IMG/VR virus record: IMGVR_UViG_3300042924_006012
Coordinates: 1-42,680 of that record
Reading direction: 5' to 3' (one strand)
DNA length: 42,680 nt
Source of the DNA: a virus
In this document: one piece after another, positions 1 through 42,680 of the stretch
Layout of the letters: the number at the start of each line of letters is the position of its first letter
Position numbering within the stretch: the stretch's first letter is position 1
Notes under the pieces: generated by a model
The model's input: only the letters and a program-made list of their open reading frames with translations
Databases searched by the model: none
Told to the model about the DNA's origin: nothing
Made by a program: the position numbers and the translations under genes

Positions 1-858
1 TACAATAATTTTTCCATCATCATAACCTAATCCGTTGATGTGATTCTTCATTACCGAAACTTTTGTTCTTGAAGCAAACTTAATAGTTCGTTTATCTTTA
101 GTTGCAGTAATCTTAGTTGTTCCAGCGCCTTTTTGGTTACCAAATAAATAAACCAATGATGAGTTTAACCAAATCGCCTCTCCACCTTTAGCTTTAATCT
201 TCGGTTGTCCAAAAGGATTATCCGGTAATTCAACCCATGGTTGATTAACAATAATCAAAGTGTTTTCGTATTTTGAATCAGACTTACGAGAACCCGAAAT
301 TCTTTGGTTAATACCCATTCCAATCTTATCCGCTAATGCAGATGCATTGTGTTGTTTACCACCTTTACCTTCATAAGTCATTTTACAAGGTACAGAACCT
401 ACTGAATCCCACATAAAACATAAACTATAATCTAAGTTTCCTTTTTCTTGTTCGTCTAATAAATTATTAATGTAATCAGTAATTTGTTCGATATAATTAA
501 AGTTATTATTAAAGATGTAAAATCCATCCCAATCTAATTCACCTGTTTCTTCATCAACAACTTCCTGACAATCAAACCCCATTAACTTAGCGTGTTCAAA
601 CGACCATTTTTGTTCGGTAATAATAAAGACAGGTAAAATACCTTTTTTTTGTGCATCAACAGCAGTTTTTACAAGTGCTGTTGTTTTACCCGTATCCGAG
701 TGACCCAAGAACATATTAAGATGTCCAATCGCAGGTCCGGGTAATCCAACCGCATCCAAGAAGTCCGGACCTAAGTCAAAAAATCTTTGTGGTTTGTATT
801 TTGCCGATACCGAGAATTTATCTTTAATTGATTTGAAATCGTTTTTCTTAATCGCCAT
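1..858 (-). CDS. uvsX: UvsX/RecA-like recombinase (3' end outside window)
   Basis: The start codon is at 856-858 and the frame stays open for 286 codons to the window edge, so the C-terminus is missing. By family, this protein would form filaments on single-stranded DNA and drive strand exchange in recombination-dependent replication and repair. What is seen: a Walker A box GHSDTGKTT at about residues 52-60, a Walker B-like strand ending FMWDSVGS at about residues 155-162, and a following segment INQRISGSR, in the order found in RecA/UvsX cores. There is no long N-terminal extension before the ATPase core. It starts 11 bases inside the end of the preceding small gene, so the two are probably translationally coupled, and gp32-like protein lies just upstream in the same direction. 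T4 UvsX and gp32 work together, which supports the call. Cellular-type RecA is the alternative; the RecA/UvsX fold itself is secure. Confidence 0.88.
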   Translation of the reverse strand, partial: MAIKKNDFKSIKDKFSVSAKYKPQRFFDLGPDFLDAVGLPGPAIGHLNMFLGHSDTGKTTALVKTAVDAQKKGILPVFIITEQKWSFEHAKLMGFDCQEVVDEETGELDWDGFYIFNNNFNYIEQITDYINNLLDEQEKGNLDYSLCFMWDSVGSVPCKMTYEGKGGKQHNASALADKIGMGINQRISGSRKSDSKYENTLIIVNQPWVELPDNPFGQPKIKAKGGEAIWLNSSLVYLFGNQKGAGTTKITATKDKRTIKFASRTKVSVMKNHINGLGYDDGKIIV

Positions 859-1144
859 TTTCTATTTTTTTTATGTGTGGTAATTTGTTTGTTTTATTTC
901 TATTGTATTTTGAAGAATCTTCACCATATAGTACATCAATTTCTTCTTCATGAAAAGTAATCAATCGACTACTGATTACACCTTCTTCATTAGCCCCTTC
1001 GTCCAACATTCCAAATAAAACACTATCACCAATTTCTTTACTTCTCCCTGAGAAGTATGTTTTATCTTTTAGTTGACTTAGAATTTCATAAGACAACATT
1101 TTATTGTCCCTTAATTGTAAATCAATTTCTTCTTTAAATGTCAT
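848..1144 (-). CDS. Small acidic protein of unknown function
   Basis: A 98-residue protein between gp32-like protein and the recombinase. No family is recognised. It is charged, with an acidic middle (HEEEIDVLYGEDSS) and a basic patch near the C-terminus (RNKTNKLPHIKK). There is no signal peptide, membrane segment or cysteine. Its end overlaps the recombinase start by 11 bases, which argues for a real, coupled gene. Lying between two recombination/replication genes, it could be a small partner of that machinery, but nothing in the sequence proves this. Confidence 0.6.
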   Translation of the reverse strand: MTFKEEIDLQLRDNKMLSYEILSQLKDKTYFSGRSKEIGDSVLFGMLDEGANEEGVISSRLITFHEEEIDVLYGEDSSKYNRNKTNKLPHIKKIENGD

Positions 1145-1158
1145 ATGATAATATTATA

Positions 1159-1195
1159 AAACTTGGACACTTAGTTAGACAAAATGTCCAAGTTT
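1159..1195 (-). terminator. Rho-independent-type hairpin after gp32-like gene
   Basis: An 11-bp perfect stem (1159-1169 with 1185-1195) and a 15-base loop lie just past the stop codon of the gp32-like gene. On the minus strand the stem is followed by a weak T-rich run. It probably reduces read-through from a strongly expressed gene into the small gene and recombinase. Confidence 0.6.
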
Positions 1196-1207
1196 GATTG
1201 TTTTATT

Positions 1208-2062
1208 TTAGAAAGGTAAATCCTCGTCCGGGAAGTCGTTTGCTTGAGGGTCAACCGGTGCTGAACTTTGAGATTTTCCACCACCAAATGATTCCGTATT
1301 AACTGAATCACTTTCGTAAGCGTATCCACCTTTTTCCGAATCCCATCTTGGTGTTTCTCCACGAGCAATTGCCTCAAGATATTCAACAGGTTTTTTAGAA
1401 TAAACATCTAACCAAGTTAATTCGTCAGTAATCCAAGCGTTTGCTTGAGCCGGGTCAGTATGTACCGGACCTTGGTCTTCGTACATAATTGTAGATACTG
1501 CAGTATATTCTTTACCATTTGGAGCCTTTGTTTTATTTAATTCAATGATTAAATCTCTACCGATATTAGCATCAGTAATATCTCCTTTGTTTCTCCAAAT
1601 TGGAATGATTTTATCTAAGATACCATCATTTTTGTAGTTGTGTTTGAATCTCCAAAATTTTGGTCCGTCTTCTTCCTTATCTCTATCTATAACTTTTACG
1701 ATATAGAATTTACGAGAACGATACTGAGCAGCCAATTGTTTGTCTGATTCTTTTCCGGTTGAGATTAACTCTTCATAAACCTCATTTAAAGGTGAACGTT
1801 CGTTATCGTTTTTTCCCGGGTCATAAAATTTTTGCCATTGTCCTCCTACTTGTATCTCATGATACCAAGCCTCTTTAAATGGTGATGAACCATCGCTTGT
1901 AGGTAAGATTCTAACTCTTCTTTGTCCAGATTGCTCCTTATCACTTAAGATAAGTGCAAAATATTTTTTCATTCTTTCGTCTTGCGACATTTTCCCTTGG
2001 GCCCCGCCCCCTGATTGTTTTGAATTTTCGTACTGTGCCAATACGGCGTCTAATGAACTCAT
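1208..2062 (-). CDS. gp32: gp32-like single-stranded DNA-binding protein without the zinc cysteines
   Basis: A 284-residue protein close in length to T4 gp32 (301). By family it coats single-stranded DNA cooperatively during replication and recombination. What is seen: a basic/polar N-terminus (MSSLDAVLAQYE, then KMSQDERMKKYF), a core containing VRILP, the segment RSRKFYIVKVIDRDKEEDG resembling the gp32 strand after the zinc region, and an acidic tail ending DFPDEDLPF, the kind of tip by which SSBs recruit partners. T4 gp32 binds zinc through one His and three Cys. The corresponding stretch here, around NDNERSPLNEVYEEL, has no cysteine, and the whole protein lacks cysteine. Hairpin terminators lie on both sides of the gene (2132-2155 and 1159-1195), so it probably has its own transcript. 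No Shine-Dalgarno sequence precedes the start. Confidence 0.85.
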   Translation of the reverse strand: MSSLDAVLAQYENSKQSGGGAQGKMSQDERMKKYFALILSDKEQSGQRRVRILPTSDGSSPFKEAWYHEIQVGGQWQKFYDPGKNDNERSPLNEVYEELISTGKESDKQLAAQYRSRKFYIVKVIDRDKEEDGPKFWRFKHNYKNDGILDKIIPIWRNKGDITDANIGRDLIIELNKTKAPNGKEYTAVSTIMYEDQGPVHTDPAQANAWITDELTWLDVYSKKPVEYLEAIARGETPRWDSEKGGYAYESDSVNTESFGGGKSQSSAPVDPQANDFPDEDLPF

Positions 2063-2131
2063 GTGTTATAAAATTAAATTGTTAAATTGTCCTTTAAATA
2101 TAGGTGATAAAATTAATGAAGTCAAATAAAA

Positions 2132-2155
2132 AAAGGTGTCCGTTAAGACACCTTT
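2132..2155 (-). terminator. Rho-independent terminator upstream of gp32-like gene
   Basis: A perfect 9-bp stem, AAAGGTGTC (2132-2140) with GACACCTTT (2147-2155), and a 6-base loop. On the minus strand it is followed by a long T-rich run (complement of 2126-2131), a textbook intrinsic terminator just after the 232-residue gene. Confidence 0.82.
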
Positions 2156-2165
2156 GAATTTTTTA

Positions 2166-2864
2166 TTATCGTTTGAATGATGTTTTGTATTCATCTTCTT
2201 GAGAACCAGGTTGGAATGAATTTTTAATATCATTTACATTAATATCTTCAACTTCGTCTGAAGTTAAAACATAATCATTTTTTCCTGTTTTCTCCATCTC
2301 TTCTTGTTTGTCATCGAAGAATTGTGAAAGTTTTTGGTTAAATGGATATGAATCGTAACTTCTCAACTCTAATTTTTCTTGAGGAGTTTTTTCACGATAC
2401 TTCTCAATTTTATTTTCAAGTGAGTTTAATTTGTTCATAACATTATCCATCTCACCCAATTTAGCTTCTAAGTTAGACAATTGGTTAAACAAGTTTTCAA
2501 AATATTCTTCTTGTTTTGTTTCAATATTTTTTTGAGAATTAACTAAGTCAGTTATTTCAAGTTCTTCAGATTCTTCACCTTCAGTACTTGTTTCTTCTGA
2601 TTGTCCCTCATCGTCAATTTTTTCAACGTCAGGGTCATTAGCAACATCAATTGGTTGTGGTGCCCCGTCTCCCGGTGCTGGTGGTGGTACTGCCTCAGAA
2701 GGTGCCGGTGCCGGTGGAACTTCTCCTCCCGCAGGTGGTGGTGGCGTTAACGCCTCTAACCCCGCTGTTGGGTCTTCAGGAACTTCCGCCTCTTGTTCCA
2801 TAATATACTTGTTGATATTATGATATCTTGCAATTTCTTGTATTAATTTCTTGTCTAAAGCCAT
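2166..2864 (-). CDS. Proline-rich, coiled-coil protein of unknown function
   Basis: A 232-residue protein. It opens with a short helical segment (MALDKKLIQEIARYHNINKY), followed by a Pro/Ala/Gly-rich stretch at about residues 38-72 with runs such as TPPPPAGG, then an acidic region with SEETSTEGEESEELE. A predicted coiled coil spans about residues 108-160 (heptad-like LEAKLGEMDNVMNKLNSLENK). The C-terminal 70 residues are charged. No cysteine, signal peptide or membrane segment is seen. This layout suits a virion-internal, scaffold-like or tail-associated protein, but no family is recognised and the role is open. It starts 6 bases after the preceding 74-residue gene, in the same operon, and ends at a strong terminator. 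Confidence 0.7.
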   Translation of the reverse strand: MALDKKLIQEIARYHNINKYIMEQEAEVPEDPTAGLEALTPPPPAGGEVPPAPAPSEAVPPPAPGDGAPQPIDVANDPDVEKIDDEGQSEETSTEGEESEELEITDLVNSQKNIETKQEEYFENLFNQLSNLEAKLGEMDNVMNKLNSLENKIEKYREKTPQEKLELRSYDSYPFNQKLSQFFDDKQEEMEKTGKNDYVLTSDEVEDINVNDIKNSFQPGSQEDEYKTSFKR

Positions 2865-2869
2865 TTCGA

Positions 2870-3094
2870 TTATCCGTTTAATAATTGTTTAATTCCTCCT
2901 GCCGTTTCAACTCTAACTTTTCTATTAATAGTTGTTTGGTGTCCGGCTCTTTCAATAAGACCATCTCTTTCTCTGATTGTATAACAATCCCCTGTGTCTA
3001 AATCACAAACTTGTTGTGTTCCGTCACCGTTATCTGTTTGAGAAACTCTAGTTGATTTCCCAAGATAGTTGTCTAATGCTGATTTTATGTTCAT
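2870..3094 (-). CDS. Small protein of unknown function ending in a TAGGIK motif
   Basis: A 74-residue protein. The middle, DGTQQVCDLDTGDCYTIRER, has two cysteines nine residues apart in a likely beta hairpin, and the end reads ETAGGIKQLLNG. The same TAGGIK peptide lies near the C-terminus of the HAD-fold protein at 19705-20535. No known family is recognised. A TATTTATA element lies 14 bases before the start and the next gene follows closely, so it is probably expressed with the 232-residue protein. Confidence 0.65.
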   Translation of the reverse strand: MNIKSALDNYLGKSTRVSQTDNGDGTQQVCDLDTGDCYTIRERDGLIERAGHQTTINRKVRVETAGGIKQLLNG

Positions 3095-3108
3095 AAAATT
3101 GTTTTTAT

Positions 3109-3116
3109 TATAAATA
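3109..3116 (-). promoter_or_regulatory. TATTTATA candidate promoter element
   Basis: The coding (minus) strand reads TATTTATA 14 bases before the 74-residue gene. It is part of a 17-base sequence repeated exactly at 35421-35437. One of a family of such sites in this window. Confidence 0.4.
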
Positions 3117-3126
3117 TATCGTTATG

Positions 3127-6100
3127 TTATAAAGTGAAAACGTCACTTACTATAGTTTGAACTAAAACTTCACCACCAATCGGAGATGTATTACCATACG
3201 GTTTATATTGTACTTGTAATCTAAAATTCCCCAATTTATTAATATTAATTAAATTAGTATAATTAGTCGCAACACTTCCACTACCACCATAATTTGCAAT
3301 TTCATATGTTTCAGCGTATAAAACTCTATTATTAATAGCTTTTCGTTCGTCAAATGGTTCTTGAGTTGTTAATTGATATGTAATATATCCTCCATCCGGT
3401 TTTTTAATATTATAATAACTCCAACCACTTCCTTGTAACTCAGTGGACTCACCTATTTTAACGAAAGCAATTTGTTGAGGTGGGAATGTTGGTAATGTTT
3501 GACTAGTTGGAACATTGTCAACAGGAACTTGAGATTGATTTGGTAATGTATACCAAACTCTGAACGGAAATTGTTGTACCACGGGTTGTTCTTGTCCTTT
3601 ATACGCTTTAAGAACAAACACAATATCAATCTGTGTTTTACCTTCAATTTTAGGGATATTAGTTATAAAATAAGATTCAACTTCAGTTAAGTTAATATTA
3701 AACTGATTATTTGATACTTGCCCTCCAACACCTATCACACTTTGTGAAATATATTTTCGAGTAACTTTACCGTTAACTTCCTCTAATTCATATACTACAT
3801 ATTTCATGTCAGGATTAGGTGATAATACCCATCCAGTTTCCTGTGGATTTATCTTAACATTTAATGATTGAGTTTTACTATCGTTCAACTGAACCGCGGT
3901 ACCAATCATAGTAATATTACCCACAGTCTGAGGATTAGTATTTACAGTCTCAGTTTGAGGTGCGTTTGCAGTTTGATTTTGTGGATTTTGATAACCACCC
4001 GGTGATGCTGCAGATGACGCAGTGATTGATGGGTCAAATGTATAATCATTTGTACTTGTTACGGTACCATTAGGGGTTACAATAACAATCTTACCTTTAT
4101 TAACTACAGTACCCGTTCCAATTATTGGTGTGTTAAACCTTAATGTTGTATTATTAAACACCGTGAATCCTGTTGCAGGAACACTAACTCCATTAACTGT
4201 AACTGAGGTGGCACCATTAAAACTAACTCCATTAACTTGAACTATAGTTCCAGTATTACCTGATAAAGGAGAGAATGATGTAATAGTTGGTGGAGGACAT
4301 GCTAATTGTGAGGTAACCGCTGCAGTATTTGGAACACCATTTGTAGTACCTTCACTCTCAACTTTATTAATTATATTTTTTAAATCCTCAACAATCGCTT
4401 TAGTTGCAACACCGACACTAAGTGCCGAGGTTAACGCTTTATCAAATGTTTCTTTAGTTTCAGTATATTCTTTAGTATGTGAATCATAAGTAGATTCACT
4501 AACATTTTTAACCGGCCAATAACAAGCATAATACTTAACAAGACCCAACTCTAATACTTGTGGAACTCTTTCCTGTAATCTAGCAGTCATAAACGACACA
4601 AATGTATCAATCGATGCAAAATTAGCAACAGGTGTTGTTCCTTTAGTTGAAGGATTTGGATTAAGATTTACACAAGAATATGTACTAAGGAACGTATCAT
4701 CAATCTGACCGTAATCAACATTTAATGGAGCCGTTGCAAAGTTATTATTCCAACCATTAAACACACCTAATTTACTATTACTATCTTTTTGGAAAGTTCT
4801 AAGATAAGCAATACAATAAATAATTGTTGCCAACTCAGGGTTATTTGGCATAACTCGTTTAAGAACATCCGCAAATTCTTTTTCAGTCATTTTGGTAAGA
4901 ACTGCATTAGTTGCCTGATATTTTTTAGATAAATAAATTGGAAGTACCTGACTTTCACATTCATTTGGAGCACCTTTTGTATTATTTGCAGATTGAACTG
5001 TATTATTTGTTTTATTAGATTCGGTTGAAGCACTTAATACATTAATTTTATCTTGTTTAATTTTAAGAAGTGATTCAATTTTTGTTAATAAATTTTGATT
5101 AATACTTTGAATAAAACTATCAATTGCGGGTAAATCGTATACTCCTTGTCTAATTCCTTGAAATGATGTTTGAAACTGTCCCGGTTGGATACTATGTTCA
5201 ACTTGTTGTATCATATACGGTCCATTAAACATTGGGACGTGTCTTAAATTAAAATACATTGTTGGTTGTAATAAGGCATTCCCTAAACAGACAACAGAAC
5301 ATTTGTAACTTCTTTGTTTATAAAGATTATACAAACTTGCATTTTGTGTTGAAACATTTTTACCTGATGCTTGTTCAGATATATTTATCTGTGTTGCAAT
5401 TGATTCTGAAGTTGCAGTACCATTATCCTGAGAAACAGAGAATGAGTAAAACACATTTTGATTTCTTGTCCCAATATCAACTGTAAATCCAACACATTTA
5501 TTTGAAACCCCCCAATCTTTTTTACCAACTTGATTTTCAATCAAAGGATTTTCAGAGGCACGACTCATATTAAAACCGTCATCTCTAAACCTAAAATTAC
5601 CTTTTGGTAATTCTAAATATTGAGATGGTTTTCCAACATAAAAACAAACCATTTTAGAACTTGATTTTCTGTAATCAACATCTAAAAATGTTCCCCATAA
5701 ACTATTAGCAAACTCTAATGACCCTTCGGCTTTATTTGGTATTGTTGTACCATCAACATCCTGAACATTATAAAAATTAATATATGCCGGTAGATTCATC
5801 ACAGTGAAATTATTTTTAATCAATAATCCACTGATGAATGTATAAACACTCATAGTTTCGTTTAAAGATTTTTGACTAAACATACTTCTCATATCAAAAA
5901 TATCCAATAAGATAGTATCACCAATATTTCTTGACGCTCTATCTAAGAATAGAATATCTTCAAACAGTGTTTTAGTTTTATAATCCCCTCCAGCAATCCA
6001 TTTATCATTTAGAGCTTTAAATACTTCATAGTTTTCAACTTTACTTTGTTGTCCATCAATTACAGTTTGAATTGTTTTTTCAGGTAATTGTTGTTGGTCC

Positions 6101-9100
6101 GGTAAATCCCTTCTAACACCATCTAAAACAAGATTTAAAAAATTATCTTGTAACACACTTTCGTTGGTTAAATACTGATTAATTTGTGCCTGAAATTGAG
6201 CAACGGTAGTAGTTGGATTCTTTAATTTTTGAGTAGCATACATTTTAATAATTGGTGCCAATAACACAACATTATCAACTGAGAATAAAATATTATTATC
6301 AATAAAGAAATCTGTAATATATGAACCCGTGCTACTATATCTAACGTTATTTATTGTTGAAAACCCAACTTCAGTTTCAAGGGTAATCCAAGCATTTGGA
6401 TTTAACGATTGAGACTGACTAAGACTTAAAGTACTAGTTCTGGTTGGTAATGTATTTTTAACATATGGTTGGAATTGAATTGGGTCAACAACTTTTTGCA
6501 CATTATTATGTGAAAGATATGAATCAAAAATTCTTCTTCTATAATTTGACGGATTACCATATCTAAATAAAACATCATAATTCATGAAATCTTTAATACC
6601 CGCTTGGAAAACATTATATTGACTACCAATCGCGTTATTAAAATATTCTGAGTCCAAAACATTTTTTCCCGGGGCAGCTATTGTCATTAAATTTCTAAAT
6701 AATGATTGGAAATTTCTAAATGTAGCATTAACTTGAACTACCGATGTTTCAAATTGTGAAACTTCAGCACCTGTTGAACTATTTGTAATAGGTTTACTAA
6801 AATTTAAAAACTCCTGTTCAAACGAATCTAATATTTTTTTCTCAAAAACTGAAAATATTTCTTCAATTTTGGTATAGTTATCCCCATTCAAAAAGTATAA
6901 TGGAGATTGTGTTTCACCACTATTAATTAAATTAATGTAAGAATCCGGTTGGGGGTAGGCAATTTGATTACTATCAAAATATCCATAGTTAGGTGCGGAC
7001 CATAAAGTTCTAACCGAACCATTATAAACACTAGGGTTTGATGTTAAATCAACTTTTGTAATATCATCAGTTGTTAAATTACTAATACAAGCAATTACAG
7101 ATTGATTTAAAGTATTACCAAACGATGGAACTACAAAATAGTCGGTACCCTTAGTATTATTAACAGGATTACAATTAACCTCAGGATAATAATTACTACT
7201 ACTAAGTAAAACCGAATATGTCTTAACGTTTAACTCTTTTCCGTTTTGATTAGCATTTATATTAGATTGTTTAAAGTTGAACAACTTCATTCCTCCATCA
7301 ACACTTTTTTGAATTTCAGCGTTAGTGTAATCATCATACAATTCAAACCCATTATAAAAAACATTAAAATCATTAATCACTTTAGGATAAAATCCAATAT
7401 TCATATTTGCAGTAATCGATGTCTCTTCTTGTAACGTTATTGAAACAGGGTCACTATTATATTTAAACTGATAGTTTTGAGTATTTGAACTCAAAATAGG
7501 ACTATAATTTGTTGTGTAATCAAAGTTAGTCCAAGCAGTTGTTAAAATATCAACGTTAGATTCTTTGTATTTTTTATAACGATGCCAAATTGAACCATAC
7601 TTTAATATCCAAGCATAAGGCAATTTATGAATCGCACCAAATTTTTTCAAACAAGACGAAATGTAATCTAATTCGTCAACAAAAGTACCCGTATTAGTTT
7701 TATATCTTTCTCTTAAAGTCGCTAATGGTAATGAATTTAAGAAAAGATAAGCCGATTGAACATATGGATATGGGTCACTTCTTCTATTATTTTGAACACC
7801 ATTTATTATTGAATTAACAAAATAAGGTGTATTCAACATAGAAGTTGTTGTTTTAAATGGTAACTGATTTGTTGGTGTTGTAAAATCACAATACCCCTCA
7901 GTTGCAATAAAATTTTTAGGTTCTCGACTCTTGTAATAATCAACAAACCCATAAGGATTTAATAAATTAAATTGTACCGCAACTAATGACGGATTTTCAT
8001 TTTGATAAAATGAAAAATTTGTAACCGGTCTATTGGTCGTAAAATTATAAACATCATTAAAATTTGAAATAATTTTTCTTGGTTCAAATATTTTTAAAGT
8101 TTTCTTTGTATTGTACACTTCATTACCCACCGATTTATTACTTGAACTTAAATTAGTTAAACACCACGTAGGGTCTGTATAAGGTAATGTATCCACAACC
8201 AATGGTTCATTTGAAGCGTTTGTTAATAATTTCTCAAGTGCTAACGATTTAGTACTTACTTGAGGTATTTTTCCAATGTCAGATGTAGATAAAATACTAT
8301 ATGAATTATCCACCAAATTCCTAATATATGGTGTAACAAAGAAATCACGAATGTAATCTTGATACGCCCTACCAGTACCATTATTCGAAATTGTACTTAG
8401 AAACTCAGGATATGAATTTGCCTTTAAATTATAATTTTTAAGTTTTAATGTTAAGTATGGAGAACTTATTCCAAGTCCTTTTACAATATTATTAACCTCG
8501 GCTTCAACATTTAATTTAATTAACTCATCAATCTGATTAGAATTAGCTCTAACTAACCCTGAATAGTGTGAAGTTAAAAATTGTCTCTCCCAAATTTCAT
8601 AAAAGAATTTTACCTCTTCTTTATTAACATAAGGTAATCCGGCTGACGGAAATTCAATTGCATTGATATTAATTCTATTTGTATCTCTTTCATTATCTAA
8701 TGGTGGAGGTGCGATTGGTACACTGAATTTTTGAGTAATACCTTTCATATACTCCTCAACAAATTCAACTTCAGGCCATTTGTCAAACAGATACCCTTGA
8801 GTTAAATCAACAACCGTTGGGTCTGCAATATATTTTAATTGGAATCTACCCTTCTTATCTTCCGGTGTTTCAACAAAGAATAAAGGCCATGGGTAAACCG
8901 GTTCTTTAGCGTTTGCTAGTCCTTGATTTGATTCTTGAGCACTTGTAGATATTTCAAAATTTTGTCTTGTTTCAGAACTTTGAGCAGAAGATGGATTGTC
9001 CATAATTGCTTGTTTTCTAACAGGGTCATATTTAACATTCCAAGCATTTGTATGTACATCATCTAATAAACGAATAAATGCCTCGGCAGATGCCATTACA

Positions 9101-10818
9101 ACAGCAATCATATTTCTAACGGTAGGTTTAAACCCTAACCCCGTTGAGGTATCTTCAATTTTTCTCAATAATTCCGCAGAAATTAATGATTCATATTCTG
9201 ATAATTTTTTATTTGCATTAGTTTCAAGTAATGAAATTTGACTATCAAATCTATTATTACCTTCAAATATAAAATAATTAGTATTTACAACTTCCGGTGT
9301 TTTTGTCCCATTAACATCTTTTAACTCAACAACCGGAATACTATTTTGATATATTTGTTCTTTTAGTAATTTAATATCGTCGTCTGTTGGAGTCTGTTTA
9401 CCTGTTTGAACCTTAACCGTCTCTTTCCAATTAATAGCACCATCAGCAAGTGGGCTAATAATAAAATTATCATATTTAATTGGGTTTGGGATTGGAGACT
9501 CTCCATTACTACCTAACGTTGCGTTTTCAGATAAAGCTTTGTTAAATTTAGTAACATAAGTTTTTAATAATTCAATTGCGTCATTTTTCGCTTTTGTCTC
9601 TAATTTTTTGAAAACGTAAACTCTCTCATTTGTATTATTTAGTATAATTGGTTTTGGGTCAAGATAAGTATTAAACCAAGAAACATTTGCACCTCTAACC
9701 GAAGAAAAATATTGTTTTAAAATTTCTTTATAAGTTCGGATATTTGATAATGGTTCAACTTTGGCTTTAGGAAACGAATTCATTATATTATTCTCAAACG
9801 TACTTAACTTAGTCATTAATTGAAATACCGTTAATTCAGGTAAATCAGGTGCAATTAATCCTTTAGATTTATATTCACTATAAACCTCCGCAATTTTTTG
9901 ATAACCTCTTTCTGAAACTATTTGAGTTGTGATTTCATCACCACTTTGTGAATTATTTTTAGAAATAACACCTTGAGCACTTGATTGAGATTCCGCAGCC
10001 TTATTAGATTCTTGAGTACCTCCCGGAGTTGTTGAAACATTAAAAGTTTGTCCATACATATGAGGAACTGCCAATAAATGTCCCATTGAGATTTCATTAA
10101 GGACATTAAACTTATAACCTTTAAACTTTAAACTAACTTGATAATTTCCACTAAATGTGTTAAATGTTGCGTGAAAAGTTTCTAAATTTAACTGATATCT
10201 AATTGCTTGCCCATAAAACCCTTTTAACGTCAAATAAAATGGTGGATATGGTAAATTAAAAAATGCTGCGTATGGTGAATTATTACCCAATTGAAATAAC
10301 GCTTTTCCTTGTACATCTTCTAACGTCATACTAACTGAAGGTACAAAAGATGAATTAGTAGTAACATTAATTGATGTAATTCCTAATAAACCATTATCAA
10401 AAACATCTTTTAAATTTGCAGGAGAACTAATAATATAAGGAGTATCACCGTTTTTTGGGACTACTGCCTTTTCCATCATTTGATTATCACCTTTGAATTT
10501 TGTCGTATTTTCACCAGTTAACTCATCATAATAACCCACACCCAAAAATGAATCTTTGGTTGGTTTTAAGAAATTCATCTTAGCAACAGAGATTGTTCTT
10601 ATTCTATCCTCCGGACTTCCACCTACCGCAAGTTTAGTTCTTGGAAGAACTTCCGCCTCCAAATTCGCGTACATAACTAAACTCTCATGGTCTATTAATC
10701 TTTCCTGTATTTTACCAGCAGAGTCAATTGTTTTGTTAGGGTCTACAACAATAATATTATTGTAATCAAACTCTACTAATATATCTCCGTTGTTGTCTGC
10801 TCTTAAGTTACCTGCCAT
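3127..10818 (-). CDS. Giant tail/baseplate hub-like structural protein with IPT/TIG domain
   Basis: A 2563-residue protein and the largest in the window. Its placement after the LysM/gp53-like gene and in the same operon points to a baseplate or tail-tip role. The N-terminal ~250 residues (including PPFYLTLKGFYGQAIRYQLN) are beta-rich and look like a hub or adaptor domain. At about residues 1850-1900, NLRHVPMFNGPYMIQQVEHS with FQTSFQGIRQGVYDLP resembles the C-terminal part of tail-hub proteins. Residues about 1950-2105 form a compact, cysteine-containing, partly helical module that could be an enzyme-like or cell-wall domain; no catalytic motif could be assigned. Residues about 2174-2262 are an IPT/TIG immunoglobulin-like domain (ITSFSPLSGNTGTIVQVNG). 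The last ~250 residues are beta-rich with Pro/Gln linkers and suit surface exposure. The start overlaps the previous gene by 11 bases. The structural role is likely; the exact T4 counterpart is uncertain, and gp27/gp5-type functions may be merged here. Confidence 0.75.
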   Translation of the reverse strand: MAGNLRADNNGDILVEFDYNNIIVVDPNKTIDSAGKIQERLIDHESLVMYANLEAEVLPRTKLAVGGSPEDRIRTISVAKMNFLKPTKDSFLGVGYYDELTGENTTKFKGDNQMMEKAVVPKNGDTPYIISSPANLKDVFDNGLLGITSINVTTNSSFVPSVSMTLEDVQGKALFQLGNNSPYAAFFNLPYPPFYLTLKGFYGQAIRYQLNLETFHATFNTFSGNYQVSLKFKGYKFNVLNEISMGHLLAVPHMYGQTFNVSTTPGGTQESNKAAESQSSAQGVISKNNSQSGDEITTQIVSERGYQKIAEVYSEYKSKGLIAPDLPELTVFQLMTKLSTFENNIMNSFPKAKVEPLSNIRTYKEILKQYFSSVRGANVSWFNTYLDPKPIILNNTNERVYVFKKLETKAKNDAIELLKTYVTKFNKALSENATLGSNGESPIPNPIKYDNFIISPLADGAINWKETVKVQTGKQTPTDDDIKLLKEQIYQNSIPVVELKDVNGTKTPEVVNTNYFIFEGNNRFDSQISLLETNANKKLSEYESLISAELLRKIEDTSTGLGFKPTVRNMIAVVMASAEAFIRLLDDVHTNAWNVKYDPVRKQAIMDNPSSAQSSETRQNFEISTSAQESNQGLANAKEPVYPWPLFFVETPEDKKGRFQLKYIADPTVVDLTQGYLFDKWPEVEFVEEYMKGITQKFSVPIAPPPLDNERDTNRININAIEFPSAGLPYVNKEEVKFFYEIWERQFLTSHYSGLVRANSNQIDELIKLNVEAEVNNIVKGLGISSPYLTLKLKNYNLKANSYPEFLSTISNNGTGRAYQDYIRDFFVTPYIRNLVDNSYSILSTSDIGKIPQVSTKSLALEKLLTNASNEPLVVDTLPYTDPTWCLTNLSSSNKSVGNEVYNTKKTLKIFEPRKIISNFNDVYNFTTNRPVTNFSFYQNENPSLVAVQFNLLNPYGFVDYYKSREPKNFIATEGYCDFTTPTNQLPFKTTTSMLNTPYFVNSIINGVQNNRRSDPYPYVQSAYLFLNSLPLATLRERYKTNTGTFVDELDYISSCLKKFGAIHKLPYAWILKYGSIWHRYKKYKESNVDILTTAWTNFDYTTNYSPILSSNTQNYQFKYNSDPVSITLQEETSITANMNIGFYPKVINDFNVFYNGFELYDDYTNAEIQKSVDGGMKLFNFKQSNINANQNGKELNVKTYSVLLSSSNYYPEVNCNPVNNTKGTDYFVVPSFGNTLNQSVIACISNLTTDDITKVDLTSNPSVYNGSVRTLWSAPNYGYFDSNQIAYPQPDSYINLINSGETQSPLYFLNGDNYTKIEEIFSVFEKKILDSFEQEFLNFSKPITNSSTGAEVSQFETSVVQVNATFRNFQSLFRNLMTIAAPGKNVLDSEYFNNAIGSQYNVFQAGIKDFMNYDVLFRYGNPSNYRRRIFDSYLSHNNVQKVVDPIQFQPYVKNTLPTRTSTLSLSQSQSLNPNAWITLETEVGFSTINNVRYSSTGSYITDFFIDNNILFSVDNVVLLAPIIKMYATQKLKNPTTTVAQFQAQINQYLTNESVLQDNFLNLVLDGVRRDLPDQQQLPEKTIQTVIDGQQSKVENYEVFKALNDKWIAGGDYKTKTLFEDILFLDRASRNIGDTILLDIFDMRSMFSQKSLNETMSVYTFISGLLIKNNFTVMNLPAYINFYNVQDVDGTTIPNKAEGSLEFANSLWGTFLDVDYRKSSSKMVCFYVGKPSQYLELPKGNFRFRDDGFNMSRASENPLIENQVGKKDWGVSNKCVGFTVDIGTRNQNVFYSFSVSQDNGTATSESIATQINISEQASGKNVSTQNASLYNLYKQRSYKCSVVCLGNALLQPTMYFNLRHVPMFNGPYMIQQVEHSIQPGQFQTSFQGIRQGVYDLPAIDSFIQSINQNLLTKIESLLKIKQDKINVLSASTESNKTNNTVQSANNTKGAPNECESQVLPIYLSKKYQATNAVLTKMTEKEFADVLKRVMPNNPELATIIYCIAYLRTFQKDSNSKLGVFNGWNNNFATAPLNVDYGQIDDTFLSTYSCVNLNPNPSTKGTTPVANFASIDTFVSFMTARLQERVPQVLELGLVKYYACYWPVKNVSESTYDSHTKEYTETKETFDKALTSALSVGVATKAIVEDLKNIINKVESEGTTNGVPNTAAVTSQLACPPPTITSFSPLSGNTGTIVQVNGVSFNGATSVTVNGVSVPATGFTVFNNTTLRFNTPIIGTGTVVNKGKIVIVTPNGTVTSTNDYTFDPSITASSAASPGGYQNPQNQTANAPQTETVNTNPQTVGNITMIGTAVQLNDSKTQSLNVKINPQETGWVLSPNPDMKYVVYELEEVNGKVTRKYISQSVIGVGGQVSNNQFNINLTEVESYFITNIPKIEGKTQIDIVFVLKAYKGQEQPVVQQFPFRVWYTLPNQSQVPVDNVPTSQTLPTFPPQQIAFVKIGESTELQGSGWSYYNIKKPDGGYITYQLTTQEPFDERKAINNRVLYAETYEIANYGGSGSVATNYTNLININKLGNFRLQVQYKPYGNTSPIGGEVLVQTIVSDVFTL

Positions 10819-11131
10819 AATAATAAAAATGATTTTCTACTGCTCCCTTGTAGTCCTGTAATGAAGGTAGTAATGGAAATGGTATAATCAATACCGCACC
10901 ATCATATATGGTATTTTCTAACCCCCCATATTGAGGATTAGCCTGAAGTATTAACCACCCAAAATATGGTGAGTCATAATAATCCTGAGATACTTTATCC
11001 AATCGACTTCTGCCCACTTTATAAATAAATGCCTTATCCGTAGGTTTTTGAGGTAACTGCACGTAAGGTACAACGGTTTGTTCACCGTTAATTAGAAATT
11101 CACTATACCTATTCCAATATTGAAATGCCAT
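10808..11131 (-). CDS. LysM-like baseplate wedge protein (gp53-like)
   Basis: A 107-residue protein. The central segment, from FIYKVGRSRLDKVSQDYYDS to GLENTIYDGAVLIIPFPLLP, has the LysM/tail-protein-X pattern: a beta strand, a helix ending 'SPYFGWLILQANP', and a closing strand after a Gly-containing turn. T4 gp53 is a baseplate wedge protein with a LysM-type fold, and similar small proteins sit between large baseplate genes in many myoviruses. The start overlaps the stop of the 1684-residue gene by one base (TAATG) and its end overlaps the giant hub-like gene by 11 bases, so all three are coupled. A peptidoglycan-binding role is possible, but a structural one is more likely. Confidence 0.72.
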   Translation of the reverse strand: MAFQYWNRYSEFLINGEQTVVPYVQLPQKPTDKAFIYKVGRSRLDKVSQDYYDSPYFGWLILQANPQYGGLENTIYDGAVLIIPFPLLPSLQDYKGAVENHFYYYGR

Positions 11132-14100
11132 TAATTAAGTTTTACTTTTGATATGTATGCCCCTGCTGAAACTCCGTCTTCAGAGTTCCATCTATTATTA
11201 TCTGTGTTTCTATTTGTTGTATCCGCCAATGATGATATCATAGTTTTTTGTGATTTTTTAGAATTATCACTAGCATTAGTTTCTGTTGTATATGTTAACA
11301 CCCTTGTTTTTTTATCAAATGGTGTATATTTTAAATAATTTTTCAATTTATTTTTTTCAACATCATCAACAAACGCCTTTGTAATATTATTTTCATTAAC
11401 AAATAATGGTCTTGTTTGTGTAACCCAATAATTATCAAATTTAGATTCAACATCATCAAAACCACCACTTAATAAACCACTATTATTAATAATATTACCA
11501 ATCATCGCAGTTTTAAATGTTTCATATTTTTTAGTATCAACAACATCGTCAGAAACTACCATATAAACTCTTCTAAAAATATTATCTTCAAATTGAGTAT
11601 TTTTACTAAATGGTTTAAACACATTTTCAACCGTTATTGTACTATCAACAGATTTACCTTTAGTATCTGTTTCAAAAACTAAAACACCTTTATACGTTAA
11701 CTTATCTGAAGGATTAATAAATTCAGTCTCGCTCCAAATAAGAGCATTAAATTCTTGAATACCATCGTATATTTTTCTAATGTCGTTATCAAGTTCCATT
11801 AGCGTATTAGATGCCCCTGTAGATGTTGTATGAACATCAGATGTCCCACTAGTAACATATACTTTAACCGGACCTGATTTTGCTTGATATCCATCAGTAC
11901 CAGTTGTATAACTTGTAGAACCATTAAAAATCATTATATTAGCTCTTCCAATTGTTTGAATATATGTTTGTTCTGCAGTTGTAATATCTTGAGTTATTTT
12001 TGTAATTGCGTTTTGAAATGAAGCCCTTTTGTTCTTAACTAAATTCTTATAATTTTCTTTTAATTGACGAATCACTTTTGGTGAAAAATTACATACAGTT
12101 GATGACATGAATTTAATAAAACCTTCATCACCACTTTGAATGTTTGATTCTAACTCACCAAAAATAGTGTCAAATCTTTTTTCAACATTACTTGGTTTCC
12201 CAAATAAAACTGATTTGGTTGGACTAACTCCAAAACTACCTTGTGTGTAAGAACGTTCTAACATCCATTGTTGTCTAACCGCATTATTATATTGATTAAC
12301 ACTTTCTTTTGTTTTGTTAACAACCGTTTGGAAATATGTTTGAGTTTCATTGACAAACTTAACCATAAAGTCAGAATAACTAAGAGTTCCTGTTTCAGTA
12401 TTTCCTGATATAACATTTGTTAACGTAACACCAATTGTACTATTATTGTTTTGACCATTCTCAACCGCGGCTTGATTAATTGCCGGTGCCTGAGGAGGAG
12501 ATGCCATCGCTAAAAATTCTTTATCTAAAACTTTTAAGAAATCTTCCTGTGCTGTAACATCCGCTCTATCATCCCAAATTTCAGTATTAGCATAATAATT
12601 AAATGTTAACGCATTTTGTAATTTATCAATAGATTCTTTTAATCCACTACCACCAACAAATTTAAATGATAAAGTTACGTTTGCAATCATTGGTTGAATA
12701 CCAATACCTTCAGGGTTAATATCTAATGATTCATATGCAAGACTTAATGATTCAGGTATAATTTTTGTATTATAAAAATCCCCAATACGTAATACTAATA
12801 CCGGAGGTGCACCAAATGATGTATTCGTTGCATTATTGTATTGTAATTGTTGTTTACCTGCAATGTCTTTAATCGTTGGAATTGTATCTCCCGGTCTCAT
12901 ACATTGTTGTAAAAATGTAAGACGAGAGTTTAATCCTTCAGGTGTTGTTGAATGGAATGCCGGTTGAAAGAATTTCAACTTATCTCTAAGGTTATCATAA
13001 ACCATAGGTGTCTCAGCTTTGATGGTCTCAAAGTAATCACATTCAGATAATAAAGCTCTTAAAACACGTTTAGTAATATTATCCCTTGGTTTATATTCTT
13101 GTGACACAACTTCTTCTGTTACTGTTTTTAATACTTTATTTTCCTCAACAATTGTCGTGTATTGTGCCGGAGGTGTAGTCGTTGGTTGTTTGATTGTTGG
13201 TAAAATTGTTTTAACATAACCCCGTCTACAAGCCATCGCGTTTGTTGTCGTAATATCATTAGCACCAACTTGAGTATCCCCTCCAACAGCATTACTATCA
13301 TTATCAGAACAATTTACATTTGTACCAATTTTATAAGTTTTAGTTACTGCATCAAATTGTAAAACTTGAGCATTTTCACCGTATACAGTTGTTGCTTTAA
13401 GTAATAATTTTTGTTTTGATAAAAATGGTTTTAACACATCACTTTCTTCAAAAAATTTGATAATAGAGGCAATTCTTCTTTTAGCCAACTCAACATTATA
13501 TGATTGAGTCGCAGGTGCAGAACAACTAGCGTCGATAGTAACTGTTATAGTACCATCACTATCTTTATATTGTGTTAATTGTTTTGCTAAATCATTAACA
13601 AATTCTTTCGCCAAATTATAGTTTGGAATAACTACCGAATCAAAAAACACGTTAGTTTGTTGAGCGTTTGGTCTAGTATTGTAATATTGCCTATTAGTAG
13701 CACTAGTATATCTTGTAAACTCTGTTGTATAATTTGGTATCGCCTCATTTTTTTTAGGAAAATCATTTCCAAAATAAAACCCTAATTGTTCGTATTTTTT
13801 AAAATCAACGTTAGTGTTTCCTCCACCACCTTCTTGGGATACGTTAACATCCGCACCTGTTGGTGAATTAACACCAGTCTGAACAGTTTTTTTAATATAC
13901 TCAGTTTGTTCTTTAGTCGTTTCTTTTGATGAAATTGCTTCTTGTAAGAGATACAAATCATTTGGATTAACCGTGTAGTATTTTTTTGCTAATTCATATA
14001 AATCATATTTTCTACAACCGGCAAAGAATGATTCTAAAATACTATCAACTCTAACTTTATTAGTTTCATTACTTAATATTTTATTAACAACAACATTTAA

Positions 14101-16185
14101 CGCAGATGGATGGTCAACAACTATCTTCCACGTTAAACTACCTGAACGAGATGTACTTTTATAAGTGTAGATAGGTTCCGGTCTACCAAGGAATTCACTT
14201 GGTTGCCAATTCGCTTGAGTTTGTTCCGTAAAAGTTAATCCATAAGGCGCAAACCACATAACTCTACCACCATTAGGTCCTCTCTCACATATCGCTAAAT
14301 CCGCAACTGAAAATCCCGGAGTACTTGAAGTTCTCCAAGCTAAGTTCTCCAATGAAAACATATATTTTTTGGCATATCCATTATTCATACCACCAATAAG
14401 GTTAGTTGAATCTTGTCCTCCTTCTTGTTTGTTTGGCGCAATGTTTAAATTATAGGTATTATCAAATACTGAATCTGAAAATCTTCGACCCGATGTTGTA
14501 ATACCATCTACTTTTTGTAAATCATTGTATTGTAAGTATGGAACATCTTTTGCGAAAATACGACAATACTCTGTTCCAACCTCTTGACCTATAGCACCAA
14601 CATATCGATATACTCTTGAACCTTTAGTTATTTCTTTATATCCATCGTGAAAAACTTTACTAACTTGGTCTATCGCATTACCTACGTGTTGTAATCTTCG
14701 ACCTCCTTGAGGTTGACTATTAATTATTCTCTGAGTGTCATCTAAAATAGAACCTCCTTTAAAAGTCCTGTTTGTTGATTCAGTTGTGTTATATGATGAA
14801 GGTTTAAAGTCTTCATCCTCATCTGTAACAACCCCACCTAAACCAACTTTTTTTCCGGCATTATCTTTATATTTTGGAGAAACCCAAGTAAAACCACCTT
14901 CAATACCCCCACCATTTGAATAAGTAGGACCATTAGCTCCTAACCTAACTTCTTGACTTGGTCCTTCATAAAGTTGAGCCAACTCTTGAGGTCCGTATAC
15001 CGGTGATTGTTGTTCTTTTCCAAATTGGTCAACAGGTAAATCACCACCTGGAGAAAACACTCGAGATGGTTCAGAAGACACAGAACCAATATAGTAATTA
15101 CTATTATCAGATAAAGTTCCGGTTAATGCACCTGCAACTCTATCAATTATACCTCTAACTAAATTTGGTTTATATTTGTTGTAATCAATATTTTTAAATA
15201 AACGAGACCTTTGACCTGCACCTGTGTTGTTGTAAAATATTTGAGAACCTGTTTGTGTTCCACCTAATAACTGATTAAAGAAATTACCAACACCTGTACC
15301 AGCAATCGCATTGGTTACTTGTTGAATGGTTGTTGGTTGTCCCGGATTAATTGTTGGGTCAAAATAAGAACCAGGTATTAAAGAAACAGGTAAAATACTT
15401 CCTCCTAACCTTAAGGCAAAATCCGCAGCTGCAGTTAATGGATTTGCAGGAACTGTAATTTGCCAATTTGGTTCTAATAAAGGAACTTGACCTGAAATAA
15501 TACCTAATAAATCGGTTCCACTATTAACATTTAAGATGTTGGCTTGTCCTATCGTCTCTAATCTTATTCGAGCAGCAATTCTTTCTTGGAATTCATTTCT
15601 AAGTGTTTGAGCACCTAAACGAGCAATATATGAATCCTGACTTAAATTACCATTGCTACCGGTTGGGTTTGTTGATAATAAAATTGATAGTGGAGAATAT
15701 GATGATGGGACAATTGGTCCCGGATATGGTTGTCCATTACTTTGTCTATCTTGGTCGGGTCTAACTGTTTCTAAACTTGAGAATGATTCTGCTGAGTCAA
15801 AAACATTTAACCCATCTGCATAAGCATTTAATGGTCTCCATAATCTTACCGCATCATAACCCTCGTCAACAATATGTGCATCTTGTTGTCCCGGACCGTA
15901 TTCACCTTGATTTGAAATTGTGTTAGTTAAACCATTTGGGTCAGGAACTTGTTGATACCCTCCCTCATTACCATATCTATTTAAAGGATATAATTGGTTT
16001 GCTAACGATGGGTTATCAATAAGTTGGTCAGGACTATCAATTACAGATAAGTCCGATGAAATATATTCATACGGAACTTGAACAGAAGGTCTGCTTGGAG
16101 ATTTAGCGTAAGGTACTAAATTTCTTGTTATTAATTTCTTTCTGAAACCATCCGAATTTATGTAATCTAATGGACTATTTGACAT
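11131..16185 (-). CDS. Large baseplate/tail structural protein with OmpA-like domain
   Basis: A 1684-residue protein in the baseplate block. The first ~400 residues are rich in Gly, Asn, Pro and Gln. Residues about 640-710 contain VMWFAPYGLTFTEQTQANW and later RSGSLTWKIVVDHPS, a beta-rich module that I associate with baseplate/tail proteins of large phages. Residues about 845-945 look like an OmpA C-terminal-type domain: FFDSVVIPNYNLAKEFVNDL, a strand ITVTIDASCS, then YNVELAKRRIASIIKFF, matching the NxxLAxxRAxxV helix that binds diaminopimelate in peptidoglycan. The C-terminal half has helical stretches and ends in beta structure. It follows the tape measure and overlaps the LysM-like gene by one base. 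A TATTTATA element lies 15 bases before the start. The structural role is likely; the OmpA-like domain is a motif-level call. Confidence 0.75.
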   Translation of the reverse strand: MSNSPLDYINSDGFRKKLITRNLVPYAKSPSRPSVQVPYEYISSDLSVIDSPDQLIDNPSLANQLYPLNRYGNEGGYQQVPDPNGLTNTISNQGEYGPGQQDAHIVDEGYDAVRLWRPLNAYADGLNVFDSAESFSSLETVRPDQDRQSNGQPYPGPIVPSSYSPLSILLSTNPTGSNGNLSQDSYIARLGAQTLRNEFQERIAARIRLETIGQANILNVNSGTDLLGIISGQVPLLEPNWQITVPANPLTAAADFALRLGGSILPVSLIPGSYFDPTINPGQPTTIQQVTNAIAGTGVGNFFNQLLGGTQTGSQIFYNNTGAGQRSRLFKNIDYNKYKPNLVRGIIDRVAGALTGTLSDNSNYYIGSVSSEPSRVFSPGGDLPVDQFGKEQQSPVYGPQELAQLYEGPSQEVRLGANGPTYSNGGGIEGGFTWVSPKYKDNAGKKVGLGGVVTDEDEDFKPSSYNTTESTNRTFKGGSILDDTQRIINSQPQGGRRLQHVGNAIDQVSKVFHDGYKEITKGSRVYRYVGAIGQEVGTEYCRIFAKDVPYLQYNDLQKVDGITTSGRRFSDSVFDNTYNLNIAPNKQEGGQDSTNLIGGMNNGYAKKYMFSLENLAWRTSSTPGFSVADLAICERGPNGGRVMWFAPYGLTFTEQTQANWQPSEFLGRPEPIYTYKSTSRSGSLTWKIVVDHPSALNVVVNKILSNETNKVRVDSILESFFAGCRKYDLYELAKKYYTVNPNDLYLLQEAISSKETTKEQTEYIKKTVQTGVNSPTGADVNVSQEGGGGNTNVDFKKYEQLGFYFGNDFPKKNEAIPNYTTEFTRYTSATNRQYYNTRPNAQQTNVFFDSVVIPNYNLAKEFVNDLAKQLTQYKDSDGTITVTIDASCSAPATQSYNVELAKRRIASIIKFFEESDVLKPFLSKQKLLLKATTVYGENAQVLQFDAVTKTYKIGTNVNCSDNDSNAVGGDTQVGANDITTTNAMACRRGYVKTILPTIKQPTTTPPAQYTTIVEENKVLKTVTEEVVSQEYKPRDNITKRVLRALLSECDYFETIKAETPMVYDNLRDKLKFFQPAFHSTTPEGLNSRLTFLQQCMRPGDTIPTIKDIAGKQQLQYNNATNTSFGAPPVLVLRIGDFYNTKIIPESLSLAYESLDINPEGIGIQPMIANVTLSFKFVGGSGLKESIDKLQNALTFNYYANTEIWDDRADVTAQEDFLKVLDKEFLAMASPPQAPAINQAAVENGQNNNSTIGVTLTNVISGNTETGTLSYSDFMVKFVNETQTYFQTVVNKTKESVNQYNNAVRQQWMLERSYTQGSFGVSPTKSVLFGKPSNVEKRFDTIFGELESNIQSGDEGFIKFMSSTVCNFSPKVIRQLKENYKNLVKNKRASFQNAITKITQDITTAEQTYIQTIGRANIMIFNGSTSYTTGTDGYQAKSGPVKVYVTSGTSDVHTTSTGASNTLMELDNDIRKIYDGIQEFNALIWSETEFINPSDKLTYKGVLVFETDTKGKSVDSTITVENVFKPFSKNTQFEDNIFRRVYMVVSDDVVDTKKYETFKTAMIGNIINNSGLLSGGFDDVESKFDNYWVTQTRPLFVNENNITKAFVDDVEKNKLKNYLKYTPFDKKTRVLTYTTETNASDNSKKSQKTMISSLADTTNRNTDNNRWNSEDGVSAGAYISKVKLN

Positions 16186-16200
16186 CTATGATTTTTATTT

Positions 16201-16208
16201 TATAAATA
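16201..16208 (-). promoter_or_regulatory. TATTTATA candidate promoter element
   Basis: The coding strand reads TATTTATA 15 bases before the 1684-residue gene, in the 28-base gap after the tape measure stop. Confidence 0.4.
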
Positions 16209-16213
16209 GATTA

Positions 16214-18040
16214 TTAGTAAGTTTTTGAAACAGGTTCTTTTAAGTTATCCGGAGTAGTTAATCTAATAATATAGTCCTTAAACCTAGAGTCATTAAATAC
16301 AGAATCAATAAATTGTTTACTTTGTTCTGTACTCATACCACTTGGTGTTTGAATATCAACAGTTATTTTACCACCAACATCAACCGTTCCTTTGGTTGTT
16401 TGTTGAGTTGTTACGGTATTTTGATTATTCTGTAACATTTCCATTTTATTCCCAACCGAAGATGTTATTGGTGCCGATGAAGTAGATGTTTTACCTCCAT
16501 AAGATTCAACCACTTTATTAGTAACATTTTTAAGTGCAACCTCTCCACTTGTTTGATTTGTTAGTTTTGCTGCAATATTTTCACCAACCTCTTTTAATAC
16601 CTCAGTAAATCTTTTTTGAGATGCATCTAAAGTTGTTCCAAGACCATTTAACCCATTTGAAAACACATCTGTAAGAGGTTTATTACCTTCTTTCAAATCT
16701 TTGGCAACATTACCTAATGTTGTTAAGACCCCTTCACTTAAATCTCTAAAATCTTTTGCTTTAAATGCGTCTGAAGTTTCACCAAGAACTGTCTTAGCGG
16801 CTCTTTGAGCACCCGCAATCCCTTTTGTTACTTGTTTTGGACTTGTTATTCCTTGAACAAATGCCTCTCTTAAACCTCCAACGGCCGCTAAAGTGGCTTT
16901 ATCAATATCTAATTGTGCAAATGCAATCTCCTCAAGAGTTTTAGGTCCGGTTTTTTGTTGTTCTATTAATTTATCAAATTCAGGTTGTGTTAATTCCGCT
17001 AATTCTTTTTTGGTACCATCCTCTAATTTTACCATGTACTTACCATCTTGCATTGTCGCAATATTTGCCAAATATTGTTTGTCCTCTTCACTTCCAATTG
17101 TAAGACCTGCCTGATTAATTGCTGATAGTCTTTCATCTAACTCAGCGGCAGCAAGACCCATTTTACTTAAAGTCCCTCTCGCAATTCCCGCTTGGTCTTC
17201 CATCTCTCTCAAGGTTAAAACACCTTGAGGATTAATTTTAAACGTTTTTGTCTCTTCGTCAAAGTAGGTAAATTGTTTTGCAACCTTAGCTAAACTATCT
17301 TGTAACCCTGAAGGGTCATTAATTGATTGATTCATTAATTGGAATGGGTCCACTAAATCCCCTGAAGCAACACCTAATCTTTGAAATGCAGAAGCAACTT
17401 CAATTGCTTTATCAGGACTAAATAACGAATCCGCAAAATTTAAGGTTGCACTCATATCCACTCTTAACATTGAAGCCTTTGCCGCCATTTTTGCCATACC
17501 TTCAACTCCTCCTTGGAATTGGTATCGATTCATTTGGTCCATATTTTTAGCAACATCACTCATAACCGCTTTGGTGTTACCACCAATACTTCGAATATAA
17601 TTAACGGACCCTTCTAATTGTTTCCCCATTTGTTCAAGACCAACACCAACATCTAAAAATGAATTAGTTAAGCTTTCTGCTGAACCACCTACAACTTCCA
17701 CCGCTGCGTAAAGTTTTTCAACATCTTCGGTATTTGCAATAATATTACGTCTTGATGCATTGGCAATTTCAATCATTGTTTTTTGAACATCAGCAGTAGT
17801 ACCCCCTAAACGAGTAATTCTTGGCACCGCATCAGATACCGCACCCATCAATTCGGATAATCGTTCTTGTCCTTGACCAAAAGTTTTATTAATCTCTACA
17901 GAAGTTCTGTAACTATTCTCAATAGCTTTTGTTAAGACTTGCCAATCAACTGTCGCCTCTTTTGCAAGTTTCTGTGCAAATGATAAATCTGGAGTAGTAC
18001 TTGGAGTTGAACTAGGATTAGTATTAGGTGTTGTTGCCAT
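16214..18040 (-). CDS. Tape measure protein (gp29-like role)
   Basis: A 608-residue protein with a disordered N-terminus (Thr/Pro/Ser in the first 18 residues) followed by long helical, Ala/Val/Lys/Glu-rich segments, no cysteine, and a Gln/Thr/Ser-rich stretch near residues 520-565. The segment from about 80 to 240 (VADVQ-like helices, NTKAVMSDVAKNMDQMN, AKMAAKASMLRVDMS) has the look of tail tape measure proteins. The gene follows tail tube and tail assembly chaperone, the usual place for the tape measure. T4 gp29 has 590 residues and sets a tail of about 100 nm, so a tail of similar length is expected here. No single catalytic motif exists in this family, so the call rests on composition, length and position. 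Confidence 0.75.
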   Translation of the reverse strand: MATTPNTNPSSTPSTTPDLSFAQKLAKEATVDWQVLTKAIENSYRTSVEINKTFGQGQERLSELMGAVSDAVPRITRLGGTTADVQKTMIEIANASRRNIIANTEDVEKLYAAVEVVGGSAESLTNSFLDVGVGLEQMGKQLEGSVNYIRSIGGNTKAVMSDVAKNMDQMNRYQFQGGVEGMAKMAAKASMLRVDMSATLNFADSLFSPDKAIEVASAFQRLGVASGDLVDPFQLMNQSINDPSGLQDSLAKVAKQFTYFDEETKTFKINPQGVLTLREMEDQAGIARGTLSKMGLAAAELDERLSAINQAGLTIGSEEDKQYLANIATMQDGKYMVKLEDGTKKELAELTQPEFDKLIEQQKTGPKTLEEIAFAQLDIDKATLAAVGGLREAFVQGITSPKQVTKGIAGAQRAAKTVLGETSDAFKAKDFRDLSEGVLTTLGNVAKDLKEGNKPLTDVFSNGLNGLGTTLDASQKRFTEVLKEVGENIAAKLTNQTSGEVALKNVTNKVVESYGGKTSTSSAPITSSVGNKMEMLQNNQNTVTTQQTTKGTVDVGGKITVDIQTPSGMSTEQSKQFIDSVFNDSRFKDYIIRLTTPDNLKEPVSKTY

Positions 18041-18060
18041 AAATTAAAATAATATATTAC

Positions 18061-18068
18061 TATAAATA
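18061..18068 (-). promoter_or_regulatory. TATTTATA candidate promoter element
   Basis: The coding strand reads TATTTATA 20 bases before the tape measure start and just after the hairpin at 18071-18094, so terminator and new promoter may sit back to back. Confidence 0.42.
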
Positions 18069-18070
18069 CA

Positions 18071-18094
18071 AAAGGACTGAGTTTTCAGTCCTTT
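18071..18094 (-). terminator. Hairpin at the end of the chaperone extension
   Basis: A perfect 10-bp stem, AAAGGACTGA (18071-18080) with TCAGTCCTTT (18085-18094), and a 4-base loop. On the minus strand a short T run follows the stem. The stop codon of the +1-frame extension (18085-18087) lies within the stem. It could act as a terminator or attenuator before the tape measure gene. Confidence 0.65.
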
Positions 18095-18237
18095 GAGTTA
18101 TCTTCAATCCACTTATCTAATAAATATTTCCTAACAAATAGTGGCATTGCTTGAAAATCTTGATAAGTTATGTTCATTAATTTGTTCAAATAGTAGAATT
18201 CATCTATCTGTCCTTTTCTATAATCAGAAGAAAGGAC
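18085..18237 (-). CDS. +1-frame C-terminal extension of the tail assembly chaperone (probable frameshift product)
   Basis: Fifty codons open in the +1 frame relative to the upstream chaperone, beginning at the T-rich site 18238-18244 and running past the chaperone stop (18224-18226). They contain QIDEFYYLNKLMNITYQDFQ and then MPLFVRKYLLDKWIEDN. This small helical domain, with an aromatic-rich helix, a 'MP' turn and a basic helix, resembles the second-frame domain of tail assembly chaperones in T4-like and other long-tailed phages. The frame has no good start near its beginning; the first ATG, at about 18177, would remove half the domain. It is therefore probably made only as a fusion through frameshifting. 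Its place between tube/chaperone and tape measure matches the lambda G/GT arrangement. Confidence 0.65.
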   Translation of the reverse strand, partial: VLSSDYRKGQIDEFYYLNKLMNITYQDFQAMPLFVRKYLLDKWIEDNSKD

Positions 18238-18967
18238 GAAAAAAGTCAACCCCAAATCCGACATTAACTGTCATCTTTTCTCCTGATGGGGTAATTACAA
18301 CTCTACTTAAATCTAATCTTGGTTCATTATCATTCATAAATTTTCTTATGAATTTTGAATCCAAAATTGGCATTTGTTCGACAAATTTAGCTATTTCTGC
18401 TTTATCAGTAGTTCCATTTACTTCTATAATCTCTTTTTGTAATCTCCAAGTAATTTTTGGAACTACTCTCCCTTTAGGATATGATTCTTCCAACTTACTT
18501 ATTTCTAAAACTTCCCCATAAGTTAATGGTCTTAATTTAACTGTTACCTGTGATTTAGGTAATTGAGCAATAAATGTTCCGTCCTCATTTGGTGTTTGAC
18601 CATTAATAACATTCAATTCATCTAAAGGAACTGTTGTTTGAAATGGTTTTTTTGTTGAAGGGTCGATTAAATTTAAATTAATTTCCGGTCCAAAACCAGT
18701 GTTTCTTAAAAATATTAAAACGGCTTCAACATCACCTTCTAACATATCCTCAACCTTAAGGTCCGGTTCATAGATTTTACTTCTCAATAGTGTTGTGGTC
18801 ATATCATTTCCACCCCCCATTAAAATGTTTTCATCATTAGCTGTTAGATATCCTACCTTAATAGATTTCTTTTTGTTTTTATAAAATATTCCTCCCGATG
18901 GTAGTGGTACTACATCGTGTGGTAACGTAAAATTTTGTTGTCCGTATTCGATTTCTTGATTTTCCAT
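18224..18967 (-). CDS. Tail/baseplate assembly chaperone, gp26-like (T4_baseplate family)
   Basis: A 247-residue protein. The N-terminal part, LPHDVVPLPSGGIFYKNKKK and then YLTANDENILM, followed by TTTLLRSKIYEPDLKVEDML and a segment on one-subunit lengths (LRNTGFGPEINLNLI), matches the T4 gp26/gp51 baseplate family pattern, whose members help assemble the baseplate hub or tail. The rest is alternating beta and helix, ending in the strand VNVGFGVDFFRPFF. It lies after the tail tube and before the tape measure, the usual chaperone position. The final codons contain TTT TTT C, a likely slip site feeding a second frame. A hairpin (18976-19004) lies immediately before the start. The family call is good; hub assembly versus tail-tube assembly chaperone cannot be told apart here. 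Confidence 0.78.
   Translation of the reverse strand: MENQEIEYGQQNFTLPHDVVPLPSGGIFYKNKKKSIKVGYLTANDENILMGGGNDMTTTLLRSKIYEPDLKVEDMLEGDVEAVLIFLRNTGFGPEINLNLIDPSTKKPFQTTVPLDELNVINGQTPNEDGTFIAQLPKSQVTVKLRPLTYGEVLEISKLEESYPKGRVVPKITWRLQKEIIEVNGTTDKAEIAKFVEQMPILDSKFIRKFMNDNEPRLDLSRVVITPSGEKMTVNVGFGVDFFRPFF
18238..18244 (-). promoter_or_regulatory. Candidate programmed frameshift site TTTTTTC
   Basis: On the coding strand, in-frame codons read GAC TTT TTT CGT. A Phe-tRNA on the second TTT can slip forward one base onto TTC, a better match for a GAA anticodon, and then continue in the +1 frame with GTC CTT TCT. The original frame ends at TGA only 12 bases after the heptamer, at 18224-18226. Confidence 0.5.
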
Positions 18968-18975
18968 ATAAAAAA

Positions 18976-19004
18976 ATAACCGTAAAGTTTATGTCTTTAC
19001 GGTT
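18976..19004 (-). terminator. Strong terminator between tail tube and chaperone
   Basis: A perfect 11-bp stem (18976-18986 with 18994-19004), a 7-base loop, and on the minus strand a run of T residues (complement of 18969-18975). It fits a terminator for the abundant tail tube transcript and ends 8 bases before the chaperone start. Confidence 0.85.
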
Positions 19005-19027
19005 AAATATAATTAATATTGATTTTT

Positions 19028-19035
19028 TATAAATA
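19028..19035 (-). promoter_or_regulatory. TATTTATA candidate promoter element
   Basis: The coding strand reads TATTTATA just after the tail tube stop and upstream of the hairpin at 18976-19004. If it is a promoter, the chaperone transcript would begin before the hairpin, which might then lower its expression. Confidence 0.35.
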
Positions 19036-19038
19036 CTA

Positions 19039-19527
19039 TTAGTAAACTAACACACATCTGTCCATTCTTAATGATACACTAATATCTGCAAGACCATCAG
19101 TACTATACCCTAACGAACCAAAATCAACACTAGTTAAGAATGTTCCGTATAGAATCCATTTTTCAACAACAACTCCTGTTGGGTCTAACATTTCTAAGTC
19201 TATGTCTTTTTTATAACCAGCGGCGTATCCCATACGTCCTGTAACAGATTCAGCGTGTAAACGAACCCACTCCATAAGAGCCTGTGCCGCAGACGGTCCA
19301 ATTGGGTCTCTAAATTTAACAGGTATTTCATCCCAATTAAATCTACCTGCAACATAAGTTGAGGTATTTAAAAATTGAATCTCTGTTGAAGCAATTTTAA
19401 TTTTAGGTCTCGCAGTACTTTCTACAAACCATTCGTTAATCCCTAAGCTTGATGGAAACCTTAGTATGAATCGATTCTGTCTTTTCGGTTCGTAAGGAAT
19501 CGGCATTTTCATCAATAAATCAGCCAT
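19039..19527 (-). CDS. gp19: Tail tube protein (gp19-like)
   Basis: A 162-residue protein, nearly the same length as T4 gp19 (163). By family it stacks as hexameric rings to form the inner tail tube through which DNA passes. What is seen: KRQNRFILRFPSSLGINEWF near the N-terminus, then ARPKIKIASTEIQFLNTSTY and WDEIPVKFRDPIGPSAAQAL, followed by EWVRLHAESVTGRMGYAAGY and the beta strands EMLDPTGVVVEKWILYGTFL. This alternation of beta strands around one helix is typical of tail tube folds. It is followed by a strong terminator, as expected for an abundant virion protein. It lies downstream of the sheath, with the HAD-like gene between them. Confidence 0.88.
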   Translation of the reverse strand: MADLLMKMPIPYEPKRQNRFILRFPSSLGINEWFVESTARPKIKIASTEIQFLNTSTYVAGRFNWDEIPVKFRDPIGPSAAQALMEWVRLHAESVTGRMGYAAGYKKDIDLEMLDPTGVVVEKWILYGTFLTSVDFGSLGYSTDGLADISVSLRMDRCVLVY

Positions 19528-19560
19528 ATTATTTTAAATTAGTTTTTCTTTGTTTATTAT

Positions 19561-19568
19561 CATAAATA
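19561..19568 (-). promoter_or_regulatory. TATTTATG variant, candidate promoter of tail tube gene
   Basis: The coding strand reads ATATATTTATG 33 bases before the tail tube start, a one-base variant of the TATTTATA element, in the 177-base gap between the HAD-like gene and the tube gene. Confidence 0.35.
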
Positions 19569-19631
19569 TATCCAAATGGAAAATATTTTTATTGACTTTC
19601 TGAATTTAATTTATTATCATTATAATCCAGT

Positions 19632-19704
19632 CTAGTTTATTTAATTCTAGTTAATTTAACTAGTTTTTTTATTTAATTATTTAATACTAGTTCTTTAATA
19701 CTAG
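19632..19704. repeat. Array of five CTAG-centred repeats
   Basis: CTAG occurs at 19632, 19647, 19660, 19687 and 19701, with spacings of 15, 13, 27 and 14 bases, so nearly every 13-15 bases with one gap of double length. Copies share a CTAGTTWA core; TTTAATACTAGTT occurs twice. Positions 19647-19663 form a perfect palindrome with 8-base arms around one central base. The array lies between the HAD-like gene and the tube gene and touches the HAD-like stop codon. It may be a protein-binding operator array or a transcript-end structure. Confidence 0.6.
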
Positions 19705-20535
19705 TTAATATTCTTTTTTTATTCCTCCTGCTGTTGAATAAGTTTTTACAATATTGTCTTCTTTGTCTTTGAAGTGTTTTTTCATAACCTCCACGTTTCG
19801 AACATCATCGTCTGAAAACCCAATTGTTGGTTTTGACGGAACAAAATTATTACTTACGTCTTTTTTAAGGAACGCCTTTTTATCTATTTTTGAAGAGATG
19901 TCTTTAATATAGTCCACAAATTTATCCATCGCACGAACTTTTGCCTCCTCAGGATTTGCAGCCCCCTCAGGGTCGTTATAAGAAACCGGATGGAATCTAG
20001 ACATATCTAAATAAGTTTTGATTAACTCATCGTCACTCATCTCATCATCTCCGGAAATACTTCTATATTTTTTTAAATTTTTAATTAACTCATCTTTATC
20101 AATACCATTAAACCCTTCGATAATGTAATTATAAACGGCTTGTTTTAAGGTATTAGGATTGTGTCCACGAGCAGTTATTATGGAAAAGATAGAACCTCCG
20201 TTAATCGCCTCTCTAAAGTCGTCAAACGCTGGTCCAAGTTTTGCTCTCATTGAGTCAATCAAAAAGTTTTTATCTCCCGGTGTTTGAAAGTTTTTAAAAG
20301 GTTCTTCACCATATCCAACAACAGTCTCACCATTATACTCAAAAGGTTCTTTATCTAATTGATGTCTGTATTCCGCAAAATCATCAGTACTCATACCGAT
20401 TTCATCACCGTTTTCAGTTTTAACCATAATTTTGGTTGGCATATGAACTATGTTATCATCCCAATCAAACGCATAATATTTCATATCAGGTGTACCCTTA
20501 TCGTCAATTCCTTCTTTTAATGTATTTCTTTTCAT
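19705..20535 (-). CDS. HAD-superfamily phosphatase-like protein
   Basis: A 276-residue protein. HAD motif I is clear: YYAFDWDDNIVHMPTKI at about residues 20-36, where the first Asp of DWD would be the nucleophile. IITARG at about residues 119-124 gives motif II (Thr), and GFSDDDVRNVE at about 240-250 gives the acidic motif IV. Between II and IV is a helical, Asp/Glu-rich region. By family it would remove phosphate from a small molecule or nucleic acid end, but the substrate is unknown. Its place between sheath and tube hints at a virion or assembly role, unusual for a HAD enzyme. The C-terminus carries YSTAGGIKKEY, whose TAGGIK core also occurs at the end of the protein at 2870-3094. A terminator separates it from the sheath gene, and the CTAG array begins at its stop codon. 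Confidence 0.75.
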   Translation of the reverse strand: MKRNTLKEGIDDKGTPDMKYYAFDWDDNIVHMPTKIMVKTENGDEIGMSTDDFAEYRHQLDKEPFEYNGETVVGYGEEPFKNFQTPGDKNFLIDSMRAKLGPAFDDFREAINGGSIFSIITARGHNPNTLKQAVYNYIIEGFNGIDKDELIKNLKKYRSISGDDEMSDDELIKTYLDMSRFHPVSYNDPEGAANPEEAKVRAMDKFVDYIKDISSKIDKKAFLKKDVSNNFVPSKPTIGFSDDDVRNVEVMKKHFKDKEDNIVKTYSTAGGIKKEY

Positions 20536-20546
20536 AATTGGCTAAA

Positions 20547-20568
20547 AAGTGGGGACGTGTCCCCACTT
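20547..20568 (-). terminator. Terminator after the tail sheath gene
   Basis: A perfect 9-bp GC-rich stem, AAGTGGGGA (20547-20555) with TCCCCACTT (20560-20568), a 4-base loop, then TTTT on the minus strand. It sits just past the sheath stop codon and is the strongest intrinsic terminator by stem GC content in the window. Confidence 0.88.
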
Positions 20569-20578
20569 ATGGTTTTTA

Positions 20579-23500
20579 TTAAATATTCTCGAACGAAGCT
20601 CCTGTTGGAGTGATAAAGAATTCAATGTCTATAAACTCTAACGCTTTCGTCGGTTTCAAGTAAATTTTACCTGTTAAAGTATTTCTATCTAAATCCTCAG
20701 GTGAAGATGATACAGTTACACGGAAATCGTATAAACCTCGGTCTCTTCTAATTGAGTCTAAGATAGGGTTAACACTATCCAAGAATTGTTGTCTAACAAC
20801 TTGGTCGTTTTGTTCGAACAATAATCTTACTGCCACCGCTGAAATTAATTTACGAGCTTGAAGTAATAATCTTCTTACGTTCAATCTGTTAAGTGCTGTG
20901 TCAGCAATTTGTAATGTTTTATTACCCCAAATAACCGTACCAACATCAGAGAAAGTTGCGATAGGGTTAATTCTACCTTGGTAAAGTGTGTCTCTGTCTT
21001 CTTGAGTTAATTTAACTCTCGCTTTAATTGAATTTACAAGACCTCTAGTGTAACCCGCAGATGCGAACCAAGGGAATGCAATATTATCAGTTAATGCTAA
21101 GTTTCTACAAACCTCACCTGTTGCAGGTAAATAAATTTGTGTATTATTAACAGTATCTCTTGTTAAAATCCAAGGATAGTAAGTAGCAGTATAGTTAGAG
21201 TCAATTCCTGTGTTGTCTAAGTTATCAACAGCCTCTTGAGAATAAATAATGTCTTGTGGATTAGTTGCGTCCGGTGTATACATATTATAATCAGGTGTTG
21301 TTGTAATATAAACTGAGTCAGCTCTTTGAAACTGAATCATGTCAATCGCCTCTTCACATAAGTTAGAGTTATTAATATAATCAATACTTGAAGTTGCAAA
21401 CACATTAATGTTTGTTGCCTCAGGATTTGAGAATGTTAAAATACCAAGTAAGTAAGCGTAATAATCAGTATTTGCAAAATCTTGAGTATTGTTAGCGACT
21501 GTGATTCTCTTAAATAAACCTTGACCCGTAGCATTAGGATATCTCGTAGAAGACGATGCTCCTGCTAAGAATCCTGATTGACCTAATTGGAATCTATCTT
21601 GATTTGTTCTAAACTCTCTATAGATATCCCATCCATCAAATCCACCTGCAAAACATACAGTATATTTTCTTGAATAAATGAAATAGTATGGGTTCTCTTG
21701 AGTTTCAGGGTCATTTCTAAATTCAGCAATACCACATTCAAACGCTGTTTGACCACTTGTTAATGAACTATTTGTAATAGTAACAACTGTAGCTCCTGAG
21801 TCCATGTGGAAACCTTTACTAACATAATTCCAAGCAGCTCCTTCAATTGGTTGAGGTGCAATAACCCAAGATTGTGGGTTTTGTCTACCTTTATAAGTTA
21901 AGAATGACTCATCAATACCATATTGTGTTGAGAAACCTAAGTAAGTTCTTCTAACAATATCTCCTGGAGATTCAACTAAATTTGAACCACCTGTTGCAGC
22001 CCCAAATGGTGGGTTTGCAATTGTTTCGCCAGGGAAATAATATTTTGTTTTGAATTTTGGAACCGGAGATGGGTTTAAAACATTAGCGTACTCTCTTTGA
22101 GTATACCCTTCAAATCCACAAGGAAGTGCATCTATCGGTGCCTCATCAGCCATCTCAATCATTACATATTTCGAAATTAATGCGTACTCACCATTAGTTG
22201 AACCTATTTTCTTAGCAACGAAGTTGTTAGAGAATGGGTCCATATTACAGTTAGTGAATTTCTCAATAACAACTGGGTTAGAATCCGTGTCAAAGAAATT
22301 TCTTACCAATACATCAAATGTCATATTGTTATATGATAAATTAGCAATTGATACTTTAACTTCTAAATTCGCAGCATCCCCATCAGAGATTGAAACAAAT
22401 TTAAATAATTTATAAACTTTATTACCTCTTAATTCAGAAACTAAGAATGGTGTAACCGGTGATTGATATTGGTTAACATTGTACGCAATTGATGAAGTGT
22501 TTTCACTTCTAGCTTCAGGTAACGCAACCAATTCAGGATTAATACCTCTAATATATCCTTGATTATAAGCGTAAGCCAATGAACCCGGATAAATTTCTTC
22601 AACAAATAAAGGAACTTCATTTCTTGATTTTCCAAAGTTATCAACACCTAATACTTTAGTGATGAATTTTGAAGACGCTGCAGATAAATTAGTTTCAAAC
22701 GTAAAGTTATCTCCGTCTTTAGTTACACCTGATAAACCAAATGATGCATAAGGGTCTTTATCAATATTAGAATATTGGTCAGTGTTTAATAATAACACAT
22801 TATTTTCGTCATTTACTTCATAAACAGGTCCGTGATTATCGCTAGTTGAACTATTAACATATAATGAGATACCTCTTGAACGAAGTGTTGCAACAACCAT
22901 GTTATTGTATTCAGTATATGCAGTACCAATAAAACTATAGTATTCCCCCGAAATTGTTCCTGAGAAACTATCAGTTACACCAGTAACGATTGAGTCAAAC
23001 ACATAATCAAATGAATAACCTGAGTAAGCATTTCCTGTAAAGTTGTTAAAGTTTGCGTAGAACCAAGAATCATTGTCAGATGCAGATAAATCATTGTCCG
23101 CTAAATCAAGACTATCAACACCATACGCATTTACAATTGTACCGTATTGAGTAATTAAATTCCAATAATCAGGTTCCGGAATCGGTCCGTAAGCAACTGC
23201 AGTAGTTGCAGATAATGACGGGTCTCCAACAATATCTAAAATTGTGTTTGTTATATCATTATTATATGTAGAAGCACTACCATCTGATAATCTATATTGT
23301 GTGTTAAAGTTTGCTTGAACCGCCGCTGGAAACGAACCGCTAACAAAGTTAACAGTACCCGCACTTGTTGAACCTGTAAAAGATACAGACCAAGAAGTTG
23401 CACCGGTTGGATTTTGGATTACTGTTGTAGGGTCTACATTTGCAGTAACTCTAATACTCCAAGACGGACCAGCATCATATCCTGACAATCCTAAGATTCT

Positions 23501-23791
23501 TGTCACGAACAACTGATTCGATTGTTGTAAGTACGATTTAGCGATGTAAGCCGCTTCATATTTAGGGATTTGTGTGTTAACAAATTTAGTTGGTTCTGTT
23601 CCTCCGAAAAAGGATTGGAACTCATCGTAGTTTGTTATGAATACCGGTTCAAAAGCTGGACCTCTTAAAGTCTCACCAACTAAACCTAGGGTAGTAACAC
23701 CCACACTTTGTGCTACGAATGATAAGTCAGTTTCAGAAGTGTATACCCCCGGTGAAACGAAAACTTTTTGATTTGCTTGTGCTGTTGCCAT
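20579..23791 (-). CDS. gp18: Contractile tail sheath protein (gp18-like, enlarged)
   Basis: A 1070-residue protein, against 659 in T4 gp18. The N-terminus, VFVSPGVYTSETDLSFVAQS and then VGETLRGPAFEPVFITNYDE with FQSFFGG, is the characteristic sheath start. The C-terminal ~250 residues include YTRGLVNSIKARVKLTQEDR, TLYQGRINPIATFSDVGTVI with WGNKTL, then a helix LLLQARKLISAVAVRLLFEQ and a closing strand pair LTGKIYLKPTKALEFIDIEF, typical of the conserved sheath core that interlocks neighbouring subunits and contracts. The extra ~400 residues lie in the middle (about 120-640) and are Ser/Thr/Asn/Asp-rich beta structure, probably domains on the outside of the sheath. A TATTTATC element lies 33 bases upstream and a strong terminator follows. 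Confidence 0.92.
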   Translation of the reverse strand: MATAQANQKVFVSPGVYTSETDLSFVAQSVGVTTLGLVGETLRGPAFEPVFITNYDEFQSFFGGTEPTKFVNTQIPKYEAAYIAKSYLQQSNQLFVTRILGLSGYDAGPSWSIRVTANVDPTTVIQNPTGATSWSVSFTGSTSAGTVNFVSGSFPAAVQANFNTQYRLSDGSASTYNNDITNTILDIVGDPSLSATTAVAYGPIPEPDYWNLITQYGTIVNAYGVDSLDLADNDLSASDNDSWFYANFNNFTGNAYSGYSFDYVFDSIVTGVTDSFSGTISGEYYSFIGTAYTEYNNMVVATLRSRGISLYVNSSTSDNHGPVYEVNDENNVLLLNTDQYSNIDKDPYASFGLSGVTKDGDNFTFETNLSAASSKFITKVLGVDNFGKSRNEVPLFVEEIYPGSLAYAYNQGYIRGINPELVALPEARSENTSSIAYNVNQYQSPVTPFLVSELRGNKVYKLFKFVSISDGDAANLEVKVSIANLSYNNMTFDVLVRNFFDTDSNPVVIEKFTNCNMDPFSNNFVAKKIGSTNGEYALISKYVMIEMADEAPIDALPCGFEGYTQREYANVLNPSPVPKFKTKYYFPGETIANPPFGAATGGSNLVESPGDIVRRTYLGFSTQYGIDESFLTYKGRQNPQSWVIAPQPIEGAAWNYVSKGFHMDSGATVVTITNSSLTSGQTAFECGIAEFRNDPETQENPYYFIYSRKYTVCFAGGFDGWDIYREFRTNQDRFQLGQSGFLAGASSSTRYPNATGQGLFKRITVANNTQDFANTDYYAYLLGILTFSNPEATNINVFATSSIDYINNSNLCEEAIDMIQFQRADSVYITTTPDYNMYTPDATNPQDIIYSQEAVDNLDNTGIDSNYTATYYPWILTRDTVNNTQIYLPATGEVCRNLALTDNIAFPWFASAGYTRGLVNSIKARVKLTQEDRDTLYQGRINPIATFSDVGTVIWGNKTLQIADTALNRLNVRRLLLQARKLISAVAVRLLFEQNDQVVRQQFLDSVNPILDSIRRDRGLYDFRVTVSSSPEDLDRNTLTGKIYLKPTKALEFIDIEFFITPTGASFENI

Positions 23792-23824
23792 TATCTAATT
23801 ATTCTATTGCAGATTTATTTTATA

Positions 23825-23832
23825 GATAAATA
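23825..23832 (-). promoter_or_regulatory. TATTTATC variant, candidate promoter of sheath gene
   Basis: The coding strand reads AATATTTATC 33 bases before the sheath start, the same distance as the related element before the tail tube gene. Confidence 0.35.
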
Positions 23833-23911
23833 TTCAATAGAATATCAAAAAACTTTACTTTTAGATATGTATTTGTAAAGAGTATGAATAAATTCTACCT
23901 TTTTTCTACCT

Positions 23912-24073
23912 ATGAAACAGACAAAAGAAATCAAGAATATTAAAATTGACCCCGCCATCCACGACATACTGAAAAAGTACTGTGAAAAGCGAGGATTAAA
24001 AATTTATAAGTTTTTGGAAAAATTAATCGTAGAAACCTGTAAAGAGAAGAAAGATATCTACGGAGAGGATTAA
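23912..24073 (+). CDS. Small ribbon-helix-helix-like protein
   Basis: A 53-residue reading frame on the opposite strand from its neighbours. It reads KNIKIDPAIHDILKKYCEKR followed by GLKIYKFLEKLIVE. The pattern (short beta strand with alternating Lys/Ile, helix, Gly turn, second helix) fits ribbon-helix-helix regulators of the Arc/CopG/MetJ type, which bind DNA as dimers through the strand. Basic residues line the strand, as expected for DNA contact. It starts 120 bases from the divergent sheath gene and its stop overlaps, tail to tail, the end of the 346-residue structural gene, so there is little spare sequence. No Shine-Dalgarno sequence is seen. It may regulate nearby late genes, but that is an inference. 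Confidence 0.6.
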   Translation: MKQTKEIKNIKIDPAIHDILKKYCEKRGLKIYKFLEKLIVETCKEKKDIYGED

Positions 24074-25110
24074 ACTAATAGGTTATCGAACTGTATCGAC
24101 GCCTCTTTAGTGTCATCAGTTTTAACAACATCAATACGTAAAATATCGTTAGTTGTTATCTGAATATTTTGAACATCGGTACCAAAATAATCACCGTTAA
24201 TGTAAACATCAAAAGAGTCCACATTAGTCCAAGTCCCAAAAGAAAGATTTGCGGTGTAGGCAACAATATCACTTAAAGTTTCGTTCCCAACAACAAACAA
24301 ATAATTCTCCAAAAATTCATTTGGATTTTCTAATGTTTTATTTTTCTTACCAACATTTCCGGCACCTGTCAATTCCATAAGTTGAGTCACCCTCGCAATT
24401 GCAGGTTTAACCTCAAACTCTTCTTCATCAATTAGATAACCTAACATGGTAAAGTCATAACTTTGAACATAATACTTTCTTGAATCCAAACTCATTTGTG
24501 ATTCGTCTGAAACATTATTCATTATAATTGGAACGTATTGACCTTTGATAAAAGTATATGCCTGTCTTGATGAGAATTTTTGCATTATTATTTTATTCAA
24601 CTGATTAAGTTCTCTCATACGATTACAAATAATCTTTACACTATAATTGATGTCTACCGGAACCGGTTGAGGTATTGTGTAGATATCCATTCCCTGTTCG
24701 TTTCCGTTCCAAGTTGGAACTGATGCGTAGTAGAATTGTTTTCTATCAGGGATTGTGTATTGTAATGAAGGATTGGTACCGAATTTAACTTCAGGACTTC
24801 TAACCACTGTAATAAAGGGCGGGGAAGGATTATAATCCAAATCCACAAATAACGCAGTCTCAACGTATTGAGTCCAGTTTTGTGTTGTAATGATAATATC
24901 CACCATTGGAACCACTTTTCCTGCGGTGACAACCTCTAAATCAGTTTTAACAAAATCTAACATTCCTCTATCTAAATCGGCGTGTAGTACTGATTTAGGA
25001 AGATATGTTCCGTCTTTATTAATATATTCCAATAGTTGTTCCCTACGAGCAGACAATGTCTTCTGTGGGACTAATGGTAATGTTGGTATAACTTTCTTTG
25101 GTAATGGCAT
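24070..25110 (-). CDS. Tail-completion/sheath-stabiliser-like structural protein (gp15-like)
   Basis: A 346-residue protein just upstream of the sheath gene. Residues about 65-260 are mixed beta/helix and contain VDINYSVKIICNRMRELNQL, then KIIMQKFSSRQAYTFIKGQY and VPIIMNNVSDES. This resembles the layout of T4 gp15, which caps the tail tube and stabilises the sheath (a measured strand, a helix placing probes, then a returning strand). The gene order neck, gp15, sheath, tube is that of T4. The C-terminal ~80 residues are a separate beta domain (TANLSFGTWTNVDSFDVYIN) not present in T4 gp15 as I recall it. The start follows the 179-residue gene after one base. I am confident it is structural and moderately so that it is gp15-like. 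Confidence 0.6.
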   Translation of the reverse strand: MPLPKKVIPTLPLVPQKTLSARREQLLEYINKDGTYLPKSVLHADLDRGMLDFVKTDLEVVTAGKVVPMVDIIITTQNWTQYVETALFVDLDYNPSPPFITVVRSPEVKFGTNPSLQYTIPDRKQFYYASVPTWNGNEQGMDIYTIPQPVPVDINYSVKIICNRMRELNQLNKIIMQKFSSRQAYTFIKGQYVPIIMNNVSDESQMSLDSRKYYVQSYDFTMLGYLIDEEEFEVKPAIARVTQLMELTGAGNVGKKNKTLENPNEFLENYLFVVGNETLSDIVAYTANLSFGTWTNVDSFDVYINGDYFGTDVQNIQITTNDILRIDVVKTDDTKEASIQFDNLLV

Positions 25111-25111
25111 T

Positions 25112-25651
25112 TTATTTCTTAACTACAAATAATTTATTTTGTGAATTTATCATATCTACTTCAGTGGCACTATAAATTGGTTCTCCACTTGATTTGTAAA
25201 CAAATGAATCATACTTGTATGGGTTATAGGTAATAATCATATCTGATGACGGGTCCGGAATATTATCACAAGGATATTCACAGAAATCCATTAAATCACC
25301 AATAACAAACGCATGGACATTCTTTGATTTTTCTGAACGAACTCTGTCTTTTCCACCTTTTCTAACTCTAAACTCAACATCCCCTAATTTAACATAATCA
25401 GCGTGCATTATAACTTTAGATTTATATGTTACTGAAAAAGTATGTTTGTGAAGGTTATAATAAACCATAACTCTTTTTCCAATATGACTTTCTTCTGAGT
25501 TATCGTGTCCACATTTATGACAAATGTATGGGTCGTCACCACCATCGGCTAAATCCCATGACCAACCACACTCATCACAAATTACTTTATCTTTTGTGAC
25601 AATTTCAAATATTCTTCTTAATTGAGATTCTTTAACTAATACTTTCATCAC
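25112..25651 (-). CDS. Zinc-ribbon protein of unknown function with KES N-terminal motif
   Basis: A 179-residue protein. A zinc ribbon is visible at residues 25-47: C25-x2-C28 in VICDECGWSW and C44-x2-C47 in YICHKCGHDN. The rest is mostly beta structure (GKRVMVYYNLHKHTFSVTYK; VKLGDVEFRVRKGGKDRVR) and includes CEYPCDN. The N-terminus MMKVLVKESQLRRIF resembles the starts of the two paralogues upstream. Zinc ribbons of this kind often bind nucleic acid or another protein, but no known family is assigned. It is one base from the gp15-like gene and overlaps the preceding gene by one base, so it is part of a coupled cluster of small and neck-like proteins. A structural or DNA-modifying partner role is possible; both are inferences. 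Confidence 0.7.
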   Translation of the reverse strand: MMKVLVKESQLRRIFEIVTKDKVICDECGWSWDLADGGDDPYICHKCGHDNSEESHIGKRVMVYYNLHKHTFSVTYKSKVIMHADYVKLGDVEFRVRKGGKDRVRSEKSKNVHAFVIGDLMDFCEYPCDNIPDPSSDMIITYNPYKYDSFVYKSSGEPIYSATEVDMINSQNKLFVVKK

Positions 25652-26052
25652 TAATAATGCGTTGATACCGATTTAACCGGTAATTTAAAATTATCTTGAA
25701 CCCATTTTTTCATAGGTTCGACCCAATGGTCATCAAACATAGTGTCTAAATGCTCACCATATTTACCCATAACTTCTAATATTGGCGCTTGATTTCTAAA
25801 CGATTTAGTTGACGGTCCATTTTCATAATAATCCACATCAAAATAATAAAAAACTATGTCAGTATCATCTTCCCCATTCCATTCACCTTTAAAGAACATT
25901 AAAAAATTTTCATCATCCTTATCAATATCCTCATAACCATCTTCGTCAGAACCAATCCCATAAACCCAATCAATTTCGTTTGGGTTTAGATAACTATCAA
26001 GATACTGATAGATTGCGTTAAATAATTTACTCTCTTTTATTACATATTCCAT
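25651..26052 (-). CDS. Small acidic protein, tandem paralogue B
   Basis: A 133-residue acidic protein. The first 17 residues, MEYVIKESKLFNAIYQY, are identical to those of the next gene upstream, and the C-terminal part is similar (PILEVMGKYGEHLDTMFDDH with WVEPMKKWVQDNFKLPVKSV). The two are therefore recent tandem duplicates that have diverged in the middle, where both are rich in Asp/Glu (DDENFLMFFKGEWNGEDDTD). No known family is recognised and there is no cysteine or membrane segment. It overlaps both neighbours by one base (TAATG), so it is translated in step with them. Confidence 0.75.
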   Translation of the reverse strand: MEYVIKESKLFNAIYQYLDSYLNPNEIDWVYGIGSDEDGYEDIDKDDENFLMFFKGEWNGEDDTDIVFYYFDVDYYENGPSTKSFRNQAPILEVMGKYGEHLDTMFDDHWVEPMKKWVQDNFKLPVKSVSTHY

Positions 26053-26441
26053 TAATCAGCCACAATTGTTTTAACAGGTAATTTAAATTTATTTTTAAAC
26101 CATTTTTTAAAAGGTTCTTTCCAATACTCCCCAAACATTGATTCTAACGTTCCATAATCATTAACAATTAAAATTGGTGTTTGATTTATAAAAGATTTTC
26201 TTGAAGGTTCATCTTTATAATATTCTTTTACGATATAAACAAATAACATCCCATTTTCATCATAATCGCCATCATATTCTTTATTATAAAACTCGATAAT
26301 ATGTGGGTTTTCCGTGTCTTTCTCCCCGTCTTCATCATATGTTTCCGGATTGAAAAAATCAATTTTATCCACATCATAAGACCCATCAATATACTGATAG
26401 ATTGCGTTAAATAATTTACTCTCTTTTATTACGTATTCCAT
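26052..26441 (-). CDS. Small acidic protein, tandem paralogue A
   Basis: A 129-residue paralogue of the following gene, sharing the N-terminal MEYVIKESKLFNAIYQY exactly and the C-terminal pattern PILIVNDYGTLESMFGEYWK with EPFKKWFKNKFKLPVKTI. The middle is acidic and low in similarity. Function unknown. The N-terminal 'VIKES' stretch also occurs in the zinc-ribbon protein two genes downstream. TAATG overlaps on both sides show translational coupling with the neck-like 170-residue gene and with paralogue B. Confidence 0.75.
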   Translation of the reverse strand: MEYVIKESKLFNAIYQYIDGSYDVDKIDFFNPETYDEDGEKDTENPHIIEFYNKEYDGDYDENGMLFVYIVKEYYKDEPSRKSFINQTPILIVNDYGTLESMFGEYWKEPFKKWFKNKFKLPVKTIVAD

Positions 26442-26953
26442 TAGATTCCTCTAAATTCATTTTCACTTACATAAGTGGCAACAATACTTCTGTAGAATGG
26501 TTTATATCCACCATACGTATGTTTATTATCTGACCTAACATATCCGTCATCACTTACCACATAATATCTAACTCTATCTTCTGTTTCATAATATCCAAGA
26601 TAATCCCCTTGGAATATCTCAACACCCAATTCATCAAGAGTTTTCTGATACAATGAGAATTTCATATTACCAGGTTCTTGTAATTCAACTCGTGAGTTTC
26701 CATAGTTTTTAGAACTTGGTGCCATTACTTGAACCAAACCTTGCAATTCAACAGGTGCCATGAATTGGATACCATCTTCGGTTACCTCACCATAAACATC
26801 GTCGGTTTTAGTCTTATATCTATCAATACGATAAAGAATCACGGTGAAATTCATATCACCCAATAACCATTCTTCTCCCATACCTATGTCGAGAGCGTAA
26901 TCTTCGGCTCCGAAGAATTTACCTAATCTTGTAATTGGAACTAATTTTTGCAT
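26441..26953 (-). CDS. Neck/head-tail connector-like structural protein (possibly gp14-like)
   Basis: A 170-residue protein at the head of the minus-strand cluster that ends with the gp15-like gene. It contains VILYRIDRYKTKTDDVYGEV followed by VELQGLVQVMAPSSKNYGNS, then GNMKFSLYQKTLDELGVEIF and QGDYLGYYETEDRVRYYVVS. The order (a Tyr-rich strand, a loop, a helix-rich middle, then 'GDY..YYETE..VRYYVV' strands) is like T4 gp14 and related neck proteins, where a 'GDLIY' strand occurs at the same place. The match is at pattern level only. It is the first gene of a coupled set and lies opposite the SET-domain gene, with 42 bases between the two starts. It may instead be a head-completion protein. 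Confidence 0.5.
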   Translation of the reverse strand: MQKLVPITRLGKFFGAEDYALDIGMGEEWLLGDMNFTVILYRIDRYKTKTDDVYGEVTEDGIQFMAPVELQGLVQVMAPSSKNYGNSRVELQEPGNMKFSLYQKTLDELGVEIFQGDYLGYYETEDRVRYYVVSDDGYVRSDNKHTYGGYKPFYRSIVATYVSENEFRGI

Positions 26954-26958
26954 ATATT

Positions 26959-26966
26959 GATAAATA
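26959..26966. promoter_or_regulatory. TATTTATC / GATAAATA element in a divergent start region
   Basis: The 42-base gap between divergent starts holds AGTATTTATC on the minus strand (GATAAATACT on the plus). It is only 5 bases from the minus-strand start but 29 bases upstream of the plus-strand SET gene start, so the direction it serves is unclear. Confidence 0.3.
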
Positions 26967-26995
26967 CTTCAATATCAACTATATTTAATTCAACT

Positions 26996-27364
26996 ATGAA
27001 AATCAGTCCGCCAACTAAAATATATCTTAAAGATAGTCCATTACATAACTTGGGTGTTTTTTCTTCACATAAAATAAAAAAAGGTGAGGTTATTGATATT
27101 TGCCCCTTTCTTTCTTTTCCACAAAGTTCTAAAGAAAAAATACCGGTATTTTCAAACTATACCTTTTGTTACCCTCGTTCTAATAATTGGACTACACACG
27201 CATTGGTCTTAGGTTATGGGTCTTATTATAACCATTCCAAAACACCAAATGTTGATTGGTATACAAATGAAGAAGACCAAACATTTGTATATTTCGCAAT
27301 AAATAATATTAATAAAGATGAAGAATTATTAATAAACTATGGTAATGGGTCTTTATTTGAGTAA
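26996..27364 (+). CDS. SET-domain protein (lysine methyltransferase-like)
   Basis: A 122-residue protein with the compact SET core. Seen: GVFSSHKIKKGEVI at residues 20-33 (the usual G-x-G-like entry strand), YNHSKTPN at 78-85 (the NHS motif that contacts S-adenosylmethionine), FAINNINKDEELLINYG at 100-116 (the final strand with the Tyr of the active site). Known SET proteins transfer methyl groups to lysine, often on histones or ribosomal proteins; the phage substrate is unknown. An in-frame ATG exists 48 bases upstream at 26948, but it would run through the divergent start of the 170-residue gene, so 26996 is preferred. The stop overlaps the start of the SNF2 gene by one base (TAATG), so the two are coupled. 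The cysteines usual in post-SET regions are absent. Confidence 0.82.
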   Translation: MKISPPTKIYLKDSPLHNLGVFSSHKIKKGEVIDICPFLSFPQSSKEKIPVFSNYTFCYPRSNNWTTHALVLGYGSYYNHSKTPNVDWYTNEEDQTFVYFAINNINKDEELLINYGNGSLFE

Positions 27365-29121
27365 TGGAAATTAATACTAGCATAGAATCTAAAGCGTTAT
27401 CCCTATTGGAAACTTATGAAGGGGGTAATAATTATTTAATTGAGTTAAAACGTAAATCTCAATTAAATAAAAAGTTTTATCCGACAAGAAGTCAATCAGA
27501 ATATATTCTTAACAACCACGATAAACAACCCAAAGTTGCAAAGAAATGGGTTATTCTTGACGCTTACTTCGCACAGAAACTCGCCGACGATAAACTATAC
27601 ACTGAAATTCCACAAAAAGTTTGGGTTGAAAAACTATTGTCTGACAAGGAAAAGGCATTTCATATTTGGGGTAAAGTTTTTGAAAATGAAGAATTACACC
27701 ATTTTTGGTTACCAAAAGCTGCAATAATTAAAGACAATACGGTTAAAGATGTTGTAATTGATTATTCCAAATATTCTAACCGACCACCACTTGACCACCA
27801 AAAAGAGGCAATACAAAAATTAGTTGAGAACAAAAAGTTTATCCTTGCCGATGATATGGGTCTTGGTAAAACAACCTCAACAATTATCGCAGGGTTAGAA
27901 ACCGGTGCCAAGAAAATTTTAATTATTTGCCCGGCAACACTTAAAATTAACTGGAAAAGAGAAATTGAAAATTATTCTGACCGGTCAATTTTTATTTCAG
28001 AAGGAAAACAATTTAGTACGGAACATGATTTTGTTATTGTAAATTACGATATCATGAAGAATTTTCACGACCCAAAAAAGAAAGATGAATCATTAATATT
28101 AATGTCAAAATTTGATTTGGTAATTATTGATGAGGCTCACTATATTAAAAATGCTCAAGCACAACGAACAAAACTTATCAACGACATCACAAAGAGTGTT
28201 GATAGATTATGGTTGTTAACCGGTACACCGATGACATCCCGTCCAATAGATTATTTTAACTTACTTAGTTTAATTGATTCACCTGTTGCCAAGAATTGGA
28301 TGGCATATGTTATTCGTTACTGTGCCGGTTTTCAATTCAAAGTTGGACCAAGAAAAATTTGGAACGTTCAAGGTGCGTCAAACCTTGAAGAATTACGAGA
28401 CAGAACTGCGGGTCTTACTTTGAGAAGATTAAAAGAAAATGTTTTAGATTTACCGGACAAAATTATCACACCTGTTTACTTAAGATTGAAATCAAAAGTG
28501 TACGAAGAAGTAATGGGTGATTATTACAATTGGTATGAGAAAAACCCTGAAGAATCAAAATCACTTACAGTTCAATTTACCAAGTTGACCAAAGTTCGTC
28601 AAATTATTGCTGATGAAAAAATATCACAAACAATCGAGATTGCGGAAAACATTATCGAACAAGATAAGAAAGTAATCATCTTTTGTAATTTTACTGATTC
28701 ATTAAATAAAATTACAGAACATTTCGGAAAAGCGGCCGTTAAACTTGATGGGTCTATGTCAAAACATGAAAGACAATTTAGTGTTGACCAATTCCAAGAG
28801 AATGATAAAGTAAAAGTGTTTGTAGGGAATATTAAAGCGGCCGGTGTTGGGATTACACTAACTTCAGCAGAGGCGGTAATCTTTAATGACTTATCATTTT
28901 TACCATCCGACCACGCACAATCTGAAGACCGAGCATACAGATACGGTCAAAAAAATAATGTATTAGTTTATTACCCAATTTTCGAGAATACGATTGAAGG
29001 AATCATTTACGACATACTCCACAATAAAAAACAAGTTATCGCAACCGTTATGGGAGATAATCAAAATACTGCCGACGCCGCTGAAGAAATTTTAAAGAGA
29101 ATTAATGAAATGCGTCGTTAA
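27364..29121 (+). CDS. SNF2-family DNA-dependent ATPase/helicase
   Basis: A 585-residue protein with a complete SNF2 ATPase. Residues 1-140 are an N-terminal region with a HARP-like feel (KRKSQLNKKFYPTRSQSEY), seen in annealing helicases such as SMARCAL1. Then Walker A DDMGLGKTT (163-171), LIICPATLKINWKRE (186-200), DEAH (256-259), LTGTPM (285-290), the second RecA lobe with VIIFCNFTDSLNKI and VFVGNIKAAGVGITLTSAEA, and box VI DRAYRYGQKNNV. By family it uses ATP to translocate on double-stranded DNA, anneal complementary strands or remodel protein-DNA complexes. In phages such proteins serve in replication-fork repair, as T4 UvsW does. It is coupled by TAATG to the SET gene. All motifs needed for activity look intact. 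Confidence 0.9.
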   Translation: MEINTSIESKALSLLETYEGGNNYLIELKRKSQLNKKFYPTRSQSEYILNNHDKQPKVAKKWVILDAYFAQKLADDKLYTEIPQKVWVEKLLSDKEKAFHIWGKVFENEELHHFWLPKAAIIKDNTVKDVVIDYSKYSNRPPLDHQKEAIQKLVENKKFILADDMGLGKTTSTIIAGLETGAKKILIICPATLKINWKREIENYSDRSIFISEGKQFSTEHDFVIVNYDIMKNFHDPKKKDESLILMSKFDLVIIDEAHYIKNAQAQRTKLINDITKSVDRLWLLTGTPMTSRPIDYFNLLSLIDSPVAKNWMAYVIRYCAGFQFKVGPRKIWNVQGASNLEELRDRTAGLTLRRLKENVLDLPDKIITPVYLRLKSKVYEEVMGDYYNWYEKNPEESKSLTVQFTKLTKVRQIIADEKISQTIEIAENIIEQDKKVIIFCNFTDSLNKITEHFGKAAVKLDGSMSKHERQFSVDQFQENDKVKVFVGNIKAAGVGITLTSAEAVIFNDLSFLPSDHAQSEDRAYRYGQKNNVLVYYPIFENTIEGIIYDILHNKKQVIATVMGDNQNTADAAEEILKRINEMRR

Positions 29122-29134
29122 ACCAATTTTCGAT

Positions 29135-29142
29135 TATTTATA
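29135..29142 (+). promoter_or_regulatory. TATTTATA candidate promoter element
   Basis: TATTTATA lies 21 bases before the start of the SOD-fusion gene, in the 42-base gap after the SNF2 gene, on the coding strand as at the other sites. Confidence 0.4.
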
Positions 29143-29163
29143 TGTAATGGTTAATCCAAACAT

Positions 29164-30696
29164 ATGAAAAAAATACAACAAAAAATTAAAGAGTTAGAAA
29201 CAGTAATCCTTGGAAATCACGTATTAAAGGAACAAAGATTGTTAATAACAGAAATGAAGAAAATTGGAATAGAAAAACTTCCTTATTCTTACTCAGCCTT
29301 GAAACAATTCATCGACCCCGAAACGATGGAATTTCACTACAACAAACATTACAAGGGATACGTGGATAAATTGAATGATGCTCTTTCAAAGAAAAAATAC
29401 GGGGATTTAGAGTTAATTCAAATAATTAAAACAATTGATAGATTTGATAAGACAATTCGAAATAATGCCGGTGGCGCTTTTAACCACGCATTGTTTTGGA
29501 ATATGTTATCTCCAAAACCAACAAAACTTAAAGGAGAACTTTATAACAAAATTATTAAACAATATGGTAGTTTTCCAACATTCAAAAAAGAATTTGAAAA
29601 AATAGCTAAAGAACGTTTTGGTTCAGGATGGGTATGGTTAATAGTTACCTCAAGAAATACTTTAAAAATAATGTCGACCCCTAATCAAGATAACCCATTA
29701 ATGAATGTTATTGAAGGTGGTGGGTTTCCAATCTTAGGATTAGATTTATGGGAACACGCATATTATCTTAAGTATAGAAACAAACGAGATGAATATATTG
29801 CAAATTTTTGGAAAGTTGTGAATTGGGATTTTGTTTCTAAATTATATGACATGAAAGTTGAAACAAAACTTCTTGAGACAAATAAAATGAAAGAGATACT
29901 AAGTGAAGGAAAATCAGAAATGTGTTCATCATCTGAAAATGAATTTTATAGAACTTTATTCAATACTAATCAAGATGTTAAATGGATTTACATGAATGGT
30001 ATCAATAAAATTATGAGAGAAGTTTTTTCTGAAAATTTTGTTGAAAATCCCGGTAATAACCAAATGTCAGGTGTTTATGAGTTAGAAGGACCGGGTCGGT
30101 CAGTAATCAATAAATTAAATACAAATTACACATCATTCTGTATTTTATTAAATGATGTAAATCAAGTTATTAAAAAATTAACAAAAAAACCACCAATTGA
30201 TTTTAGAAATAAGAATACAGAAGAACAAAAGAAAGAGGCTTCAAGATTTATTTCGGCAATTAATCATTATAAATTTCAAATATTTAATCGAGAAAGTTCA
30301 ACATTTCAAAACCTATTAAGGGTTTTAATTGAAAAGAATGCCGCAGGTTCAAAACGTGAAGAAATAACTGCATCAATATTGAGAAGATATTTTGGTAAAG
30401 GGGTTAAGGTTGAAATTGTTGGAGAACTTGGAAGTAAAAAAGACGCAATTAGCGGTGTTGATATTGAAATAACCAAAGATGGGGTCACTAAAACAGCACA
30501 AGTAAAACCTTTTAGAGAGAAAAAAATAACCGATAATGGTATTTTGTTGGAAGGAACCGCAAGTGTTAAAATTTATAAAACAGATTTAATGATATTTCAA
30601 AAAGGAAAAAATGTTTTAGTTTTCAATGAAAAACCAATAATTGTTAATGGTAATTTTTTATTCCCATTAGATTCGTTATTGTATGACATACAATAA
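29164..30696 (+). CDS. Superoxide dismutase fused to a PD-(D/E)xK nuclease-like domain
   Basis: A 510-residue fusion. Residues about 38-228 are a complete Fe/Mn superoxide dismutase, converting superoxide to peroxide and oxygen: metal ligands H58 (EFHYNKHYKGYV), H108 (FNHALFWN), D194 and H198 (LGLDLWEHAYYLKYRN). Q175 in NQDNPLM and the GG before FNH fit the Mn or cambialistic type. Residues 1-37 are a helical extension, and 229-255 a linker. The C-terminal ~255 residues are helical (NYTSFCILLNDVNQVIKKL; HYKFQIFNRESSTFQNLLRV), then a beta core with GVDIEI (D433) and TAQVKPF (Q446-x-K448). That is the D...QxK pattern of Mrr-type PD-(D/E)xK nucleases. A TATTTATA element lies 21 bases upstream. 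The SOD call is very strong; the nuclease call rests on short motifs. Confidence 0.85.
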   Translation: MKKIQQKIKELETVILGNHVLKEQRLLITEMKKIGIEKLPYSYSALKQFIDPETMEFHYNKHYKGYVDKLNDALSKKKYGDLELIQIIKTIDRFDKTIRNNAGGAFNHALFWNMLSPKPTKLKGELYNKIIKQYGSFPTFKKEFEKIAKERFGSGWVWLIVTSRNTLKIMSTPNQDNPLMNVIEGGGFPILGLDLWEHAYYLKYRNKRDEYIANFWKVVNWDFVSKLYDMKVETKLLETNKMKEILSEGKSEMCSSSENEFYRTLFNTNQDVKWIYMNGINKIMREVFSENFVENPGNNQMSGVYELEGPGRSVINKLNTNYTSFCILLNDVNQVIKKLTKKPPIDFRNKNTEEQKKEASRFISAINHYKFQIFNRESSTFQNLLRVLIEKNAAGSKREEITASILRRYFGKGVKVEIVGELGSKKDAISGVDIEITKDGVTKTAQVKPFREKKITDNGILLEGTASVKIYKTDLMIFQKGKNVLVFNEKPIIVNGNFLFPLDSLLYDIQ

Positions 30697-30708
30697 CACT
30701 TAACAATA

Positions 30709-30716
30709 TATTTATA
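30709..30716 (+). promoter_or_regulatory. TATTTATA candidate promoter element
   Basis: TATTTATA lies only 3 bases before the ATG of the 375-residue gene. If this is a promoter the message would be almost leaderless, so a translational role for this site cannot be excluded. Confidence 0.35.
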
Positions 30717-30719
30717 GTT

Positions 30720-31847
30720 ATGGCAGTTATACCGGAACCAGAAAGAAGTAAAATTTATACGAGAGTCAAACATCAATTAGGTGCGCCACTGAGAAGTGTT
30801 GAACTTGAAGATGAAATGATGGACTCGTTAATGGAATTATCTATTGGAGACTATGAGGAATACGTTCTTCAATGGTTAATAGATAGTCAATGGGTTAATT
30901 TAGTTAACCTAAACATGAATGAGAAATCAGTTGCAAAGGCGTTGATTACTCGAACAATGGACTTTGAACAACAATTTAGTTATTCGTACTCAAAAATTGT
31001 AGGCCTTCAAACAGAAGGCCCATGGGTTTTGAAAAAAGATTATTTTGTTTTAAGTGCAAATACTCAAACATACGAAATACCTGCAGGTCGTGAGGTTAAT
31101 GAATTATTATGGTTTAGTGATAGACCATGGAATGCATTTGGATTAGGGGCTTCTGCCGGTGGATTTGGTGCTGGTTTGGGTCTTGGTGCTAATGAAGCAG
31201 GATTTGCCCAATTAGGTAATGCAGGTTCTTATTTTATGATGTCAGGGTTTGATTATTTAGTGAGAATGCAAGAGGCAAATGTTTTGAGTAGAATTTTAGG
31301 AGGTTCACTTACCTATAGAATTACCGGATTACCTGATGGTAAGAAAAATATTCATTTATACAATACACCGGGAGGAAGATTTAATTGGAATAATATTAAC
31401 GGTTATGTGGGTAAAGCGGTGTGGTATTGGTATTATGATGTATCACCTGATAATAGAGCGGATTGTTTAAAAAATAATCCTGATGTTATTAAATTACCTT
31501 CGGATGTTCCAATGGATAATTTATCTTGGGAAGATTTAAACATACCGGGTCAACAATGGGTTAGAAGATGGTTCACCGCGTATTGCAAAGAAACGTTGGC
31601 AAGAGTTAGAGGAAAATATAGTGGTAATCTTAAAACACCTGATAGTGAATTAACTATGGACTATACATCTTTATTAACTGAATCAAAAGATGAAAAAACT
31701 AAATTAATTGAAGAATTAACAGGTGCTGAAGGATGGTTAACAAGATTAAGACCAGAAAAAGTGATGGAACGAGAGGCATTAATTGCGGAAAACTTAAACA
31801 AACAAATGAAATTTAGGGCAATGCCTCGACAAATATACGTAATATAA
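30720..31847 (+). CDS. Neck/head-tail connector-like structural protein (possibly gp13-like)
   Basis: A 375-residue protein. The N-terminus (IPEPERSKIYTRVKHQLGAP then ELEDEMMDSLMELSIGDYEE) is helical and the end contains AYCKETLARVRGKYSGNLKT with MDYTSLLTESKDEKTKLIEE. 'LARVRGKYSG' followed by an acidic helix is a pattern I associate with neck proteins of the T4 gp13 kind. Residues about 138-172 are a striking Gly/Ala-rich loop (GLGASAGGFGAGLGLGANEA), which is unusual in a neck protein. The middle contains many Trp and Tyr. If it is gp13-like, it would normally lie next to the gp14-like gene, but here a plus-strand block with SET, SNF2 and SOD lies between them and the strand has changed. The structural role is likely, the exact counterpart is not settled. 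Confidence 0.6.
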   Translation: MAVIPEPERSKIYTRVKHQLGAPLRSVELEDEMMDSLMELSIGDYEEYVLQWLIDSQWVNLVNLNMNEKSVAKALITRTMDFEQQFSYSYSKIVGLQTEGPWVLKKDYFVLSANTQTYEIPAGREVNELLWFSDRPWNAFGLGASAGGFGAGLGLGANEAGFAQLGNAGSYFMMSGFDYLVRMQEANVLSRILGGSLTYRITGLPDGKKNIHLYNTPGGRFNWNNINGYVGKAVWYWYYDVSPDNRADCLKNNPDVIKLPSDVPMDNLSWEDLNIPGQQWVRRWFTAYCKETLARVRGKYSGNLKTPDSELTMDYTSLLTESKDEKTKLIEELTGAEGWLTRLRPEKVMEREALIAENLNKQMKFRAMPRQIYVI

Positions 31848-31848
31848 C

Positions 31849-32184
31849 ATGGCAATAATTAAATCAATACCGTCAAGAAAAATAATAAACGGATTAATAA
31901 TTGATTCTTCAGAAATTTCTGTAGTATCAGAATTGGATTATAAAACCAATGGGGAAAGTTGTATTATTGTTAGAGGAGTATCTCAATCAGTAATCACTTT
32001 AAACTCAATAACAACTGACCATGTTGTTATTAAATCAATGACTAAAGTCACAATTAAACCTGATGTCGGAAAAATAGATGAAGATTATGATGAATTAGTT
32101 GCTGACCAATATGCATGTATCGAATTTAGATTTGTTGGTGGTAATTGGTATATTCTGTCATCCGATGGTTTAAAACAATCATAA
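31849..32184 (+). CDS. Small beta-rich protein of unknown function
   Basis: A 111-residue protein starting one base after the stop of the neck-like gene. It is almost all predicted beta strand (SELDYKTNGESCIIVRGVSQ, SVITLNSITTDHVVIKSMTK) and ends EFRFVGGNWYILSSDGLKQS, a 'GGNWYILSSDGL' pattern common at the ends of phage fibre, tip or decoration proteins. No enzyme motif is seen. It probably is a virion protein made with the neck-like protein, but no family is assigned. A shared terminator with the DNA polymerase gene follows. Confidence 0.6.
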   Translation: MAIIKSIPSRKIINGLIIDSSEISVVSELDYKTNGESCIIVRGVSQSVITLNSITTDHVVIKSMTKVTIKPDVGKIDEDYDELVADQYACIEFRFVGGNWYILSSDGLKQS

Positions 32185-32189
32185 AAAAC

Positions 32190-32213
32190 AAAAGTGGTCC
32201 TAAGACCACTTTT
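32190..32213. terminator. Bidirectional terminator between convergent genes
   Basis: A perfect 10-bp stem, AAAAGTGGTC (32190-32199) with GACCACTTTT (32204-32213), and a 4-base CTAA loop. It has a T run on the plus strand and, on the minus strand, another one from the A run at 32183-32188. It serves the plus-strand 111-residue gene and the minus-strand DNA polymerase gene. Confidence 0.88.
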
Positions 32214-32214
32214 T

Positions 32215-34941
32215 TTATGCAATTACCCCTAATTTTTCTTCCCAACCCTCTTCGGCTAAGTCGTACATATAATCAGGTGATAAACCTCGTTTTTCCCAAT
32301 ATTTTAATTCTTGTTCTGTAACATCAAGAACATCTTCTTGTAATCTGTCTTGAGACCCTTCATCCAATGGATGTCCGTTTATCAACTCACATTGTGATTT
32401 TGTAAAGATACCTCTCTTTTCGGGGTCATTAACTAATAAGTTGTTTCTAACTTCATCTTGGAAAACCACCATTAAGGGTTGTAATTTCTTATTAAATGTG
32501 GTTACTGCTCTTGCAACATTATAATCACCTTTTAAGTCCGGGTTATCATCTAAGATATTCTTATCTAACATATAACAATTTAATTGTAATCCATCACCTT
32601 TTTTCTGTACATCACCATGAGATGCCCTAAGTCCATTATTCACATACATAATAACATCCCCCAAGTTAACTTTTAAGTTTTCCTGTAATGCTAATTCCAT
32701 ATGGGCCATTCTTGACATACTATTACCTGCTTTTGTTTTAGTGGATAATCGTTTCTTATAATCATCTAATGATAATTTAACTCTAGCTCTTTGAGCTACC
32801 TTACTTAAAGAAATTTCTTTATCATAAATTTTTTGTAAGTATTCATAATAATATTCAACAAACGCCTGTCCTTTCCCTTCTAACAATAACTTAATCCCTT
32901 TATCTAAAAACTCCTCAATGTACAGTGGTAATTTTTTAGATTTAATTGAATTACCGGTGAGTTTTATTTTACCTTTAGAATCCATAACCGCATAATTCTT
33001 ACGAGCTAAGTTAATAGTTGAGGGCCAAACACCATCAGTGTCAAGTGCCATCTCACCTCTCATAAAAACATCATTATACTCCGCAACATCTGCCTCAGGT
33101 CCATAATATTCTTTACCCTCTTTAACCTTCCAATTCAACCCACGACCAACATAAACTCTATCATTTGCTTCATCCGGTGTGGAGAAGTTAACACCATCCG
33201 TATCCATTACTAACGGGGTGTATCCTTTTGACATAAAAAACTTAATCATTTGACGAAGATATTGTCTTCCCGTACAAGTAATCTGTTCCCCCATATACAT
33301 ATCCCCCCAAGCATATACTTGTGGTGCTGATAATGCTCCGAACATCGAGTTAATGAAAATCTTAATTGGTAATTGTTTATTACCATATGATTCTGATTTT
33401 GCCCTGTCTGTTTCGTAAAACTCCTCAGCTAATTGTTTGTATTTAATACGAGTATTACGGAAATAAGTTAACATACCTTTCATTGCTCCTGTTACATCAC
33501 AATCAGGGAATACATCGTGTACCAACTGAATTGAGGGGTATAGGGAACTAAAATCGAGTTTTAGGACATTCTTACTATAACCAACTTTTAATAGTCTTGA
33601 AAGACCTCCTACGAAGTCAGTCTTAGATTCTTTTGCTGGTATTGCAATTCCATGTTTATAAGACCAAGCTAACATTAACATTTTCCATAATGTTGCGGTA
33701 CCCATAGTTGAAACCCTTTCATATGTTGTTGGAATCATTGCCGCCAACAAGAATGAACCTTGGTTAAACTCTTGGTCAACCTTAAGGGTTTCATCTAAGT
33801 CATCGTCAAGATACCTCTCAACTAACTTATCTCCTGTGGTTTTTTCATAAGTGTCAGTTCTTCTTCCACAAATTTCATCAATTTTAGAATCAACACCAAC
33901 TTTCTTGTAGTTACCGTTAGTTTTGTTTAACCAAAAATCTTCTTTGTTTGCGTAAAAAGGACCGATATCCAAGTGGTCAATATAAACACGACTTGGAGAT
34001 TCCGCGTTAATATACTTGGTAATGTATTTTAAACCGGCAGCTTTAATACTTGAGTTGATAGCTTGAGCCCTACGAACCGCATGAATAATGTCAATTACGT
34101 TATATCCCCAAATAGAAGTTTGAGTATAAGTCTCAACTTCATTTGCCAATTTTAACATACCATCTTTACGAGTATATGAATGGTTAGGGTTTAATGACTT
34201 ACAAACTTTTTTCAAATCAATACCCAAGATTTTACTTCTCTCAAATATCCAATGCCAGTCAAAGTTTGCTGAGTTATATCCACCAATGATAGATGGTTTA
34301 AGGTCGTTGATTACTTTGAAGAATTCAATGATTGCTCCTTTCTCTTCGTTTTCATCAGTACATTCAATAACTCTATGGAATCCTTTATTGGTTTTGATTC
34401 CAATCATGAAGATACGACCATCCTTTGGTTCAAGTGAGGTCGTCTCCAAGTCATATACCATTCGAGTAACCTCGTTATAGTTTTCAAACCCTTTAAATAA
34501 TCTCTTTTCTTTGGATACAAGGTATTGTTCTACCGGAGATAGAAGTGTTATCTTATCCTTAGCCTTGTCACCCCATGGGTCACATCCACCATCCCTAAAG
34601 AATTGGATAAGTTCTCGGTACCCTTTCATAGACTTAACCATAAAGGTCAAACCTTTTTCAAGACGTTCGTTCCCATGAGTTTCCAATTTTTCAATTAGAA
34701 TTCCATACTTGGTCATTGCCTCTTTCTGAGCAGCTTTCGAGTCGTTATAAAATTTTAGATTTTTTAAATCACCTACCCAAGCGAACGGGGTAAAGGTGTC
34801 TTTACGGATTTCTTTCCCTTTCCCGGGAATTTCCTTAATTTTGTAGATACAGTTGTCTCGGTAATCATACTCGATGGCAACTATAAATTCTTCCGGGTCA
34901 TTCCCATGTAGGAATGCCTCAATTTCTTCACTGTTAATCAT
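32215..34941 (-). CDS. gp43: Family B DNA polymerase (gp43-like)
   Basis: A 908-residue protein, close to T4 gp43 (898). It replicates the phage genome and proofreads. Exonuclease motifs: Exo I MVYDLETTSL with D164 and E166, Exo II GYNSANFDWHW with D228, and Exo III probably YLDDD in ERYLDDDLDE. Polymerase motifs: A, LDFSSLYPSIQ, at about residue 462; B, KQLPIKIFINSMFGALSA, at about 523-540; C, VMDTDGVNF, at about 577-585, carrying the catalytic Asp pair. The ends are complete and no intein or insertion is visible. It reads away from the glycosyltransferase block and converges on the plus-strand island. No promoter element was recognised in the 97-base gap upstream, which is A/T-rich. Confidence 0.95.
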   Translation of the reverse strand: MINSEEIEAFLHGNDPEEFIVAIEYDYRDNCIYKIKEIPGKGKEIRKDTFTPFAWVGDLKNLKFYNDSKAAQKEAMTKYGILIEKLETHGNERLEKGLTFMVKSMKGYRELIQFFRDGGCDPWGDKAKDKITLLSPVEQYLVSKEKRLFKGFENYNEVTRMVYDLETTSLEPKDGRIFMIGIKTNKGFHRVIECTDENEEKGAIIEFFKVINDLKPSIIGGYNSANFDWHWIFERSKILGIDLKKVCKSLNPNHSYTRKDGMLKLANEVETYTQTSIWGYNVIDIIHAVRRAQAINSSIKAAGLKYITKYINAESPSRVYIDHLDIGPFYANKEDFWLNKTNGNYKKVGVDSKIDEICGRRTDTYEKTTGDKLVERYLDDDLDETLKVDQEFNQGSFLLAAMIPTTYERVSTMGTATLWKMLMLAWSYKHGIAIPAKESKTDFVGGLSRLLKVGYSKNVLKLDFSSLYPSIQLVHDVFPDCDVTGAMKGMLTYFRNTRIKYKQLAEEFYETDRAKSESYGNKQLPIKIFINSMFGALSAPQVYAWGDMYMGEQITCTGRQYLRQMIKFFMSKGYTPLVMDTDGVNFSTPDEANDRVYVGRGLNWKVKEGKEYYGPEADVAEYNDVFMRGEMALDTDGVWPSTINLARKNYAVMDSKGKIKLTGNSIKSKKLPLYIEEFLDKGIKLLLEGKGQAFVEYYYEYLQKIYDKEISLSKVAQRARVKLSLDDYKKRLSTKTKAGNSMSRMAHMELALQENLKVNLGDVIMYVNNGLRASHGDVQKKGDGLQLNCYMLDKNILDDNPDLKGDYNVARAVTTFNKKLQPLMVVFQDEVRNNLLVNDPEKRGIFTKSQCELINGHPLDEGSQDRLQEDVLDVTEQELKYWEKRGLSPDYMYDLAEEGWEEKLGVIA

Positions 34942-35038
34942 ATGTTTTATTTAGGAGTGGTTTATTGGCAATCACTTAGTTGTGAAGTTTACCTTACTCA
35001 TCGTAAATAAATATAATTAAATTAAATCAAGAATCAAA

Positions 35039-35416
35039 TTAACAACAAGCAGTTTCTGAAATAAAACTTGGTTGGACATTAATATAAAGTTCTTCTCTAA
35101 TTGGAAGAATTAAATTACCTTCGTCATTCTTAATTAAGAATTGACCCTCATATCTACCCGGAGTGTTAGTATCTCTTGATGTAAATTTAAAGTAAATGTA
35201 GTATTCAGGAGATGCTCCGTCGGGTAAAATTAAATTTACAATTTCGGCGGGAGCGGATACTATTTTAGGAATACCCGTCTCCACGTCAATCATTGTAAAA
35301 AATATTGTAGATACCTCTAAATCTTGCATAAGTTGTTGGTATCCGGCTCTACCGTCCTTAACAACTTGCATTTTTAATACAGGTAATGTTGCGTTTTGTT
35401 TGATATAAAATTCCAT
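35039..35416 (-). CDS. Small beta-rich protein, possible virion/fibre-associated
   Basis: A 125-residue protein, predicted all-beta: MEFYIKQNATLPVLKMQVVK, SPEYYIYFKFTSRDTNTPGR and NLILPIREELYINVQPSFIS. The pattern of a short N-terminal strand, an 'STIFFTMIDVETG' strand and a 'YEGQFLI' strand suggests an immunoglobulin-like fold, as in adaptor domains of baseplates or fibres. It ends in two cysteines (SETACC). No family is assigned. It is the last gene after the glycosyltransferase cluster, starting 16 bases after it, with TATTTATT just upstream. It could be a structural protein modified by those enzymes, but that is inference. Confidence 0.6.
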   Translation of the reverse strand: MEFYIKQNATLPVLKMQVVKDGRAGYQQLMQDLEVSTIFFTMIDVETGIPKIVSAPAEIVNLILPDGASPEYYIYFKFTSRDTNTPGRYEGQFLIKNDEGNLILPIREELYINVQPSFISETACC

Positions 35417-35419
35417 AAC

Positions 35420-35427
35420 AATAAATA
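35420..35427 (-). promoter_or_regulatory. TATTTATT variant near the 125-residue gene
   Basis: The coding strand reads ATATATTTATT 3 bases before the start. The 17-base sequence 35421-35437 is identical to 3110-3126, which precedes another small minus-strand gene. Confidence 0.32.
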
Positions 35428-35432
35428 TATCG

Positions 35433-37106
35433 TTATGACTCTTTACGTAACTCTCCTTCGTAATGTTCGAATCTATCGTGTTCAGTTGGGGATAAAAGTA
35501 ATAAACCCGATGACAATTCTCCCTTTTTAGTTAATTGATACATATGACTCATCCATGTTTGTTCAAATGGATGTGCCCATGTTGTATCCAAAAACATTTT
35601 TTTATTTCCCGGTCTACTAACAATTTGAGGCCAGTTACAATAATAAACTTCACCGGAACCGTATGGTAAACCTTTGTGAGATAAAATTGATGAAAATTTA
35701 GTTTTTGGAGCGTTAGGGTCTAACCCAAGATGAGGTAATGTTGATTTTTCAGGCCAAAACTCTTCCCTAACTGATTGAGGTACATTATACCAAGACCATT
35801 GGGTTCCATTATCACCATAAAATTCAGAATAATTAAGTTTTAAAAAATCAAAATTTTCTTTTTTAATTATCTCTAATGATTTGGTATACAAATTTGGGAC
35901 ATATCTATTAAACCCATTTCGACAAACAGAACCTTCATTAGGGAAGAAAAACATATCGTCTTCAAAAAATAAATAATAATCTAAATCTGTCGTTTCAAAA
36001 TGTTCGGCAATCCATTGTCTACCACCACAAATTCCAAGATTTTCTTTTTTTATGTGTTCAAATCCGTGTTCTTGACATAATCTTAAGTATTCGTCAGTCG
36101 TTGATAAGTCAGTTGAATTATCCAACAAATATTTCTTTGTCTTTAATAAATAATCATTGTCATAAGTTTCAAATGATTTAATTAAAGTTTTAAATTGATT
36201 TGGACTATTAAATGTTAAAACATATAACCCCACTTTATTTGTGTCTAAATTATTTTCAACACTAACTTTAGATTCATTTTTTGGTATTAACTTATCATTT
36301 TTTAAATCTTCAAAAAACTTTCCAACCAATCCACTGTATTCAATTTCAAAGTAATTAATTAAATCAGAATGTTTATAAGCCATTATACTAAAAATTGATT
36401 CTTCAGTTCCCATATAACCTTCATCAAGGGTTGATTTTAACAATCCATAATAAATCCCATTAATATCAGTAATAGTATGTTTAGGACCTCCAAAAAACCC
36501 ACCACGAGATACTTTAGTTACTTTAGAACCGGCAATTGAATTTAATTTATTATACTCAAATCCGTGTATTTCATTCTCAGCTCCATATGGAAAACTAATA
36601 AATGAAAACTTTGAAATATATTTTGATAATTTATCAAGTACTTTATCATGAGTAAAATATCCAGGATGGACCGTGTTAGTTAAACCTCCGTCAATCCAAA
36701 ACAGATATTCTGAGTCAAACTTATCAAATATTTTAGCATCATGTAATAAAAATACTTTTGACATAACAAGAGGATTATAATTTTCTAATCTTGCTTGTGT
36801 TGATTGTTCTAACCACCCAACTTGACTGTACCAATTTGGATTAGTTCGAATGTTTTGAATTAATGGATAAAATTCAGAATTTGTAAACCAATCTAACGGC
36901 CTTTCAATAAACTGAGTATTTGATTCATTTCTTTTTCTAAAAACAAATTCTCTAAGACTTTCATCTCCAAAAATTATCATATTCTCCTGAACATCTAAAA
37001 GTTGTTCAAATTTATCTAAATAATGTTGGTATGACCTTGACCACCCTTCGGTTAATTCTCCTCTACCAATATCCCATATTCCTGTTACTAATGTTATATT
37101 ACTCAT
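35433..37106 (-). CDS. Two-domain glycosyltransferase: HtrL/YibB-like plus GT-A domain
   Basis: A 557-residue protein. The N-terminal ~275 residues start ITLVTGIWDIGRGELTEGW, have LFWIDGGLTN (D139) and RGGFFGGPKH, a layout like the HtrL/YibB (WlaTC-type) family found in surface polysaccharide clusters. Residues about 290-557 are a separate GT-A glycosyltransferase: VGLYVLTFNSPNQFKTLIKS, LGICGGRQWIAEHF and the metal-binding YYLFFEDDMFFFP (EDD at 382-384). It would add a sugar from a nucleotide-sugar donor to an unknown acceptor, and the N-terminal domain may add a second. No signal peptide or membrane segment is seen, so it acts in the cytoplasm. Its start overlaps the previous gene by 4 bases. 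The fusion of the two modules is uncommon to my knowledge. Confidence 0.78.
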   Translation of the reverse strand: MSNITLVTGIWDIGRGELTEGWSRSYQHYLDKFEQLLDVQENMIIFGDESLREFVFRKRNESNTQFIERPLDWFTNSEFYPLIQNIRTNPNWYSQVGWLEQSTQARLENYNPLVMSKVFLLHDAKIFDKFDSEYLFWIDGGLTNTVHPGYFTHDKVLDKLSKYISKFSFISFPYGAENEIHGFEYNKLNSIAGSKVTKVSRGGFFGGPKHTITDINGIYYGLLKSTLDEGYMGTEESIFSIMAYKHSDLINYFEIEYSGLVGKFFEDLKNDKLIPKNESKVSVENNLDTNKVGLYVLTFNSPNQFKTLIKSFETYDNDYLLKTKKYLLDNSTDLSTTDEYLRLCQEHGFEHIKKENLGICGGRQWIAEHFETTDLDYYLFFEDDMFFFPNEGSVCRNGFNRYVPNLYTKSLEIIKKENFDFLKLNYSEFYGDNGTQWSWYNVPQSVREEFWPEKSTLPHLGLDPNAPKTKFSSILSHKGLPYGSGEVYYCNWPQIVSRPGNKKMFLDTTWAHPFEQTWMSHMYQLTKKGELSSGLLLLSPTEHDRFEHYEGELRKES

Positions 37107-37681
37107 ATAGTATCTCTTATTTTATAAATTATTTTATCTACAAATTCATAATCCATCATTTTAGATAGTTCCTCATAAAATAAACCATCCCCAAAAACAT
37201 CTTCAGTAAATTTTGGTAATTTTTTTGTATTAGGTATTACTCCCATACATTTACCAACATTACCAAGTATAACTTTTTTTATGGTCCAATTAATTGTTTC
37301 TCCCCATTTATGTTTAAAAATGTATAATTTTTCTTCTGTTACAAATTGTCTAATAGTTTCAAACGCATCATCCACATAATAATCGTCATCGTCTGCAAAC
37401 ATAATAAAATCCCCGTCAAGGGAATTAATATGTTTGTTTAATAAAGGATGTCCAAACTTGCCTAACTTTTCACCTTCATTTTTAATATGATTTAAATTAA
37501 AATTAAAAGTGTGATTAGATAATATGTTTTCAACAATTTCATGATTAGTATCTGAAATTATGGTAAAATAATCGTTTGGGGTTAATTGATTTTTAAAACT
37601 ATCGATTAACCTTGATAACGATTCTCGTCCTATTGTTGTACAAACAATATTAAAAGAATAGTTAGACATCATATTTTTCAT
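37103..37681 (-). CDS. GT-A glycosyltransferase (family 2-like)
   Basis: A 192-residue protein. NIVCTTIGRESLSRLIDSFK starts the nucleotide-binding fold, GKFGHPLLNKHINSLDGDFI leads to MFADDDDYYVDDA, the Asp-rich DxD-type metal site at residues 97-100, and FGDGLFYEELSKMM may be the later acidic motif. It is short for family 2 but complete as a single-domain GT-A enzyme. It acts in the cytoplasm on an unknown acceptor. ATG codons at residues 4 and 5 give a slightly shorter alternative start; the longer one overlaps the previous gene by 20 bases. The next gene overlaps its end by 4 bases. Confidence 0.78.
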   Translation of the reverse strand: MKNMMSNYSFNIVCTTIGRESLSRLIDSFKNQLTPNDYFTIISDTNHEIVENILSNHTFNFNLNHIKNEGEKLGKFGHPLLNKHINSLDGDFIMFADDDDYYVDDAFETIRQFVTEEKLYIFKHKWGETINWTIKKVILGNVGKCMGVIPNTKKLPKFTEDVFGDGLFYEELSKMMDYEFVDKIIYKIRDTI

Positions 37682-38507
37682 CTATTTTATATTTATCCGT
37701 ATCTAACAAATCCATAAGGTCTAATACACCTTTTTGTAAATCTAACCAATCACCAAAATTAAAAAATTTAACATCATTGGTATGAGTTAAAATTGATAAC
37801 ACTTCTTGTTCACTAATTAATTTATTTGTTTCGGTATAATACTTTTCAAAAATTGATAAATAATTTGACAAAACTTTTTTAATTGACTCACCGTCTCCAC
37901 CAAATAACCCTCCGGGAACTAATTTAAAATCAGTATTAAACATACCAACCAAAACATCTTTAAGCTCATAATTAACTTGAATTGACTCACCTCTTAAACA
38001 GATAAAACCATTATCCGATATTTTTTCATTTATTTTATTTAAAAATAATTCTGAATGGGCAAAAACATTGATGTAGTCTCTCCATCTATCATGACAACTA
38101 GTTCCGAATAAACCTGAATCAATCCATACAATATTTTTATCATCTTCACATTCGTCAAGTAAAAATTGTAGTTTATTAAAAATAACTTCAATATAATTTT
38201 TAACACAATATACTCTTTCATAAATTTCACCATCTGAATAATTTGAAAGTCTAATTGGGTTTATATTATTAAGATAATAGTCAGAATCTAATTCTCTAAA
38301 TTTTATAGTTATGTTAGGTTTATTAAATTCTTCACCCAAACGATACTTATCATAAGTGTATTTATTTGTATAAATAACATATTCAAAACCTTCAAAAATG
38401 ATGTTTCGTAATGTTTGTGTTAATAATGGATATGATTTATACACCATGCCTCCACGAGAATCCTCGTAATTTAATTCATATACTGATGTTACAATTTTTA
38501 ATACCAT
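37662..38507 (-). CDS. HtrL/YibB-like glycosyltransferase-type protein
   Basis: A 281-residue protein. It has KIVTSVYELNYEDSRGG at the start, EYVIYTNKYTYDK, NIVWIDSGLFGTS with D130, and LVPGGLFGGDGESIKKVL. The 'WIDSGLFG' and 'GGLFGGD' features match the N-terminal module of the 557-residue protein (WIDGGL, GGFFGGP), so the two share a family, probably the HtrL/YibB type associated with sugar transfer. No signal peptide is seen. The start overlaps the preceding 235-residue gene by 10 bases and the end overlaps the following gene by 20 bases, so the cluster is translated as one unit. The sugar and acceptor are unknown. Confidence 0.72.
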   Translation of the reverse strand: MVLKIVTSVYELNYEDSRGGMVYKSYPLLTQTLRNIIFEGFEYVIYTNKYTYDKYRLGEEFNKPNITIKFRELDSDYYLNNINPIRLSNYSDGEIYERVYCVKNYIEVIFNKLQFLLDECEDDKNIVWIDSGLFGTSCHDRWRDYINVFAHSELFLNKINEKISDNGFICLRGESIQVNYELKDVLVGMFNTDFKLVPGGLFGGDGESIKKVLSNYLSIFEKYYTETNKLISEQEVLSILTHTNDVKFFNFGDWLDLQKGVLDLMDLLDTDKYKIDEKYDV

Positions 38508-39205
38508 TTATCGTGATTGGGGATTAATAAGTTAATATGTTTATTTGAGTTATTATGTAATTCAATTCCATTATGAAATGCGGAAAAACACATTTCATCA
38601 ATATTTCCCGCAGGAATATTATGTAAATTATCTGAATTTTTAATCTCAATACATTTATCCCATGTTTTTAAAAAAGAGTAAAATTTATCTTTTTCAATAT
38701 CCAAAAATTGTATACAATCTTCCGGCATCCACATATCTTTTTTGTTATAATTAACATCGAATATTGATTCATAATGAACAAATCTTCTACCTAACATACT
38801 ATTACGTTCAATCTCATTCTCAAAAAGATATGTTACTTGACCTGAAATACTATTTGGGATAAAACAATCTAATATGTTTTTTTGATTAAATAAATTTTCA
38901 TTTGGGATAACATCTGTATCTGTTAAAATTATCTTAGTAAAACCATTATCTAAAGCAAATTTAACCGAAAATCTTTTAACTGAAAAATCAAAATCATAAT
39001 AATTTGTTTTGTATGTTGAATATTTTTCATCATATTCTTTAATATCTGACACAAACACAAAATCTTCTTTGGTTATTGATTCTGGTTTATCAGTAACAAT
39101 AAAAATTTTTGGTTTATCTTCAAATTTTTTAAATGATTCTATCATTCTATTTGTTTGGTCATAGTACCTCTCACCATAACAAAATGTTGCAATTGCGTAA
39201 CTCAT
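38498..39205 (-). CDS. GT-A glycosyltransferase with DTD motif
   Basis: A 235-residue protein. The start, MSYAIATFCYGERYYDQTNR, followed by PKIFIVTDKP and a helix with VKRFSVKFALDNGFTKIILT, leads into DTDVIPN (D96, D98), the DxD metal-binding motif of GT-A enzymes. MPEDCIQFLD, and later NIPAGNIDEMCFSAFHN, are in the place of acceptor- and catalysis-side motifs. This resembles family 8 and related enzymes that take a UDP-sugar. It is 13 bases downstream of the 421-residue gene and overlaps the next gene by 10 bases. The product and acceptor cannot be deduced. Confidence 0.72.
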   Translation of the reverse strand: MSYAIATFCYGERYYDQTNRMIESFKKFEDKPKIFIVTDKPESITKEDFVFVSDIKEYDEKYSTYKTNYYDFDFSVKRFSVKFALDNGFTKIILTDTDVIPNENLFNQKNILDCFIPNSISGQVTYLFENEIERNSMLGRRFVHYESIFDVNYNKKDMWMPEDCIQFLDIEKDKFYSFLKTWDKCIEIKNSDNLHNIPAGNIDEMCFSAFHNGIELHNNSNKHINLLIPNHDKWY

Positions 39206-39218
39206 ACTATCTAAAAAT

Positions 39219-40484
39219 TTAACTAACTATATTATGATGTAATCTACCAGTTATTCTATCACACCATCCTTTAGAAGTTGAGAATGGCCATACAACCCAA
39301 TGTGATGGTAATTCATCTGTTTGGAATTCTCTCCATACTTTACAATATTTGTCAGGGTCTCTCATAAAACTAGCAATTTCGTTTTTATCAGCATCTTTTC
39401 TAAACAAAGTCTCATCTTTATCATTATGGAATGCAACAACCCAAAATTCATAATCTTTTTCGGGTACTTGGTCATACCCAATATCAATACAATGTTTGAA
39501 CATCATACAAAAACTATCTTTCCATTCTTGTTCTGTTTTAAAGTTATATGGGTTTGGAGGGTAGTTTTTATCTAAGGTGTATTTGTCAATCGCTCTTTTT
39601 TCAAATAAAAGACCTGAATATTTTTCATAGTCAGTTAATGTTCTAACCGTACCAAATCCGTATAATCCGTCATGACCTTCTTGTTTTTCACCATCCATTC
39701 CAAATAGTTTTCTATTTGTATGATGTGAATGTCTGTTTTTCTCACCCCAAGTTTTATCGTCATCCCATTGCTTAGTTCTACCTTTACGAGTATACTCATG
39801 ATACACAACAGGAATTTGTGGGTGAAATAAATCATAACCCCACGTATATGCTCTTGCTGCAATTGAAATTTCTTCTCCATGGAAATAATATTCAGGATTG
39901 TGTTGAACCTCAATTGAGAAAGCACCTAATGTGAAACAGAAGTGAGCAGAATAGAATCTTGCGGTTACCGGTTTTTTCATTTCTCTCCATCCCGGAATTG
40001 TTTCAGGTAAAAAGAACACAGCCCCTTCAGGAATAAATCTATCAAACACCATTCTCCATGCCTCATTTACTCGGCCAGCAGGGTCATTTTCAGGGTCAAA
40101 AGAAGGAACATATCCGGTTAATAAAGGTTTCTCATGTCCGTCTTTTTGAAGACCTTTAATCATTTTAATTAAAATATCGTCCCAATCTTTAACAAATCTC
40201 ATGTGAGAATCAATTTGAAGTGTGTATGTTTCACCACCATAAAGTTGTTGAGTTAGATTTCTTGCCCAACAAACACCTTTAGAATCTTCATATGGAATAT
40301 CTAAAATTTTAAATCTTTTATCTTTTCTATAATCTTCTAACTTATCAAAACCATCATCTTCACTAAATTGCCTTGCAATTCCAAATGTAATGTTTTTAGG
40401 TCTTTTGGCATTTGCCAACATATCTTTGATTGTTGGTTCTAATTGAGGGTCTCGATACGACGCGATTTGAACAAATATTTTCAT
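39219..40484 (-). CDS. GlcNAc-transferase-type glycosyltransferase (Skp1-GlcNAc family-like)
   Basis: A 421-residue protein. The start, KIFVQIASYRDPQLEPTIKD followed by PKNITFGIARQF, is typical of the UDP-GlcNAc:polypeptide (Skp1-type) GlcNAc-transferase family (Pfam 'GlcNAc', PF11397). D92-S-H94 in YTLQIDSHMRF takes the place of the metal-binding DxD/DxH motif, and EYYFHGEEISIAARAYTWGY is the conserved GEE..AAR..T.GYD region near the active site. Skp1-family enzymes add GlcNAc to hydroxyproline or to Ser/Thr on cytoplasmic protein, so a protein acceptor is plausible. The adjacent upstream gene encodes a long Thr/Pro-rich virion-type protein. That link is inference. It is the first gene of the glycosyltransferase cluster, just after a terminator. 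Confidence 0.85.
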   Translation of the reverse strand: MKIFVQIASYRDPQLEPTIKDMLANAKRPKNITFGIARQFSEDDGFDKLEDYRKDKRFKILDIPYEDSKGVCWARNLTQQLYGGETYTLQIDSHMRFVKDWDDILIKMIKGLQKDGHEKPLLTGYVPSFDPENDPAGRVNEAWRMVFDRFIPEGAVFFLPETIPGWREMKKPVTARFYSAHFCFTLGAFSIEVQHNPEYYFHGEEISIAARAYTWGYDLFHPQIPVVYHEYTRKGRTKQWDDDKTWGEKNRHSHHTNRKLFGMDGEKQEGHDGLYGFGTVRTLTDYEKYSGLLFEKRAIDKYTLDKNYPPNPYNFKTEQEWKDSFCMMFKHCIDIGYDQVPEKDYEFWVVAFHNDKDETLFRKDADKNEIASFMRDPDKYCKVWREFQTDELPSHWVVWPFSTSKGWCDRITGRLHHNIVS

Positions 40485-40509
40485 AACGTTTACTTTTTTT
40501 TTAAAAATA

Positions 40510-40539
40510 AAAAACCCTCCACAAAAGTAGAGGGTTTTT
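40510..40539 (-). terminator. Terminator after the Thr/Pro-repeat gene
   Basis: A 10-bp perfect stem (40510-40519 with 40530-40539), a 10-base loop, then a T-rich run on the minus strand. It separates the Thr/Pro-repeat gene from the glycosyltransferase cluster. Confidence 0.82.
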
Positions 40540-40559
40540 AAAATATATTTTATTTTATT

Positions 40560-42452
40560 TTATGGACATCCTGTAAGATTTTGGTCGGTAATTAAACCTG
40601 AACCACCTGATACTAAGAACCAAGCCGTTCCATTAGAGTAATAACCATCCGGTGCTTCATCTGTTAGTGGAATTCCCGGTGTTTCATATAAAGTATCACC
40701 TACTGTTGGTCCAGAACCTTGAGCCACCGTTCCGTAAACAGTTATTGTTGAACCTGGGAAGTTAGAACAAGCTGTTGAAGCAAGTGTTGCATCATATCCT
40801 AAACTATATGTATAGTATGCGAAAGTTGGTGTTGGTGACGATGTTTGAGTTGGAGTATTAGTTGGGGTTGAAGTAGTAGTTGGTGTAGGGGTTAATGTTT
40901 GACATACTGAACTCACCCCTGTTTGAGTTCCATTAATTAATTGAACAACAATTTGAGAGTTATTAAAATAACCCGTTAAGTTTCCGACACTTGGTCCAAC
41001 AATTGTATCATAGAAAACCGGATTATCCGCAAAGGCAGATTCCTCACCATAAATCACTATTGTTGAATAATATTGTCCACACGCCTCGTCAGATGTTGTT
41101 CCTGAATAAACAGTAAATGCAAATCTATTACCTGTTGGTGTTGGAGTTTGAGTTGGAGTTCCTGTCTGAGTTGGTGTTTGAGTTGGTGTTCCTGTTTGAG
41201 TTGGAGTCTGAGTTTGAGTTGGTGTTTGAGTTGGTGTTGGTGTTCCTGTTTGAGTCTGAGTTTGAGTCTGAGTTTGAGTTGGTGTCTGAGTTTGAGTTGC
41301 AGTTGGAGTAGGCGTTAAGGTTTGACATGCTGTAAATGCTCCCGTTTCACCACCATTATTTAATTCAACAATTATTTGAGAATAATTAAAATATCCTGTT
41401 AAGCTTCCTACACTTGGTCCAACAATTGTATCATAGAAAATAGTATTTTCATTAAATACTGATTCTTCACCATAAATTGTTATTGAAGGATTATATTGTC
41501 CACACGCAAATTCAATTGACGAACCCGAATAAACAATAAATGCAAATCTATTACCTGTTGGTGTTGGAGTTTGAGTTGGTGTTCCTGTTTGTGTTTGAGT
41601 TGGTGTATTAGTTGGAGTTCCCGTGTTAGTTGGCGTATTTGTTGGTGTATTAGTTGGAGTTTCCGTATTAGTTGGTGTATTAGTCGGTGTTTGAGTAGGA
41701 GTCGATGTTTGAGTAGGAGTTTGTGTTGGTGTGATTAAACCAACACACCCATTAGGGTCATATGTTGTAATCTCACCTAATCCACCTGAAACAATGAACC
41801 AAGCAACTCCATTAGAATAATAACCATCAGTAACCGGATTAGTTAATGGGTTACCAAATGTTTGATATAAAAATTCACCCACACTTGGACCCGGTCCATC
41901 AACTACTTGACCATAAACTGTTTGAGGGTTTAATTCAAAATTATTACATGCTTCACTATCATCAGCACCAAAACCTAAACTATAGGTATAATAAGCAAAT
42001 GTTGATGTTGGCGTACTTGTGTTAGTTGGGGTTGGTGTACTAGTTTTCGTATTAGTAGGAGTTTGAGTTGGTGTACCTGTTTGTGTTTGAGTCGGAGTAT
42101 TAGTTGGTGTTAAAGTGTTTGTTGGAGTCGCAGTATTAGTTGCAGTATTAGTTGGAGTTGCAGTATTAGTTGGAGTCTGAGTTTGAGTTGGTGTTTGAGT
42201 TGGTGTTGGTGTTGGAGTTGGTGTTTGTGTTTGACTTGCACTAACTAAAGGAAACACTCCTAAATTAACTAAAACTACGGAATTACTAAATGATGGAGCA
42301 ATTGAATATGTATTATCAATCAACCAAATATTTTTTGTTTGATTTGGATTCAATTCAACCTGATATTCCCATAGAGAGTCATCACATCTTCTATAGTTAA
42401 AGTTCACTAAAGTAGAACCAGTGTTTGTTAAAGTATATTTACTACATGCCAT
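40560..42452 (-). CDS. Thr/Pro-repeat modular virion-type surface protein
   Basis: A 630-residue protein. Residues 1-72 are an N-terminal domain ([20 protein letters not shown]...). Then four linkers made of Thr/Pro/Gln/Asn repeats such as [15 protein letters not shown] alternate with four small beta domains of two kinds. Type A is at about 152-238 and 543-630, with [10 protein letters not shown] at the start and DGYYSNGxAWFxVSGG at the end. Type B is at about 301-378 and 442-518, starting NRFAFxVYSG and containing [10 protein letters not shown] and GYFNxSQI. Each domain has two cysteines, perhaps forming a disulfide. There is no signal peptide, so it is more likely part of the phage particle than of the cell surface. 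The Thr-rich linkers are natural places for sugar attachment and five glycosyltransferase genes follow directly. A near-copy of the 3' end lies upstream at 42524-42680. Confidence 0.75.
40827..42236 (-). repeat. Thr-Pro-Thr-Gln coding repeat blocks
   Basis: Four blocks of short tandem repeats at about 42000-42236, 41553-41738, 41130-41318 and 40827-40898, where the coding strand repeats 6-base units for Thr-Pro, Thr-Gln and Thr-Asn (ACTCCAACTCAAACT-like). Unit order differs between blocks, which suggests copy-number change by slippage or recombination. Open frames in the other phases here, such as a Ser/Asn-rich one at 41128-41328, are only by-products. Confidence 0.85.
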
Positions 42453-42468
42453 GTTATTTCTGTTTAAA

Positions 42469-42476
42469 TATAAATA
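42469..42476 (-). promoter_or_regulatory. TATTTATA candidate promoter element
   Basis: The coding strand reads AGTATTTATA 16 bases before the Thr/Pro-repeat gene start, again matching the family of sites. Confidence 0.4.
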
Positions 42477-42523
42477 CTACAATAGTATTGATTTTATGTT
42501 TTTAGGTTAAAATTTATTTTATT

Positions 42524-42680
42524 TTATGGACATCCTGTAATATTTTGACTGGTAATTAAACCTGAGCCACCTGATATTAAGAACCAAGCCGTTCCATTAG
42601 AGTAATAACCATCCGGTGCTTCATCTGTTAGTGGAATTCCCGGTGTTTCATATAAAGTATCACCTACTGTTGGTCCAGAA
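42524..42680 (-). CDS. 3' end of a second Thr/Pro-repeat-type gene (tandem duplicate, cut by window)
   Basis: The coding sequence enters from the right edge and ends at the stop codon at 42524-42526. It encodes the last ~51 residues of a type A domain: [34 protein letters not shown] and ITGCP. Over about 157 bases it differs from the 3' end of the neighbouring gene (40560-40716) at about six positions only, and the similarity continues past the stop codon into the ATTTTATTTTAT stretch. This is a recent tandem duplication or gene conversion. The start and linkers are outside the window. A short gap of 71 bases separates it from the next start; no terminator as clear as that at 40510-40539 is seen. 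Confidence 0.8.
   Translation of the reverse strand, partial: SGPTVGDTLYETPGIPLTDEAPDGYYSNGTAWFLISGGSGLITSQNITGCP

Follow-up and report, generated by a model that had tools for sequence, protein, structure and literature searches.

Why should a phage make a superoxide dismutase (SOD) and a nuclease-like domain as one polypeptide, and do the two parts stay together? The question is raised by a gene in a viral DNA stretch of 42,680 nucleotides (IMG/VR record IMGVR_UViG_3300042924_006012; hereafter, the window) that also encodes a tail sheath, a tail tube, a baseplate and a DNA polymerase. Frame translation of the gene reveals no internal stop (Table 1). A pattern scan of IMG/VR with the fusion returned at least 598 related stretches. 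The joined frame, which the original prediction expected to be absent from related genomes if two genes had been fused by an assembly or sequencing error, turned out to be present in all 80 loci kept as the best of these matches, at 70–99% identity and on many independent contigs, with the same neighbouring genes at the inspected loci. Such an artefact is thus rejected as having practically no likelihood. All SOD ligands and nuclease motif residues are kept in 57 distinct full-length fused proteins with identity down to 65%, and a further IMG/VR comparison showed that still more divergent fusions are also present.

Table 1. The SOD-nuclease gene and its flanks. Positions refer to the window; a slash marks the candidate cut.
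Feature	Residues	Position	Strand	Basis or remark
Inverted repeat enclosing TATTTATA (29135-29142)		29131-29157	+	directly ahead of the fusion start codon
SOD-nuclease fusion gene P0001	1-510	29164-30696	+	510 aa, ATG start
N-terminal extension	1-30	29164-29253	+	variable in sequence and length, predicted helix
ITE/M, candidate prohead-protease site 1	28-30	29245-29253	+	[LI]xE in all fused members
Fe/Mn superoxide dismutase domain	31-229	29254-29850	+	Pfam PF00081, PF02777
Linker	230-248	29851-29907	+	contains LLE/T (236-238) and LSE/G (246-248)
LLE/T and LSE/G, candidate prohead-protease sites 2 and 3	236-238, 246-248	linker		[LIV]xE in all fused members
PD-(D/E)xK nuclease-like domain	249-510	29908-30693	+	motif conservation, AF2 model, Foldseek
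Helical part of the C-terminal domain	~256-385			
Core of the C-terminal domain	~386-510			
E399, motif glutamate, core helix	399	30358-30360	+	invariant, fused and stand-alone homologues
D433 of GxD	433	30460-30462	+	invariant
Q446 and K448 of TxQxK	446, 448	30499-30507	+	invariant
Head-tail adaptor (neck)-like gene, next downstream		30720-31847	+	PHROG phrog_211, head-tail adaptor Ad2, 1.4e-8

The first half of the protein is as it had been predicted to be, a full Fe/Mn SOD. Pfam places Sod_Fe_N at residues 37–116 (3e-21) and Sod_Fe_C at 123–226 (2.5e-39), both far over the cut-off. The ligands H58, H108, D194 and H198, together with the second-shell or gateway residues H62 and Y66, are present in the window protein and in 57 of 57 distinct full-length fused homologues. 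The domain contains NNAGG and NQDNPLM, signatures of Mn-type enzymes. Judged from these features, a complete Mn-type member of the Fe/Mn SOD family is encoded, and it would be expected to act as a dismutase. The closest bacterial SODs are ~50% identical to the domain and come mostly from Bacteroidota; this suggests a host in that group, which the phage probably infects. The SodA-like Mn SODs of Bacteroidota are thus alike in the full domain, all ligands and the Mn-type signatures, whereas the phage protein has in addition a 30-residue N-terminal extension and the fused C-terminal domain. In Nei-Gojobori comparisons of the fused relatives, each against the window sequence, the SOD is the slowest-evolving segment, with a median dN/dS of 0.057, followed by the linker (0.14), the nuclease core (0.16), the helical middle (0.21) and the N-terminus (0.26), the fastest-changing segment. 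These low values indicate that purifying selection acts on both domains.

The C-terminal half gave little in profile searches, by which the original prediction was to be checked: residues 230–510 alone have no Pfam, PHROG or NCBIfam match above threshold, the best Pfam entry being DUF6602 at a sub-threshold score. Sequence comparison with the PDB yielded no meaningful match, and a pattern scan of bacterial genomes found no homologues of the domain. Weak, partial PADLOC matches were set aside, as was a weak match to ABC-3C MC4 that did not recur in the members scanned again. The Mrr family, to which the domain had been assigned, finds no match in Pfam, NCBIfam or PADLOC. The broader assignment to PD-(D/E)xK nucleases is supported, the motif being intact and the modelled fold moderately similar. 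D433, Q446 and K448 had been picked correctly, and E399 is a further acidic motif residue. In an alignment of fused and stand-alone forms at ~20% identity, E399, G431, D433, T444, Q446 and K448 are invariant, and so is a K-x3-NYT-x-F block; the invariance of E399, D433, Q446 and K448 at such a distance speaks for catalysis. The fusion as such was also rightly recognised, while the border at residue 230 was imprecise: the SOD ends at ~229 and the nuclease probably begins at ~249.

The AlphaFold (AF2) model of residues 231–510 has a mean pLDDT of 89.9 and a fold that does not refute a nuclease. E399 is part of a long helix, D433 immediately precedes one strand, and Q446 and K448 are in the next strand; the four residues likely share one pocket. 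In a Foldseek search of the PDB, I-Ssp6803I comes first (E 2.5e-3, probability 1.0) and Hjc resolvases also rank high, the similarity of the PDB matches being moderate (TM ~0.4–0.5 of target). The phage domain has in common with I-Ssp6803I and archaeal Hjc the E...GxD...QxK motif and this structural similarity. It differs from them in an extra helical region (256–385) and in the lack of a clear helix after the third core strand, where an alpha-beta-beta-beta-alpha-beta core is expected. Taken together, motif and model support a PD-(D/E)xK nuclease-like domain that may cleave DNA.

Stand-alone relatives of the nuclease were found by tblastn in the huge metagenomic phages LR756501 and LR745206. 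Single-sequence queries with these two gave no further homologues, whereas alignment-based IMG/VR scans did. These proteins of large and huge phages (LR745206, LR756501, L084-L092 and L256) share the domain and its motif residues, but they have no SOD and are only ~20% identical to the domain of the fusion. The best viral structural match of the nuclease model is A0A6J5L953 (501 aa, TM 0.83), whose record is named ‘superoxide dismutase [uncultured Caudovirales phage]’. In view of this match, the protein probably represents the same fusion, entered in the database under an SOD name; no description of the fusion was found in the open-access literature searched. The next viral match, A0A8D9CCA0 (BFVD), is an uncharacterised marine phage protein of 1113 aa (TM 0.81 by query) in which the match spans nearly the entire nuclease model, and thus the nuclease may have another large partner. 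A SET-domain gene (Pfam) is situated one gene upstream of the fusion (26948-27364), and a SET-like gene, read by eye, lies directly beside the stand-alone nuclease of the 735-kb phage LR756501 (L082:4284-4721).

Whether the two domains remain joined can be addressed through short motifs at their borders. Of the [LI]xE motifs in 26 aligned fusions, just three are invariant, ITE 28–30, LLE 236–238 and LSE 246–248, and all of them fall in the N-terminal and linker segments, at domain borders. When invariant E columns were placed at random, three or more fell there in 0.1% of trials (P ~0.001; a post hoc permutation). The motif itself is weak, with eight [LI]xE occurrences in the fusion protein against seven expected by chance. 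At site 1 the P1 residue of fused members is always E, and P2 is T, S, A, N or L. In divergent fusions the N-terminus is unalignable and differs in sequence and length, yet it ends LINE/M, ILLE/M or ILTE/M. The linker sites of these fusions behave likewise: P3 is I, L or V and P1 is E, while P2 is any one of S, T, M, L, H and N. A conserved P3 and P1 with a changing P2 amid variable sequence is the pattern of a protease site, not of a structural segment. The original prediction saw in the fusion a possible link between redox state and DNA cutting; no coupling was found, and the invariant protease-like sites between the domains suggest that these are separated after synthesis.

The border sites resemble those at which gp21, the prohead protease of T4, cuts: head proteins are cleaved behind a short motif with a terminal glutamate, e.g., LIE (PMC9026906). 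A 182-kb contig (G001, locus L028) whose fusion is 77% identical encodes T4 gp21 (Peptidase_S77, 1.7e-23). Of five relatives' contigs, gp21 was found in this one only, and the other four may be fragments; gp21 lies outside the 42.7-kb window, itself a fragment. The gp23 of the 182-kb contig is of T4 type, its closest counterparts being those of an unannotated metagenomic phage, Microcystis phage Mel-JY01 and Flavobacterium phage immuto. At an aligned position that precedes the mature capsid region, gp23 reads LINE/A in the contig, VSE/A in immuto and ISE/A in Mel-JY01.

On the strength of its sequence and of the model, in which residues 2–32 form a helix, the N-terminal extension is proposed to be a capsid-targeting propeptide. 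A cut at ITE/M would leave M31, about the point at which free-standing SODs start, and so give back an SOD that begins close to its ancestral methionine. The P1' methionine of this site is unlike the A, S or G of the other candidate sites, and the proposed propeptide measures 30–45 residues against 10–20 for the capsid-targeting tags of T4. Similar short tags appear on most stand-alone nuclease homologues, which begin MKKFTEYIKE/S, MLNYKEYLKE/S, MIKKYSSYINE/S or MKWIKLNE/S; LR756501 and L256 have no obvious tag. ORFs beside the stand-alone nucleases begin in a similar way (MIKKYNQFVNE, MIKNWNQFINE). In the alignment, the tag end MLNYKEYLKE/S of a stand-alone nuclease falls on the linker site of the fusion; this suggests that an SOD gene was joined ahead of a tagged nuclease and then given its own tag. 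Within the first 38 residues of the ORFs of G001, [LI]xE with a permitted middle residue occurs in 27.5% as compared to 14.8% of control windows, an enrichment that is significant (p=5e-5) but only about twofold.

Many ORFs of this contig (L160-L169) and of L084-L092 have short starts that end in [LI]xE (MKVVITES, MDFLINES, MLLKFNNFIKES) or in something similar (MIKKYNQFVNE); judging by these starts, they could be further head-delivered proteins. Two adjoining paralogues in the window (25651-26052 and 26052-26441) both start MEYVIKESKLFNAIYQY, and their relatives in L254 and L255 start MEYIITESKLF or MEYIIKESKLF, possibly a further family with an [IL]xE tag.

Since sites like those of a head protease lie exactly between the parts, the virus head probably contains both enzymes. 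We lean, by a small measure, towards the fusion being a late, head-targeted polyprotein of a T4-like phage that is cut in the prohead into SOD and nuclease and delivered with the genome. That one gene provides protease-processed cargo, a head-targeted chain cut into SOD and nuclease that are both brought into the cell, seems to us a good possibility falling just short of probable. The fusion would be expressed late in infection, and its N-terminal helix of ~30 residues would target the chain to the prohead core. There, a gp21-type protease would cut behind ITE-30 and LSE-248 (and/or LLE-238) and free the Mn-type SOD and the PD-(D/E)xK nuclease, each of them whole, within the head. The two enzymes may then stay among the packaged DNA and be ejected together with the genome. 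The SOD would remove superoxide near the DNA, whether packaged or incoming; the nuclease would act in the newly infected cell on host, plasmid or rival phage DNA, or on branched DNA. In a head full of DNA, a working nuclease must be held in check; it might be silent there, perhaps for want of free metal. That staphylococcal nuclease packaged in T4 digests DNA only once calcium is added (PMC9026906) makes such silence possible.

T4 itself offers the nearest parallel. One of its internal proteins, IPI*, is a restriction inhibitor. The internal proteins and Alt, which carry capsid targeting sequences and are processed by gp21, have in common with the fusion a short N-terminal segment with a gp21-like [LI]xE at its end, and gp21 is encoded in a relative of the window. 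In contrast to them, SOD and nuclease share one chain here, with internal sites and a predicted location in the virion. The T4 system also shows that foreign nucleases can be packaged: the N-terminal 10 residues of IPIII suffice to bring foreign proteins into the head, where fusions of IPIII to staphylococcal nuclease and to EcoRI are packaged, the former being processed as well (PMC9026906, PMC3012670).

The surroundings of the gene speak for head delivery in that it adjoins a neck-protein gene and carries a TATTTATA element seen before structural ORFs. At the inspected loci the kept gene order is helicase, SOD-nuclease, neck-like protein, a 111-aa protein and, on the opposite strand, DNA polymerase. 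One locus has an extra 530-aa gene (MKNIISISESEKKN...) between the helicase and SOD-nuclease genes (L079:1967-3556). Of 41 distinct sequences ahead of the fusion, nearly all contain an inverted repeat; in relatives it reads GGATTAT...ATAATCC around TATTTATA and in most ends ~6 nt 5' of the start codon, with one relative having the arms GGGTTATTT/GAATAATCC. The repeat of the window is weaker than theirs and folds differently from their hairpin. Of the 184 ORFs of the G001 contig, 29 have sense-strand TATTTATA ahead of them and 7 have TATAAATA. TATTTATA is often <20 nt from the start codon, and late or structural ORFs such as those for the portal and the tail tube are included. A T4 late promoter in the usual orientation was rejected, as TATAAATA is not enriched before the ORFs of this contig. 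Elsewhere in the window, a block that includes a glycosyltransferase gene also encodes a 557-aa protein (35433-37106), in which an HtrL_YibB domain precedes a weak glucosyltransferase-like match.

Every SOD-bearing family member examined has the two domains joined, the gene lies between those for a DNA helicase and a neck protein, and the fold is closest to Hjc and I-Ssp6803I. All this would also suit a bifunctional enzyme that stays joined in the cytoplasm, in which the resolvase-like domain binds or processes phage DNA (e.g., branched DNA before packaging), the SOD is kept near this DNA and limits superoxide damage, and the [LI]xE sites are incidental. Freshwater phages are indeed reported to have SODs among their genes for ROS defence (PMC6802176). 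We regard a cytoplasmic role as rather unlikely, as it leaves unexplained both the conservation of [LI]xE at the borders amid changing sequence and the tags on stand-alone homologues.

The same head-targeting evidence, and the very low dN/dS of the SOD, would agree with a virion cargo in which the SOD is what matters and the C-terminal domain, with little or no catalysis, serves mainly as a DNA-binding or packaging anchor; a genome-bound SOD would then guard the head against extracellular oxidative damage. This appears improbable in the light of the four motif residues kept at ~20% identity, which point to catalysis, and of nuclease domains that occur without an SOD. Those SOD-free nucleases weigh equally against a redox-gated enzyme, in which superoxide, or the peroxide made by the SOD, would switch DNA cutting on or off. 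The joining of the two domains would fit such a gate, and a cysteine just past the linker (motif SxxC) is kept in aligned fused members; however, no coupling element between the active sites was found and the protease-like sites would part the domains, so that a gate of this kind is very doubtful.

On the likeliest reading, the fusion is a head-delivered polyprotein, a new arrangement built from known kinds of parts. Phage SODs are usually taken as metabolic helpers made during infection. Those of freshwater phages (PMC6802176) and A0A6J5L953 are likewise phage-encoded, but the text of that paper describes its SODs only as ROS defence, with neither a fused nuclease nor virion targeting. If the SOD is indeed in the particle, phages would bring antioxidant protection into the cell or guard their own DNA in sunlit water. 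A head-delivered nuclease, if confirmed, would begin its action on host, plasmid or rival DNA in the first minutes. The fusion is carried by a common aquatic T4-like phage, and relatives of its nuclease turn up in many phages of aquatic origin, huge ones included. In general, the tags and sites described here offer a way to predict other head-delivered enzymes.

What the first reader, a model, noticed from the sequence alone, without database searches (positions are those of the whole stretch)
35039..42680. Glycosyltransferase cluster beside Thr/Pro-repeat surface proteins
Seen: five glycosyltransferase-type genes, overlapping or almost so, directly downstream of a modular protein with four Thr/Pro/Gln/Asn linkers; the first enzyme belongs to the family that adds GlcNAc to proteins. 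Known: Thr-rich Pro-containing linkers are common O-glycan sites. Inference: the phage decorates its own fibre or surface protein with a short glycan, which may mask it or alter host binding. A less likely reading is modification of host surface sugars or DNA.
Basis: inference. Interest (0 to 1): 0.7.

Follow-up and report, generated by a model that had tools for sequence, protein, structure and literature searches.

The report
Mucin-like sugar coating of phage fibres
A lineage of very large freshwater phages appears to coat threonine/proline-rich stalks on its own particle with a mucin-like sugar chain, using a fixed starter enzyme next to a swappable set of sugar-adding genes, so that near-identical phages may wear different sugar coats.

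Summary
Genes 35433-40484 (-) are five predicted glycosyltransferases beside a 630-aa protein with four Thr/Pro/Gln/Asn linkers. The window is a fragment of a T4-like jumbo-phage lineage.

GT1 is GT60/PF11397, the family of protist enzymes that start Thr-linked mucin glycans. It keeps the DxH motif, and its model is closest to mucin-type polypeptide GalNAc-transferases (Z 18-21).

In 80 relatives the order is T/P protein(s) - GT1 - variable cassette - GT5. The cassette is swapped exactly between the GT1 stop and the GT5 start, even among phages with 96-99% identical DNA polymerase. Cassettes carry fucosyltransferases, GT25, a sugar transaminase and O-methyltransferases.

T/P proteins lie among tail-fibre genes. 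GT60-bearing jumbo phages encode 7-15 of them; three GT60-less comparators encode none. The link recurs in several other GT60 groups. XacN1, with 42-45% identical GT1 and GT5 and 15 T/P proteins, has at least two published virion glycoproteins.

Best reading: cytoplasmic mucin-type O-glycosylation of Thr in virion fibre linkers, with a serotype-like exchangeable outer glycan. No glycan has been shown on a T/P protein. One correction: a conserved terminator separates the T/P gene from GT1, so they are not one simple operon.

The parts
40560..42452 (-). T/P-linker modular protein, 630 aa: proposed O-glycan acceptor on the virion
   Evidence: ORF; four linkers; N-terminal domain and module families shared with relatives
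42258..42452 (-). conserved N-terminal domain of the T/P protein (proposed docking domain)
   Evidence: 24-row alignment, 46-97% identity to the window
41979..42257 (-). Thr/Pro linker 1
   Evidence: composition scan
41748..41978 (-). module A1
   Evidence: 47-row alignment and confident model, pLDDT 89
41541..41747 (-). Thr/Pro linker 2
   Evidence: composition scan
41337..41540 (-). module B1
   Evidence: module family shared among T/P proteins
41118..41336 (-). Thr/Pro linker 3
   Evidence: composition scan
40923..41117 (-). module B2
   Evidence: module family shared among T/P proteins
40806..40922 (-). Thr/Pro linker 4
   Evidence: composition scan
40563..40805 (-). module A2
   Evidence: same family as A1
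42498..42680 (-). 3' end of a second, tandem T/P paralogue cut by the window edge
   Evidence: 94% identical over 183 nt to the 3' end of the first
40510..40539 (-). intrinsic terminator between the T/P gene and GT1
   Evidence: pattern scan; present in 35 of 36 relatives
39219..40484 (-). GT1: GT60/PF11397 polypeptide GlcNAc-transferase-like enzyme, proposed initiator
   Evidence: E 4.9e-66; DxH invariant; pp-GalNAcT-like model
38498..39205 (-). GT2: predicted GT-A enzyme of the exchangeable cassette
   Evidence: TDTD motif and cassette family c8; no Pfam hit
37662..38507 (-). GT3: predicted glycosyltransferase of the exchangeable cassette
   Evidence: WIDSG motif; c0-profile match E 2e-10; no Pfam hit
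37103..37681 (-). GT4: GT2-family enzyme of the exchangeable cassette
   Evidence: PF00535 E 4.5e-6
37107..39218 (.). exchangeable cassette between the GT1 stop and the GT5 start
   Evidence: DNA homology to close relatives stops at 39219 and resumes near 37106; 45 clusters in relatives
35433..37106 (-). GT5: HtrL_YibB domain plus GT-like C-terminal half, conserved downstream enzyme
   Evidence: PF09612 E 4.5e-20; conserved in relatives and in XacN1 at 42%
35039..35416 (-). 125-aa conserved ORF, not a glycosyltransferase, function unknown; flanks the cluster
   Evidence: conserved beside GT5 in most relatives; no family hit

Best explanation
The phage makes a mucin-type O-glycan on its own virion. 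The T/P proteins are modular fibre or surface proteins with a fixed docking domain, Thr-alternating T/P linkers and interchangeable modules. In the host cytoplasm GT1 (GT60) adds a first sugar, probably alpha-GlcNAc, to Thr in the linkers. GT2-GT4 extend it, and GT5 acts at a conserved step. Exchange of the gene block between GT1 and GT5 changes the outer glycan, like an O-antigen serotype switch, altering adhesion, shielding or host binding. Shown by computation: gene order, enzyme families, DxH motif, polypeptide-GalNAcT-like fold model, cassette exchange, and recurrent GT60-T/P association. Inferred: the glycosylation itself, the sugar and linkage, the order of the steps, virion location of the T/P proteins, and the biological effect.
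For: GT1 PF11397 E 4.9e-66. DxH kept, the motif reported for GT27 and GT60. Model closest to pp-GalNAc-Ts, Z 18-21 over about 270 residues, above the next group at 17. A characterised GT60 enzyme puts alpha-GlcNAc on Thr of mucins. Fixed order and 77 of 80 loci with T/P ORFs against 2 of 93 controls; the same order when anchored on DNA polymerase. T/P genes among tail-fibre genes. GT60+ XacN1, RAS14, G001 and G003 have 15, 10, 7 and 10 T/P proteins; GT60- RaK2, Atu_ph07 and SCTP-2 have 0. 14 of 50 T/P contigs against 0 of 39 controls carry PF11397 (p 0.0002). A more distant GT60 group: 49 of 71 loci have T/P ORFs. Bacterial GT60 genes beside T/P-tailed exported proteins. XacN1 virions have at least two glycoproteins. 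No GT has a membrane-like segment. Cassette genes include GT10, GT11, GT25, a LegC-like transaminase and a CmcI-type methyltransferase.
Against: No glycan has been shown on any T/P protein, and which XacN1 proteins are glycosylated is not stated in the text held. 36 of 50 T/P contigs lack GT60, though many are fragments. Only 6 of 14 XacN1-like loci have T/P ORFs within 10 kb. A terminator splits the T/P gene from GT1, so co-expression is not shown. Contig length differs between the T/P and control sets. Lineages are few, so the GT60+/- genome contrast rests on about two independent comparisons.
Confidence: 0.74

Rival explanations
1. The GTs glycosylate a different virion protein (for example capsid or tail tube); the T/P linkers are only flexible spacers, and the adjacency reflects a shared virion-surface locus.
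For: Mycobacteriophages glycosylate capsid and tail-tube C-termini (summarised). T/P linkers also occur on contigs without GT60. Terminator between the T/P gene and GT1.
Against: T/P proteins and GT60 co-occur in several diverged groups with different linker styles, and some bacterial GT60 genes lie beside T/P-tailed proteins. Known GT60 acceptors include Thr/Pro-rich mucin.
Confidence: 0.11
2. The enzymes modify the host envelope (LPS or capsule) to block superinfection or change host surface sugars.
For: Cassettes hold LPS-type families such as GT25 and YibB-like proteins; temperate phages are known to alter host serotype (noted).
Against: No membrane segment in any of the five GTs, and no lipid-linked initiating enzyme, flippase or polymerase noticed among the cassette proteins read. 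The conserved first enzyme is of a polypeptide-acting family.
Confidence: 0.07
3. The enzymes glycosylate phage DNA against restriction.
For: Weak match of the GT5 C-terminal half to a beta-glucosyl-HMC-alpha-glucosyltransferase family, E 0.002; the cluster lies near DNA polymerase.
Against: Thymidylate-synthase homologues in relatives keep the dUMP-type Asn rather than the dCMP-hydroxymethylase type (the reading of that residue rests on my knowledge of the family). No T4 AGT or BGT family hit, although no control rang in those searches. DNA hypermodification does not explain the T/P association.
Confidence: 0.04
4. GT1 acts on hydroxyproline in the linkers, as Skp1 Gnt1 does, after a prolyl hydroxylase.
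For: Gnt1 is a GT60 member specific for hydroxyproline. 2OG-Fe(II) oxygenase genes occur in three relatives.
Against: PF13640 is not found in XacN1, RAS14 or the 309-kb relative G001, which have both GT1 and T/P proteins. Thr is the dominant, regularly spaced residue while the partner varies between Pro, Gln, Asn and Val.
Confidence: 0.04

Closest known systems
GT60 mucin-type initiation in Trypanosoma cruzi (pp-alpha-GlcNAcT / TcOGNT; PMC3769586, PMC9472816)
   Same: Same CAZy family by sequence and DxH motif; Thr-rich, Pro-containing acceptor tracts; a conserved first step followed by strain-variable extension
   Different: Golgi enzyme acting on GPI-anchored cell-surface mucins; here a soluble phage enzyme with fibre-like proteins as proposed acceptors
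Xanthomonas phage XacN1 virion glycoproteins (PMC5852040)
   Same: Carries relatives of GT1 (ORF334, 45%) and GT5 (ORF330, 42%) with other genes between; 15 T/P proteins; at least two virion glycoproteins detected, which the authors tentatively attribute to the phage GTs
   Different: The text read does not name T/P linkers as acceptors, the GT60 link or cassette exchange; one intervening gene is a carbamoyltransferase
Mycobacteriophage virion glycosylation (Freeman 2023, known here only through PMC12619734)
   Same: Glycans on virion proteins, in phages that encode glycosyltransferases
   Different: Acceptors are C-termini of capsid and tail-tube proteins; no T/P linkers described there
Moraphages (PMC12619734)
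   Same: Freshwater T4-like jumbo phages of similar size with four GT families among core genes; probably the same or a sister lineage (untested)
   Different: That paper leaves the GT target open; the passages read do not describe this locus
PBCV-1 major capsid protein glycosylation (as cited in PMC5852040)
   Same: Virus-encoded glycosylation machinery for a virion protein
   Different: Algal virus, different enzymes and acceptor

Membership tests
GT60 / PF11397 (polypeptide alpha-GlcNAc-transferase) | sequence match to the family model | tested here: met
   E 4.9e-66, 224 bits against a cut-off of 21
GT60 / PF11397 (polypeptide alpha-GlcNAc-transferase) | DxH in place of DxD | tested here: met
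   D91-S92-H93 invariant in 16 sequences; motif reported for GT27/GT60
GT60 / PF11397 (polypeptide alpha-GlcNAc-transferase) | GT-A fold close to GT27 polypeptide GalNAc-transferases | tested here: met
   pLDDT 85; pp-GalNAc-Ts fill the top 29 entries at Z 18.1-21.3; predicted model only
GT60 / PF11397 (polypeptide alpha-GlcNAc-transferase) | transfers GlcNAc from UDP-GlcNAc to a polypeptide | not testable with these tools
   needs an enzyme assay
Mucin-type O-glycoprotein (acceptor) | dense Thr/Pro-rich tracts outside folded domains | tested here: met
   four linkers, 42% Thr, 17% Pro
Mucin-type O-glycoprotein (acceptor) | O-glycan attached to Thr/Ser | not testable with these tools
   needs mass spectrometry
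Virion fibre / surface protein | encoded among tail-fibre or structural genes | tested here: met
   neighbouring genes in relatives match phrog_366, phrog_17517 and phrog_8510; Laminin_G_3 in one T/P protein
Virion fibre / surface protein | present in purified virions | not testable with these tools
   no virion proteome for this lineage; the XacN1 figure is not held
T4-type DNA glucosylation | T4 AGT or BGT family enzyme | tested here: inconclusive
   no PF11440 or PF09198 match in six relatives, but no control rang either
T4-type DNA glucosylation | dCMP hydroxymethylase | tested here: inconclusive
   thymidylate-synthase homologues of relatives look dUMP-type; window phage incomplete
Moraphage lineage | shared marker-gene clade (MCP, TerL, PolB) | not tested
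   no moraphage sequence was at hand to compare with; habitat, size and core GTs are similar; glutamine synthetase, found in nine of them, is not found in six relatives here

The most novel reading that the evidence does not exclude
Jumbo phages carry a serotype-like, exchangeable mucin-type O-glycosylation system: a GT60 initiator acting on Thr-alternating T/P linkers of several fibre proteins, followed by a cassette replaced wholesale at exact gene borders between close relatives, giving antigenic-type glycan variation of the virion surface.
Probability: 0.6. Interest if true: 0.85.

Novelty: new variant of a known kind. Interest (0 to 1): 0.72.

Why it matters
Phage virion glycosylation is known in few cases. 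This locus names a likely acceptor (regular Thr/Pro linkers), a likely initiator (GT60) and a variable extension block, and gives a simple genomic signature that recurs in many viral contigs and near some bacterial exported proteins. It would extend mucin-type O-glycosylation initiated by GT60, characterised in protists, to phages. It also suggests that phage surfaces diversify by glycan switching much as bacterial O-antigens do, which bears on adsorption, immune recognition and phage-phage competition.

Tried and rejected
First guess that GT1 might be OGT (PF13844): no hit. DNA-glucosylation markers sought in relatives: no AGT/BGT match, thymidylate synthase of dUMP type. Hydroxyproline route: P4H-like oxygenase not found in XacN1, RAS14 and G001 or in the window. 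Fold of module A: confident model but nothing convincing in the PDB; weak matches to mostly uncharacterised phage proteins in BFVD. A combined alignment of N-domain and modules was mis-registered and dropped (A1). No solved structure resembles GT1 or GT5 by sequence. tblastn of the T/P protein and of its N-domain against isolate phages found nothing. A simple rule 'T/P implies GT60' is rejected: 36 of 50 T/P contigs lack it. A one-operon reading is rejected because of the conserved terminator. A gene used to link to moraphages (glutamine synthetase) was absent, so that link stays a suggestion.

Full report
WHAT IS THERE. The window is a 42,680-base virus record with T4-like structural genes and a family B DNA polymerase. 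On the - strand, 35433-40484, lie five predicted glycosyltransferase genes, three neighbouring pairs of them overlapping. Upstream lies a 630-aa protein with a conserved N-terminal domain, four T/P linkers and four modules of two types. The window edge cuts a second T/P paralogue, 94% identical over 183 nt at its 3' end. The linkers are strikingly regular: 91% of Thr are followed by Thr two residues on, 2% by an adjacent Thr. All four Thr codons are used, so the pattern is not a simple DNA repeat.

THE FIRST ENZYME. GT1 matches PF11397 at E 4.9e-66 and phrog_24687. Across 16 diverse phage homologues D91-S92-H93 is invariant, the DxH form reported for GT27 and GT60 (PMC7185993). Its predicted model (pLDDT 85) is closest to mucin-type polypeptide GalNAc-transferases: 29 entries at Z 18.1-21.3, about 270 residues at 3.5-4.1 A, against 17.0 for the next. 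Characterised GT60 enzymes are the T. cruzi enzyme that puts alpha-GlcNAc on Thr of mucins, an activity assayed with KPPTTTTTTTTKPP (PMC3769586; PMC9472816), and Skp1 Gnt1, which needs hydroxyproline (PMC6939170). That PF11397 is the Pfam counterpart of GT60 is my own knowledge.

CONSERVED ENDS, VARIABLE MIDDLE. 510 viral stretches encode GT1 relatives; the best 80 were read. The order is T/P protein(s), GT1, cassette, GT5, 125-aa ORF, DNA polymerase. Between GT1 and GT5 there are 45 protein clusters in about 20 arrangements; the commonest is a two-gene cassette. The window's own three-gene cassette recurs whole only in L047 and in part in L007-L009 and L067. Phages with 96-99% identical polymerase have different cassettes, whereas L047, with 79% identical polymerase, shares the window's. 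At DNA level homology ends at the GT1 stop (39219) and resumes at or within about 50 nt of the GT5 start (37106). Cassette proteins include GT25, GT10 fucosyltransferase, GT11, an RXYLT1-like protein, a LegC-like sugar transaminase, a CmcI-like methyltransferase and a sugar nucleotidyltransferase.

INDEPENDENT ANCHOR. Starting from the polymerase instead of GT1, nearly every locus that reaches far enough upstream holds GT1, and most of those reaching well past GT1 hold T/P segments. In the few without GT1 (for example L383, L384, L387) other cassette genes fill the reach, so the cassette may simply be too long. Co-inheritance within the lineage is therefore close to complete.

T/P PROTEINS LOOK LIKE VIRION FIBRES. 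Up to five T/P ORFs lie in tandem upstream of GT1, with several N-terminal types. Modules are shared between proteins with different N-termini. Neighbours match tail-fibre and virion-structural families, and one T/P protein ends in a concanavalin-like domain. Virion location is inferred, not shown.

ASSOCIATION BEYOND THE LINEAGE. GT60-bearing XacN1, RAS14, G001 and G003 have 15, 10, 7 and 10 T/P proteins; RaK2, Atu_ph07 (390 of 490 kb read) and SCTP-2 (390 of 440 kb read) have none, and no PF11397. Of 50 viral contigs of at least 20 kb chosen only for a TPTQTPT codon pattern, 14 carry PF11397, against 0 of 39 chosen with the reversed pattern (Fisher p 0.0002; contig lengths differ). Within the short loci themselves the figures are 9 of 120 against 0 of 93. 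A more distant GT60 group, about 40% identical, has T/P ORFs in 49 of 71 loci, with a PTPTPT style of linker. In bacteria 19 of 79 GT60 loci have a T/P ORF; some of these are wrong-frame artefacts or possible phage contigs, but L625 has a Tat-like signal and a T/P tail ending two bases before GT60.

EXPERIMENTAL ANCHOR. XacN1, which carries relatives of GT1 (45%) and GT5 (42%), has at least two virion glycoproteins, and its authors suggested its own GTs, ORF334 among them (PMC5852040). The text does not say which proteins they are.

MECHANISM. Cytoplasmic, stepwise O-glycosylation fits best. No GT has a membrane-like segment, and no lipid-linked initiator, flippase or polymerase was noticed among the cassette proteins read. 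GT1 starts on Thr, cassette enzymes extend, and GT5 acts at a conserved step. A terminator conserved in 35 of 36 loci separates the T/P gene from GT1, so enzymes and acceptor are probably transcribed separately.

LIMITS. Sugar identity, linkage, occupancy and effect are unknown. Thr against hydroxyproline is argued from composition and from the absence of a PF13640 oxygenase in XacN1, RAS14 and G001, not shown. GT2 and GT3 are called GTs from motifs and a profile match. The moraphage assignment rests on habitat, size and core GTs only.

Noticed in passing
40510-40539 (-): Intrinsic terminator between the T/P gene and GT1, present in 35 of 36 relatives.
   Followed up: yes
42498-42680 (-): Truncated second T/P paralogue, 94% identical at its 3' end to the first: recent tandem duplication or gene conversion.
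   Followed up: partly
L031:911-2125 (-): A further glycosyltransferase (phrog_7162) on the opposite strand upstream of the T/P genes, conserved in several relatives.
   Followed up: no
L625:4460-5998, L606:5221-5871, L599:4507-5649: GT60 genes on bacterial contigs lie beside T/P-tailed proteins, some with Tat-like signals or a sorting-type C-terminus: possible bacterial counterpart of the system.
   Followed up: partly
L081:14792-17089 (-): XacN1 has a carbamoyltransferase within its GT1-GT5 block, suggesting a carbamoylated sugar.
   Followed up: no
29164-30696 (+): 510-aa ORF with no PHROGs match, between a helicase and a head-tail adaptor-like gene.
   Followed up: no
3127-10818 (-) and 11131-16185 (-): Two very long ORFs (2563 and 1684 aa) without Pfam or PHROGs matches, in a baseplate/tail region.
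   Followed up: no
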